NCBI GenBank assembly: GCA_022575985.1
Contig: JAKSXM010000137.1
Span: 17,874,001 to 17,938,000 of the forward strand
Source of the DNA: Anagrus nilaparvatae
Taxonomy: Eukaryota; Arthropoda; Insecta; Hymenoptera; Mymaridae
Direction of reading: 5' to 3'
DNA length: 64,000 nt
This document shows positions 1-64,000 of this stretch, piece after piece (within the stretch, counting starts at the first letter, position 1; every line of letters starts with the position of its first letter). The notes under the pieces are model-generated. The model had not been told where the DNA came from, did not search any database, and was given only the letters and a program-made list of their open reading frames with translations. The position numbers were made by a program, and so were the translations under genes.

Positions 1-3000
1 ATTTATTTATATCTTGTTTTTTAATTACACTGGCCTGGTGGGCCGTATTTGTTTTAGTTTTCCTCTACGTAGAATATTCTCTTATTATTAGTAAACTTGG
101 TTTATGAAATTTTTAACCAATTCAATTGGTTTCAAGCAAGTAGATCCAAAGATTCTAAAAATTCAATATTTTTGATACCTATTTATATTTTTATATCTGG
201 TTTTTTTATTTCTCAGGCCTTTTGGAATGTATTTGTTAAGGTTTTTCTCTACTTTACATATTTTTTCATTATAAGTAAACTTGTTTTATAAAAATTTTAA
301 CCTATTTAAATGGTTTCATGCAAGTGTATCCTACGTTTATAACAATACAATAATTTTGATACCTATTTAAATTTTTTATATTATGTTTTTTTATTCCTCA
401 GGCCTTTTGGACTGTATTTGTTTAAGTTTTTCTCTATTTTATATATTTTTTTATTATAAGTAAACTTGGTTTATAAGAATTTTAACCAATTCAAATGGTT
501 TCATGAAAGTGGATCCACCTTTTCTAAATATACAATAATTTTAATACTTATTTAATTTATTTATATCTTGTTTTTTAATTACACTGGCCTGGTGGGCCGT
601 ATTTGTTTTAGTTTTCCTCTACGTAGAATATTCTCTTATTATTAGTAAACTTGGTTTATAAAAATTTTAACCAATTCAAATGGTTTCAAGCAAGTATATC
701 CAAAGATTTTAAAAATTCAATATTTTTGATACCTATTTATATTTTTATATCTTGTTCTTTTATTTCTCAGGCCTTTTGGACTGTATTTGTTAAGGTTTTT
801 CTCTATTTTACATATTTTTTCATTATAAGTAAACTTGTTTTATAAAAATTTTAACCTATTCAAATGGTTTCATGAAAGTGGATCCACCTTTTCTAAATAT
901 ACAATAATTTTAATACTTTTTTAATTTATTTATACCTTGTTTTTTAATTACGCTGGCCTGAAGGGCCGTATTTGTTTAAGTTTTCCTCTACGTAGAATAT
1001 TCTCTTATTATTAGTAAACTTGGTTTATAAAAATTTTAACCAATTCAAATGGTTTCAAGCAAGTATATCCAAAGATTCTAAAAATACAATATTTTTGATA
1101 CCTATTTAAATTTTTATATCTTGTTTTTTTATTTCTCAGGCCTTTTGGACTGTATTTGTTTAGGTTTTTCTCTATTTTACATATTTTTTCATTATAAGTA
1201 AACTTGTTTTATAAAAATTTTAACCTATTCAAATGGTTTCATGAAAGTGGATCCACCTTTTCTAAATATACAATAATTTTAATACTTTTTTAATTTATTT
1301 ATATCTTGTTTTTTAATTACGCTGGCCTGAAGGGCCGTATTTGTTTAAGTTTTTCTCTACGTAGAATATTCTCTCATTATTAGTAAAATTAGTTTATGAA
1401 AATTTTAACCAATTCAAATGAATTCATAAAAGTGGATCCAAAGATTCTAAAAATACAATATTTTTGATACCTAATTAAATTTTTTATATCTTGTTTTTTT
1501 ATTTCTCAGGCCTTTTGGACTATATTTGTTTGGGTTTTTCTCTATTTTACATATTTTTTCATTATAAGTAAACTTGTTTTATAAAAATTTTAACCTATTT
1601 AAATGGTTTCATGCAAGTTGATCCAACGTTTATAAAAATACAATAATTTTGATACCTATTTAAATTTTTTATATTATGTTTTTTTATTCCTCAGGCCTTT
1701 TGGACTGTATTTGTTTAAGTTTTTCTCTATTTTATATATTTTTTTATTATAAGTAAACTTGGTTTATAAGAATTTTAACCAATTCAAATGGTTTCATGAA
1801 AGTGGATCCACCTTTTCTAAATATACAATAATTTTAATACTTATTTAATTTATTTATATCTTGTTTTTTAATTACACTGGCCTGGTGGGCCGTATTTGTT
1901 TTAGTTTTCCTCTACGTAGAATATTCTCTTATTATTAGTAAACTTGGTTTATAAAAATTTTAACCAATTCATATGGTTTCATGCAAGTAGATCCAAAGAT
2001 TCTAAAAATACAATATTTTTGATACCTATTTAAATTTTTATATCTTGTTTTTTTATTTCTCAGGCCTTTTGGACTGTATTTGTTAAGGTTTTTCTCTATT
2101 TTACATATTTTTTCATTATAAGTAAACTTGTTTTATAAAAATTTTAACCTATTCAAATGGTTTCATGAAAGTGGATCCACCTTTTCTAAATATACAATAA
2201 TTTTAATACTTTTTTAATTTATTTATACCTTGTTTTTTAATTACGCTGGCCTGAAGGGCCGTATTTGTTTAAGTTTTTCTCTACGTAGAATATTCTCTTA
2301 TTATTAGTAAACTTGGTTTATAAAAATTTTAACCAATTCAAATGGTTTCATGCAAGTAGATCCAAAGATTCTAAAAATACAATATTTTTGATACCTATTT
2401 AAATTTTTATATCTTGTTTTTTTATTTCTCAGGCCTTTTGGACTGTATTTGTTAAGGTTTTTCTCTATTTTACATATTTTTTCATTATAAGTAAACTTGT
2501 TTTATAAAAATTTTAACCTATTCAAATGGTTTCATGAAAGTGGATCCACCTTTTCTAAATATACAATAATTTTAATACTTTTTTAATTTATTTATATCTG
2601 TTTTTTAATTACGCTGGCCTGAAGGGCCGTATTTGTTTTAGTTTTTCTCTACGTAGAATATTCTCTTATTATTAGTAAACTTGGTTTATAAAAATTTTAA
2701 CCAATTCAAATGGTTTCATGCAAGTAGATCCAAAGATTCTAAAAATACAATATTTTTGATACCTAATTAAATTATTTATATCTTGTTTTTTTATTTCTCA
2801 GGCCTTTTGGACTGTATTTGTTTAGGTTTTTCTCTATTTTACATATTTTTTCATTATAAGTAAACTTGTTTTATAAAAATTTTAAACTATTGAAATGGTT
2901 TCATGCAAGTGGATCCAACGTTTATAAAAATACAATAATTTTGATACCTATTCAAATTTTTTATATTATGTTTTTTTATTCCTCAGACTTTTGGACTGTA

Positions 3001-6000
3001 TTTGTTTAAGTTTTTCTCTATTTTATATATTTTTTTATTATAAGTAAACTTGGTTTATAAGAATTTTAACCAATTCAAATGGTTTCATGAAAGTGGATCC
3101 ACCTTTTCTAAATATACAATAATTTTAATACTTATTTAATTTATTTATATCTTGTTTTTTAATTACACTGGCCTGGTGGGCCGTATTTGTTTTAGTTTTC
3201 CTCTACGTAGAATATACTCTTATTATTAGTAAACTTGGTTTATAAAAATTTTAACCAATTCAAATGGTTTCAAGCAAGTAGATCCAAAGATTCTAAAAAT
3301 TCAATATTTTTGATACCTATTTATATTTTTATATCTTGTTCTTTTATTTCTCAGGCCTTTGGAATGTATTTGTTAAGGTTTTTCTCTATTTTACATATTT
3401 TTTCATTATAAGTAAACTTGTTTTATAAAAATTTTAACCTATTCAAATGGTTTCATGAAAGTGGATCCACCTTTTCTAAATATACAATAATTTTAATACT
3501 TATTTAATTTATTTATATCTTGTTTTTTAATTACACTGGCCTGGTGGGCCGTATTTGTTTTAGTTTTCCTCTACGTAGAATATTCTCTTATTATTAGTAA
3601 ACTTGGTTTATAAAAATTTTAACCAATTCAAATGGTTTCAAGCAAGTATATCCAAAGATTTTAAAAATTCAATATTTTTGATACCTATTTATATTTTTAT
3701 ATCTTGTTCTTTTATTTCTCAGGCCTTTTGGACTGTATTTGTTAAGGTTTTTCTCTATTTTACATATTTTTTCATTATAAGTAAACTTGTTTTATAAAAA
3801 TTTTAACCTATTCAAATGGTTTCATGAAAGTGGATCCACCTTTTCTAAATATACAATAATTTTAATACTTTTTTAATTTATTTATACCTTGTTTTTTAAT
3901 TACGCTGGCCTGAAGGGCCGTATTTGTTTAAGTTTTCCTCTACGTAGAATATTCTCTTATTATTAGTAAACTTGGTTTATAAAAATTTTAACCAATTCAA
4001 ATGGTTTCAAGCAAGTAGATCCAAAGATTCTAAAAATACAATATTTTTGATACCTATTTAAATTTTTATATCTTGTTTTTTTATTTCTCAGGCCTTTTGG
4101 ACTGTATTTGTTTAGGTTTTTCTCTATTTTACATATTTTTTCATTATAAGTAAACTTGTTTTATAAAAATTTTAACCTATTCAAATGGTTTCATGAAAGT
4201 GGATCCACCTTTTCTAAATATACAATAATTTTAATACTTTTTTAATTTATTTATATCTTGTTTTTTAATTACGCTGGCCTGAAGGGCCGTATTTGTTTAA
4301 GTTTTTCTCTACGTAGAATATTCTCTCATTATTAGTAAAATTAGTTTATGAAAATTTTAACCAATTCAAATGAATTCATAAAAGTGGATCCAAAGATTCT
4401 AAAAATACAATATTTTTGATACCTAATTAAATTTTTTATATCTTGTTTTTTTATTTCTCAGGCCTTTTGGACTATATTTGTTTTGGTTTTTCTCTATTTT
4501 ACATATTTTTTCATTATAAGTAAACTTGTTTTATAAAAATTTTAACCTATTGAAATGGTTTCATGCAAGTGGATCCAACGTTTATAAAAATACAATAATT
4601 TTGATACCTATTCAAATTTTTTCTATTATGTTTTTTTATTCCTCAGGCCTTTTGGACTGTATTTGTTAAGGTTTTTCTCTATTTTACATATTTTTTCATT
4701 ATAAGTAAACTTGTTTTATAAAAATTTTAACCTATTCAAATGGTTTCATGAAAGTGGATCCACCTTTTCTAAATATACAATAATTTTAATACTTTTTTAA
4801 TTTATTTATACCTTGTTTTTTAATTACGCTGGCCTGAAGGGCCGTATTTGTTTAAGTTTTTCTCTACGTAGAATATTCTCTCATTATTAGTAAAATTAGT
4901 TTATAAAAATTTTAACCAATTCAAATGAATTCATAAAAGTGGATCCAAAGATTCTAAAAATACAATATTTTTGATACCTATTTAAATTATTATATCTTGT
5001 TTTTTTATTTCTCAGGCCTTTTGGACTGTATTTGTTAAGGTTTTTCTCTATTTTACATATTTTTTCATTTTAAGTAAACTTGTTTTATAAAAATTTTAAC
5101 CTATTCAAATGGTTTCATGAAATTTGATCCACCTTTTCTATATATACAATAATTTTAATACTTATTTAATTTATTTATATCTTGTTTTTTAATTACGCTG
5201 GCCTGAAGGGCGGTATTTGTTTAAGTTTTTCTCTACGTAGAATATTCTCTCATTATTAGTAAACTGAGTTTATAAAAATTTTAACCAATTCAAATCGTTT
5301 CATGCAAGTAGATCCAACGTTTATAAAAATACAATAATTTTGATACCTAATTAAATTTTTTATATCTTGTTTTTTTATTTCTCAGGCCTTTTGGACTGTA
5401 TTTGTTAAGGTTTTTCTCTATTTTACATATTTTTTCATTATAAGTAAACTTGTTTTATAAAAATTTTAACCTATTCAAATGTTTTCATGAAAGTGGATCC
5501 ACTTTTTCTAAATATACAATAATTTTAATACTTTTTTAATTTATTTATACCTTGTTTTTTAATTACGCTGGCCTGAAGGGCCGTATTTGTTTAAGTTTTT
5601 CTCTACGTAGAATATTCTCTCATTATTAGTAAAATTAGTTTATGAAAATTTTAACCAATTCAAATGAATTCATAAAAGTGGATCCAAAGATTCTAAAAAT
5701 ACAATATTTTTGATACCTAATTAAATTTTTTATATCTTTTTTTTTTATTTCTCAGGCCTTTTGGACTATATTTGTTTGGGTTTTTCTCTATTTTACATAT
5801 TTTTTCATTATAAGTAAACTTGTTTTATAAAAATTTTAACCTATTTAAATGGTTTCATGCAAGTGGATCCAACGTTTATAAAAATACAATAATTTTGATA
5901 CCTATTTAAATTTTTTATATTATGTTTTTTTATTCCTCAGGCCTTTTGGACTGTATTTGTTTAAGTTTTACTCTATTTTATATATTTTTTTATTATAAGT

Positions 6001-6189
6001 AAACTTGGTTTATAAGAATTTTAACCATTTTAATGGTTTCATGAAAGTGGATCCACCTTTTCTAAATATACAATAATTTTAATACTTATTTAATTTACTT
6101 ATATCTTGTTTTTTAATTACGCTTGCCTGGTGGGCCATATTTGTTTTAGTTTTCCTCTACGTAGAATATTCTCTTATTATTAGTAAACT

Positions 6190-9100
6190 TGGTTTATAAA
6201 AATTTTAACCAATTCAAATGGTTTCAAGCAAGTAGATCCAAAGATTCTAAAAATACAATATTTTTGATACCTATTTAAATTTTTATATCTTGTTTTTTTA
6301 TTTCTCAGGCCTTTTGGACTGTATTTGTTTAGGTTTTTCTCTATTTTACATATTTTTTCATTATAAGTAAACTTGTTTTATAAAAATTTTAACCTATTCA
6401 AATGGTTTCATGAAAGTGGATCCACCTTTTCTAAATATACAATAATTTTAATACTTATTTAATTTATTTATATCTTGTTTTTTAATTACGCTGGCCTGGT
6501 GGGCCGTATTTGTTTTAGTTTTCCTCTACGTAGAATCTTCTCTTATTATTAGTAAACTTGGTTTATAAAAATTTTAACCAATTCAAATGGTTTCATGCAA
6601 GTAGATCCAACGTTTATAAAAATACAATAATTTTGATACCTAATTAAATTTTTTATATCTTGTTTTTTTATTTCTCAGGCCTTTTGGACTATATTTGTTT
6701 GGGTTTTTCTCTATTTTACATATTTTTTCATTATAAGTAAACTTGTTTTATAAAAATTTTAACCTATTTAAATGGTTTCATGCAAGTGGATCCAACGTTT
6801 ATAAAAATACAATAATTTTGATACCTATTTAAATTTTTTATATTATGTTTTTTTATTCCTCAGGCCTTTTGGACTGTATTTGTTTAAGTTTTTCTCTATT
6901 TTATATATTTTTTTATTATAAGTAAACTTGGTTTATAAGATTTTTAACCAATTCAAATGGTTTCATGAAAGTGGATCCACCTTTTCTAAATATACAATAA
7001 TTTTAATACTTATTTAATTTATTTATATCTTGTTTTTTAATTACACTGGCCTGGTGGGCCGTATTTGTTTTAGTTTTCCTCTACGTAGAATATTCTCTTA
7101 TTATTAGTAAACTTGGTTTATAAAAATTTTAACCAATTCAAATGGTTTCAAGCAAGTAGATCCAAAGATTCTAAAAATTCAATATTTTTGATACCTATTT
7201 ATATTTTTATATCTTGTTTTTTTATTTCTCAGGCCTTTTGGAATGTATTTGTTAAGGTTTTTCTCTATTTTACATATTTTTTCATTATAAGTAAACTTGT
7301 TTTATAAAAATTTTAACCTATTCAAATGGTTTCATGAAATTGGATCCACCTTTTCTAAATATACAATAATTTTAATACTTATTTAATTTATTTATATCTT
7401 GTTTTTTAATTACGCTGGCCTGAAGGGCCGTATTTGTTTTAGTTTTTCTCTAGGTAGAATATTCTCTTATTATTAGTAAACTTGGTTTATAAAAATTTTA
7501 ACCAATTCAAATGGTTTCAAGCAAGTAGATCCAAAGATTCTAAAAATACAATATTTTTGATACCTATTTAAATTTTTATATCTTGTTTTTTTATTTCTCA
7601 GGCCTTTTGGACTGTATTTGTTTAGGTTTTTCTCTATTTTACATATTTTTTCATTATAAGTAAACTTGTTTTATAAAAATTTTAACCTATTCAAATGGTT
7701 TCATGAAAGTGGATCCACCTTTTCTAAATATACAATAATTTTAATACTTATTTAATTTATTTATATCTTGTTTTTTAATTACGCTGGCCTGGTGGGCCGT
7801 ATTTGTTTTAGTTTTCCTCTACGTAGAATCTTCTCTTATTATTAGTAAACTTGGTTTATAAAAATTTTAACCAATTCAAATGGTTTCATGCAAGTAGATC
7901 CAACGTTTATAAAAATACAATAATTTTGATACCTAATTAAATTTTTTATATCTTGTTTTTTTATTTCTCAGGCCTTTTGGACTATATTTGTTTGGGTTTT
8001 TCTCTATTTTACATATTTTTTCATTATAAGTAAACTTGTTTTATAAAAATTTTAACCTATTTAAATGGTTTCATGCAAGTGGATCCAACGTTTATAAAAA
8101 TACAATAATTTTGATACCTATTTAAATTTTTTATATTATGTTTTTTTATTCCTCAGGCCTTTTGGACTGTATTTGTTTAAGTTTTTCTCTATTTTATATA
8201 TTTTTTTATTATAAGTAAACTTGGTTTATAAGAATTTTAACCAATTCAAATGGTTTCATGAAAGTGGATCCACCTTTTCTAAATATACAATAATTTTAAT
8301 ACTTATTTAATTTATTTATATCTTGTTTTTTAATTACACTGGCCTGGTGGGCCGTATTTGTTTTAGTTTTCCTCTACGTAGAATATTCTCTTATTATTAG
8401 TAAACTTGGTTTATAAAAATTTTAACCAATTCAAATGGTTTCAAGCAAGTAGATCCAAAGATTCTAAAAATTCAATATTTTTGATACCTATTTATATTTT
8501 TATATCTTGTTTTTTTATTTCTCAGGCCTTTTGGAATGTATTTGTTAAGGTTTTTCTCTATTTTACATATTTTTTCATTATAAGTAAACTTGTTTTATAA
8601 AAATTTTAACCTATTCAAATGGTTTCATGAAATTGGATCCACCTTTTCTAAATATACAATAATTTTAATACTTATTTAATTTATTTATATCTTGTTTTTT
8701 AATTACGCTGGCCTGAAGGGCCGTATTTGTTTTAGTTTTTCTCTAGGTAGAATATTCTCTTATTATTAGTAAACTTGGTTTATAAAAATTTTAACCAATT
8801 CAAATGGTTTCAAGCAAGTAGATCCAAAGATTCTAAAAATACAATATTTTTGATACCTATTTAAATTTTTATATCTTGTTTTTTTATTTCTCAGGCCTTT
8901 TGGACTGTATTTGTTTAGGTTTTTCTCTATTTTACATATTTTTTCATTATAAGTAAACTTGTTTTATAAAAATTTTAACCTATTCAAATGGTTTCATGAA
9001 AGTGGATCCACCTTTTCTAAATATACAATAATTTTAATACTTATTTAATTTATTTATATCTTGTTTTTTAATTACGCTGGCCTGGTGGGCCGTATTTGTT

Positions 9101-9200
9101 TTAGTTTTCCTCTACGTAGAATATTCTCTTATTATTAGTAAACTTGGTTTATAAAAATTTTAACCAATTCAAATGGTTTCATGCAAGTAGATCCAACGTT
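6190..9200. repeat. 7-monomer higher-order repeat block (1,293 bp)
   Basis: Landmarks recur at exactly 1,293 bp. The variant TAGAATCTTC is at 6531 and 7824, and the A monomer that starts near 7113 recurs near 8406. Monomer order inside one unit reads A-B-A-B-A'-C-B, where A' has TGGACTATATTTGTTTGGG. Adjacent units are almost identical whereas neighbouring monomers differ a lot, which is the signature of higher-order amplification. Edges are approximate. Confidence 0.85.
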
Positions 9201-10619
9201 TATAAAAATACAATAATTTTGGTACCTAATTAAATTTTTTATATCTTGTTTTTTTATTTCTCAGGCCTTTTGGAATGTATTTGTTAAGGTTTTTCTCTAT
9301 TTTACATATTTTTTCATTATAAGTAAACTTGTTTTATAAAAATTTTAACCTATTCAAATGGTTTCATGGAAGTGGATCCACCTTTTCTAAATATACAATA
9401 ATTTTAATACTTATTTAATTTATTTATATCTTGTTTTTTAATTACGCTGGCCTGAAGGGCCGTATTTGTTTTAGTTTTTCTCTATGTAGAATATTCTCTT
9501 ATTATTAGTAAACTTGGTTTATAAAAATTTTAACCAATTCAAATGGTTTCATGCAAGTAGATCCAAAGATTCTAAAAATACAATATTTTTGATACCTATT
9601 TAAATTTTTATATCTTGTTTTTTTATTTCTCAGGCCTTTTGGACTGTATTTGTTAAGGTTTTTCTCTATTTTACATATTTTTTCATTATAAGTAAACTTG
9701 TTTTATAAAAATTTTAACCTATTCAAATGGTTTCATGAAAGTGGATCCACCTTTTCTAAATATACAATAATTTTAATACTTTTTTAATTTATTTATACCT
9801 TGTTTTTTAATTACGCTGGCCTGAAGGGCCGTATTTGTTTAAGTTTTTCTCTACGTAGAATATTCTCTTATTATTAGTAAACTTGGTTTATAAAAATTTT
9901 AACCAATTCAAATGGTTTCAAGCAAGTAGATCCAAAGATTCTAAAAATACAATATTTTTGATACCTATTTAAATTTTTATATCTTGTTTTTTTATTTCTC
10001 AGGCCTTTTGGACTGTATTTGTTTAGGTTTTTCTCTATTTTACATATTTTTTCATTATAAGTAAACTTGTTTTATAAAAATTTTAACCTATTCAAATGGT
10101 TTCATGAAAGTGGATCTACCTTTTCTAAATATACAATAATTATAATACTTATTTAATTTATTTATATCTTGTTTTTTAATTACGCTGGCCTGAAGGGCCG
10201 TATTTGTTTAAGTTTTTCTCTACGTAGAATATTCTCTTATTATTAGTAAACTTGGTTTATAAAAATTTTAACCAATTCAAATGGTTTCATGCAAGTAGAT
10301 CCAACGTTTATAAAAATACAATAATTTTGATACCTAATTAAATTTTTTATATCTTGTTTTTTTATTTCTCAGGCCTTTTGGACTATATTTGTTTGGGTTT
10401 TTCTCTATTTTACATATTTTTTCATTATAAGTAAACTTGTTTTATAAAAATTTTAACCTATTTAAATGGTTTCATGCAAGTGGATCCAACGTTTATAAAA
10501 ATACAATAATTTTGATACCTATTTAAATTTTTTATATTATGTTTTTTTATTCCTCAGGCCTTTTGGACTGTATTTGTTTAAGTTTTTCTCTATTTTATAT
10601 ATTTTTTTATTATAAGTAA

Positions 10620-13600
10620 ACTTGGTTTATAAAAATTTTAACCAATTCAAATGGTTTCATGCAAGTAGATCCAAAGATTCTAAAAATACAATATTTTTGA
10701 TACCTAATTAAATTATTTATATCTTGTTTTTTTATTTCTCAGGCCTTTTGGACTGTACTTGTTTAGGTTTTTTCTATTTTACATATTTTTTCATTATAAG
10801 TAAACTTGTTTTATAAAAATTTTAACCTATTGAAATGGTTTCATGCAAGTGGATCCAACGTTTATAAAAATACAATAATTTTGATACCTAATTAAATTTT
10901 TTATATCTTGTTTTTTTATTTCTCAGGCCTTTTGGACTATATTTGTTTGGGTTTTTCTCTATTTTACATATTTTTTCATTATAAGTAAACTTGTTTTATA
11001 AAAGTTTTAACCTATTTAAATGGTTTCATGCAAGTGGATCCAACGTTTATTAAAATACAATAATTTTAATACTTATTTAATTTATTTATATCTTGTTTTT
11101 TAATTACACTGGCCTGGTGGGCCGTATTTGTTTTAGTTTTCCTCTACGTAGAATATTCTCTTATTATTAGTAAACTTGGTTTATAAAAATTTTAACCAAT
11201 TCAAATGGTTTCAAGCAAGTAGATCCAAAGATTCTAAAAATTCAATATTTTTGATACCTATTTATATTTTTATATCTTGTTTTTTTATTTCTCAGGCCTT
11301 TTGGAATGTATTTGTTAAGGTTTTTCTCTATTTTACATATTTTTTCATTATAAGTAAACTTGTTTTATAAAAATTTTAACCTATTCAAATAGTTTCATGA
11401 AAGTGGATCCACCTTTTCTAAATATACAATAATTTTAATACTTATTTAATTTATTTATATCTGTTTTTTAATTACGCTGGCCTGAAGGGCCGTATTTGTT
11501 TTAGTTTTTCTCTACGTAGAATATTCTCTTATTATTAGTAAACTTGGTTTATAAAAATTTTAACCAATTCAATTGGTTTCATGCAAGTAGATCCAAAGAT
11601 TCTAAAAATACAATATTTTTGATACCTAATTAAATTATTTATATCTTGTTTTTTTATTTCTCAGGCCTTTTGGACTATATTTGTTTGGGTTTTTCTCTAT
11701 TTTACATATTTTTTCATTATAAGTAAACTTGTTTTATAAAAATTTTAACCTATTTAAATGGTTTCATGCAAGTGGATCCAACGTTTATAAAAATACAATA
11801 ATTTTGATACCTATTTAAATTTTTTATATTATGTTTTTTTATTCCTCAGGCCTTTTGGACTGTATTTGTTTAAGTTTTTCTCTATTTTATATATTTTTTT
11901 ATTATAAGTAAACTTGGTTTATAAAAATTTTAACCAATTCAAATGGTTTCATGCAAGTAGATCCAAAGATTCTAAAAATACAATATTTTTGATACCTAAT
12001 TAAATTATTTATATCTTGTTTTTTTATTTCTCAGGCCTTTTGGACTGTATTTGTTTAGGTTTTTTCTATTTTACATATTTTTTCATTATAAGTAAACTTG
12101 TTTTATAAAAATTTTAACCTATTGAAATGGTTTCATGCAAGTGGATCCAACGTTTATAAAAATACAATAATTTTGATACCTAATTAAATTTTTTATATCT
12201 TGTTTTTTTATTTCTCAGGCCTTTTGGACTATATTAGTTTGGGTTTTTCTCTATTTTACATATTTTTTCATTATAAGTAAACTTGTTTTATAAAAATTTT
12301 AACCTATTTAAATGGTTTCATGCAAGTGGATCCAACGTTTATTAAAATACAATAATTTTAATACTTATTTAATTTATTTATATCTTGTTTTTTAATTACA
12401 CTGGCCTGGTGGGCCGTATTTGTTTTAGTTTTCCTCTACGTAGAATATTCTCTTATTATTAGTAAACTTGGTTTATAAAAATTTTAACCAATTCAAATGG
12501 TTTCAAGCAAGTAGATCCAAAGATTCTAAAAATTCAATATTTTTGATACCTATTTATATTTTTATATCTTGTTTTTTTATTTCTCAGGCCTTTTGGAATG
12601 TATTTGTTAAGGTTTTTCTCTATTTTACATATTTTTTCATTATAAGTAAACTTGTTTTATAAAAATTTTAACCTATTCAAATAGTTTCATGAAAGTGGAT
12701 CCACCTTTTCTAAATATACAATAATTTTAATACTTATTTAATTTATTTATATCTGTTTTTTAATTACGCTGGCCTGAAGGGCCGTATTTGTTTTAGTTTT
12801 TCTCTACGTAGAATATTCTCTTATTATTAGTAAACTTGGTTTATAAAAATTTTAACCAATTCAATTGGTTTCATGCAAGTAGATCCAAAGATTCTAAAAA
12901 TACAATATTTTTGATACCTAATTAAATTATTTATATCTTGTTTTTTTATTTCTAAGGCCTTTTGGACTGTATTTGTTTAGGTTTTTCTCTATTTTACATA
13001 TTTTTTCATTATAAGTAAACTTGTTTTATAAAAATTTTAACCTATTTAAATGGTTTCATGCAAGTGGATCCTACGTTTATAACAATACAATAATTTTGAT
13101 ACCTATTTAAATTTTTTATATTATGTTTGTTTATTCCTCAGGCCTTTTGGACTGTATTTGTTTAAGTTTTTCTCTATTTTATATATTTTTTTATTATAAG
13201 TAAACTTGGTTTATAAGAATTTTAACCAATTCAAATGGTTTCATGAAAGTGGATCCACCTTTTCTAAATATACAATAATTTTAATACTTATTTAATTTAT
13301 TTATATCTGTTTTTTAATTACGCTGGCCTGAAGGGCCGTATTTGTTTTAGTTTTTCTCTACGTAGAATATTCTCTTATTATTAGTAAACTTGGTTTATAA
13401 AAATTTTAACCAATTCAAATGGTTTCATGCAAGTAGATCCAAAGATTCTAAAAATACAATAATTTTGATACCTAATTAAATTTTTTATATCTTGTTTTTT
13501 TATTTCTCAGGCCTTTTGGACTGTATTTGTTTAGGTTTTTCTCTATTTTATATATTTTTTTATTATAAGTAAACTTGGTTTATAAGAATTTTAACCAATT

Positions 13601-13954
13601 CAAATGGTTTCATGAAAGTGGATCCACCTTTTCTAAATATACAATAATTTTAATACTTATTTAATTTATTTATATCTTGTTTTTTAATTACACTGGCCTG
13701 GTGGGCCGTATTTGTTTTAGTTTTCCTCTACGTAGAATATTCTCTTATTATTAGTAAACTTGGTTTATAAAATTTTTAACCAATTCAAATGGTTTCAAGC
13801 AAGTAGATCCAAAGATTCTAAAAATTCAATATTTTTGATACCTATTTATATTTTTATATCTGGTTTTTTTATTTCTCAGGCCTTTTGGAATGTATTTGTT
13901 AAGGTTTTTCTCTACTTTACATATTTTTTCATTATAAGTAAACTTGTTTTATAA
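10620..13954. repeat. second 7-monomer higher-order repeat block (1,292 bp)
   Basis: The same A monomer starts at 11176, 12468 and 13760, spaced 1,292 bp each time. ATGCAAGTAGATCC landmarks at 10659 and 11951 repeat the spacing. The unit differs in composition from the 6.2-9.2 kb block, for example in its ATTAAATTATTTATATC variant, so this looks like a separate amplification. The third copy diverges after about 13.0 kb. Edges are approximate. Confidence 0.8.
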
Positions 13955-16900
13955 AAATTTTAACCTATTTAAATGGTTTCATGCAAGTGTATCCTACGTT
14001 TATAACAATACAATAATTTTGATACCTATTTAAATTTTTTATATTATGTTTTTTTATTCCTCAGGCCTTTTGGACTGTATTTGTTTAAGTTTTTCTCTAT
14101 TTTATATATTTTTTTTTTATAAGTAAACTTGGTTTATAAGAATTTTAACCAATTCAAATGGTTTCATGAAAGTGGATCCACCTTTTCTAAATATACAATA
14201 ATTTTAATACTTATTTAATTTATTTATATCTTGTTTTTTAATTACACTGGCCTGGTGGGCCGTATTTGTTTTAGTTTTCCTCTACGTAGAATATTCTCTT
14301 ATTATTAGTAAACTTGGTTTATAAAAATTTTAACCAATTCAAATGGTTTCATGCAAGTAGATCCAAAGATTCTAAAAATACAATATTTTTGATACCTAAT
14401 TAAATTATTTATATCTTGTTTTTTTATTTCTCAGGCCTTTTGGACTGTATTTGTTTAGGTTTTTCTCTATATTACATATTTTTTCATTATAAGTAAACTT
14501 GTTTTATAAAAATTTTAACCTATTGAAATGGTTTCATGCAAGTGGATCCAACGTTTATAAAAATACAATAATTTTGATACCTATTCAAATTTTTTATATT
14601 ATGTTTTTTTATTCCTCAGGCCTTTTGGACTGTATTTGTTTAAGTTTTACTCTATTTTATATATTTTTTTATTATAAGTAAACTTGGTTTATAAGAATTT
14701 TAACCATTTAAATGGTTTCATGAAAGTGGATCCACCTTTTCTAAATATACAATAATTTTAATACTTATTTAATTTATTTATATCTTGTTTTTTAATTACG
14801 CTGGCCTGAAGGGCCGTATTTGTTTTAGTTTTTCTCTACGTAGAATATTCTCTTATTATTAGTAAACTTGGTTTATAAAAATTTTAACCAATTCAAATGG
14901 TTTCAAGCAAGTAGATCCAAAGATTCTAAAAATACAATAATTTTGATACCTATTTAAATTTTTATATCTTGTTTTTTTATTTCTCAGGCCTTTTGGACTG
15001 TATTTGTTTAGGTTTTTCTCTATTTTACATATTTTTTCATTATAAGTAAACTTGTTTTATAAAAATTTTAACCAATTCAAATGGTTTCATGAAAGTGGAT
15101 CCATCTTTTCTAAATATACAATAATTTTAATACTTATTTAATTTATTTATATCTTGTTTTTTAATTACGCTGGCCTGGTGGGCCGTATTTGTTTTAGTTT
15201 TCCTCTACGTAGAATCTTCTCTTATTATTAGTAAACTTGGTTTATAAAAATTTTAACCAATTCAAATGGTTTCATGCAAGTAGATCCAACGTTTATAAAA
15301 ATACAATAATTTTGATACCTAATTAAATTTTTTATATCTTGTTTTTTTATTTCTCAGGCCTTTTGGACTATATTTGTTTGGGTTTTTCTCTATTTTACAT
15401 ATTTTTTCATTATAAGTAAACATGTTTTATAAAAATTTTAACCAATTCAAATGGTTTCATGAAAGTGGATCCATCTTTTCAAAATATACAATAATTTTAA
15501 TACTTATTTAATTTATTTATATCTTGTTTTTTAATTACGCTGGCCTGAAGGGCCGTATTTGTTTTAGTTTTTCTCTACGTAGAATATTCTCTTATTATTA
15601 GTAAACATGGTTTATAAAAATTTTAACCAATTCAAATGGTTTCAAGCAAGTAGATCCAAAGATTCTAAAAATACAATATTTTTGATACCTATTTAAATTT
15701 TTATATCTTGTTTTTTTATTTCTCAGGCCTTTTGGACTGTATTTGTTTAGGTTTTTCTCTATTTTACATATTTTTTCATTATAAGTAAACTTGTTTTATA
15801 AAAATTTTAACCAATTCAAATGGTTTCATGAAAGTGGATCCATCTTTTCTAAATATACAATAATTTTAATACTTATTTAATTTATTTATATCTTGTTTTT
15901 TAATTACGCTGGCCTGGTGGGCCGTATTTGTTTTAGTTTTCCTCTACGTAGAATCTTCTCTTATTATTAGTAAACTTGGTTTATAAAAATTTTAACCAAT
16001 TCAAATGGTTTCATGCAAGTAGATCCAACGTTTATAAAAATACAATAATTTTGATACCTAATTAAATTTTTTATATCTTGTTTTTTTATTTCTCAGGCCT
16101 TTTGGACTATATTTGTTTGGGTTTTTCTCTATTTTACATATTTTTTCATTATAAGTAAACTTGTTTTATAAAAATTTTAACTTACTTAAATGGTTTCATG
16201 CAAGTGGATCCAACGTTTATAAAAATACAATAATTTTGATACCTATTTAAATTTTTTATATTATGTTTTTTTATTCCTCAGGCCTTTTGGACTGTATTTG
16301 TTTAAGTTCTTCTCTATTTTATATATTTTTTTATTATAAGTAAACTTGGTTTATAAGAATTTTATCCAATTCAAATGGTTTCATGAAAGTGGATCCACCT
16401 TTTCTAAATATACAATAATTTTAATACTTATTTAATTTATTTATATCTTGTTTTTTAATTACACTGGCCTGGTGGGCCGTATTTGTTTTAGTTTTCCTCT
16501 ACGTAGAATATTCTCTTATTATTAGTAAACTTGGTTTATAAAAATTTTAACCAATTCAAATGGTTTCAAGCAAGTAGATCCAAAGATTCTAAAAATTCAA
16601 TATTTTTGATACCTATTTATATTTTTATATCTTGTTCTTTTATTTCTCAGGCCTTTTGGACTGTATTTGTTAAGGTTTTTCTCTATTTTACATATTTTTT
16701 CATTATAAGTAAACTTGTTTTATAAAAATTTTAACCTATTCAAATGGTTTCATGAAAGTGGATCCACCTTTTCTAAATATACAATAATTTTAATACTTTT
16801 TTAATTTATTTATACCTTGTTTTTTAATTACGCTGGCCTGAAGGACCGTATTTGTTTAAGTTTTTCTCTACGTAGAATATTCTCTTATTATTAGTAAACT

Positions 16901-19900
16901 TGGTTTATAAAAATTTTAACCAATTCAAATGGTTTCAAGCAAGTAGATCCAAAGATTCTAAAAATACAATATTTTTGATACCTATTTAAATTTTTATATC
17001 TTGTTTTTTTATTTCTCAGGCCTTTTGGACTGTATTTGTTTAGGTTTTTCTCTATTTTACATATTTTTTCATTATAAGTAAACTTGTTTTATAAAAATTT
17101 TAACCTATTCAAATGGTTTCATGAAAGTGGATCCACCTTTTCTAAATATACAATAATTTTAATACTTTTTTAATTTATTTATATCTTGTTTTTTAATTAC
17201 GCTGGCCTCAAGGGCCATATTTGTTTAAGTTTTTCTCTACGTAGAATATTCTCTCATTATTTGTAAACTGGGTTTATAAAAATTTTAACCAATTCAAATG
17301 GTTTCATGCAAGTAGATCCAACTCTTATAAAAATACAATTATTTAGATACCTAATTAAATTTTTTATATCTTGTTTTTTTATTTCTCAGGTCTTTTGGAC
17401 TGTATTTGCTTAGGTTTTTCTCTATTTTACATATTTTTTCATTATAAGTAAACTTGTTTTATAAAAATTTTAACCTATTGAAATGGTTTCATGCAAGTGG
17501 ATCCAACGTTTATAAAAATACAATAATTTTGATACCTATTCAAATTTTTTCTATTATGTTTTTTTATTCCTCAGGCCTTTTGGACTGTATTTGTTAAGGT
17601 TTTTCTCTATTTTACATATTTTTTCATTATAAGTAAACTTGTTTTATAAAAATTTTAACCTATTCAAATGGTTTCATGAAAGTGGATCCACCTTTTCTAA
17701 ATATACAATAATTTTAATACTTTTTTAATTTATTTATATCTTGTTTTTTAATTACGCTGGCCTCAAGGGCCATATTTGTTTAAGTTTTTCTCTACGTAGA
17801 ATATTCTCTCATTATTAGTAAACTGAGTTTATAAAAATTTTAACCAATTCAAATCGTTTCATGCAAGTAGATCCAACGTTTATAAAAATACAATAATTTT
17901 GATACCTAATTAAATTTTTTATATCTTGTTTTTTTATTTCTCAGGCCTTTTGGACTGTATTTGTTAAGGTTTTTCTCTATTTTACATATTTTTTCATTAT
18001 AAGTAAACTTGTTTTATAAAAATTTTAACCTATTCAAATGGTTTCATGAAAGTGGATCCACTTTTTCTAAATATACAATAATTTTAATACTTTTTTAATT
18101 TATTTATACCTTGTTTTTTAATTACGCTGGCCTGAAGGGCCGTATTTGTTTAAGTTTTTCTCTACGTAGAATATTCTCTCATTATTAGTAAAATTAGTTT
18201 ATAAAAATTTTAACCAATTCAAATGAATTCATAAAAGTGTATCCAAAGATTCTAAAAATACAATATTTTTGATACCTATTTAAATTATTATATCTTGTTT
18301 TTTTATTGCTCAGGCCTTTTGGACTGTATTTGTTAAGGTTTTTCTCTATTTTACATATTTTTTCATTATAAGTAAACTTGTTTTATAAAAATTTTAACCT
18401 ATTCAAATGGTTTCATGAAATTGGATCCACCTTTTCTATATATACAATAATTTTAATACTTATTTAATTTATTTATATCTTGTTTTTTAATTACGCTGGC
18501 CTGAAGGGCCGTATTTGTTTAAGTTTTTCTCTACGTAGAATATTCTCTCATTATTAGTAAACTGAGTTTATAAAAATTTTAACCAATTCAAATCGTTTCA
18601 TGCAAGTAGATCCAACGTTTATAAAAATACAATAATTTTGATACCTAATTAAATTTTTTATATCTTGTTTTTTTATTTCTCAGGCCTTTTGGATTGTATT
18701 TGTTAAGGTTTTTCTCTATTTTACATATTTTTTCATTATAAGTAAACTTGTTTTATAAAAATTTTAACCTATTCAAATGGTTTCATGAAAGTGGATCCAC
18801 TTTTTCTAAATATACAATAATTTTAATACTTTTTTAATTTATTTATACCTTGTTTTTTAATTACGCTGGCCTGAAGGGCCGTATTTGTTTAAGTTTTTCT
18901 CTACGTAGAATATTCTCTCATTATTAGTAAAATTAGTTTATAAAAATTTTAACCAATTCAAATGAATTCATAAAAGTGGATCCAAAGATTCTAAAAATAC
19001 AATATTTTTGATACCTATTTAAATTATTATATCTTGTTTTTTTATTGCTCAGGCCTTTTGGACTGTATTTGTTAAGGTTTTTCTCTATTTTACATATTTT
19101 TTCATTATAAGTAAACTTGTTTTATAAAAATTTTAACCTATTCAAATGGTTTCATGAAATTGGATCCACCTTTTCTATATATGGGCATATCTCACCAAGT
19201 GGTTATATTGCATATGTGAGGGTTTTAATGAAAATCCAGCTTTCTGTTTCAAAAAAAAATTATTGAAATTTATTTATATATATTTCTTCTCAAGCTTCAA
19301 GAAATTTTTTTGCCTTATTTCGTTAATTATTATGAAATAACAACCTTGGAATGATTCGAAACCCTAATATTGTGTTGGTAACCTTGTTAAGTTTTTTAAA
19401 TTCTTAACATTACAATGGGAATGCCGTAAAACCATTTGCCTTTTTATAAATAGATTTTGATAAATTAATAATATATTTAATTTCTTCACATAATTAAAAC
19501 AGTGTGCTCCCTTTCTAAAAAAAATTCTGCCAGCCGAAACATTGGTAACCACGTTTTCAAATAAATACGATCAAAGAAAGTTTTTTAAGCCACAAATGAA
19601 TGCCGTGAACAATTTTTATTTCTAACTATTGTGAAAATTTTCTACAATGTTTCACAATTTGAAAGTGATTTGAGAAAAACTGGTGCCTCCAATAATTTAG
19701 TAGATATCGACACCAAAAGAATTTGTTGTCGATGCGTAATTTTGATACTAAAATCACATTTTTTAATGGCACTCGTTCAATTTTTAAAAAATCATCGCAA
19801 AATCTTTTGTGATTTATGTAAAATGTTATAAGATTTCAGTTAAAAAAAACGGCATTGCTTGATTCAATGCGTTGTATGTATAAACCTCAGTTTTATATAA

Positions 19901-20171
19901 AATAATCGTATAATTTAGAAGTTTACCAATAACCTAAAAATAACAAACGTGTAAGAACTACCTATATTTCATTCTTAGTTCAAAAAAGATGTTTTTGATT
20001 TGAATTTAGTGCTTTAAAAACTTATAACCGGTTTGTGTAAACACAACCTAAATGCATGGAACATGTTTACTTCCAAATGAGGACTAGATATAATACAAAT
20101 GTTACTCAACATTACAATACAATTTTCTATTGTTGTAATTTGTAATTATCACCTTACTAGTTGTTAAGATT

Positions 20172-20291
20172 CTAAACCCAAACTATTTTGATTCCCTAAA
20201 CCTGAATTATTATATGTCCCTGAACCTGAATTATTCCAAGTCCCTAAATCGATATTATTCTAAGTCCATAAACCTGTATTATCCTTAAGCC
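20172..20291 (+). repeat. 24-bp minisatellite, five units
   Basis: Five consecutive 24-bp units occupy 20172-20195, 20196-20219, 20220-20243, 20244-20267 and 20268-20291. The consensus is close to CTAAACCTGAATTATTCTAA followed by GTCC. Units differ at 4-8 positions. The same 24-bp period is present inverted at about 60,755-60,840 and in a short remnant at 53,042-53,091. Confidence 0.85.
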
Positions 20292-20360
20292 CAGATTTTT
20301 CAGTCTTTTAAAAGCATTTTATTTATTTATATATACTCCCCTAATTATTCTAAGTCTTAT

Positions 20361-20496
20361 TTGACCCCCCCCCCCCTTAAATAGGACGAATTTGGCCCCC
20401 CCTTAAAAAGGACAAATTTGACCCCCCCCCCCTTAAATAGTACAAATTTGACCCCCCCCCCCTTAAAAAGGACAAATTTGACCCCCCCCCCCCCCT
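20361..20496 (+). repeat. poly-C minisatellite with G-quadruplex potential on the minus strand
   Basis: Four to five units of a C tract (6 to 14 C) followed by CTTAAAAAGGACAAATTTGA or near variants. The variable C-run length makes the period about 25-32 bp. The complementary strand has five G runs, far more than four G-triplets, so quadruplex formation is plausible. The minus-strand open frame reading KGGGVKFVLF repeats is a by-product. Confidence 0.85.
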
Positions 20497-20779
20497 TAAT
20501 TTTCAAGTTCTGAAGTAAGTTCTCCCTATAAACATGTTCCATGTTAAAAAATAAATAAAATTAGAAAATGATTAGCCCAAAGAGCGTGAAAAAAATATGT
20601 AGTTGTAGTAAAAAAATTATGTAGTTGTAGGTCATACTTAGTGGATCATTAAAATCTATATTTCAAGAAAAATACATTTTGAAAAAAATCAAAAACTTTA
20701 AAAAAATGTTTCAAAAATCATAGAAGGCGCACTAAATGATTTAATAAATTATAATAAGATAATGCGATCATATTTTAAC

Positions 20780-20943
20780 CAGTGGCGGATTCAGAAAAGG
20801 GCCTAAGGGGGTGGGGCGCTTAAGCAAAATTTTGTGTTTTCTTATAAAATTTGTATAAAAAAACAAAATTATGAACAAAAAACATGCATTTTTTGGAGCT
20901 CAGGGGAGGCAATTACCCTTACCACCCCCCTTTTGATCCGCCC
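20780..20943. mobile_element. 164-bp hAT-like MITE
   Basis: The left end is CAGTGGCGGATTCAG. The right end is TTTTGATCCGCCC, which reads GGGCGGATCAAAA in reverse. The 8-bp flanks are ATTTTAAC on the left and ATTTTAGC on the right, 7 of 8 identical. An 8-bp target duplication and a CAGTGGCGGAT end are typical of hAT-type MITEs in insects (family knowledge). It has no coding capacity and is nested inside the 2,216-bp element. Confidence 0.65.
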
Positions 20944-21398
20944 ATTTTAGCAGTAACTTTAACGTTAACTATATTTTAGGCTTTATGTGAGCAAAGCGAG
21001 GAGCAATGAGTTAAAGATTCAGGGAGCTTAGCCTAACTATGCCTATAGCGCAGTCTGTAGAACATTTAATTTTTTGTTTATAAATAAATTGAAAATTCTT
21101 ATTATTGGTTTTTGGAGAGAAATAAAATTTATTGTTATATACCTCTATATTTTCCAGTATTTTTGAAAACTAATTTCATCATTTAGTAATTATAACCTAA
21201 AAACCTAATTATACCTAAATATATTTTTTAAATTAAGAAGTTCATTTATCAAACGCCGTAGCTTAAAATTAAGTTACGCAAAGAAAATCTTAATTTTTAT
21301 TGTTTTATTAAACTTCTGTCCAAATGTCATTATTGTGCTCTCAAAAATAAAATTTATTTTATAAAATTAGAAATATAACCACTTGGTGAGATATGCCC

Positions 21399-22913
21399 AT
21401 ATACAATAATTTTAATACTTATTTAATTTATTTATATCTTGTTTTTTAATTACGCTGGCCTGAAGGGCCGTATTTGTTTAAGTTTTTCTCTACGTAGAAT
21501 ATTCTCTCATTATTAGTAAACTGAGTTTATAAAAATTTTAACCAATTCAAATCGTTTCATGCAAGTAGATCCAACGTTTATAAAAATACAATAATTTTGA
21601 TACCTAATTAAATTTTTTATATCTTGTTTTTTTATTTCTCAGGCCTTTTGGACTGTATTTGTTTAGGTTTTTCTCTATTTTACATATTTTTTCATTATAA
21701 GTAAACTTGTTTTATAAAAATTTTAACCTATTGAAATGGTTTCATGCAAGTGGATCCAACGTTTATAAAAATACAATAATTTTGATACCTATTCAAATTT
21801 TTTATATTATGTTTTTTTATTTCTCAGGCCTTTTGGACTGTATTTGTTTAGGTTTTTCTCTATTTTACATATTTTTTCATTATAAGTAAACTTGTTTTAT
21901 AAAAATTTTAACCTATTCAAATGGTTTCATGAAAGTGGATCCACCTTTTCTAAATATACAATAATTTTAATACTTATTTAATTTATTTATATCTTGTTTT
22001 TTAATTACACTGGCCTGGTGGGCCGTATTTGTTTTAGTTTTCCTCTACGTAGAATATTCTCTTATTATTAGTAAATTTGGTTTATAAAAATTTTAACCAA
22101 TTCAAATGGTTTCAAGCAAGTAGATCCAAAGATTCTAAAAATTCAATATTTTTGATACCTATTTATATTTTTATATCTTGTTTTTTTATTTCTCAGGCCT
22201 TTTGGAATGTATTTGTTAAGGTTTTTCTCTATTTTACATATTTTTTCATTATAAGTAAACTTGTTTTATAAAAATTTTAACCAATTCAAATGGTTTCATG
22301 CAAGTAGATCCAAAGATTCTAAAAATACAATATTTTTGATACCTATTTAAATTTTTATATCTTGTTTTTTTATTTCTCAGGCCTTTTGGACTGTATTTGT
22401 TAAGGTTTTTCTCTATTTTACATATTTTTTCATTATTAGTAAACTTGTTTTATAAAAATTTTAACCTATTCAAATGGTTTCATGAAAGTGGATCCACCTT
22501 TTCTAAATATACAATAATTTTAATACTTATTTAATTTATTTATAACTTGTTTTTTAATTACGCTGGCCTGGTGGACCGTATTTGTTTTAGTTTTCCTCTA
22601 CGTAGAGTATTCTCTTATTATTAGTAAACTTGGTTTATAAAAATTTTAACCAATTCAAATGGTTTCATGCAAGTAGATCCAAAGATTCTAAAAATACAAT
22701 GTTTTTGATACCTATTTAAATTTTTATATTTTGTTTTTTTATTTCTAAGGCCTTGTGGACTTTATTTGTTTAGGTTTTCCTCTATTTTAAATATTTTTTT
22801 ATTATAAGTAAACATGGTTTATAAAAATTTTAACCAATTCAAATGGTTTCATGAAAGTGGATCCTCCATTTCTAAATAAACAATAATTTTAATAATTATT
22901 TTATATACATTAT
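21399..22913. repeat. satellite array, second part, with decaying end
   Basis: About eight monomers of the same satellite resume directly after the ATAT duplication. The final two monomers (about 22,640-22,910) carry many private substitutions, such as CCTTGTGGACTTTATTTG and GGATCCTCCATTTC. That is expected at an array edge, where unequal exchange no longer homogenises the sequence. Confidence 0.93.
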
Positions 22914-22920
22914 TTTAATT

Positions 22921-22945
22921 AAATAGGTTAAAATTTTTATAAAAC
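22921..22945 (-). repeat. inverted 25-bp satellite fragment at the array edge
   Basis: The 25 bases starting AAATAGGTTAAAATTTTTAT are the exact reverse complement of the satellite segment that ends in TTTTAACCTATTT. They lie 8 bp past the last direct-oriented monomer. This marks a rearrangement junction at the array boundary. Confidence 0.7.
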
Positions 22946-23007
22946 TACATTTTTAATAAATACATCTACATTTTTATATACAATATTTATATATATATAT
23001 ATATATA

Positions 23008-24020
23008 CTAGCTGCCTCCGGCTCGCTTCGCTCGCCCCGGCAGCCACCATGGGGGCTGCGCCCCCCTGGACCCCTGCGGCTTTATTTTTCAAAAAATATG
23101 TTGTTTTAGGTTACTCTATATTTTGTAAAATAATCTTTTTTTACCCAAAGTATTATCTAAAATTTACTAAATCATAAAAATGACGGGCATATGAACCCAG
23201 ACAGATAATTAGTAATCAGCAATACAAAGCTTAGCTACCCTTCCATAGGATCCACAAGTGTATATATAATAACTTATAAATATATATAAATATATGAATT
23301 TGAAATCCAAATTTTATGCTAAAAAATATATGTAACTCTGGAAATATCAAACCGATTTGCTTGAAAATTTAGGTGGACACGTAAATAACAATTCTAAATC
23401 ATATAAAAACTTTTCTGATTACAAAAAAATTTCAATTTTTTAAGTTAATTACGATTTTTTGAAAATTTACGAAAACATCAAAAATGATCATTGAAAAAAC
23501 GTTTTTTTGGCGACAAAAATTTTCTTTCGCATCAATCTAAATCCTATAAAAACTATGACACTCCTGAAATATTTTCTCGTTTTTTGCTGCAAACCGCGTC
23601 TTTCTAGCTAACTTCGTCTAGGCGTGATCATCAAACTTAAAAAATTCTCTAACGCTATTAGTAGGATTAGTCGAAAACTTTTTAAATTTTTGAAAAATTA
23701 TTGTAAATTTTTACAGATCCAACCGATTCACTCCAAAATTTAGGTGCAATCGTAAAAAATATTCCCAAATGGAATGAAAGACTTTGCCACAGTAAAATTT
23801 TTCCTTAGTTCTCAGATTTTTAGGTTTTTTTTTTAAATTGCATAAAAATTTTTTTCTTGGAAATTCAGTTTTTTCAAAATACAAAATTTTTGTTCCAATT
23901 AATTGAAATGAAACCAAGCCTATGTTTTGACCGGTAATTTTTGCCGTCTTTTGCCGTAAACCCAATATTTCTAGCTTTTATTGTGGTCTAGTTTATCGCG
24001 TTCGGGCATACATACATAAT
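23008..24020 (-). mobile_element. Helitron-like non-autonomous element, reversed copy
   Basis: Read on the minus strand, it ends in GGCTCGC-rich sequence, GGAGGCAGCTAG, and then T. That matches the CTRR-then-T 3' end of Helitrons (family rule). About 30-50 bp before the end lies the strong hairpin GGGGGCGCAGCCCCC, shared with the copies at 33.3 and 33.7 kb. The 5' part carries CCGAACGCGATAAACTAG, also shared with the 31.8-kb element. The interior is AT-rich and related to that element, with no helicase (RepHel) coding. The extreme 5' end is worn: the TG run there has become ATGTATGTATG. Confidence 0.72.
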
Positions 24021-24225
24021 GGTGATTTTGCCCAGAAAACATAAAAAATGATCATTTTTTTGAACAAACGTTTTTTTGGCGACAAAAATTTTCTATCGTA
24101 TCAATTGAAATCTTGTATAGCCTATGTCACTTCTGCAATTTTTCCGCGTTTTTTGCCGCAAACCGCGTCTCTCTAGCTATTATCGTCTAGTCAATCCTAT
24201 CAAACTAAAAAAATTCTCTATCGGC
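24021..24225 (-). mobile_element. partial second Helitron-like unit
   Basis: This block repeats the interior of the adjoining element. GTTTTTTTGGCGACAAAAAT with TTGCCGCAAACCGCGTCT lies here and also at about 23,498-23,606. So the element shows tandem internal duplication, as does the copy at 31.8 kb. It is cut off by the ATAGAT microsatellite and the foldback insertion. Confidence 0.55.
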
Positions 24226-24275
24226 ATATATATAGATATAGATATAGATATAGATATAGATATAGATATAGATAT
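24226..24275. repeat. (ATAGAT)n microsatellite
   Basis: Seven or more ATAGAT units, preceded by TATATA. The foldback element at 24,276 has inserted at its end. Confidence 0.9.
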
Positions 24276-25794
24276 GGGCATATCCATTACTGTTCATACA
24301 AAAGTGTGCGCACCCATGACTCCGATCGGGCTCAAATTTTCAGGGGTGGTTTGAAGTAATAAAAAACTCAGACAGCCAAAATTTCAGCCATTTTGCAGGA
24401 CGGGTTGCCGAGATACAAGCTCTAAAAGGTCCAAAAATAGCTGTTTTTAGCCAATTTTCAAAAATTTACTGGGCTTCAAGGATTAGTCCAAAAAACTTCC
24501 GGCTGGTCTCTTTTTTTTCCTTGAACATTCAACTTTTACCAAAAAAATTTTCAAAAAGTTTTATGGAGTTGATTTTTACTGGCATTGATTAACGTAAGAT
24601 CTATTTTATCAATAAATGCTGATTTTTGAACTTGAATTGTGACTCAGCAGCATTAGCTAAAGACTTTTTGGTCTCATTAAAAGCGTCTATCAAAGGCCTT
24701 TCAAATGAGACCTTAGACGTTAAAAAAACTTATCAGGGACCGGAGATATAAGCAATTGAAAGTTTGCTGTTTCCGAAAATATCGATTTTTTAACAACTTT
24801 AATCGTCTGCAAAATTTTTCTCTGAGCACTTTAAGGGCTAAAAATTTCAGGAAAGCTTCTTTTGATATTAAAAAAAATTCCCTAAAAATTTGGGCGATGG
24901 TATTGGCTTCTGTTCGTAGATATAAGACTCTGAAAATGTGTAATAATTGGACCAATATTGGCCAATAAATGGTTAAAGGGTCAACCAAAAAATTTTTCTT
25001 CTTCAATATTCGAATAGCCAGGGAAAAATGAGCTGATTTTAAAAAAAAAATTTTTATTTTTGACCGAAAAATAAGCAAGTTATCATCATTTTAAGATTTT
25101 TTAAAAAATTTTCCAAAAATCCCATTTTTAGGGTCATTATACAGTATTCTAACTCGAAATAATGATAACTCGCTTATTTTTCGGTCTAAAATAAAAATTT
25201 TTTTTTTTAAATTGTCGAATTTTTTCCTGCTTATTCGAATATTTACAAAAAAGAAACTTCTTATATGCAAAAATTATTTGTTTTTGCCAAATTACTTTAG
25301 AACTTACTTTATTTTGTCAATGTATTCGGGTAGTTTTTGGCCCAAAAAAATAATAAAATAATTTGAAAGGTCTTTGATAGACGCTTTTAATGAAACCAAC
25401 CGGAAGTCTTTAGCTAATGATGCTGAGTCACAATTCAAGTTCAAAAATCAGCATTTTTCGATAAAATAAATCTTACGTTAATCAATGCCAGTAAAAATCA
25501 ACTCCATGAAACTTTTTGAAAATTTTTTTGGTAAAAGTTGAATGTTCAAGGAAAAAAATGAGACCAGCTGGATGTTTTTTGGACTAATCCTTGAAGCCCA
25601 GTAAATTTTTGAAAATTGGCTAAAAACAGCTATTTTTGGATCTTTTAGAGCTTGTATCTCGGCAACCCGTCCTGCAAAATGGCTGAAATTTTGGCTGGCT
25701 GAGTTTTTTATTACTTCAAACTACCCCTGAAAATTTGAGCCCGATCGGAGTCATGGGTGCGCACACTTTTGTATGAAAAGTAATGGATATGCCC
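24276..25794. mobile_element. 1,519-bp foldback DNA transposon, ATAT target
   Basis: The left end GGGCATATCCATTACTGTTC and its near-exact inverse on the right are flanked by ATAT on both sides. The inverted arms are about 430 bp each (24,276 to about 24,710 and about 25,370 to 25,794), with GCGCACCCATGACTCCGATC in each. The centre holds a second, smaller inverted repeat (about 25,040-25,205) around GACCGAAAAATAAGC. Overlapping open frames of 121 and 70 residues on opposite strands have no recognisable domain. A shorter relative is at 40,512-41,616. Confidence 0.88.
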
Positions 25795-25798
25795 ATAT

Positions 25799-26261
25799 AT
25801 ATATATATATATATATTTCATTTATATTTTTCAGCACGTGAACTGTCATCAAGGACTATTTAGGGGTTTTATTATATTGCTTTTGATTATATCATTCCTA
25901 CAGGCTGAATTTTCCTTAATTCTAATGTTCTTCAAAAATTGAGCAAGTTAGTGTAAAAAATCTACTTAGATATCTATACCTATATTTTTTCCCAAGTATA
26001 GTTGACATGACCTAAAATTCTTAAGGCTTTATATTCTTTAGCAAACATCCCTTTTAAGACCCCAGCCTCATTCATAAATAACTAATACAACCAGGCTAAT
26101 ATACATTCCTTACCTTTCTTTAACTAAAATTAAAATAAAGTTTTCACATTATGCATAGAAACAGAATAATGAGTGAGTACTTTTTTGAATTAATAATTTG
26201 AAAGAAATTTTTTGTTTTTTTTAATTTTTAAAAAATAAAAAATTGATTTTTATTTAATCTT
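25799..26261. other. AT-rich non-coding stretch
   Basis: A short (TA)n run at its left side, then unique AT-rich sequence. I see no coding region, TIR or known repeat. Confidence 0.6.
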
Positions 26262-26337
26262 GGTCATCTATGATTAAGGCTAAGCAGTGATCATACTGAT
26301 GAAGCCTCACACTGCTTAGCCAAGTGGCGAAATGACC
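26262..26337 (+). ncRNA. candidate hammerhead ribozyme (helix III open)
   Basis: All core parts are present in the right order. Helix III is GGTCAT (26262-26267) paired with ATGACC (26332-26337). The cleavage triplet reads ATC, so the cut would fall between 26268 and 26269. Helix I is TATGAT (26269-26274) paired with ATCATA (26290-26295), extendable by T.G and A-T. The core box CTGATGA (26296-26302) abuts helix I directly, and GAA (26329-26331) abuts helix III. Helix II is weak: GCC (26304-26306) with GGC (26326-26328), after one extra A. Loops I and II carry a 12-base perfect complement, GGCTAAGCAGTG (26278-26289) and CACTGCTTAGCC (26310-26321). This could be a kissing contact or a rival hairpin that masks the core. 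A relative at 37.4 kb keeps this pairing with compensatory changes. Activity is untested. Confidence 0.7.
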
Positions 26338-26373
26338 TTGGGATTTTCCGAAAAATTTTTCGGAATTTCCCAA
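26338..26373 (+). repeat. 18-bp inverted repeat directly after the ribozyme candidate
   Basis: TTGGGATTTTCCGAAAAA is followed without spacer by TTTTTCGGAATTTCCCAA; 16 of 18 positions pair. It begins at the base after helix III of the hammerhead candidate. It may be part of the same structured RNA or element end. Confidence 0.75.
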
Positions 26374-27286
26374 CATAAAAAATTTTAAACATCTTATTGA
26401 TTGTTCTTAATTTAATACTACACTGTCTGATATATTTAGAGTGTAAATATTACACCAAATATCAGCACGAGTATTTAAGAATTTTATCATTGTCTGGAAA
26501 GGTCGCATTATTTAATAATCATAAATGTTATAATTTAAAATTATAAATTAAATTTGATAAAAAAAAAAAGAAATTAAATTTTATAATTAAATTATTAAAT
26601 AAACCAATCAAAATTAATTGAAAAAAAAAGAATCAAATTTTAACGATATAATTATATTTGAAAAAAACTATGTCATGTTATATATATTCGATACCTATTA
26701 CATAAGAAACCAAAAAAAATAAAATAAAAAAACAAAAATACTTAAGAATTAAAAAAAAAATTTAAATTAGATTCGGGTTCCAAACAAAAGGAAATAAATC
26801 ACGAAAGATATCTATAGAATGAAATCTAATAATAGTTATTTTAGAAAATTAGTACCTATATCATCTTCACCTTTAAAAAATATATATATATATATAAAAT
26901 GAGATGAATTTTTTTATTTATATTTTTTATATAATACAGATTTTTCCCATACACATAAATTTTGGTATGGAAATATATTAGACCTTTAGCAATTTTTAGG
27001 TTATATTGTTGTTATAAATAGAACTTTTATAAGAAATAACTGAAATTTTAGAAATTATGGACGAATAGATTCAATGCAACATGAGGAATAATAAACGATT
27101 CCGAAATTTTACAGCTGAAAATTTGAAATTTGGGGTAATATGTGAAATCAAAGTTAACAATATGCAGATTTAAAATACGCAAATAATGCTTATAGCTGGT
27201 TAATTTCAAATGTATCTAAGTAACCCTAATTAAACTTTGAGTTGAGTATACTAATACTGACCAAGAAATTAAACTTCAAAATTTAC
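26374..27286. other. AT-rich non-coding stretch
   Basis: A-rich runs (26,560-26,760), a (TA)n run near 26,880 and otherwise unique sequence. No gene seen. Confidence 0.6.
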
Positions 27287-27292
27287 ATTATA

Positions 27293-28332
27293 GGGCGATT
27301 ATTTCTCAACCCGGCCACCCCCCTCTGTCCAAAAATGGTGGCAACTTAAAAAGATTTTGGTTTTCTTAAATTGACTGGAAAAGGGTCTAGTTTTTTATTC
27401 TCATTGGCCTTTTCAACTCTGTAAATCTACTGTGCCCATTTTAGGCACTGAGCGGCGGCAGGTCGACATTTTAAAAACAGAAAAATTGAAATAAAAGTAG
27501 ATTAACGGTAAGTTTTTTGAAATTTTTTTCTCTTAAAAGTTGTTATTTATTAAAACAAAGAAAATGAGACCACTTGCGTGGTAATTGGTTGATTTTTTAA
27601 GAAGTTTTGTGGGTGCTATGTAGTTTTTAAAAATGGGTTAAAAACGGCTACTTTGACTGACGATATCTCTGAACCTACATATCCAAAATAAAAAAGCTTT
27701 AGTGCAAAATGGTAGTCTTTTGATACATAATAAGTGTGCCAAATATTAGGGGATTTGATAGAGTAGTTTCGTATTTAGCAATTTTCGGCTATTAATTCTC
27801 TTAATAAAATGGGTCAAAATTTGTCTCAGAATTACCCTTAAAATTGCTAAATCCGAAACTACCCAATCAAATCCCTTGATATTTGGCACACTTATTATGT
27901 ATCAAAAGACTACCATTTTGCACTAAAACTTTTTTATTTTGGATATGTAGGTTCAGAGATATCGTCAGTCAAAGTAGCCGTTTTTAACCCATTTTTAAAA
28001 ACTACATAGCACCCACAAAACTTCTTAAAAAATCAACCAATTACCACGCAAGTGGTCTCATTTTCTTTGTTTTAATAAATAACAACTTTTAAGAGAAAAA
28101 AATTTCAAAAAACTTACCGTTAATCTACTTTTATTTCAATTTTTCTGTTTTTAAAATGTCGACCTGCCGCCGCTCAGTGCCTAAAATGGGCACAGTAGAT
28201 TTACAGAGTTGAAAAGGCCAATGAGAATAAAAAACTAGACCCTTTTCCAGTCAATTTAAGAAAACCAAAATCTTTTTAAGTTGCCACCATTTTTGGACAG
28301 AGGGGGGTGGCCGGGTTGAGAAATAATCGCCC
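27293..28332. mobile_element. 1,040-bp near-perfect palindromic (foldback) element
   Basis: The ends read GGGCGATTATTTCTCAACCC and its inverse, flanked by ATTATA on both sides, a 6-bp target duplication. The two arms are about 490 bp each and almost identical over their length, for example in GGCAGGTCGACATTTTAAAA and its inverse. The unpaired centre is only about 55 bp (27,785-27,838). No coding region is recognisable. The GGGC start resembles the ATAT-flanked elements, but the 6-bp duplication and different TIR argue for a separate family. A transcript across it would form a long RNA hairpin. Confidence 0.9.
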
Positions 28333-28338
28333 ATTATA

Positions 28339-31300
28339 ATAGAAAAATGTCCAGCAATTTATCTGAAAATTTAAGCAAAATCAAAATTTAAAAAAAGACG
28401 TTGAAAACTTTAGTAACTTAAGGTAGATTTATTTTAAGAATCAATTATAAATAAAACCATTTTAGGGTTGATTTTAGGAGTTGTTTAACAAATCAATATG
28501 TTGCTGGCCAGAGTCTCGACAAAATTTAAAATAAAACGAGGTCTAACATATAAATTATAATAAAAATATTTAAAAATGTTGATATACAAGGTTTTAAAAA
28601 ATTTTCAAAACGTAAAATTAAAATATATTATTAAAAAAATACATAAAAAATCATAAAATATTAAATACGAAAAAGAAATAAGTACTTTATCATATAACAA
28701 GCAGAGTATATAAGTCATTCAAAAAAAAAAAAAGTTCTTCTAAGTCAAAAATTGCAGGCTGTCACTTAAAATGTATAGTATTCAAAAATCAACGAAATTC
28801 TCATTCCGCGAAAGGCCCGCACACTAGGTTAAAACGATAAAAATATATATATATATTTTTTGCAAATCCTCTTTTTGCCGTCGTCATGTAAAAATTGGCG
28901 CGCCAAAGGCGGAAGACCGTAAGCTTTCATAGCATAATATGACCTTTCTCAAATTTTAGATCCCCTGCGGGTTGCTTTGTAAAAATTTTAATGAAAATAA
29001 TGGATGTAACACATATGCCTATATATATGTATATTAATATACGAACTTGCATATTTGTTTCACATGTTAACGAAAATGATATATATATAGAAATTTAAAA
29101 TCACGTAACTTACTACATATTGCAAAAAAATAAATAAAGAAGTTGAAAACGAGAGCGGAAAAGAATGAAAAAATATATAAAGCTTTAAATGATGTATTTT
29201 TTGCATGTCTATGAGCATTTCGTGTTAAAATTTTAGAAATACTTAAAAAAAAGTGACCTATATATTTATATTCTTCAGTAAAGGGTTATAATTAGCATGG
29301 AATTTTTGCTTTTTTAAATATAATCAACAAATATCTATAATTAAAAAAATGAAAAAATTTTAGGGTATTTTACCGTTATAATAATATTTTTACTGGAATA
29401 CAGATTTTCAATAACAAAAATTTATAAAGAAGCTTATTAGTCAGAAACTAATATTTTTTTTCATGTCGTTTTATTGCAGTTTATAAATTAATCTTTTCTA
29501 ACTAAATTAATTTAAAACATAGCTGAAAAAAAAGAAATGAAAAAAATTCTTTAGACTAAATTGATTGGAAGCAAGTTTTATAATTGACCTTGAATTCAAG
29601 GGCATAAAAATAAGATTAATTATCTATATCTTACTATGCTTTTTTACTTGTGTATACTTTCATTAATTATGTTGTTATTATTATTTTTATTATTATCATT
29701 TTTATTGTTTTATTTAGTTTTAACGTTCTATCAATTTAATTATTGAGATAATTGTTTTTATTGTAATATATTGCAATGTCTAGAGCTGATGGCTTAAGAT
29801 TTGTTCTGGATAATTTTTATAATTAAAAATTGGGTGTGTAATAATTGGACATTGGGGTAATGAAAACTCTTACGTGCCTTTTATTGTCAGTAGCGTATTG
29901 ACAGGAATGGCAAAGATGGCACTTGCCGAAAAAAAATCCACTAGCCGCAAGCAGAAATATTCCGCTTCGATCTGGCGAAATTTTTTTCTTGCAAAAACAA
30001 TTGCAAATCACTTAAAACTTAAAATAATTTTTAAAAGGCTAATCATAATGCTGCACACATATCTTAAATGGGTGTCAAATTTTTTTAACCCCTCCCCCTT
30101 CAGGACGGATCGGTTTTTATTTTACTTTTATTTCTTACATACCAATTTAGGAATATATTAAGGATAGATAAGTATTCTAGAATATCCTAAATTTTCATTT
30201 CCAGATTACTACTCTAGTCAATTTCGGATCACCAAGGCTTTTAATATAAGACTCAGTGGGCATCCTTAGATTAGTAATTGCATTGTCAATTTGCAGTTTT
30301 ATTTGGTAACTCACAAGTTCACCTTATGACTCGCGTAAGCTGTTCTACACACAATAAATAATAACTTAGATATTCATCAAAAAAACCAATCAGAATTACA
30401 AACAGGTTTTAAAAATTATCCATGAAATAAATGCTCTCAAAAACTGCCATAAACTAATCAAAATTTACCAAAATAAAAATCACATTTTCTAAAAGCAGCT
30501 TTCACTAACAACAATTTTTACCATAAAACAAATAATCACAATCATTAAAAATTAAAAATTAAAATACAAAAGCAATAATAAAAATTTTAATTATTACGTT
30601 GTTTTTCATAGTTTATTAAACTATTAAAAACCATAAATATTCATCCTATATAAATATATAATTATTTATGTACATGAGTATAATTTAAAAAATTTTTATT
30701 TATAATCATGATAATATATTCTACAATATACTTCCTCTTCATAAAATTATTTAAAAAAAAAAAATTCATATACAACAATTTAAGTATATTAAATAATTAT
30801 ACTTCATATATATATACACATAAAATATTCAACAAACGTTTAATTTTAACAGATTGATCATAATATTTTGTTTCTTAAAAAAATTTTATTATAATAATTA
30901 TGATATATAATTATGTTATATAGATAAAAACTATTGTTATATTCATATAAGAATATTCTAATTGATCATTAAAATGTCAATGACTGCTATTGAACACTGT
31001 TAAAGAATGAAAATTGAGGTATTATAACATATAATATGCAATATTAAGCATTATAAAAAAATTGAGAAGATGTTTACAGAAAATTTTATTATTATTATTA
31101 TTATAATTTACGAAGTAATAATATTGTTGATGAGGCTAATCAAGTTTTCATATATATATACATGCATGAGATAAAAAGACTATCTCGTCTTCAAAATATA
31201 CTTCTTCATTGTTTCTTAGTGATTTTATATGTGTATAGTATTATAAAAACAAGCCCCCAAGACTGTAAAAAAACTTTATGAGTCTTCGTGATCTTTGCAT

Positions 31301-31819
31301 ACTAGACTGTCCGCGATGTTTTTCAAAATTATATTTTTAATTAAGTTTTTATATACTCTCTAAAGTTACTGTCTTTGTATACATGAATCTAAAGATTATG
31401 GAATTTTTTATCAAATTGTCTTTGCAGAATCTTTGCAGAATAATTCAAAGGTTCCTTGGGTAGTGAAGATTAATAAAAGACCTTATATTATAAAAAAGTT
31501 GAATAAAAACTGCAAAAATGACCTTAAAATAATGACCTATCTTTGGCTACAGTACCATGTTAAGAAAAAAAGTACCTAAAATAAACAATACTCGCAGATA
31601 TTATTTTATTCAGAGAATATTTTGAGAAAACATTTATTCAAAATATGCAACTGCCTAATGTTTACTCATACATGCATTTACATTTATAAATATTCTCTTA
31701 ATTTGATACGCTTTAACATGGTCGAGACGTAATAACAACATTTTTAACAAAAAATAATGTAATGCATATATTTATATTGTACGAACATATGTAATTGTAA
31801 TATACATGCAATTATTTAT
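28339..31819. other. AT-rich intergenic or intronic stretch
   Basis: No supported gene. A GC-richer patch at about 28,860-28,980 contains GGCGCGCCAAAGGCGG and may be an old transposon piece. Another at 29,830-30,120 has short frames on both strands, the longest 95 residues, without a recognised domain. The rest is A/T-rich with short TA and TTA runs (28,845; 30,800; 31,090). Confidence 0.55.
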
Positions 31820-32948
31820 CCTATATATATATAAATCTTTAATTATGTGTGTGTGTGTGTGTGTCCGAACGCGATAAACTAGAAAACGATAAAAGCTACA
31901 GACATAGGGTTTACGGCAAAAGACGTCAAAAATTACGGGTCAAAACATAGGCTAGGTTTTATTTCGATTGATAACGAGGAAAAATTTTTATGTTGAAAAA
32001 ATTGAATTTCCAAGAAAAAAATTTTTATCAAATTTTCAAAAAAAATCAAAAAAACTGAAAACCGAGGAAAAATTTTTTTATCAAAAAGAATTTCATTCGA
32101 TTCAGGCATATTTTTAACGTATCCACCTAAATTTTCAAGGTAATCAGTTCGATCTGTCAAAAGTTACAATCATTTTTCAAAAATTATAAAAGTTTAGGAC
32201 TAATATTATATATATTTCTAATTTTTATAAAAAACAGAAAAGTAAGGAAAAATTTCACTGTGGAAAAGAGTTTCATTCAATTCGGGTATATTTTTTACGA
32301 ATTCGCCTAAATTTTCAAGTTAATCGGCTCGATCTGTCAAGAGTTACAATCATTTTTCGAAAATTATAAAAGTTTAGGACTAATCCTATATATATATAAA
32401 TCTTTAATTATGTGTGTGTGTGTGTGTGTCCGAACGCGATAAACTAGAAAACGATAAAAGCTACAGACATAGGGTTTACGGCAAAAGACGTCAAAAATTA
32501 CGGGTCAAAACATAGGCTAGGTTTTATTTCGATTGATAACGAGGAAAAATTTTTATGTTGAAAAAATTGAATTTCCAAGAAAAAAATTTTTATCAAATTT
32601 TCAAAAAAAATCAAAAAAACTGAAAACCGAGGAAAAATTTTTTTATCAAAAAGAATTTCATTCGATTCAGGCATATTTTTAACGTATCCACCTAAATTTT
32701 CAAGGTAATCAGTTCGATCTGTCAAAAGTTACAATCATTTTTCAAAAATTATAAAAGTTTAGGACTAATATTATATATATTTCTAATTTTTATAAAAAAC
32801 AGAAAAGTAAGGAAAAATTTCACTGTGGAAAAGAGTTTCATTCAATTCGGGTATATTTTTTACGAATTCGCCTAAATTTTCAAGTTAATCGGCTCGATCT
32901 GTCAAGAGTTACAATCATTTTTCGAAAATTATAAAAGTTTAGGACTAA
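31820..32948 (+). repeat. tandem duplication of 565-bp block A
   Basis: The sequence from CCTATATATATATAAATC at 31820 restarts at 32385. Every landmark I compared is at +565, including the (GT)9 run, ACGTCAAAAATTACGGG and ATTTCACTGTGG. I saw no difference between copies, even in GT-run length, so the event is recent or an assembly duplication. Confidence 0.92.
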
Positions 32949-33692
32949 TATTATATATATTTGTAATCTTACCGGTTACTAATTTAGTAGCTCAATAGAG
33001 TAACTAAAAGAAACTTGTACAGCTATTATCAGGGAGAATCCTAGAATTGGTAGTTGAGGGAAGCAACTGCCACTTGCGGATCAAAGGGAAGGGTAATCAA
33101 GCTTTGAATCGCTGATCACTAATTATCCGCCTGAGTTCCAACGTCCGTAATTTTTATGATTTACTAAATTATAGATAATAATTCGGGTTAAAAAGGTTGT
33201 TATAAAAAATATTGAGTAATGTAAAACAACATATCTGGAAAAATCATGTTGCAGGGGTCCAGGGGGGCGCAGCCCCCTTGGCGGTTGCCGAGGTGAGCGA
33301 AGCGAGCCGGAGGCAGCTAGTATTATATATATTTGTAATCTTACCGGTTACTAATTTAGTAGCTCAATAGAGTAACTAAAAGAAACTTGTACAGCTATTA
33401 TCAGGGAGAATCCTAGAATTGGTAGTTGAGGGAAGCAACTGCCACTTGCGGATCAAAGGGAAGGGTAATCAAGCTTTGAATCGCTGATCACTAATTATCC
33501 GCCTGAGTTCCAACGTCCGTAATTTTTATGATTTACTAAATTATAGATAATAATTCGGGTTAAAAAGGTTGTTATAAAAAATATTGAGTAATGTAAAACA
33601 ACATATCTGGAAAAATCATGTTGCAGGGGTCCAGGGGGGCGCAGCCCCCTTGGCGGTTGCCGAGGTGAGCGAAGCGAGCCGGAGGCAGCTAG
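31836..33692 (+). mobile_element. Helitron-like non-autonomous element with A-A-B-B interior
   Basis: The 5' end is A|TCTTTAATTATGTG followed by (GT)n and CCGAACGCGATAAACTAG. The 3' end is CCGGAGGCAGCTAG|T, with the hairpin GGGGGCGCAGCCCCC upstream. TC at the start, CTAG at the end and an A/T host dinucleotide fit Helitron rules. No RepHel coding is present. The interior is two adjacent tandem duplications: block A (565 bp) twice, then block B (372 bp) twice. The inner A junction restarts the TC end and the inner B copy has its own CTAG end, so sub-elements A-B-type ends are repeated. The reversed relative is at 23.0-24.2 kb. Confidence 0.75.
32949..33692 (+). repeat. tandem duplication of 372-bp block B
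   Basis: Block B runs from TATTATATATATTTGTAATC to GGAGGCAGCTAG and fills 32949-33320 and 33321-33692. The copies look identical. Each ends in the Helitron-type CTAG followed by T. Confidence 0.92.
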
Positions 33693-34281
33693 TTTAAGTA
33701 TATTTTCATATCATACACGTTTGTTTGTATTATAAAAACTTAATAATCAAATTAAAGTATTTCTTGTGTATCGTATATTCAGAAAATGCTTAATATAAAG
33801 AACTAATTGGTCTAAAATTATATAAAAAATTTCTAAACTATATTGAAATAAAATTTTATTTCTACTATCAATAAATAAAATAACAAATAAAGCGTTAAAT
33901 TTCAGTCAAGTTTATAATTGAAATTGAAAAAAAATAATCAATACTTTGAATAGAAAAATTTGAAATTGTGTATTTTCTTTAGCAAATGTAGATTAAAAAA
34001 GATTTAAATTCGATTATAACAAAAAGGTAACCTCAAAATAATAAAGAGACAGTTATTTTATAAAACGCCTTGACTCTTCATAAAGTTAGTTAATTTAAAA
34101 TTTGTATACATACATTACTATGATATAGTATATGTTTATGTAAATAATCACCTTAAATATTCTCGCAAATGAAATGTATTCGTAAGAGTATAAAAGTAAT
34201 CTATAGAAATATTTTCCACTTTGATTTTTATAAAATATTCATAATTTTGTATAAGTATTGATATATATATTCTTTAGAGTT
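33693..34281. other. AT-rich non-coding stretch
   Basis: Unique AT-rich sequence with no gene or repeat that I can support. Confidence 0.6.
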
Positions 34282-34789
34282 TCATAAACATGGTTTTTTT
34301 TTAACGTATCCCTGGATACTAGGGTCCAATTCTCCTCTGCTTGCATTTTGATTATCCTGCTTACCTATGATAATATTCATGGCAATTTCAGAGAAAACTT
34401 CCCACATTATTTGTTTACTCTACTTCTGCGAGTTTTTTGCTGATTAACCAGTTATTGTATAATGTTTTAAAGCCTAACACACCTTCTAGTAATCTACGAC
34501 TTAAATCGGCCTTTGTGACTGCTAATACTGCTGAATTCAGTACACGTTTTTTGCAATATATTTTTGTGTTTTCCAATTCTGACATGAAATCAAATAATTA
34601 TGAAGGCATACGAAGAAGTAATTAAAATTGAAAATATAATTGTACCTCTTCAACATTATACTGAATTTCTGGTGCTTCTTCCTGGTGTTGATCTTCAGAA
34701 TTCATCTAAGCATCATCGCCACTCTTTTCACCAGCAATAGATTGATTAGCTTCTACCTTAGTTTGGTTAACTGCCATTTTCTTGGTATT
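34282..34789 (-). pseudogene. broken coding fragment, possibly BEN-domain-like
   Basis: I do not recognise this with certainty. The minus strand shows three pieces of protein-like composition in GC-richer DNA. Piece 1 (34777 to 34646) starts ATG in a good context (AGAAAATGG) and encodes MAVNQTKVEANQSIAG then an acidic tail rich in E, D and Q. It has one in-frame TAG at 34706-34708 and ends at a GAAGAG|GTACAA donor-like site; TTTCTACAG lies just before the exon. Piece 2 (34585-34415, 56 residues) contains IYCKKRVLNSAV and LSRRLLEGVLGFKTLYNN. This resembles BEN domains (Y-C-x-K start, then RxLLxxVF, then TL/AL). Piece 3 (34407-34282), in another frame, has MWEVFSEIAMN and GELDPSIQGYVKKK, like a BEN C-terminal L-D-P...Y-V-x-K-K, with an ATAG|GTAAGC donor-like site. 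Stops and frame changes suggest a pseudogene, unless small introns separate the pieces. BEN domains occur in chromatin-bound transcription factors. Confidence 0.4.
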
Positions 34790-36359
34790 CTGTAGAAAGT
34801 AAGTTTTGTTGTTAGTAAATTGAGCTCACATTAAAAAAATAAAATATTTTTTATTTTTGTTACTTTATTTAAATGTTTTTTTTAGAGAGGATACATTATT
34901 ATCTGTTTTATTTTATTAACAATTTAATTCCCTAAATTAATAATAGAAATTTTATGTTATTTAAGGACAATCAAATAATTAAAATATTCTAACATTCTTA
35001 GTATTTCATTTTAAAAATGCAATACAAAAAGTGTAAATAATATTTATCTTTTTGATAATTCATAATATTTTCTTCTCTGTGTGCAAATATCAACTTGAAG
35101 AATAATGATGTAGACATGAGAGAAGATCACATAGCAGAAAAATACCAAAACAATTTGATATGAAAAAAATTTTTTATTTTTATTGTTGTTTCATGATATC
35201 CATACGCATATTATATTAACCTGTACACATAAGACGTCTGTAATTTACCATTAAAAAATTCAATGTTTATTTTTACATACACAACGTAATGATTACAAGC
35301 CTATAATAAGTCACAATAAAAATAAGCAAATTACTATTAAAGCTTGAAAATTCTTTAATTTTTTAGTTTGTTAAAAAAAAAATTATAATTTACGACTGTT
35401 AATCATCTCTTCGATCATCATCACCACACACAAACAAATATATATTTACGTGAATTGCAATGAAATATTATATATTTATAAGAATCTTTATGAATAGAAA
35501 GAGATGAAAGATGATCCTTATAAAAGTTATGTAGAAAGATATCAAAGATACAAATGTATTTGTATATGTCCAACAAAAGAAGAAAACTAAAACCAAAAAC
35601 AAAAAACAAAAAATTATGTTTTGTAAAGCTGAGAAATTTTTAGCACTCGGTGGTGTGCCAAGTGTCTCATCAGTCAAACGTCAAAAGGGGCGTTAGTTAT
35701 TTATTTTTTTTTTTTATATTTTTAACAACAAATCTTAAGTCACCTTGGAATGATGCACTTCCTTTTCATCCTTCATTTCTTTCTTTATACGTATTTTTTT
35801 TTCTTTAAATCTTCATTTGGTGCGCAGAAGAAATTTTGTTAAAAAAAATTATGTCTTTTTAAATAACTAATATAAAATGATGATTATTATTAAAGAAACT
35901 CATTTTCTGCTTGAAATTGTTATATGAAGATAAATATTTAGAAGAAGTAGATTTGATTACTTAACATCACCAAAAATAAAAGATGAACCAAAAGGTAAAA
36001 ATTGTAAGTGCGGGAGGAAAGAAAGAAAGAAAAAAAAAATACAGATAATGAGTGGAGGATACTTGGCGCCTCTCTGATCATTCTTCAGTCTAGCACAACG
36101 ACTTTTTGTATTTTATTTATTATTTTTTTTTTTGCATTATGTACAAGAAAGACGTTAAAATTATTTTAATGGTTCCTTATATGAATATAATGAAGTTAAA
36201 GAGAGATAGAAATATACTTATGTAGGTACTTATAGGTATATTTATTCTTACGTTATTGATAAAGAATACATTGCATTAATAAATTCAAAAAATATTCTAT
36301 AAAAAAAAAGTATAATTAAATTTTTTTTTATCTACTTAAAAAGTATAATCAAGTTTTAA
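34790..36359. other. AT-rich stretch with GC-richer patches
   Basis: No gene supported. At 35,390-35,690 and 35,980-36,110 the sequence is less repetitive, e.g. CTTGGCGCCTCTCTGATCAT. At 35,641-35,667 there is a hairpin between CACTCGG and CCAAGTG. Poly-T runs lie at 35,705 and 36,122. Confidence 0.5.
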
Positions 36360-36364
36360 AATAA

Positions 36365-36440
36365 CCAAGTTTTTTCAACACAAAAAATTTTGGTCGTTTA
36401 CAATCGAAATGAAACCTAGCCTAAGTATGTTTCCAGCAAT
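36365..36440 (-). mobile_element. Helitron-like interior fragment
   Basis: ATCGAAATGAAACCTAGCCT, preceded by an AGTTTTTTCAACACAAAAAA-like stretch, aligns with about 23,868-23,933 in the reversed Helitron-like copy and with the reverse of about 31,940-32,000. Neither end of the element is present. Confidence 0.5.
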
Positions 36441-37401
36441 ATATTTTTACAGAATTTTTCTACGCTACGTATAGTTCTAATCAAGACAGAAACCAATAGG
36501 TAAATATTATTTATAATTTATAAATTATCATAACAATATAATTGTTATTAGCCAACTACTTGACACATATAAAGTGCTTCGTGACAGTATATTCGATTGG
36601 CTCTTTTTATTCAAATATTTAAAAATTTTGTGAAACAGCTATTTGCTGAAATTTTGTTATTAGTAGTTCTAGTATCTACAAATAAACCATCAAAAGGTGA
36701 AATATAAACAATATATTTAATTCAATAATAATGTACTCACAAGAGAAGATATTTTCTATGTACCAATATATCTTATTTCACATAGTAACGGAGAATTAGA
36801 GAACAATGAACTCCTAAATGTTAATACTAGCAAAAGAAAAAAATATAAAATAAAAATATTGATGACACTTTAATATAATAATCAGAAAGTAATAATTTGT
36901 TATGTGTCACTGATGTACTTATATATCCTCTTAGAGTCATTTCATTTGTGAGAAAAAATATTTTAACTTTTTTAGTGAATATAAAATGAAATACAACGTT
37001 AATACAGCGTTTTTTAGATATAATTTTTTAGTTGTTATTTTAAATGAATTTTTTTTAAATTACTCCACAGGTTGTCCATAAAACGAACTTCGGAAATGAA
37101 AAGAGCAGCCCTAATTACCTACTAGGTAACATTTTTAGCCCCAAATTTAAATTTTTTCATTACGAAAAATTTTGATGGCTTGTATGTGTCGATTAGGCTT
37201 TAATGGGTTAAGTAACGGCTAAAAAACTAAATTACGTGATAATATTTTCAAAAACTGGCTTACAAACGGAAAAAATTAAATAAAAGTGTGTTTAACTCAT
37301 TTAATTCAACTAAGATGTTGTTTTAAAAATGGAAATTTTTATAAAATTTATACTCTTCAAGGTTTTAAAACTGTATTCTAATAAACGGGTGTGACTGAAA
37401 A
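36441..37401. other. AT-rich non-coding stretch
   Basis: Unique AT-rich sequence; I see no gene. A slightly GC-richer part near 37,070-37,260 leads into the ribozyme relative. Confidence 0.55.
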
Positions 37402-37472
37402 ATTCTACGAAAAGGCTAAATAGTGAACGTACTGATGAGCCTTACACTATTTATCCAGAGGAGAAATAACTA
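37402..37472 (+). ncRNA. diverged hammerhead-like relative, probably inactive
   Basis: It aligns with the candidate at 26,262. The parts are: a TTC triplet ending at 37405; helix I TACG (37406-37409) with CGTA (37428-37431); core CTGATGA (37432-37438); GAAA (37463-37466). The long loop pairing is kept: GGCTAAATAGTG (37414-37425) with CACTATTTATCC (37445-37456), 11 of 12 pairs. Relative to the first copy, a GC dinucleotide became AT on both sides, and helix I changed T-A to C-G, so these are compensatory changes. Helix III is not convincing (AAAATTC against GAAATAAC) and helix II is only about two pairs. Confidence 0.45.
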
Positions 37473-39399
37473 AAAATTGTTAACTCAAGTTATCGAATAG
37501 ATTTATTCAAATTTCAAAGGTTTCTTGTAAATAACCAAAGAGCATTTTTACTACCATATTAACCATAATACAAAAATGGTATGAAACAGTATTTCAAATT
37601 CACTGTTTTTGTTTTTAGGATTCAAATCTTCTATCACAATTAGAGATTATCTCTCATTCTGAATGAACATTATTTGAGGAGTTGAGTTATTTTAAGATTC
37701 TAAATCAAAATTATTATTTTAGGGTGTAATATAATTAAAATCCAATCTCCCCCTCAGACTTTATTTTTATATTATCAAAGTATACTTTTCTGTTTCAACA
37801 AATAAACTCCATAATCTTCTAAAAAAATAATAAAATTAAAAAATGACAGTAATAATAATAATAATTATAATAAAAATAACTTAACATTAAAGAAATTAAT
37901 ATAAATTACACTTATTTTTCAAAATAAATTTATTTTTATACCACGCAGAATATGTTTTTTTTTTATTTTATCATTTTTTTATATTCTTTCTTGCATATGC
38001 AATATTTAAGATTTAATCACTAAATGTAGATACGCCTATCCATAACTGACTAAAAAGTACGATTAAAAATTTTTTATTATTATTATTTTTTATGTTAACT
38101 TTGTTGCTTTAACTTTTTCTCATGAATTTTTTTTTTTTTTTATTCTGTTGCAATTTTTAAACAAATTCCAAGAATAAAATTTTGTTATTTTATTAGTCCT
38201 TTTAAATTTGTTGCTGTTTATTTTATTTTTTTAATATATTATTAATACATGATCATTTTTACAACTTTCTGTTCTATCTAACCTGCTTGTTATGTTTTTT
38301 TTTTTGGAATATTTAGGCACAATTTTTATCTTTAAAGATCTTAATTGGATGTCGTTAAAAATGACTTGATAAACATGTAAGTTTATAACACAAATTTATA
38401 AAATATACACGTTGTATATATTCATGTAAAAAATAAATAAATATTAAATGGTAATTTTTACAATAAAAAAAAAATAACAAAAAACTATTGTACTTCGTTA
38501 ATCATTTTTTTTATGTTTTGGAAATCAGAATGTTAAAAAAAATATGTTTTTGGTGAGTATAAATAAAATTTATATATTTTAATTTTCAAGAATCAAAGAT
38601 AACTTGAAAAAATTGATTAAAGTAAAAAAATACAATGATTGGAAAGACCCTTGTAAAAAATAAAAAAACACTTGTCAATTTATAAAAACCTTTTTAGTAT
38701 TTGATTTTACAAGAATCCTTTGAATCCTTACACGAACCCTAAAAATGATTGGACAACATTTTTAAACATTAAATTGGTAGTTTATAATTAATTAATTTTC
38801 ATATTAATTTAACTGAATTTGCTACCAGGTTTTAGTTCATTTATATCCCTTGAGTATTGGTTCCCATTATGATAGCTAATGGAAGGTTAAAATGATCTTA
38901 CTTAGGATAACTGAGTAGTCAATTAGAAATTTATTAGGTACTTAAAAGTAATTTACATTCAATTAGTGGATACATAAAAAAATTTATTTGAAAGCTTTGC
39001 TACTGGATAGCTATTGTACTTTGAAGATCAAAATTTTTTGAACAATTAAATTCAAATATTTCAAAGGTTCAAAAAAGTAGTCTTGAAATGATCATTTATG
39101 AAAGTAATAAGTAAACTATATTGTATTTAAAAATATCTTAGATAGTTACCATTTGATGTGCAATCTATGTTATAAATGAATTCATCAAAACCTCTTCCAA
39201 TATAACAAACAAGTATTAAAATATAAATTAAATTCAAAATGAAAGTCAAACGATAACCTTTTCTTTGCATTAATAATTGTAAATAAAAGTTAGTATGATA
39301 ACTTGAGTAAATTAAATCGCCGTTAAAGCTTCTTGTATATGTATGTATAATATAAGTTATAAACTTTGAAAAAGGTATCGGGAGACGAGTCAAAGACGG
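37473..39399. other. AT-rich non-coding stretch
   Basis: Long A and T runs (37,960; 38,130; 38,300; 38,466) and unique AT-rich sequence. The 94-residue minus-strand frame at 39,127-39,411 has no recognisable domain and is not called as a gene. Confidence 0.55.
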
Positions 39400-40115
39400 A
39401 AGCAAAATCAAAGAAACCCCAAGAAAACATAATATATATATACATATATATCTATAAAGATCGGCAAGTGGGTCAGTAGATCAACAAATCCACCTGCAGC
39501 GTTAAGTAATAAAATTCCATGTTTCTCTTTTTCTCTTTATATAATATACCTGCCCCTGACACGTCTTCTCATTTAAGCTGGTGTTTAATCGGCTATATAT
39601 ATATATATATATATATGATTATGGCTCAAGGAAGAAGTCTCTGTCTGAGCCCCCAAGGACTTGTGTAGTACCCGTACTAATACATTTGCCACTGGGTATG
39701 AAAAAGAACGCGGTTGTACCTGATGAGAGGAAAAAAGGTCCGAATCGTCTTGTAACACTGTTTGTATTTTATATAGATATATATACCTTCTTTAAAAAGA
39801 ATGTCGAAGAAAACATTAAGAAAGGCAAAAGGTGTCGTTTATATATACATAAGTAAAGAGAGGTAGAGGAACTTTTTTATTTATACACGGTATATTTATA
39901 TGAAAAACCGCACTAATATTAAGACTCTCGTGTTTCTTGGATATTTTTGATGTGATATAAACCCTCGGGACAGACGAAACAAGGAATGAATATAAGAAAA
40001 GACAGTAGGTGGCCTTATATATATGATGATGACAGGTTCACCTTTAATTTCCACTTGTTCTTTTGCCACGTGCCGTTTTACTGGATTACGTAAAAAAAAA
40101 GAGCAATGCACTTTT
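39400..40115. other. GC-richer unique island, possible regulatory DNA
   Basis: This island has richer base composition than its surroundings, broken by (TA)n runs at 39,430 and 39,594-39,617. It contains non-repetitive words such as GAGCCCCCAAGGACTTGTG and TTTTGCCACGTGCCGTTTTA (an E-box-like CACGTG). The open frames through it (91 and 71 residues) do not look like known proteins. A conserved non-coding element or a UTR is possible, but this is inference. Confidence 0.3.
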
Positions 40116-40507
40116 TTTTTACCTTAAATTATTCACTTTCACTGTAATTTAAGGTGGTTGACTTATAATATGAATGATTATTGCTTTTATGTTGAACATA
40201 TTCATTATACGTAATTACCATACACTTATTATAAAAATAACTTTTTGAGCAAATAAGTATATTAAACGCTCTAACTATAAAAGTAAACACAAGAAATTAG
40301 TCTTTCACATACTTCAACTATCTTCATATTTTTTTAATTTTTAATAAACTAAGATTCTTAAATTTTAATCTTATCTCATTTTATAATTTTTTTTTGTGAG
40401 GAAAGCGAATATAAAAAATATCTTCAATGTTTACTAAAAATGATAAAATCTAACAAGTTTCTATGTATGCACGTTACCTCTCGTATCCAAGAACCTCCAA
40501 AGAATAT
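40116..40507. other. AT-rich non-coding stretch
   Basis: Nothing recognisable between the island and the foldback element. Confidence 0.6.
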
Positions 40508-40511
40508 ATAT

Positions 40512-41616
40512 GGGCATATCCATTACTTTTCATACAAAAGTGTGCGCACCCATGACTCCGATCGGTCTCAAATTTTCAGGGATGGTTTGAGGTAATAAAA
40601 AACTCAGCCAGCCAAAATTTCAGCCATTTTGCAGGACGGGTTGCCGAGATACAAGCTCTAAAAGGCCCAAAAATAGCTGTTTTTAGACAAATTTTTATTT
40701 TAGACCGAAAAATAAGCGAGTTATCATTATTTCAAGTTAGAATACTGTATAATGACCCTAAAACTGGGATTTTTGGAAAATTTTTTTAAAAATCTTAAAA
40801 TGATGATAACTTGCTTATTTTTCGGTCAAAAATAAAAATTTTTTTTTTAAAATCAACTCATTTTTCCCTGGCTATTCGAATATTGAAGAAGAAAAATTTT
40901 TTGATTGACCCCTTAACCACTTATTGGCCAATATTGGTCCAATTATTACACATTTTCAGAGTCTTATATCTACGAACAGAAGCCAATACCATCTCCCAAA
41001 TTTTTAGGGAATTTTTTTTAATATTACAAGAAGCTTCCCTGAAATTTTCAGCCCTTAAAGTGCTCAGAGAAAAATTTTGCAGACGATTAAAGTTGTTAAA
41101 AAATCGATATCTTCGGAAACAGCAAACTTTCAATTGCTTATATATCCGGTCTCTGATAAGCTTTTTTAACGTTTAAGGTCTCATTTGAAAGGTCTCTGAT
41201 AGACGCTTTTAATGAGACCAACCAAAAGTCTTTAGCTAATGATGCTGAGTCACAATTTAAGTTCAAAAATCAGCATTTTTCGATAAAATGAATCTTACGT
41301 TAATCAATGCCAGTAAAAATCAACTCCATGAAACTTTTTGAAATTTTTTTTGGTAAAAGTTAAAAGTCCAAGGAAAAAAATGAGACCAGCCAAATGTTTT
41401 TTGGACTAATCCTTGAAGGCCAGTAAATTTTTGAAAATTGGCTAAAAACAGCTATTTTTGGGCCTTTTAGAGCTTGTATGTCGGCAACCCGTCCTGCAAA
41501 ATGGCTGAAATTTTGGCTGGCTGAGTTTTTTATTACCTCAAACCATCCCTGAAAATTTGAGACCGATCGGAGTCATGGGTGCGCACACTTTTGTATGAAA
41601 AGTAATGGATATGCCC
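40512..41616. mobile_element. 1,105-bp foldback DNA transposon, ATAT target, second copy
   Basis: The ends GGGCATATCCATTACTTTTC and inverse are flanked by ATAT on both sides. It is closely related to the element at 24,276-25,794, but its core is inverted relative to that copy. The left arm is shortened: after about 180 bp it jumps to the GACCGAAAAATAAGCGAGTT part that lies in the middle of the longer copy. The right arm (about 41,160-41,616) is full length. The loss equals about 0.4 kb of arm, a typical internal deletion of a foldback. Like the first copy it keeps a 121-codon stop-free stretch, which opens at TTG. Confidence 0.88.
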
Positions 41617-41620
41617 ATAT

Positions 41621-42540
41621 ACTATTGGTACAACTTTGTTATTTAAAAGTGATTTACGTTATTGAAAAATAGTTTTTATGCCAAATACAGCTTTTGCTCC
41701 CAGAAAGAAAGAAGAAGCTTCTTTGAAATTTTCAAAATACAGACTGAAATTTAGGCACTGCCTCTAATTGGCAGCTTGGTGATAGTGCAAACATCAATAT
41801 TCGAAGTATATATAATTCTTTATGTGTCGGTAAAACTTGAAAATATAAGTTAAAAAATAATTTGACCGTTAGATTTAGGCTAAAACTTTAATTTCTAAGT
41901 CCACGATAGCAATGAAAAGTTTTCTTTCAGCCTGCTTGAAATTGACAAAACTTTGAACTTGGAATTTTTCTAGCAAATTCAAATGGTATTATAAATTGAA
42001 TTAAAAAGAATATTCCATTGAATTTACCAGAAAAATGTCAAGTTTGAAGTTTTTCTTAATTTCGAGGAAGTGGAAAAATAATGTTAATTGCATTAAAATC
42101 CATTTTTTTCATCTTTTAGTGTCCTGATTTTCAAGGGATTAATTGCAAAAGCTTTGTAGTTTTCAAAAAACTCCTCAAAAACTGTTTACCAAAAGGTTCA
42201 CCAAAGAATTTGTTAAAACCCATTGTTTTTTGATGATATTTTGGTATTTTTATAACCTCCATTGGTATTTATTTAACCTCCATCCTGAACAACAACTACC
42301 CATGCCATTACATACTGCACTATTTTAATTTTCTATTTATTTATCTATTTTAATGGGTTGAGGATGTGAAAGCGCTTTTTAGCGATTGCTATTGTGTTAT
42401 TGTATAATGCCTGAGTGCCAGTGTAGCTGGTGTGAGCATTATTAGTGTGAACCTATGTTCCAGTTACGTGACCTCTATCGAACCCCTAACCGGCTTATGG
42501 TGCCCTGGAAGTACTTCGAACCGCATTACCTACATAAAGT
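41621..42540. other. non-coding stretch, slightly GC-richer toward the right
   Basis: No gene supported. At 42,340-42,540 composition is more balanced, with CGAACCCCTAACCGGC and TTCGAACCGC. These resemble worn tRNA/SINE B-box words on the minus strand and may belong to the neighbouring SINE-like unit. Confidence 0.5.
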
Positions 42541-42712
42541 TAATTTTTTTTTTTAACTATTATGCAGATGCTTCAAATCTTAGAACCCACGGTAGAAAAA
42601 TTTTTCGCAAGGAAAAAAACTTAATGATGATAGAGCCGGGAATCGAACCACGAACCTTCAGGCCCAAAGTCCAAAGTCCTAACTATAGAGCTCCCTGACT
42701 ATTGTTTTTTCA
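42541..42712 (-). mobile_element. tRNA-derived SINE-like element
   Basis: Read on the minus strand, from about 42712 down, a tRNA-like head appears: GGGAGCTCTATAGTTAGGAC (D-arm and A-box region), GGACTTTGGGCC (anticodon region), then GTGGTTCGAATCCCGG with a perfect B-box GGTTCGAATCC. The T stem lacks one G and the acceptor stem does not close, so it is not an intact tRNA. A short unrelated body follows, ending in an A run with TTAACT (42,541-42,556), as in SINE tails. The anticodon region most resembles tRNA-Gln(TTG), but this is weak. A lone tRNA pseudogene is the alternative. Confidence 0.5.
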
Positions 42713-43925
42713 TATTCTTTGCATTATTGACAGGGTTTGAAAAATAAAAAAATTTGTAATTAAGTTTTATTGTTTGTAGCGAGTCGAAGAGATTTTTATT
42801 CTTAGAGTTTTAGAATCTCTGAATCACTAGACGAGATTATTCTGATACCAAATTGATTTTATTTTATTACCTCATAATAACGAGTAAGTACTTACCCAGA
42901 GGGTGGACCAAGGAGCTCCATATCTTCCTCCGAAATGAACTTTTTTAGTTAAAATAGCAATATTTTTGCCCTGTTTTCAAAAATTTTAATAGTTTATCAA
43001 ATATAATTTAAAAAAAATTTTAAATAAGAATTTTGATTTTTACTAAACAAATTTAAACCTTAATTATTAATATTATTGGATCCCCCCCCACTGAACGCTT
43101 CTGGCTTCACCCAAAAAATATTTCTGAATAGATGCCAGCAAAAAGTGACCATTAGCTTATCAATATAAGTAGAATATGTACCTAAAATACTTTAAAAAAA
43201 TAATTTGTAAGATACTATAGGAGCTTTGCTAGGGGGATATTTTTGAACAAAATTTACCGAAAAGTGCTAATATTCTCATGCATAATTTTTTTGTTTCCCA
43301 GGGTATACCTTGTTTTCCAGGTAATTAATAAAAATTTATAAATAAAATTACGCTTAAAAATACAAAATTATATCAAAAAACAGAAAAAATAAGTTAAAAT
43401 AATTAGTACCTATACATAAAATAAAAATTTTAAACAGGATATTATAAGAATAAATCAAAATTTTAATAAATTTTTATATAGAACAAAAAAATATTTTTTG
43501 CAAAAAAAATCTTTCCATGATTTTGAATTCTGTAAAAAAAAATCTATATTATAAAAATAAAATTAGTTCAATTTATCAAAATTTTAATATTCTTCCTAGA
43601 ATTTTCAATTAAATATAAAAAAAAAAGGTGATCGGATATCGATAATTATCGTATAAAAACACTCTATATTTAAAATATCTTTTTTTTTCCAAAAAATAAA
43701 AAAGTTGTATCTAGTATTATAAAAAAATCTAGTAATCAAGTGGGCAAATATAATTCTATTGAAAAAAAAAAAATCTTTATTATAACCAATCAAATCACCA
43801 ATTAACTACTAAAAAAAGAAAAAAAAAAAGATTCAACAAAAATAAAAAACAGAAGAAAAAAAACACATAACTCTCTCGAGAAAAGAACTATGTACTCATT
43901 GTTATAAGTATCGGTGAATATAAGG
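42713..43925. other. AT-rich non-coding stretch
   Basis: A-rich sequence, a short C run at 43,082-43,090 and no gene. Confidence 0.55.
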
Positions 43926-44330
43926 TTAAGTCCATAAATCCTGAAGAAGCTTATAATTTTCTGTATAGGCGCACAAGAAAAGGAACCCTATAAATATATA
44001 TATGTAGTGTAACTTAAACTCGCGATAATATAACGAAATCGAAAGGAAACAAGCGAGACGACTATATAATATAAAACAACAAGTCCTTCGTGGTGCCTCC
44101 AGCGCGAACTTTCCAATTCCCAGAACGTAGAACACGATTTAGCTTTCGGAGTACTTGTGCACGTGTATATATATATATATAAAATAATGTATTATGTACA
44201 AGAGAAAAAAAAGTATAAGATCGGTGGATGTTTATAGATAGAAATGGAGAATTTTAAAGAACGAGACAATCGAACGCGATTATGGGGGAGGTTCTTGTAT
44301 AGCAAGGTCAAAAAGGGGTGAGAGTTTATG
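43926..44330. other. GC-richer unique island, possible regulatory DNA
   Basis: This non-repetitive island contains GGTGCCTCCAGCGCG (44092-44106), TGTGCACGTGTA and a (TA)n run at 44,166-44,180. GGCGCCTCCAACGCG at 61,679-61,693 matches 13 of 15. The 69-residue minus-strand frame across it has no recognisable domain. Confidence 0.3.
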
Positions 44331-44774
44331 CGATATAAAAGTTTAAATACAATATATATACACATAAAATGAGAAAGGGGAAGAAAAAAATATAATGTTT
44401 GTAAGAAAAAAATAAAAAAAGAGAACTACTAGACATAACGGTATTTCGGAGGTCATTTTATGATTGCTCCCACGATTTAGAATCTTCTGAAAATAAACTT
44501 TTGTCAAATATAAGAGAAAAGGACTTAAAAAAAAATACATTTCAAAAGAGGAAATGAAAATGAAGTGTATACATAAAAACGGCTTCAGATTACCTGTATT
44601 ACTATGTCAATAAATGAAATGTTCCGTTCTTTTTTGTAAGTTTAATCTAAAGAAAAGAAACCAAATTTTTTTTTTTTTTATAATAAATAGTAATTTTTCC
44701 ATTTTTGAATTTTGAATATTATTGGGATTTTAATGTTTATACAGATTTTTTAAGTTAATGTGCTTATCAATATA
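44331..44774. other. AT-rich non-coding stretch
   Basis: Nothing recognisable; a poly-T run near 44,668. Confidence 0.6.
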
Positions 44775-44884
44775 GGGTGACTGTACCAATTTATGAGCAC
44801 TCCCCAATTAATATCCAATACCATGTTATGGTAGACAAGTGGTCATTAATTGGGACAACTTTGGTCACTAATTGGCAGTCACCC
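44775..44884. mobile_element. 110-bp TA-flanked MITE
   Basis: The left end is GGGTGACTGTACCAATT. The right end is AATTGGCAGTCACCC, which reads GGGTGACTGCCAATT in reverse. TA lies on each side. Interior words (CCCCAATTAAT and ATTAATTGGG) extend the inverted pairing. A TA duplication fits Tc1/mariner-type MITEs (family rule). Confidence 0.72.
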
Positions 44885-47705
44885 TAATATTTAATTCCAA
44901 TTCACTAACAATTAAGAAAACCCCATATAAATGAAAGGCAATTTCATAAACCAAAATAAAATATATACATAAAATTTATTAAAATTTGATACAAATTAAA
45001 TAACCTAAAGGTTTGGGTTCCTTGCTACTATATGAGTGAGTTTGCAGCAATAAATCTATTTTATATTGGGTTCATTCATTAGATACACTCAATCGCATAG
45101 AATCTTAAAAATCTATTCAAATCAACATACTTTTGTGAATATTTGCTAAAGTAAGTGTTATTAAAAAATTGCTGGCTATAGGAAAGGAAAATTCTCCAGT
45201 GTAATTTATAACCGAAAACTTCTCCAGCAATTCCAATTATATATATGTATATTTTAAAGCATAAAATTTAATGAAAATTGGCATAGCCTTTATCTTCGAA
45301 AGAACCTGTTTTTTTTGATAGCTGAAAATTAAACACTTATCAGAGAAATTTTTTTTTAAACATCAAAAATTACTTCGAAAGACTCATTTTCTGTAAAAAT
45401 TTTTCTAATAATTTTAATACACAGGTTAATTAACAGTATGCAACTAACAGAATATGCAATCATTAAAGCACAAAATATTCAAGTTTTTTAGAGTTTCAGT
45501 TTTTTTTATCCTTGCTTTAAAAATTAATTATAATTTTACGATTCACATCTTCAGTTTATTACTCAAAATAAAAACATAAAAGAATTATTTCAAAATGAAA
45601 AAAACTTTGATTATCAACTAATTATAATATTTTTTTAAATAATAATCATTAAATTTAAAAAAAAAGAAGATTTTTTATTCTATTAAAATTTTTTAATGTA
45701 CATTTTTTTTCTTCCTTTATTTTGCTACTTTCTTTCTTTTCCAATTCAATTATATTTCTTTTCTTTTTTTCTTTCTTCTTCGTTCTGTTTATTTCGACTT
45801 GTATTTTTCATTTTTTTTTTTATTTTTTAATTGCATTTATTTCTTTTTTCGTTTTTTTTTTTACTTGTTAATCTTTTTTAACATTTAACATTTTTTTCTT
45901 ATTATCTTTATTTTATTTATTCATTTATTTATTGTTAAATTAAAAAAAAAGTAATTATTTAGATAATTTTTTTTTATAATTATTTTTAACAAATTTGAAA
46001 TTTCAAAAATTAAATTTAATTCGTTGAAATCTGCGAAAAATAATTTGATTTTTTGACATTTCATGCAAATCTAAAAGTAAATTACAAAAAAAGAACCTGT
46101 AGTTCAATATATAAATAAAAATTTTTCAAAATGTAAAGCAATTCCTCGAAACTTAAATCAAATCATTTTAAAAACGTATTATTAAATTTAAGAATATTTT
46201 TTGAACAATAAAATGTAAAATCAAGAAAAAAAAGGTGTAAATCGAGGTGTAAATAATGACACAAGTTATTCACATAATAGCTAAATCAAAGTCATGACAG
46301 TTAGCTTTTTAAAATCACATAAAAAAGTTACAAATGTGTGAATGCAATTTTATTTTCTAAAAATTGTATTTTCAAAGATTTAAAGTACAATGTATTTAAT
46401 ATGCTTTCTTTGACTCGTTCTAAGAATGACCTTTTCTTCTTCACTTTTTTGATATGGCGATGACATTAAACTTATACGCCTTTTATTAAATAACACACAA
46501 AAAAGTATCACCTGATGTGAAAATTTTTAAATCCACAGAAAAATTTCAAAAAAATGATCAAAAACACAACAATGTTTGTTACGTAGCTCAAAAAATTTAA
46601 CTTCTAAAAAAGAATCTGCTATGTTCAACTATTTTCATATAATTTGGTGAGTAAGCACAAAATAATGCAACAAAAAATAAAATAATAATTTGAACAATGT
46701 ATTTTTTATATAATAACTTAAGTTTATAATCATATTTTTTATCTTGCCAAAAAAATTCTTACCACAAGATTACAATTTAAGGAACCAAAAAAAAAAAAAA
46801 AAACATTAACAACATTTTTTGATGCATATTATTTTTATTTAACAGATGATGAAGAAAGATGAAAGAAAAACAAATCTTATTTGTATTTTTATTCTTTTAA
46901 CTATATATATATATATAAAATTTATATTATGATGATGATGATGATGATGGTAGATCATTACCGTTGCTAAATCATGAGAAGAATAACCAGTTTTTTTTTT
47001 CTTCATATATGCAGTTTTATAACGATTGTAGATCTTTAAGCAAAAAAAAAAAAATTATATTATATATTCGTTTCGTATATTAGGTGTTATTCATCTTAAA
47101 GGATTATTTTTATATATTTTTATCAAGACATTTTTGAATTCTTTCTTAATTAATACATTTTAATGATAGCATTCATTTATTACACGATACTCATTTATTT
47201 TTATGTTTTTGAAATTTTTATTAATTTTCATAATTTGAGTTAACTAATATTAAAAATGGTAAATAATTAAGCAAAATTTATTTTGAAATATTTTGACTTT
47301 CATAACTTTAAGAGGATGAAGATATTTGGGTGTTAATTTGAAACAAACTCTACATTTTGATAAAATTTGAAGTTTAGTTTTTGCTTGCAAAAAGAAAGTG
47401 AAATTTGTGAAAAAATATAATCCGCAATGTAGAAAACAACAGCCTAAGCTACCAACATCTAGAATAAAGGCTGTTTTTCTTTTATGCAAAATTCAATATC
47501 AGGTTATAAAACTCATTTTATTGAAATGATTCTAATTAAATCAAGAGATTTAAGTATATTTAATGAAATTTTAGTAATATTTTTATATCATGTAAAGTAT
47601 CGAAGGTAAAAAATTTTGGATGACTGCGTGATGCAGGGATATTTAGTGAGTCACGAGATATACGTACTACATATTTTCTAAAGATTCGGCTCTTGACTCA
47701 TACTA
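44885..47705. other. AT-rich non-coding stretch
   Basis: No gene supported. 45,680-45,910 is strongly pyrimidine-rich (T and C runs). A (GAT)n microsatellite is at 46,930-46,949 and a (TA)n run at 46,902-46,916. Confidence 0.6.
46930..46949 (+). repeat. (GAT)n microsatellite
   Basis: Six to seven perfect GAT/ATG units in otherwise AT-rich DNA. Confidence 0.95.
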
Positions 47706-47803
47706 TATTTTTTGCCTTACTAGGAAAGACTAATGCAGTAATTTTAGCGTCATAATTTACCCTCGAGATTCAGGCCCATGCAGGTGATTTACAATATTAA
47801 GGG
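47706..47803 (+). repeat. diverged direct repeat flanking the MITE cluster, left copy
   Basis: The block TTTTTGCCTTACTAGG ... AATGCAG ... CAGGCCCATGCAGG ... TATTAAGGG has the same word order as 48,740-48,842 (TTTTTTGCCTGCTAGG ... AATGCAG ... TTGCGCCCATGAGGG ... TATTAAGGG). The two copies are strongly diverged. Confidence 0.5.
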
Positions 47804-48007
47804 ATTTTCTAGAATTATCCAATAAACTCTTACGGCCGTTCACTAGTTCACAAGTTCAAGTTCAATAAAGCCCCATAAGGTACTGAAAATAATAAATAAA
47901 AATAAGCATGCATATTAATTTTATGTTCAGTTGGCATGACGGTCTTGCGGACCTCTTATGGAGGAATTCACGACTTTACCGGACGATTATACATAGAAAG
48001 TCCCTAA

Positions 48008-48156
48008 GGGTCCATCTACAAAAGCCGTGAAAGGGGGTTACAATTACAAACGCAGCCGCAAGGCGATTCACAGAGACCCAAAATTTTGTTGTGCGCATTG
48101 CTTTGCCGTTGCGTTTGCAGCTGTGACCCCCTTTTACGGCATTTGTTGAGGGAGCC
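48008..48156. mobile_element. PIF/Harbinger-like MITE, copy 1 of 4
   Basis: Ends GGGTCCATCTACAAAAGCCG and TTTACGGCATTTGTTGAGGG, then AGCC, with TAA on both sides. The 3-bp TWA duplication and GG(C/G)-start TIR fit PIF/Harbinger MITEs (family rule). The interior has CGCAGCCGCAAGGCG-type imperfect palindromes. It has no coding capacity. Confidence 0.8.
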
Positions 48157-48159
48157 TAA

Positions 48160-48363
48160 GGCCCCATCTAGAAAAACCGTAAAATCAAGACGTAACCACA
48201 AACGCAGAAATTAATTTTATCTCCTGCGCAACTCGAAATACACAAAATCTTTGTCTGCGTATCGCGCTGCGCTTGAGTATCCGGTGCGCCTTGGTTTTAC
48301 GGTTTCTATAGGTGATGCGTTAGGAAGTTGCGACCCCATTTTACGGTTTATGTAGATGGAGCT
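48160..48363. mobile_element. PIF/Harbinger-like MITE, copy 2 of 4
   Basis: It begins GGCCCCATCTAGAAAAACCG immediately after the TAA shared with copy 1. It ends TTTACGGTTTATGTAGATGG, AGCT, then TAA. At 204 bp it is the longest. It has an extra inner GGTTTTACGGTTTCTATAGG, which looks like a piece of another copy's end. Confidence 0.8.
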
Positions 48364-48411
48364 TAAGTATCAAGGGCGCAAAAGTTTCGGTACCAGCGTG
48401 ACGAGTGCTCA

Positions 48412-48526
48412 GGCTTCATCTACAAAAATCGTATATTGGGTAACCAAAATAAAATGCGCAAAACACGATTTTAGGTATCTGCGCATTGCGGTTGCGACCC
48501 TTATTTATGGCTTTTGTAGATGGAGC
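48412..48526. mobile_element. PIF/Harbinger-like MITE, copy 3 of 4
   Basis: Ends GGCTTCATCTACAAAAATCG and TTATGGCTTTTGTAGATGG, then AGC. The flanks are TCA on the left and TAA on the right, a mutated duplication. At 115 bp it is the shortest copy. Confidence 0.75.
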
Positions 48527-48587
48527 TAAGTGAAGCTGGGAAAGAGCGATACGCGTTGACGTCTAAAGGTTTCACCCATGGTGTTTA

Positions 48588-48734
48588 GGCTCTATCTATA
48601 AAAGCTGCAAAAGGGGGTTAAACAGCAAACGTAGACGCAGCGCAATGCGCAGAAACCGTTTTCGGTCTCTGCTCAATGCGCCGCATTTGCGCTTACGGTT
48701 GCCCTCCCCTTTTGCGGCTTTTGTAGATGGGGCC
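48588..48734. mobile_element. PIF/Harbinger-like MITE, copy 4 of 4
   Basis: Ends GGCTCTATCTATAAAAGCTG and TTTGCGGCTTTTGTAGATGG, then GGCC, with TTA on both sides. The interior is GC-rich and palindromic around AACCGTTTTCGGTC. Confidence 0.8.
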
Positions 48735-48739
48735 TTACA

Positions 48740-48842
48740 ATTTTTTTTGCCTGCTAGGTGTAAACCAAATGCAGAAAATTCCAAGTTTTACGCTCGAATT
48801 TTGCGCCCATGAGGGCAAAATAGTAAATTTAGTATTAAGGGC
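48740..48842 (+). repeat. diverged direct repeat flanking the MITE cluster, right copy
   Basis: Partner of 47,706-47,803. The following GGGCGCTAAAATTTTGATAT also resembles GGGCGCAAAAGTTTCGGTAC between MITE copies 2 and 3 (48,373-48,392), so a third remnant probably lies there. Confidence 0.5.
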
Positions 48843-51800
48843 GCTAAAATTTTGATATTAGTAAAATCGCTAGCACATGTGAAGAAAAAAAATTGTTTTT
48901 TTCAGCTTTCCAGATATTTCTACTGAACTGCCACGATTATAAAAATATTGTTTTTTTTTTTAAATCCAGATAGGTAACTAATATTATTCTAATAAATTAC
49001 AAAATTATATGGATAAAATGAATGAAAAAAAGCGAATTTAAATGACTAGCGCAAATCCATATCACTTTCTACAGTATCCAAAAGTTAATTCTACGAAGTA
49101 ATGCAAGTAGTAAAAACATACAATTTTATACTACTTGCTCTAGCCTGTATACTATACTACTATATATTACTATACTATAATATAATACAGTAGGCTCGGA
49201 ATTTCCTTTCTAAAACTTACTACTTAAAATGCATTCAGTTTCAAAGGTTGCCTTGGCATATTCGACTCTGCATTCAGCTTTAAGAAATAAATACGTACCC
49301 TATTATAAAGTTAACAATTTTTAATATCTATATTTTATAAAACAATCGTAGTATTTAACATTTATGTTTTCCAAGTTACAAGGTTAATATACATAATAAT
49401 AACTCCAAGGTTAATAATTTCATATTATTTTTTATTTTACCATGTAATAAAAAAGTTTTAAAAAAAACAAATATGCATGTAATGAAATATTTGCAAAAAA
49501 ATTTCTAGAATAAATACTATAGTATTTTCATTAAATTTTATAATACAAAAACTGCATATCAATGTCTCCTATAAAAATAAAAATACAGCTAAACATAATG
49601 AAAAGGAAAAGTCACCTGACGAGTTTAGATAATTTTGAATTGCTCCATTGATTGCCGCTTCTTATTATTTGTGGTTGCTGTTTTTATTTACCTTTTTTTT
49701 ATTTATCAATATTCTTTCTATGCATATAATAAATATATAGTTTACTTCAGGCGTAAATAAGTTTACATATACAAGAGAAAGAACTTATAACGATGAATAA
49801 GCGACTCCTAAAAAAAAAAAAAATTTTCGTTGCAATATTATTCTTTCTATTCTTTTAATTTTTTTTTTTTTTTTGTACTCTTGTTACTTTGCATTTTTAT
49901 TTTTTAACTTGCTTATAAATATATTTACTTTTTTATTCTTTTTTAATCTTACACTCTCATATATTCTCGCCCTGTTCTTTCAATTCGTTTAATAATGCAT
50001 TCAGTATGGATGTAAAAATTTGCAATAAACTTTCTCTCTCTTTCTTTCATTATTTTATTTTTTTTAAGTTGTTTATTTATTTTTTATGCAATTATAATAC
50101 AAAATATTATTTTATTAAAATAATTTAAAAAATGTACCATTTAATAGAGGAATGGGAACTTAATATTCATAGTAGCTAAATTGAACATGCATTGAAAAAT
50201 AGAATTTGGTAAATACAGTTCTTAAAAAATTGTCTATAGACAAATAACAGAAATTTCGTCATAGCTAAGTAAATATAGTATATAAAATTTCGCATAGCCC
50301 TCAAAAATTACAAATCATATTATCTGAAATCATTTACTCAATTCATTGAATATACTTTATTTTATTAATTTAAACATGGAAAACTAAAAAATGCAGAAAA
50401 CATTGTGATTTGGTAAATAATAGAGAAGAATAAATTAAAACAATTTTTAACGTCAACTGGCTAAAACTTTTTGGGACCAAACAAAATAAAGAACACAACC
50501 AATAAGCAAAAAGGGTAATTAGTAAGGAACTCGTGTGCATATTTACAAATTTTAAAGCTTAAATAAAATCAATAGCTCTAACAAAAATTCTAACAAATGA
50601 GTTTTATTTTAGAAACTTCAGAAAGCCCAGCTATTAATACTCCAAGGTTGAGTAAAAAAACCAATAAATTGTAAAGATTGTTAAATAGTAAAAATTACGT
50701 AAAAATTAAAAATTGTTTTTGCTTAATATTATCACATAAGAGTTATAAGTCATTTGAACGTGTTATATATCATAAAAATTACATTTCCTTTTTGAGAAAA
50801 AATGCGCCACCTAGATTATAAAAAGTGAACAAAACTAACGAAAATAAACCACTACCTTTGGAAAAGCAAATTACAACCTATAGTTATGGATGACTTTGAT
50901 ATGATGAAAAATACTCCTGATACACTGCGTTTATTCCAATGGTCCTACTGAACTTAGAAACCCAAGGCTTAATGTTATTAAATAGAGTAATTTGGTAATT
51001 TTAAAATAATAATTTTCAACGCTGCAACATTGCAAGTTATAACCAAAACATTTCTGATTAATCTCATTTTTTTCTTATCTTACCTTTTAAGCCCCATAAA
51101 CCGTAATTTTTTAAAACTAATTCTCTTACACTGATAGTCAATAAAATAAATGCCTATTTTTGCCCAAAATGACCAATTTTCGAATCGCTGCCATAATTCA
51201 AATTTTCGATGCAGGAAGGTTTTATAGGTCTCAAACATTTTGTACAAGTTCAAAGTTTTGAATAATTCTTTATTTGGCTCTGTTTAGTTACTTGTTTGCA
51301 AGATATGGTAATTTAAAGCCAGAGTCCAAAGTTTAGGTTTTTAACAATTTTTTTTTAACAATTTCAAAACTAACCATTTTTAATAATATATCAAGATTTA
51401 TAAAAACCAATTTCAAAAAAAAATAAAAAATAAACTCATAAATGCAAACCCTGATTTTTTTGGCATTGTAAAAAACTAAATATTATTTTGTAATCAAAAC
51501 TATACTAATAAATAAAAATTAAAAAACTGAATGTTATTTGAAAAGGTATTTATGAATTTATGATATGGTGATAAATTAATTTATTTTTATTAAAGAATTT
51601 TTATTTTAAAATAAAAAATGATGAGTATTTAAATTTTAAATATATTTTTAATGACTATTAATAAATTTTTAATTATTTTATAGTATTTATGTAAAAATTT
51701 ACTATTTCTTAGAAATTATAAATCCAATTAATCTTTTTTTTTTTTAAAGTAATATAATTATATTAATAAAAGTATTTGTAAGTAATAAAAATATTTATAA

Positions 51801-52213
51801 AATGATAAAAAAAACAAAAATAAAATTTTTTTTTTTTTTATTTCCTTTGACATATAAAATAAATTTATGCTATATTATAAGTTCGTGAGAAACCTGTTAT
51901 CATAAAATAAAAAAAATTGTAAATTAGAGATAGAATCATTTTTTTAAATATATTTATCAATGATTTAACAAATATATTTCTTTTTTAAATGACCAAAAAA
52001 ATTTATTTAATTAATTATTTAAAATATGCATCATTTATGTTAAACTTGCAATATTAAATTAGATTTTCAGATATGACGTTGGTGATACGTGATTTGCAAT
52101 ATTAAATAAATTAAATTTTAGTGTGGCTATTTTTATTATAGAAATGATCGAATCTAAATGACGTATTTTTAAGTTGCTTTGAAAATAATTTTTACCTATA
52201 AATTTTTTAGCTA
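48843..52213. other. AT-rich non-coding stretch
   Basis: No gene supported. A 10-bp inverted repeat GCAAGTAGTA ... TACTACTTGC lies at 49,103-49,138, followed by TACTATA-rich sequence to 49,190. Poly-T runs are near 49,860 and 51,735. 51,045-51,320 is a diverged dispersed repeat, listed separately. Confidence 0.55.
51045..51320 (+). repeat. diverged dispersed repeat, copy 1
   Basis: The word order AAAACATTTCTGATTAATCT, CATTTTTTTC, CCATAAACCGTAATTTTT, then AAATGACCAATTTTCGAAT with CTGCCATAAT matches 62,886-63,080. There it reads AAAACACTTCTGGTTGGTCT, CCGCAAAACCGCAATTTTT, then AAATAACCAATTTTTAAAT with TTACCAAAAT. Its class is unknown. The theme is similar to the interior of the ATAT foldback elements, so it may be an old relative. 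Confidence 0.45.
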
Positions 52214-52639
52214 CACTGTAAAAAGTAACTTTCTTAGATTTACAAAAAAAATAGAATTTGTTCGAAAAATTAGTGAATTTTCAAAAATTTTTATAAATAT
52301 TCGATAAAAATCGTAAATTTACTAAATTTAGTATATTATCGAAAAATTAGAGAATTCTTGATTTTTTTTGTGATTTTACGAAAAAAGTTGTAAATTCACA
52401 ACTATTTTTCGGAAATTTACAACTATTTTTTGAAAATTTTCGAAAAAAAATGGTAAATTATCAATTTTTCTTGTGAATTCACAAAAAAGAATCGAAAATA
52501 CTCGAATTTTTTGTTAATGTACTAAACTTAGTAATTATACGATTTTTTTCGAATATTTACAAATTTTTTCGAAAATTTACTAATTTTTCGAAAATCTTCT
52601 AATTTTTTTGTTAATATAAGAAAGTTACTTTCTACAGTG
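52214..52639. mobile_element. 426-bp palindromic TA-flanked MITE
   Basis: The left end is CACTGTAAAAAGTAACTTTC. The right end reads CACTGTAGAAAGTAACTTTC in reverse. TA sits on both sides. The whole element folds on itself: ACTAAATTTAGTA near 52,320 and TACTAAACTTAGTAA near 52,517 bracket the centre, and TCGAAAATTTAC-type words recur in inverse. The TA target fits Tc1/mariner MITEs. It has no coding capacity. Confidence 0.85.
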
Positions 52640-53029
52640 TAATATTTAGCTCCATTCTCAATTTTTAGCAGTTATTTTCTTTTTTCTACATAGATACTTT
52701 TGAAAAAAAATTCGCTTTACATTTTGATATTTCAGTCTCCTAAATATGTCAAAAGATAAATATAATACTTAAAAATTTCTCGTGGAAACAAATAGGTTCA
52801 CCTTATACTTCAAAGTCAACCAATTTATACCAAATTTTATAAACTTTATCTGCACGTTGACAAAATATTATTATGAAAGCAATCTGAATTAATAGTTTTC
52901 TCAAAAAAACATTTTTTAACAATTAATATTTTGTTATTTTTCAAACTCAACTTTATAATAGTAATTCATAAATTTTAACTACTGAAAAAACTTTCAATAC
53001 AGCTAAAGAGCATGGAGCATACAGCTAAA
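52640..53029. other. AT-rich non-coding stretch
   Basis: Nothing recognisable. Confidence 0.6.
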
Positions 53030-53110
53030 TGATTCTAAGTCTCCAAACCCTAATTGTTCTAAGAGCCTAAATCGAAATTATTTTAAGTTCAATTAACCCC
53101 TACCCAGAAA
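53030..53110 (+). repeat. remnant of the 24-bp minisatellite element
   Basis: CTAAATCGAAATTATTTTAA then GTTC matches the 20,244 unit at 20 of 24 positions. One more 24-bp unit precedes it, and a CATGGAGCATACAGC stretch echoes the CATGGAACATGTTTA end of the element. Confidence 0.6.
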
Positions 53111-54272
53111 TTTTTTATCACCACCCTTTGAATATCTTACATGTTTTTTAATTTAATTAAATTATTCATTTTTATTGAACATAGTAGTAATAAGAAAAAC
53201 ATCAAAATGTTTCCAAATTTATTGAAATTATATTTTATCCTTGAAATTGAAGACTAAATGCTTTAAAAACGTTATGAAAAAGAGTAGGCTAAATAAATAA
53301 TTCTAACTGTTATAGTCTATAAGAAATCATAATTTTTTTTTATCATGCTAAAAATTGTGTTTAAAGTTTCATTATCCAATTTAAACATGGAAATTTGATA
53401 CTATTTGATAGTATGAATGATTAAATTTTTAGTCACATGACAGCTGGACAAAATTTTGAGTAAATTGCTGCAATATTTATATGTTTACAGTGTAGATTGA
53501 GTTTTAGTTGATTTTCATAGGCCAATTTAACAATCAATGCTTCCTGCATCTTCTTGAGGTCTTCATTAAGATTTGGGAGATTAAAGATAATATTGCTGGC
53601 ATTAAAAATAAACAAATTTTTGAGTTATATGCAAATTAAAATCTTTAAAAATGATGAATATGATTCTTGATATCATTTTTGAATAAGGAATAGATAGAAG
53701 AGCCGAGAATTAAGACTTGAGGAACTTCGCAGGAACTTTGTTTTAATGAAAAACTATTTTTTAAGTAAACTAATTTTTTTCGTACAATGACTTAGAAGTT
53801 ACTTATAACAATATATAAAATAACGTAACGAGCGATAAATTCATTGTTAATGTTTATAAAGAATGGATATTTATTATTAGTCGTTAATAAAATTGAAGCA
53901 AATGTCCTGCTAAATTGCATTAAATGAAAAAGCATTAAATTTATAAATAAATAAATGAATATAAGGAATTACGTATCTCATCCTCAATTCTTTATAATCT
54001 TGAGGGGGCGTCGTTAATACAAATACATAAAAATTTTTTTTTTTTATAAATTTTCTAAAAAAATAAAATCCAAATACTGTTTTTGTAACAAGTCCATACA
54101 ATAAATACCTTTCATAAAAATTTTCTATGTAAACTCTATAATACATGTCGCAAATATATAATGTGATCTATATTATATAAATTTTTAAAAAGATTTATTT
54201 TTTTTCTAAGAATTTTTATACAATATAAAAGAATTTCATGCGAATCTATTTTTATTTTTTTTATTCATCGAT

Positions 54273-54308
<36 letters not shown>

Positions 54309-56339
54309 CTTGAAAGATAATAAGTTTTTACTTTAATTGTTTGTATTCAATTTTTTTTTAGCATGCAAAAATAGATTTTTTTTAATGCTTAATCTATTTT
54401 TATTTGTAATAGTACTTAGACTATATTATTTTGGTCTTTTTTTGTTGAATACCAAAATATATTTCTGCATATTTTTGAAACTTTTGAAGCATATTTCTTT
54501 CGTTTTTATAAATATAATATTGCTTTTTTAGTTTTGAAAATCCGGAATTTTTTTAGTTCTTGTATATGGCCTAAAAATAGGTGTGTAACAAATTTAAAAA
54601 ATATTAAACAATTAAATTACTTGGCAATGGCTTCAGAAGCAGCAGATCCCGAAATCTGAACCAGTGATCTGAATTTCAATTAATTTGCTCGCCCAGAAGT
54701 CAAATGATTGAAGTTTTATGCTATGAATTATTGAATGAATGCTAACACCTGTAGTAGAGAAATCGAGAACCCTTTACAAATATTTAGGCCCGAATGGACT
54801 GTAATCTCCTAACCCCTGAAAGATCGAAGATACCGTGCCAAAATTTTGGTACTACAATTCTCAAGGGAAGTAGAGCCTTCAAAGAAAACCATTGAATATG
54901 CATCTTTTGAGTATTGCCTTTTAGTAAAAAAAAAAAAAATTTACTATAATTTTTATTACCAGCAAAATTGAAGGTCATTTACCAATAAATAAATGGGGTA
55001 TTATGGTGAGAATTTATAGTCCCATAAGAGTTTACGTATTTGATAAGAAAGCTTGCATTTTTGGAATCTTATTTTTTCGACACAATAATACTTGCTGGTG
55101 TACTCAATTTTCAGATGGTGTGCTCAGCTGGCCATTGTACTTTGTGGGACTTATGTCCAAATATTCATATCAAAGATTAAGAAACCCAAAAAAATTTTTG
55201 TTGCTTGAGGCAACATCATTTTATACTTTAAAAAAAAGATGACCCTGGATTTTCCTGAAATTAGGGATTTTTCTGTGCTAGACATTGAAAACAATTATAA
55301 CCAAGTTTCTGATTTAAATTATTTTCCTATCAAAATTTTGAACTAATCTCTACCTTAAAATAACAGTCGGCAATAGAATCTTAGCCAATCCATTCATTAT
55401 ATTTTTTCCTTTTTTTGCATATTAGCAATATCGCAATTAAATAATTTAAATATTCTATTCCTTATACAATTCCTCGAACAATAAAAATAAAAATACCTCG
55501 AAACATATTATAAATTAATGACTAAATCAAAAGCATCCAAATTTTTTTTTTTTCATTAATTGAAATCATTTTATAAACCTGCATTTTTTTTTTTTTATTT
55601 ATTTATTACCATTAAAATCAATCATGATTTGCCAATTTACAATAAGATAAATAAAAATAACCTTCAAAAAAAAAAAATTTTTTAATGTCTATATTTTTTG
55701 TTTGTTGTTTTGTTTTATATGCGTCTAGCAAAATAAAAATGAATTTTTATAATTTAATATTACTATATATCGTTCATTATTAATGATATTTCTAAGAATA
55801 ATGACAAATATTAAAAAAAAAAATTTATGTTGCTTTTTAACATGCTACATCAAAAATATATTAATTTTTTTTTTTATTATTTAAAAGAATGCAGAAAAAA
55901 AAAATTAGTGGTGCTTGCTGATAAGTTATAAAAAATTTTATTATTAATGTTTTTTATGTTTCGTTGGAATAATAGTTATTTGTGTATTTTGTTAATTACC
56001 ATTAAAAAAAAAATTTTTTTGTGTGCTTTTGTTTTTTAAATATGAAAAAAGGGACAATAAAATTTTGTTAAAATATACTGAGAAAATAAATTTTAAATTG
56101 TTATTCTAGTGAAAAAAAAAACTAGATTTAGCTTTTTTCTATGGTATAATATGGATAATACAAGATTACACAACTGACACAAATCTTAGATTTTAAATGA
56201 AAAAATTATTTTTTCAAAATTTTTTGTAATAAAAAAATACACAATATGTATCACTTATTCAAAAAATAAACAAAAAAATAAAAAACATGTTTCCAAAAAA
56301 AATCTAAACATCAAAAGTCTAAAAATTAAAAAAAGAACT
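53111..56339. other. AT-rich non-coding stretch
   Basis: No gene supported. A 34-base T run is at 54,275-54,308. 54,600-55,260 is GC-richer and holds 64-79-residue frames on both strands (for example from an ATG at 55,003) without a recognised domain. Several poly-A and poly-T runs lie at 55,540-56,010. Confidence 0.55.
54275..54308 (+). repeat. 34-base T homopolymer
   Basis: A single uninterrupted T run. Its length is likely to be uncertain in the assembly. Confidence 0.95.
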
Positions 56340-56705
56340 TGCTTATCCCTACATAAGACTCATAAAGAAAACCACATATAAGCCTTCAATGCACTTCGAA
56401 AGGATTGTTCCATAAAAAAAGAAATAAAAAAAAAAAAGATTGACATCACAGTCGGATTTATTTATCGAATAAAAAAAAAAATGAAAAGTCGCTGCACACG
56501 GATCGCGTTGCAATTTGATCCTTTCGTACAAAATACATAGATTTTTATATAAAAAAACTTGGTAGCAAACGCACCTCGACGAGCTTTTGACATGAATGAG
56601 GTGACAGGCATTGTCCCTCGTTTTCTCAGCTGGGTTTCTTTGATATTATGCATGTTTGCCGTTCTTGTACACGCGAATATGTATAACACGTGGCTACTAA
56701 ATAAC
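56340..56705. other. GC-richer unique island, possible regulatory DNA
   Basis: A non-repetitive island with words such as CTGCACACGGATCGCGTTGC, GCACCTCGACGAGCTTTTGA and CATGAATGAGGTGACAGGCA, in a surround of A and T runs. The 106-residue minus-strand frame across it shows no known domain. It could be a conserved non-coding element or an exon piece. Confidence 0.3.
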
Positions 56706-58329
56706 TCGTGAAAAAAAAAATATTTAGCAAATTTCGATAAATAATTTTCATTTAATTTGTATTCTAATTTTTTTTTCTTCAAAATCGATAGTAAAAACTT
56801 TTTTTATTTTACAATATCGTAATATACTTGTAAAGCGGTGCTTCTTTGTTTTAAAAAAGTTTTTTTTTTCTACTCAGAAATCTTTATTTTGTTTTTTTCA
56901 AAAGAAATCGTAAAAGTTTGAATTGCCTCATAAAAATTAAGATTTTTTTAGTAGACGTCGAAGAATCTTTAACTTTTACTCTTATTTTTTTTAGTGCCGA
57001 TTTATGTAATAATTTTTTTTATTCATTTTATTGGATTCATTAATTATTTCTCGATAATTTCACTAAATTTTATTGTTGTGTTAAGAAATTCGTGATTTTT
57101 ATAGCTTTTACTGCTATTAATAAATTAATGTTTCACATTTTAAAAACCAGATGGCGAATTTTTCTCACAAAAGAAATGCAACTTACTGTATATATAAAGC
57201 GTACACTAGAAATTCAAGATCTATCATTTTTATAGAACCTTTAAATATTAATTTATGTATGCAGGAATTGATATTCAAGTAAATAAAAGATATTAATATT
57301 CGACTTTTAATTAATTTTATCATAAAAATGGATTTACAATAAAGAATTTCGGCTCGTTTTCTAATGTAATTCTGAAGTACTCTCAAATGGTTTCATTAAT
57401 GAAAGCAAAATATTACCTTCTTTGATTTTGATTATCCTCTGACAATTGGAACTGATGATGAATTGATGACTCAGAAATAGTTTTTTACTTTCTATAATCA
57501 AAACATTGATTTCTACATTAATTCGATTTGATTGATTTTTCTCTCAAAAATATTTGATAAAATATTTATAAAATGTTGTTTTTGACATAACTTTGTACTT
57601 ATACCAATAAAATAAAATGATAACTATTACCTATTTTTAATTTCACAGATTTTTTTACAAATTAAATGTCTTGCTCGTGATATTTATAATTTTACCTTAT
57701 AACGTACTCAAGTTAATGATAATTTTTGATTGAAAAGTAAAAAAAAATTTATAAATTAGAATTGACTAAATATTATTTCTTTATACTAATAAACAAATGA
57801 CATAAATACTTGAGCATTTAATTAACATTCTAAATTAATTACATTTGCTAAATTAAATTTTTAAAAAACTCCATTTTTCAACTATACTCGAAAAATATTA
57901 TAGTTCTCCAAAATTTATTATAAATATATTGTCAAATGATTAGAAATTCGTACCAATAAATTCCTGATAAAATTGAACACAACATAATTAATAAACATTG
58001 AAACGAAAAATATCAAAAGACAGAAACCCAAAAATATCTAAAAAAAATTATCAAAATTTTTTAATAAATATTAATAAGTTTTTTAATAAATAATAATAAT
58101 CATGTAGCTAATAAATCAAAAATATAATATAAAAACTTGTAGACATATATTAATTTACATTTTAAAGAGCTAAATTAAATTTCTTTTTTTTTTCAATCTT
58201 ACATAAAATACATAATATCCAAAAATTTCAATATAACACTTGTTTACTTTTTTTTTTTTTTTGTTAAAAAATACATAAAATATATATATATATATATTTT
58301 ATATTATACCTATGCACCTATACATGTAT
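56706..58329. other. AT-rich non-coding stretch
   Basis: No gene. A (TA)n run lies at 58,280-58,300 and a poly-T run just before it. Confidence 0.6.
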
Positions 58330-58735
58330 CGAATTCACACGAAACCTTGAGAACATCGAACTAAGTAGCAATAAATTTCATATAATCAGATCGCGGCTGA
58401 TTTAGAACGTTATCGTATAGTGGCATCCTGGCCAAGTCCTTATATATATATTCCTCGCAAATTCAGGAGTTTCCAAAGCACTCATGTTAACTACACACAC
58501 ATACTTATATTCTTCGATACATAAATGCATATATAGATGTTTTATGTGTGTGAGTGAGTGTATTTAAAGTCTGGTCCCCCGAGCATCGGTTTAATCACGC
58601 CTAAACTATCGGCCAAATTAATTAATGGTAGATGGGAACGTGTATGTTATATTATGTTATATATATAACATGTAGAGTCTTGTGTAATTAAATTGACTTC
58701 GAATCGAGTGCCTTCTGATGAATATTTTAGTCTAA
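58330..58735. other. GC-richer unique island, possible regulatory DNA
   Basis: Unique sequence with GATCGCGGCTGATTTAGAAC, GTGGCATCCTGGCCAAGTCC and CCCGAGCATCGGTTTAATCA. It also has a TATATATA run, a TGTGTGAGTGAGTG run and a short palindrome, GTTATATATATAAC. No coding frame is recognised. Confidence 0.3.
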
Positions 58736-58744
58736 CTTTTATCT

Positions 58745-58766
58745 TTCTTCTTCTTCTTCTTCTTCT
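58745..58766 (+). repeat. (CTT)n microsatellite
   Basis: Seven perfect TTC/CTT units. Confidence 0.95.
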
Positions 58767-59991
58767 CATTCTATTATCCATCTTCCAAAATAATAATCCC
58801 CGCACCTTCTCCACCTTATTTTTTTTTTTTATTTAGCGTCATCGATTTTGTTTCCAATCTCTTTTTTAATTGGCCTTGACAAACTTAATTTATTATTTTT
58901 GTTTTTAGCTGACTTTTTTTTTTCTATAAAAATAAAATTTGTTTAATATCTTGTAAGCCATTAAACATATCAGAAAATTATTAGTTGATAGCATTCGATA
59001 ATTTAAAAACATGCAAAATTTTATCAAAAAAGTTACTTAGTAAATAAATTTCAGTACTTTGGACATTTAATTAATTGTATTTTTTAGAAAAAAAAATTTA
59101 TACTAAATGATACACTTTATTCAATAAGAAATTCCTTCCTTTATATGTTTAAATGAATTTAAACTCAAAAAAACGCATAATAAATTTATTTTATAGTATA
59201 AAAATGTGAATTATTAAGGTCCATTACTCATGACATTCTATTATGTAATTTTTTTTTTGTCACTAAAAATTTTGAAATTTTTTATATTTTTTTTCTCAAT
59301 ATAATAAAATTTAAACTTATTGATGATTTTTTCAATAAATTATAAAGAATAAAAAAAAGGAAATTTATATTATAATAAACTATTAAAAAAAAAATGAAAG
59401 TGAATTTATAGTTTACCATTTAAATTTTTTATTATTGTGAAGTCCTTGATATACTATATAATGTTTGTAGGATGTACTTATAAATTGTCTGATATTATAT
59501 TGACTTTCTATGACAAGTCATTGCATTTATAAGTCTAGACCTTAATTTATTTTGCCTTTTTTTTACAAATATTTTTTTTTTAAATTTTGGACATTATTAT
59601 AGTATTTAGAGAAAAAAATTTTATTTTTATTTATGTTTACCTGTGATATTCTGTATTTTGGGAAAATTTATACAAATTTAAGTATGAATGAATATTTTAC
59701 GATGATTGTAATTCAATTTATAGGAAATGATATAAGAGATACAAAAAATGAACAACTTAAGAATCGATACAAAAGGGTTTCAAATATAATAAAAACTTCG
59801 AGGAAGATAATCTGTTGAAAATTACTGGTAAAATAAAAATAAAATTTACAAAATAATTTTCCTAACATCCTAGTTCAATCATTGCTAGAATTAGTATAAA
59901 AACATATTTAATTATATATTAACCTATCCGATACCTCTAATTTTTGAATTTCTGAATGAGCATTATATGATTTAGTAACTTTGAAACTTTT
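58767..59991. other. AT-rich non-coding stretch
   Basis: Nothing supported; poly-A and poly-T runs and a 61-residue frame without a recognised domain at 59,633. Confidence 0.55.
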
Positions 59992-60300
59992 CTAACCACA
60001 TGTCTTCATCATGACTTGAATTGAATCTCCTGCATCAGACATAACAGTCGCTGATGTTCGGCGATAACTGTGACCAGTATATTTTTCAGTTTCATCTATC
60101 TTTAAATAAGTAGCAATCTTTTTCGGAATACTAGCAATTTTATTTTTGCCAATAGGCTGTCTGCTGGATTTCTCATTGCGATAGTTTAAAAGAAATTTTT
60201 CTGTTGGACAATTCGGTGGTCTCAAATCAGTAGCATAACTTGGCTTGCTGTTTGCCCAGCTCCATAAGAAAAAAGTATAAACTTGGATGTTTCTTACCCG
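59992..60300 (-). pseudogene. tyrosine recombinase fragment (Crypton/DIRS-like family)
   Basis: The minus-strand open stretch runs from 60300 down to a TAG at 59992-59994, with no ATG at its head. It reads LRPPNCPTEKFLLNY, then IGKNKIASIPKKIATYLKI, then YTGHSYRRTSATVMSDAG. TGH-x-x-R-R-T-S-A-T with the H-x-x-R catalytic pair is characteristic of eukaryotic tyrosine recombinases domesticated from, or belonging to, Crypton-like transposons (family knowledge). The normal continuation (a GGW segment, then the catalytic tyrosine) is missing. The frame ends KTCG-stop, and a one-base shift there would read a W. The N-terminal half and all upstream domains are absent. A dead remnant is the simplest reading. 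Confidence 0.7.
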
Positions 60301-60438
60301 CTACCAGCTGGAAGCAGTTGTACCACTCCTCCGAGGCGTAATTAGGCCTGGCACTTCTTTCCAATACTGAACTATACTTTGACCATAAAGAGGGGTGGTA
60401 CCGTGGAGCTGGTCTTCTTTCTGTTCCCCTTCGAGATA
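60227..60438 (-). pseudogene. MULE (Mutator-like) transposase C-terminal fragment
   Basis: Minus strand, in a frame separate from the recombinase. From about 60438 down to a TGA at 60227-60229 it reads RRPAPRYHPSLWSKYSSVLE, then ARPNYASEEWYNCFQLVAGK, then KHPSLYFFLMELGKQQAK. The pattern N-x-x-S/A-E-x-W-x-x-x-F, then HPS-L/I-Y/W-x-F, then E-L-x-K-x-Q matches the end of insect MULE transposases (usual form T-N-N-x-x-E-G-W-H). Key positions have drifted (EEWY for EGWH, PNY for TNN). The DDE catalytic region is absent. The fragment overlaps the head of the recombinase remnant on the same strand. Confidence 0.65.
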
Positions 60439-60628
60439 TATCTATGTAATTATAAATTCAAAATATGAATATATTAGAGCCAATTGTGGTGCAGGACATT
60501 CTTTTAAGGATCTAAAGTGTGTTGGAATGTTTTCCATGGAACGATTTTTTTTTGGACAAAATGTCTTTGGAAATACTTGGTTTGGGAAAAGTCCTACACT
60601 TGAATCTTGGGGTTCTATTACTTTGTTT

Positions 60629-60990
60629 TAACATGGAACATGTTTATAGGGAGGGGGTACTTCAGAACTTAAAAATTAAGGGGGAGGGGTCAAATTTTTT
60701 CTATTTAAGGGGGGTGGTCAAATTTGTCCTATTTAAGGGGGAGGGGATTTGAAAAATCTGGGCTTAAGGACTTAGGATGATACAGTTTTATGGACTTAGA
60801 ATTATGTCGATTTAGGGACTCAAAATAGTTTGGGTTTAGAATCTTAACAACTAGTAAGGTGATAATTACAAATTATTAAATTAGAAAATTGTATTGTAAT
60901 GTTGAGTAACATTTGTATTATACCTAGTCCTCAGCTCGAAGTAAACATGTTCCATGCATTTCGGTTGTGTTTACACTAACCGGTTATACG
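60629..60990 (-). mobile_element. dispersed G/C-tract minisatellite element, copy 2 (inverted)
   Basis: From TAACATGGAACATGTTTATA through G-tract units (AGGGGGAGGGGTCAAATTTT), 24-bp units (GACTTAGAATTATGTCGATT) and AGTAAACATGTTCCATGC to ACCGGTTATA. This is the copy at 20,030-20,545 read backwards. The G tracts are shorter and interrupted here, so this copy is older or the nested copy has expanded. Confidence 0.7.
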
Positions 60991-60999
60991 TTTTTTTAA

Positions 61000-61290
61000 T
61001 TACAATGGGACAAATATCCAAAATTTGTACATTAGTCGAAAAATCTTTACTATTGAAATAAAATATAGGACAAATCCCTAATTACAGGGGGGAAAGAGAC
61101 AAGTTGGTGTTTTAGAAGGGAGAGGTTGGGTCAAAGCAGGGGCTTAGAATAATCGATTCAAGGGCTTGGAATTATTCTTAGTTAGGGACTTATATTAATT
61201 AGGGGAATATAATTTTAAACTTAATAAGTCAATATGTTCCATGATCGTTAGTTGTGTTTACACATAAACCAGTTATAAGTTTTTATTAAT
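61000..61290 (-). repeat. third, diverged end of the G/C-tract element
   Basis: A second set of the same end words lies in the same orientation as copy 2. These are AATATGTTCCATGATCG, TTGTGTTTACACATAAACC and AGTTATAAGTTTTTATTAA. Before them lie GGGACTT/AATTATTC 24-bp-like words (61,140-61,200) and G runs (61,087; 61,118). It looks like a tandem partial copy. Confidence 0.55.
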
Positions 61291-61640
61291 TGACTGAAGC
61301 GCAGTATCCACTAAAAATTAGATTAGTTGATTTCTGGTTAATTTTATGCAACATAATAAATTATTTGTTAAGCCTATAAAAATATCTTATCGATCAAAAA
61401 TAAATTAAAAAATTAAAAAATGTCATTCATTGACGCAATTCATCTAGCGAAAAATTCAAATAAATTAATTCGAAATTTATCTCTTTTCGAATGTATACAA
61501 AATGCATTTTACAAATAGAAAAATAAAATATTTTTATAATACATTATATATACATGAATAGACACGTACAATCATATTATAAAAATACATCGTTTTTTTT
61601 TATTTTCACAAGTATTATTTGTCTTTTTTTTTACTTCTCT
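61291..61640. other. AT-rich non-coding stretch
   Basis: Nothing recognisable. Confidence 0.6.
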
Positions 61641-62060
61641 TTCGTATTTTTTAAATAAGTTTATTCGAAAGAAAAATCGGCGCCTCCAACGCGGGTGGTT
61701 TTTCCATGAATATATGAGAATATTTTATACATAACCTATGCATATATACACACATATTATATTCTGCCAATCTTTTTTTTTTTTTGTTCTCTTTTAAGTC
61801 CATATATCTTTTGTCCAAGCTTTTGCATTGTTACGATTCAGAAGAGAAGACTAACTTTACTTAACTACTTCTGTATATAAATAAATTTTTTTTATATATG
61901 TATAGGTGTACGTATGTACATATTGTACAATATGAAATGCATCGTTGCGTCTAATGTACCTTCAAAAAATTATCTTTTATAGATATAGATCGGTTTCTTT
62001 TTGATGTCTGATAGTATTTTTTTATACAGTACGAAAAGATTAAGGAGCCAACTAAATTTT
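61641..62060. other. island with one GC-rich motif, possible regulatory DNA
   Basis: ATCGGCGCCTCCAACGCGGG (61,677-61,696) stands out; 15 bases of it match the 44,092 motif at 13 positions. The rest is moderately AT-rich, unique sequence. Confidence 0.3.
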
Positions 62061-62538
62061 TTTAAGATTGTGATCGTCTCTCTGCAATAATGTTATATTA
62101 AATGTTTTTTTAAACAAAATTTTAAAAAACAAATTTTTTTTTTTATTTTGATGCTAAATGCATTTATGTTAATGTAATATAATTTTATAGATTTATAATT
62201 CTAATAAAAAATTTTATTATCATTTTTTATTTAATTTGACTTTATATGTTACTATGTATGTTTTTATTTTTCAAAAATTTTGATAAAATAATTAATTAAT
62301 TTTATACTACATGGGTTTTAATGACATTTTATTTTTTTTATTTTTTTTATTTGCTGCATTTTAATAAAATTATAATTGTTCTCATCCTCTATTAATTTTA
62401 TTATGCAGAAAAATATTAGAGATTTTTAAGCAGCTGATTAAAATACATAGTCAAATTTATAACTACACTGACATTGAATTTTGTTTGAATACATAAGTAA
62501 ATTCTTAGGAATTCACAAATTTAAGCATAATTTAAGAC
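62061..62538. other. AT-rich non-coding stretch
   Basis: Poly-T and A-rich sequence without recognisable features. Confidence 0.6.
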
Positions 62539-62620
62539 TCAACCTAACCTTACCTAACTTAACCTAACCTTACCTAACTCAACCTAACTCAACTTAATTT
62601 ACTTAACTTAACCTTACTTA
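62539..62620 (+). repeat. degenerate CCTAA-rich tandem repeat (telomere-like)
   Basis: AACCTAACCTTACCTAACTT is repeated about twice, then decays into AACCTAACTCAACTTAATTT and further ACTTAACTTAACC. The period is 5 bp with 10- and 20-bp super-periods. The insect telomere unit is TTAGG/CCTAA, so this may be an interstitial telomere-type patch. An unrelated short tandem repeat is possible. Confidence 0.6.
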
Positions 62621-64000
62621 AAACTGAAATGGGTTGCTATAATCAACTTAATCTATGGATTTGGGTCTCATTTCTTTCTAACTTTTGGGCCTTATTTTAC
62701 TTTTCTACTTTTGGACCATCAAATGTCCAAATATATTTAAATCCATTTTTTTTGAGTAAATATAAATTAATATAAAACCTACGTTTAAATAGTGAAGTCC
62801 TAACTTTTAGATCGAGGAGTTTCTCTCAAAACTACTAAAAATTAATATATTTTCGGGTTATTGAATAAAAAATTTCAAAAATTAACCAAAACACTTCTGG
62901 TTGGTCTCATATTTTTTGTGTAAGTATCACTTTTCAAACTCCGCAAAACCGCAATTTTTCATCACTAGTTTTCTCAAAACTATAGCGAATTAACCAAATG
63001 GCCATTTTTATCTCGAAATAACCAATTTTTAAATTGTTACCAAAATTGTAATTTTATACGAAAATTTTTTTACTAGTTTCCAGTTTTCAAAAATTCTTTA
63101 ACAAGCTTGCTATAAAATTTTGCTTCCACGCTATTTTTTTATCTCTCCTATAGCCAACTAAATTTCATTGTATCTTTGAAGTGGACCAATAGTTGTCACT
63201 TAAATAAAATTAGTATTTAAAGAGCCTGGTTTTTCTGCTATCTATCAATTGGCTAAAACTACGAAAATCCAAAAAAAATTGCACCACCTTAAAATCCTAA
63301 TAAATGTACTTAATAAAATACAAGTAGTAAACGTATAGAAACTTTATTAATAATTCTCTTATAATAGAAACCCTACAAGAAGAAACCCTTTTTTTAAATT
63401 ATATATAAACGGAAATCCTTATTTTTTACTTTAATAACTAACGGGTCAGGTTGCATTTAAGTTTCAAACATCAAGACAATTTTCAATACAAATATGTGTA
63501 CTACCAAAAAATTTATCACTCACATGAAAAAAATAATTTGTAGCCTAAAAAGTTACTGCAATGTGTTTATGTTTACTCATTGATGCTGTAACAATAAAAA
63601 AACCATATTGGTATTGACTTTTTAATACAAAATATATTTTATAAAAATTAAATTAAAATTCAAACATATAATTTTTTATTTCATTCTTGAAATTTTCAAT
63701 TGTGGGTTTTGTAACTATTAATTTTTCTATTAAACAAAAAATATATTTTTTTTGTACTTTTTACCCCTACTGATTGTGTTATAAAGTAAAAGAAAAAAAA
63801 ACGGTTGTATCTAGTACGTTTAACAAAATTTTGTAAAGGATTGGGCGTTTTTTTTTAACACGTTATAGATTATCTCCTACTGGTGATATTTTTTGCTAAA
63901 TAGAAAAATTATATTTTTTCATATTATTATTATGCAGGTAAATTTAAATTATTGTTATTATTTTTATAGTTAAATTTTATTTTATGAATAAAAACTCCAA
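62621..64000. other. AT-rich non-coding stretch with a dispersed repeat
   Basis: No gene. 62,886-63,180 is the second copy of the diverged repeat at 51,045-51,320. The rest is unique AT-rich sequence with poly-T and poly-A runs. Confidence 0.55.
62886..63180 (+). repeat. diverged dispersed repeat, copy 2
   Basis: Partner of 51,045-51,320, with shared word order as described there. Neither copy shows clear termini. Confidence 0.45.

Follow-up and report, generated by a model that had tools for sequence, protein, structure and literature searches.

Type III hammerhead ribozymes are known in animals from termite, toad and fly sequences, where the accessible part of the source (PMC7936874) describes them in HDV-like circular RNAs and as genomic motifs, with Watson-Crick pairs joining loops 1 and 2, a 5-bp helix I that contains an internal loop, an extra hairpin of ~20 nt and a short GCCR/YGGC contact, the termite genomic copies being isolated. 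The non-LTR retrozymes of metazoans carry type I hammerheads, one per unit, in short AT-rich non-coding tandem units of ~150–450 bp, and the LTR retrozymes of plants are non-autonomous retroelements with a type III hammerhead, LTRs, a primer-binding site, 4-bp duplications and a GC content above 55%, as far as the excerpts of both sources go (PMC7229834, PMC7761336). Penelope-like elements, according to the available portion of PMC11167929, code for a reverse transcriptase (RT) and a GIY-YIG endonuclease, occur as tandem or partial-tandem copies, have a 3' end set where reverse transcription starts internally, and carry a minimal hammerhead nearby, which is of type I (type from an excerpt of PMC7761336). 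In a further group of hammerheads, paired loops 1 and 2 form a pseudoknot of 4–6 bp that holds helices I and II together (PMC3088659, in the sections available). Unpublished insect elements with type III hammerheads are hinted at in the part of a review open to us (PMC7761336), and no described type III retrozyme of an animal was found in a literature search from which subscription journals were mostly absent.

Here we analysed a 64-kb stretch of Anagrus nilaparvatae DNA (the window), in which positions 26262–26337 probably represent a type III hammerhead within a small non-autonomous retroelement of the retrozyme kind, whose RNA would cut itself and be copied into arrays. The element occurs as two families, A and B, which resemble the termite, toad and fly hammerheads in being animal type III ribozymes with Watson-Crick pairing between loops 1 and 2, but form high-copy elements and arrays; by inspection, they lack the helix I internal loop, the extra hairpin and the GCCR/YGGC contact, and have a 12-bp complementarity instead. 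They share with metazoan non-LTR retrozymes the short AT-rich non-coding tandem units with one hammerhead each, but their ribozymes are type III and spaced 469 bp (at one locus) or ~558 bp, and because metazoan retrozymes as so far defined in those sources are type I, they are not members of that group. A type III hammerhead in a non-autonomous retroelement is also what plant retrozymes have, although the local GC around the window copy is 0.29. Tandem and partial-tandem copies with an internally set 3' end recall Penelope-like elements, whereas units of families A and B are too short for the Penelope-like proteins and showed no coding in the scans made. Compared with the known loop-loop pseudoknots, the paired loops are similarly placed to hold helices I and II together, but over 12 bp and with compensatory changes.

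Results

Every part of the hammerhead that a previous sequence-only reading had placed at 26262–26337 was found at its bases (Table 1), and judged by its sequence the stretch is a complete type III layout with ATC as the cleavage triplet. That reading did not include the perfect 12-bp inverted repeat formed by GGCTAAGCAGTG in loop 1 and CACTGCTTAGCC in loop 2. A motif descriptor requiring 5 bp in each of helices I and III, 3 bp in helix II, CTGATGA, GAA and UH matched no site but 26262–26337 on either strand of the window. It had no match in 40 Mb of first-order Markov sequence searched on one strand, where a looser 4/4/3-bp descriptor gave one. These searches, the dispersed copies and the compensatory changes among them bear out the earlier judgement that the arrangement is unlikely by chance, and on the same grounds a chance motif is ruled out. 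The weak helix II that had been raised as a doubt is present, and results from a T in place of A at 26325, but as an objection to the motif it falls away, being local decay: the 3' strand of helix II reads GAGGC in 21 of the 29 distinct family A sequences. The window copy is worn, with a T-T mismatch in helix II, and may be slow or dead.

Table 1. Positions of the hammerhead parts and of the repeat copies that carry them in the window.
Feature	Positions	Strand	Basis or remark
Family A element copy carrying the hammerhead, 354 bp	26171..26524	+	common blastn extents of copies; unit 373 to 119 corresponds to 26171-26387
Helix III, 5' strand, GGTCAT	26262..26267	+	pairs with 26332-26337; position check and copy alignment
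Base that we take to be C17 in the hammerhead numbering; predicted cleavage after it, between 26268 and 26269	26268..26268	+	place in the layout
Helix I, 5' strand, TATGAT	26269..26274	+	pairs with 26290-26295; first 4 pairs used in covariation count
12-bp loop-loop helix, strand in loop 1, GGCTAAGCAGTG	26278..26289	+	position check and copy alignment
Helix I, 3' strand, ATCATA	26290..26295	+	4 pairs used in covariation count
Core CTGATGA	26296..26302	+	position check
Extra A between CTGATGA and helix II	26303	+	position check
Helix II, 5' strand, GCCTC (GCC, 26304-26306, in the sequence-only reading)	26304..26308	+	family A alignment
12-bp loop-loop helix, strand in loop 2, CACTGCTTAGCC	26310..26321	+	position check and copy alignment
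Helix II, 3' strand, GTGGC (GGC, 26326-26328, in the sequence-only reading)	26324..26328	+	family A alignment
Core GAA before helix III	26329..26331	+	position check
Helix III, 3' strand, ATGACC	26332..26337	+	pairs with 26262-26267
Family B fragment (unit 283-405), joined directly to 37404-37514	37282..37404	+	80.8% over 125 bp
Family B copy (unit 558 to 110), hammerhead core CTGATGA at 37432-37438	37404..37514	+	loop halves at 37414-37425 and 37445-37456

The absence of a satellite or retroelement around the motif, as stated in the sequence-only reading, did not hold, as the ribozyme lies inside a dispersed repeat, and a related family occurs as tandem arrays and as insertions whose 5' ends are scattered. 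When the genome to which the window belongs (488.7 Mb, 393 contigs) was searched with a 131-bp query, 40 of 119 candidates were scored, comprising the window copy and 39 others that are 91–95% identical, with homology usually spanning the 354 bp of Table 1 and extending past both sides in fuller copies. The exact 26-mer CTGTTTAGCCAAGAGGCGAAATGACC of the family A ribozyme occurs 32 times (reversed control, 0). Family A ribozymes have a loop 1 of 15 nt and carry a single additional A or T where CTGATGA meets helix II, and several copies are inverted pairs. At locus L034, two ribozymes are spaced by 469 bp and a distinct 3' tail comes after them, and the ribozyme pairs of L010–L020 (L017 and ten near-identical loci) sit in a larger amplified block of tandem repeats ~537 bp apart, with 98.8–99.8% identity between loci. 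A separate family A copy, L023, is flanked on both sides by GAATACGAGTT and begins on the left with ~30 T.

Another copy of the motif, also absent from the sequence-only reading, was first seen at 37412–37470 of the window, where it is 79% identical over 61 bases to 26262–26337, with differences that mostly preserve pairing. The flanks of the two window copies align as AT-rich sequence alone, their alignment scores being 31 on the upstream side and 48 on the downstream side, where the highest score in 50 shuffles was 44. This second copy is a composite of two pieces of the family B unit (Table 1) and has not kept the 5' strand of helix III. The genome search for family B returned 292 candidates, of which 40 were scored, and the exact 25-mer CTATTTAGCCAGAGGCGAAATATCC of its ribozyme occurs 159 times (reversed control, 0). 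Tandem short non-coding units with one hammerhead each are found in the family B arrays, including ten complete ribozyme sites spaced 556–559 bp apart in the L056 array and at least 18 sites ~557 bp apart on contig C161 (among 100 of the 159 places listed); in family A they amount to the single 469-bp pair. The L056 unit reads GGGTATC^TACG, CTGACGA, GCCTC/GAGGC and GAAATATCC, with loop halves GGCTAAATAGTG and CACTATTTAGCC, and is canonical, having AUC, a helix III of 6 bp (one G-U), a helix I of 4 bp, a helix II of 5 bp and GAAA. Loop 1 of family B measures 18 nt, and the nucleotides left unpaired beside the loop-loop helix number four plus two at helix I and one plus one at helix II. Between the two families the alignment covers the ribozyme (86% over 58 bp) together with ~60–80 nt upstream of it, beyond which the comparison gave weak short AT-rich matches alone. 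Strict motif patterns had no matches in viral contigs or in contigs of prokaryote genomes.

Open frames of at least 120 aa were absent at both ribozyme copies of the window, and Pfam gave no match in the two + frames scanned across 24001–38999. The window also contains a satellite array at 1–19177 and 21401–22907 (185-bp unit, 369-bp higher-order period), a near-perfect palindrome of ~1.05 kb at 27287–28340 (95.7% self-complementary), a 95% identical inverted repeat pair of ~0.93 kb at 24268–25200 and 40689–41625, each with a nearly identical 125-aa open frame, a 372-bp repeat in two copies (98–99% identical) beside a 180-bp repeat at 32945–33705, and at 62537–62621 an interstitial (AACCT)n-like repeat, which resembles the insect TTAGG telomere repeat and, like the size of the genome, agrees with the arthropod origin given in the sequence-only reading.

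The sequence-only reading had named the lack of a covariance-model match above threshold, combined with a transcript that does not cleave itself, as a ground for giving up the hammerhead, and the first of these two was observed. No Rfam model matched at its gathering score in the 64-kb window or in seven further loci, and no hammerhead appeared up to E = 10 on 26150–26450; for a 201-base piece of the L056 unit, the best of 4227 families was Hammerhead_3 (type III), at 26.1 bits (E 0.00091), which is below the gathering score of 48.5 and does not reach the curated cut-off. The window copy and the family B unit both have the CUGANGA...GAA core and the UH triplet of a type III hammerhead, and three helices with helix III open are seen, with double changes in helices I and III and none in helix II (18 of 28 distinct copies). 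Apart from the Rfam cut-off, all the sequence criteria examined agree with a type III hammerhead. The earlier claim of a hammerhead is thus backed by the compensatory changes, by a ribozyme that diverges less than its flanks and by the sub-threshold type III match of an array unit, and goes unsupported at the Rfam gathering score.

Across 24 long family A copies, 37 of 1824 ribozyme letters (2.0%) deviate from the majority. The figures are 71 of 1320 (5.4%) for the remainder of the search query and 274 of 5127 (5.3%) for sequence beyond the query; the Fisher value for ribozyme versus rest of query (5e-7) is nominal, because the copies are related. Within the core (CTGATGA, GAAA, UC), 3 of 312 letters deviate, a difference from the rest of the ribozyme that is not significant (p 0.19). 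This count left out L010 and L012–L020 (ten of the eleven near-identical young loci, all bar one), L001, the duplicates L003, L005 and L008, and shorter matches. Covariation was assessed in an alignment (A2) of 18 of the 28 distinct ribozymes, without those of L005 (two), L010 (one), L019, L031, L033, L036, L042, L045 and L046; as several of these have indels or lack a helix III 5' strand of their own, the count leans towards structure. In A2, 94.7% of 486 cells in helices I, II and III and the 12-bp helix are paired, versus 32–40% when the columns are slid by 1–3. Five pairs carry double changes, two each in helix III and the loop-loop helix and one in helix I; helix II has none among the 18 copies. 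The number of double-change cells (18) exceeds that of shuffles (5.9; 0 of 500 reach 18). Two of the five covariation measures do not favour structure, namely the number of pairs with a double change (5 vs 3.4 in shuffles, reached by 44 of 500) and that of further pair types (8 vs 9.2, reached by 485 of 500).

The 12-bp complementarity of loops 1 and 2, with its compensatory changes, is on this comparison new and unusually long. Folding programs, which cannot score the 12-bp helix and the hammerhead helices together, choose helix III plus a 12-bp hairpin (-19 to -26 kcal/mol) over helices I, II and III (-9 to -13 kcal/mol). Since helices I and II use other bases than the 12-bp stem, both could coexist as a double pseudoknot, and the family B linkers are, as a rough estimate of distances, long enough for such a clamp. 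The complementarity might instead be a switch, with the 12-bp hairpin as an inactive, competing fold that postpones cleavage until the RNA has done its work or been closed into circles, an alternative to be taken seriously but which we regard as unlikely. Its strength is that the hairpin is favoured by ~10–17 kcal/mol, provided the two folds exclude each other, and that the one-nucleotide helix II linkers of family B, together with the closing pair, would have to bridge the ~31 Å spanned by a 12-nt A-form strand. However, the two folds use different bases and need not compete, 12 residues make eleven steps or about one helical turn in ideal A-form geometry, so that the strand ends share one face, and pseudoknots between loops 1 and 2 are predicted for ~40% of hammerheads and raised activity where tested, according to the available sections of PMC3088659. 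We judge a clamp more likely than a switch.

Of the 22 family B insertions listed, 21 have a readable end (that of L045 lies beyond the fetched stretch), and 20 of these stop at unit 107–116, the main 3' end being just after CGAATAAAATTATTCAGA in the L056 unit. The remaining one, L057, stops at 144, and inverted partner pieces of L038 and L062, which are outside this list, end at 143–144, a possible second 3' end of the family. The 5' starts are scattered over the whole unit, and 5' parts are inverted in L038, L041, L057 and L062. In a simple search, convincing target-site duplications were rare among family B insertions, with the exception of L061, which has the flanking repeat GAAAACTTG. The pattern of ends is like that expected when reverse transcription begins internally and stops early, which is described for a Penelope-like element (PMC11167929), and an internal 3' end with scattered 5' ends and tandem copies, a trait of Penelope-like elements, is seen in family B. 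A decayed satellite or DNA repeat spread by recombination alone, with the ribozyme as a relic that has no role in copying, is improbable: arrays could grow by unequal exchange, and family A also lies inside a larger amplified block, yet the scattered 5' ends, the nearly single 3' end, the 5' inversions and the L061 duplication point to reverse transcription, and the core CTGAYGA is kept in 15 of the 19 short family B loci fetched, including some in which GAA is missing.

Among 45 distinct 5' breakpoint events of family B, 7 fall at -3..+5 of the predicted cleavage site, 10 at -40..-4 and 9 at +6..+41, a density ~threefold higher at the site (7 in 9 positions vs 19 in 73; nominal Poisson 0.01). 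The seven are L045, window/L036, L042, L046, L098, L090 and L102, of which L090 and L102 read as +4 and were placed in the interval once mismatches were allowed. The count left out L087 (ambiguous), L037, L040, L100, L101 and rows beyond -40, and took the two rows of L062 as one; five of the nine downstream breakpoints (L089, L095, L096, L106, L121) were deduced from having no match up to position 24–25, and start positions differ between gapped and ungapped mapping. Because three of these breakpoints (those of the window, L102 and L042) represent internal junctions or are doubtful, and the interval was picked after the data had been seen, the excess is a weak hint, and a hint alone, of cleaved templates. 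Separately, the family B copy at L101 (G000:C79:7325174-7325358) has 15 extra bases exactly at the predicted cleavage site.

Since units of 469–559 bp are too short for an RT with GIY-YIG, and no such coding was found in the element, we looked at Penelope-like sequences elsewhere in the genome, where at least 39 GIY-YIG domain matches were present (150 of 1090 candidates scored). Locus L124 has an open 702-aa frame with RT and GIY-YIG, for which moths, butterflies and a psyllid are named among 120 of 865 relatives listed. Locus L123 has an 885-aa frame with a GIY-YIG match and no Pfam match at 0.001, which looks Penelope-like. An autonomous partner with the same ribozyme was looked for among three GIY-YIG loci and not found. 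L123 and L124 share nothing with families A or B beyond AT-rich stretches. At L125 (G000:C79:14168500-14176000), a family A ribozyme lies 0.8 kb from a GIY-YIG match; here a 3.1-kb palindrome of Penelope-like sequence is inserted within a family A ribozyme, and another family A copy lies directly against a truncated Penelope-like fragment. This arrangement suggests nested insertion and does not prove a partnership. A Penelope-like driver for both families is plausible from these sequences. On the minus strand of L123, ~360 nt past the 885-aa frame, we also noted CTGAAGAGGCTCAT..ATGAGAGAAACG, possibly a minimal hammerhead of a Penelope-like element.

Discussion

We favour the reading in which the hammerhead at 26262–26337 belongs to a small retroelement that probably works like a retrozyme. 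The sequences themselves show the motif and its two families, their arrays, a 3' end that is nearly fixed, compensatory changes and a ribozyme that diverges less than its surroundings, and from these we infer cleavage, circle formation, the start of copying, the three-dimensional clamp and the use of a Penelope-like RT. In this model, families A (a 354-bp shared part, with the 469-bp ribozyme spacing at one locus) and B (~558-bp units) have the ribozyme and little else in common. Transcripts of the repeats would have an open helix III and short helices I and II, and a conserved helix, at most 12 bp long, would join loops 1 and 2, clamping helices I and II side by side. The RNA would then cut itself after AUC and release molecules one unit long that carry a 5'-OH at unit position 1. 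Reverse transcription, possibly by a Penelope-like enzyme, would start at an internal site ~108 nt past the cleavage site in family B. Such an internal start would leave nearly one 3' end and variable 5' ends, and multimeric or circular templates would yield head-to-tail arrays.

That the conserved unit is a long hairpin of helix III and the 12-bp stem, such as a fold-back DNA end or a protein-binding RNA hairpin with an incidental core, is very improbable. In its favour, folding gave this hairpin as the lowest-energy structure for each of four sequences (z -2.9 to -7.1), and compensatory changes occur in its stem. Against it, helix I, for which it has no use, carries a double change (UA replaced by CG in 5 of 18 rows), variation is lowest in the letters of CTGANGA and GAAA (not significantly so compared with the rest of the ribozyme), and the family B unit fits the type III model best of all the RNA families scanned.

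Beyond the retrozyme-like element itself, we suggest tentatively, and with more doubt than confidence, a class of animal retroelements that multiply through hammerhead-cut RNA circles and rolling copies made by a Penelope-type RT, and whose ribozymes have a new fold, a nested double pseudoknot with a full-turn 12-bp loop-loop helix that present models miss. The long loop-loop helix may explain the sub-threshold Rfam scores, and it offers a direct probe of how much tertiary clamping hammerheads tolerate, and the closeness of the 3' end to the ribozyme makes a link between cleavage and reverse transcription testable. In the parts of the sources available (PMC7936874, PMC7761336), the retrozymes of animals have type I hammerheads, and those of type III are found mostly in plants and their viroid-like RNAs, with motifs in termites and flies. 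An abundant type III family, in arrays and near-identical copies in an animal genome, would bridge the retrozymes of plants and animals, and would provide a source for infectious hammerhead RNAs.
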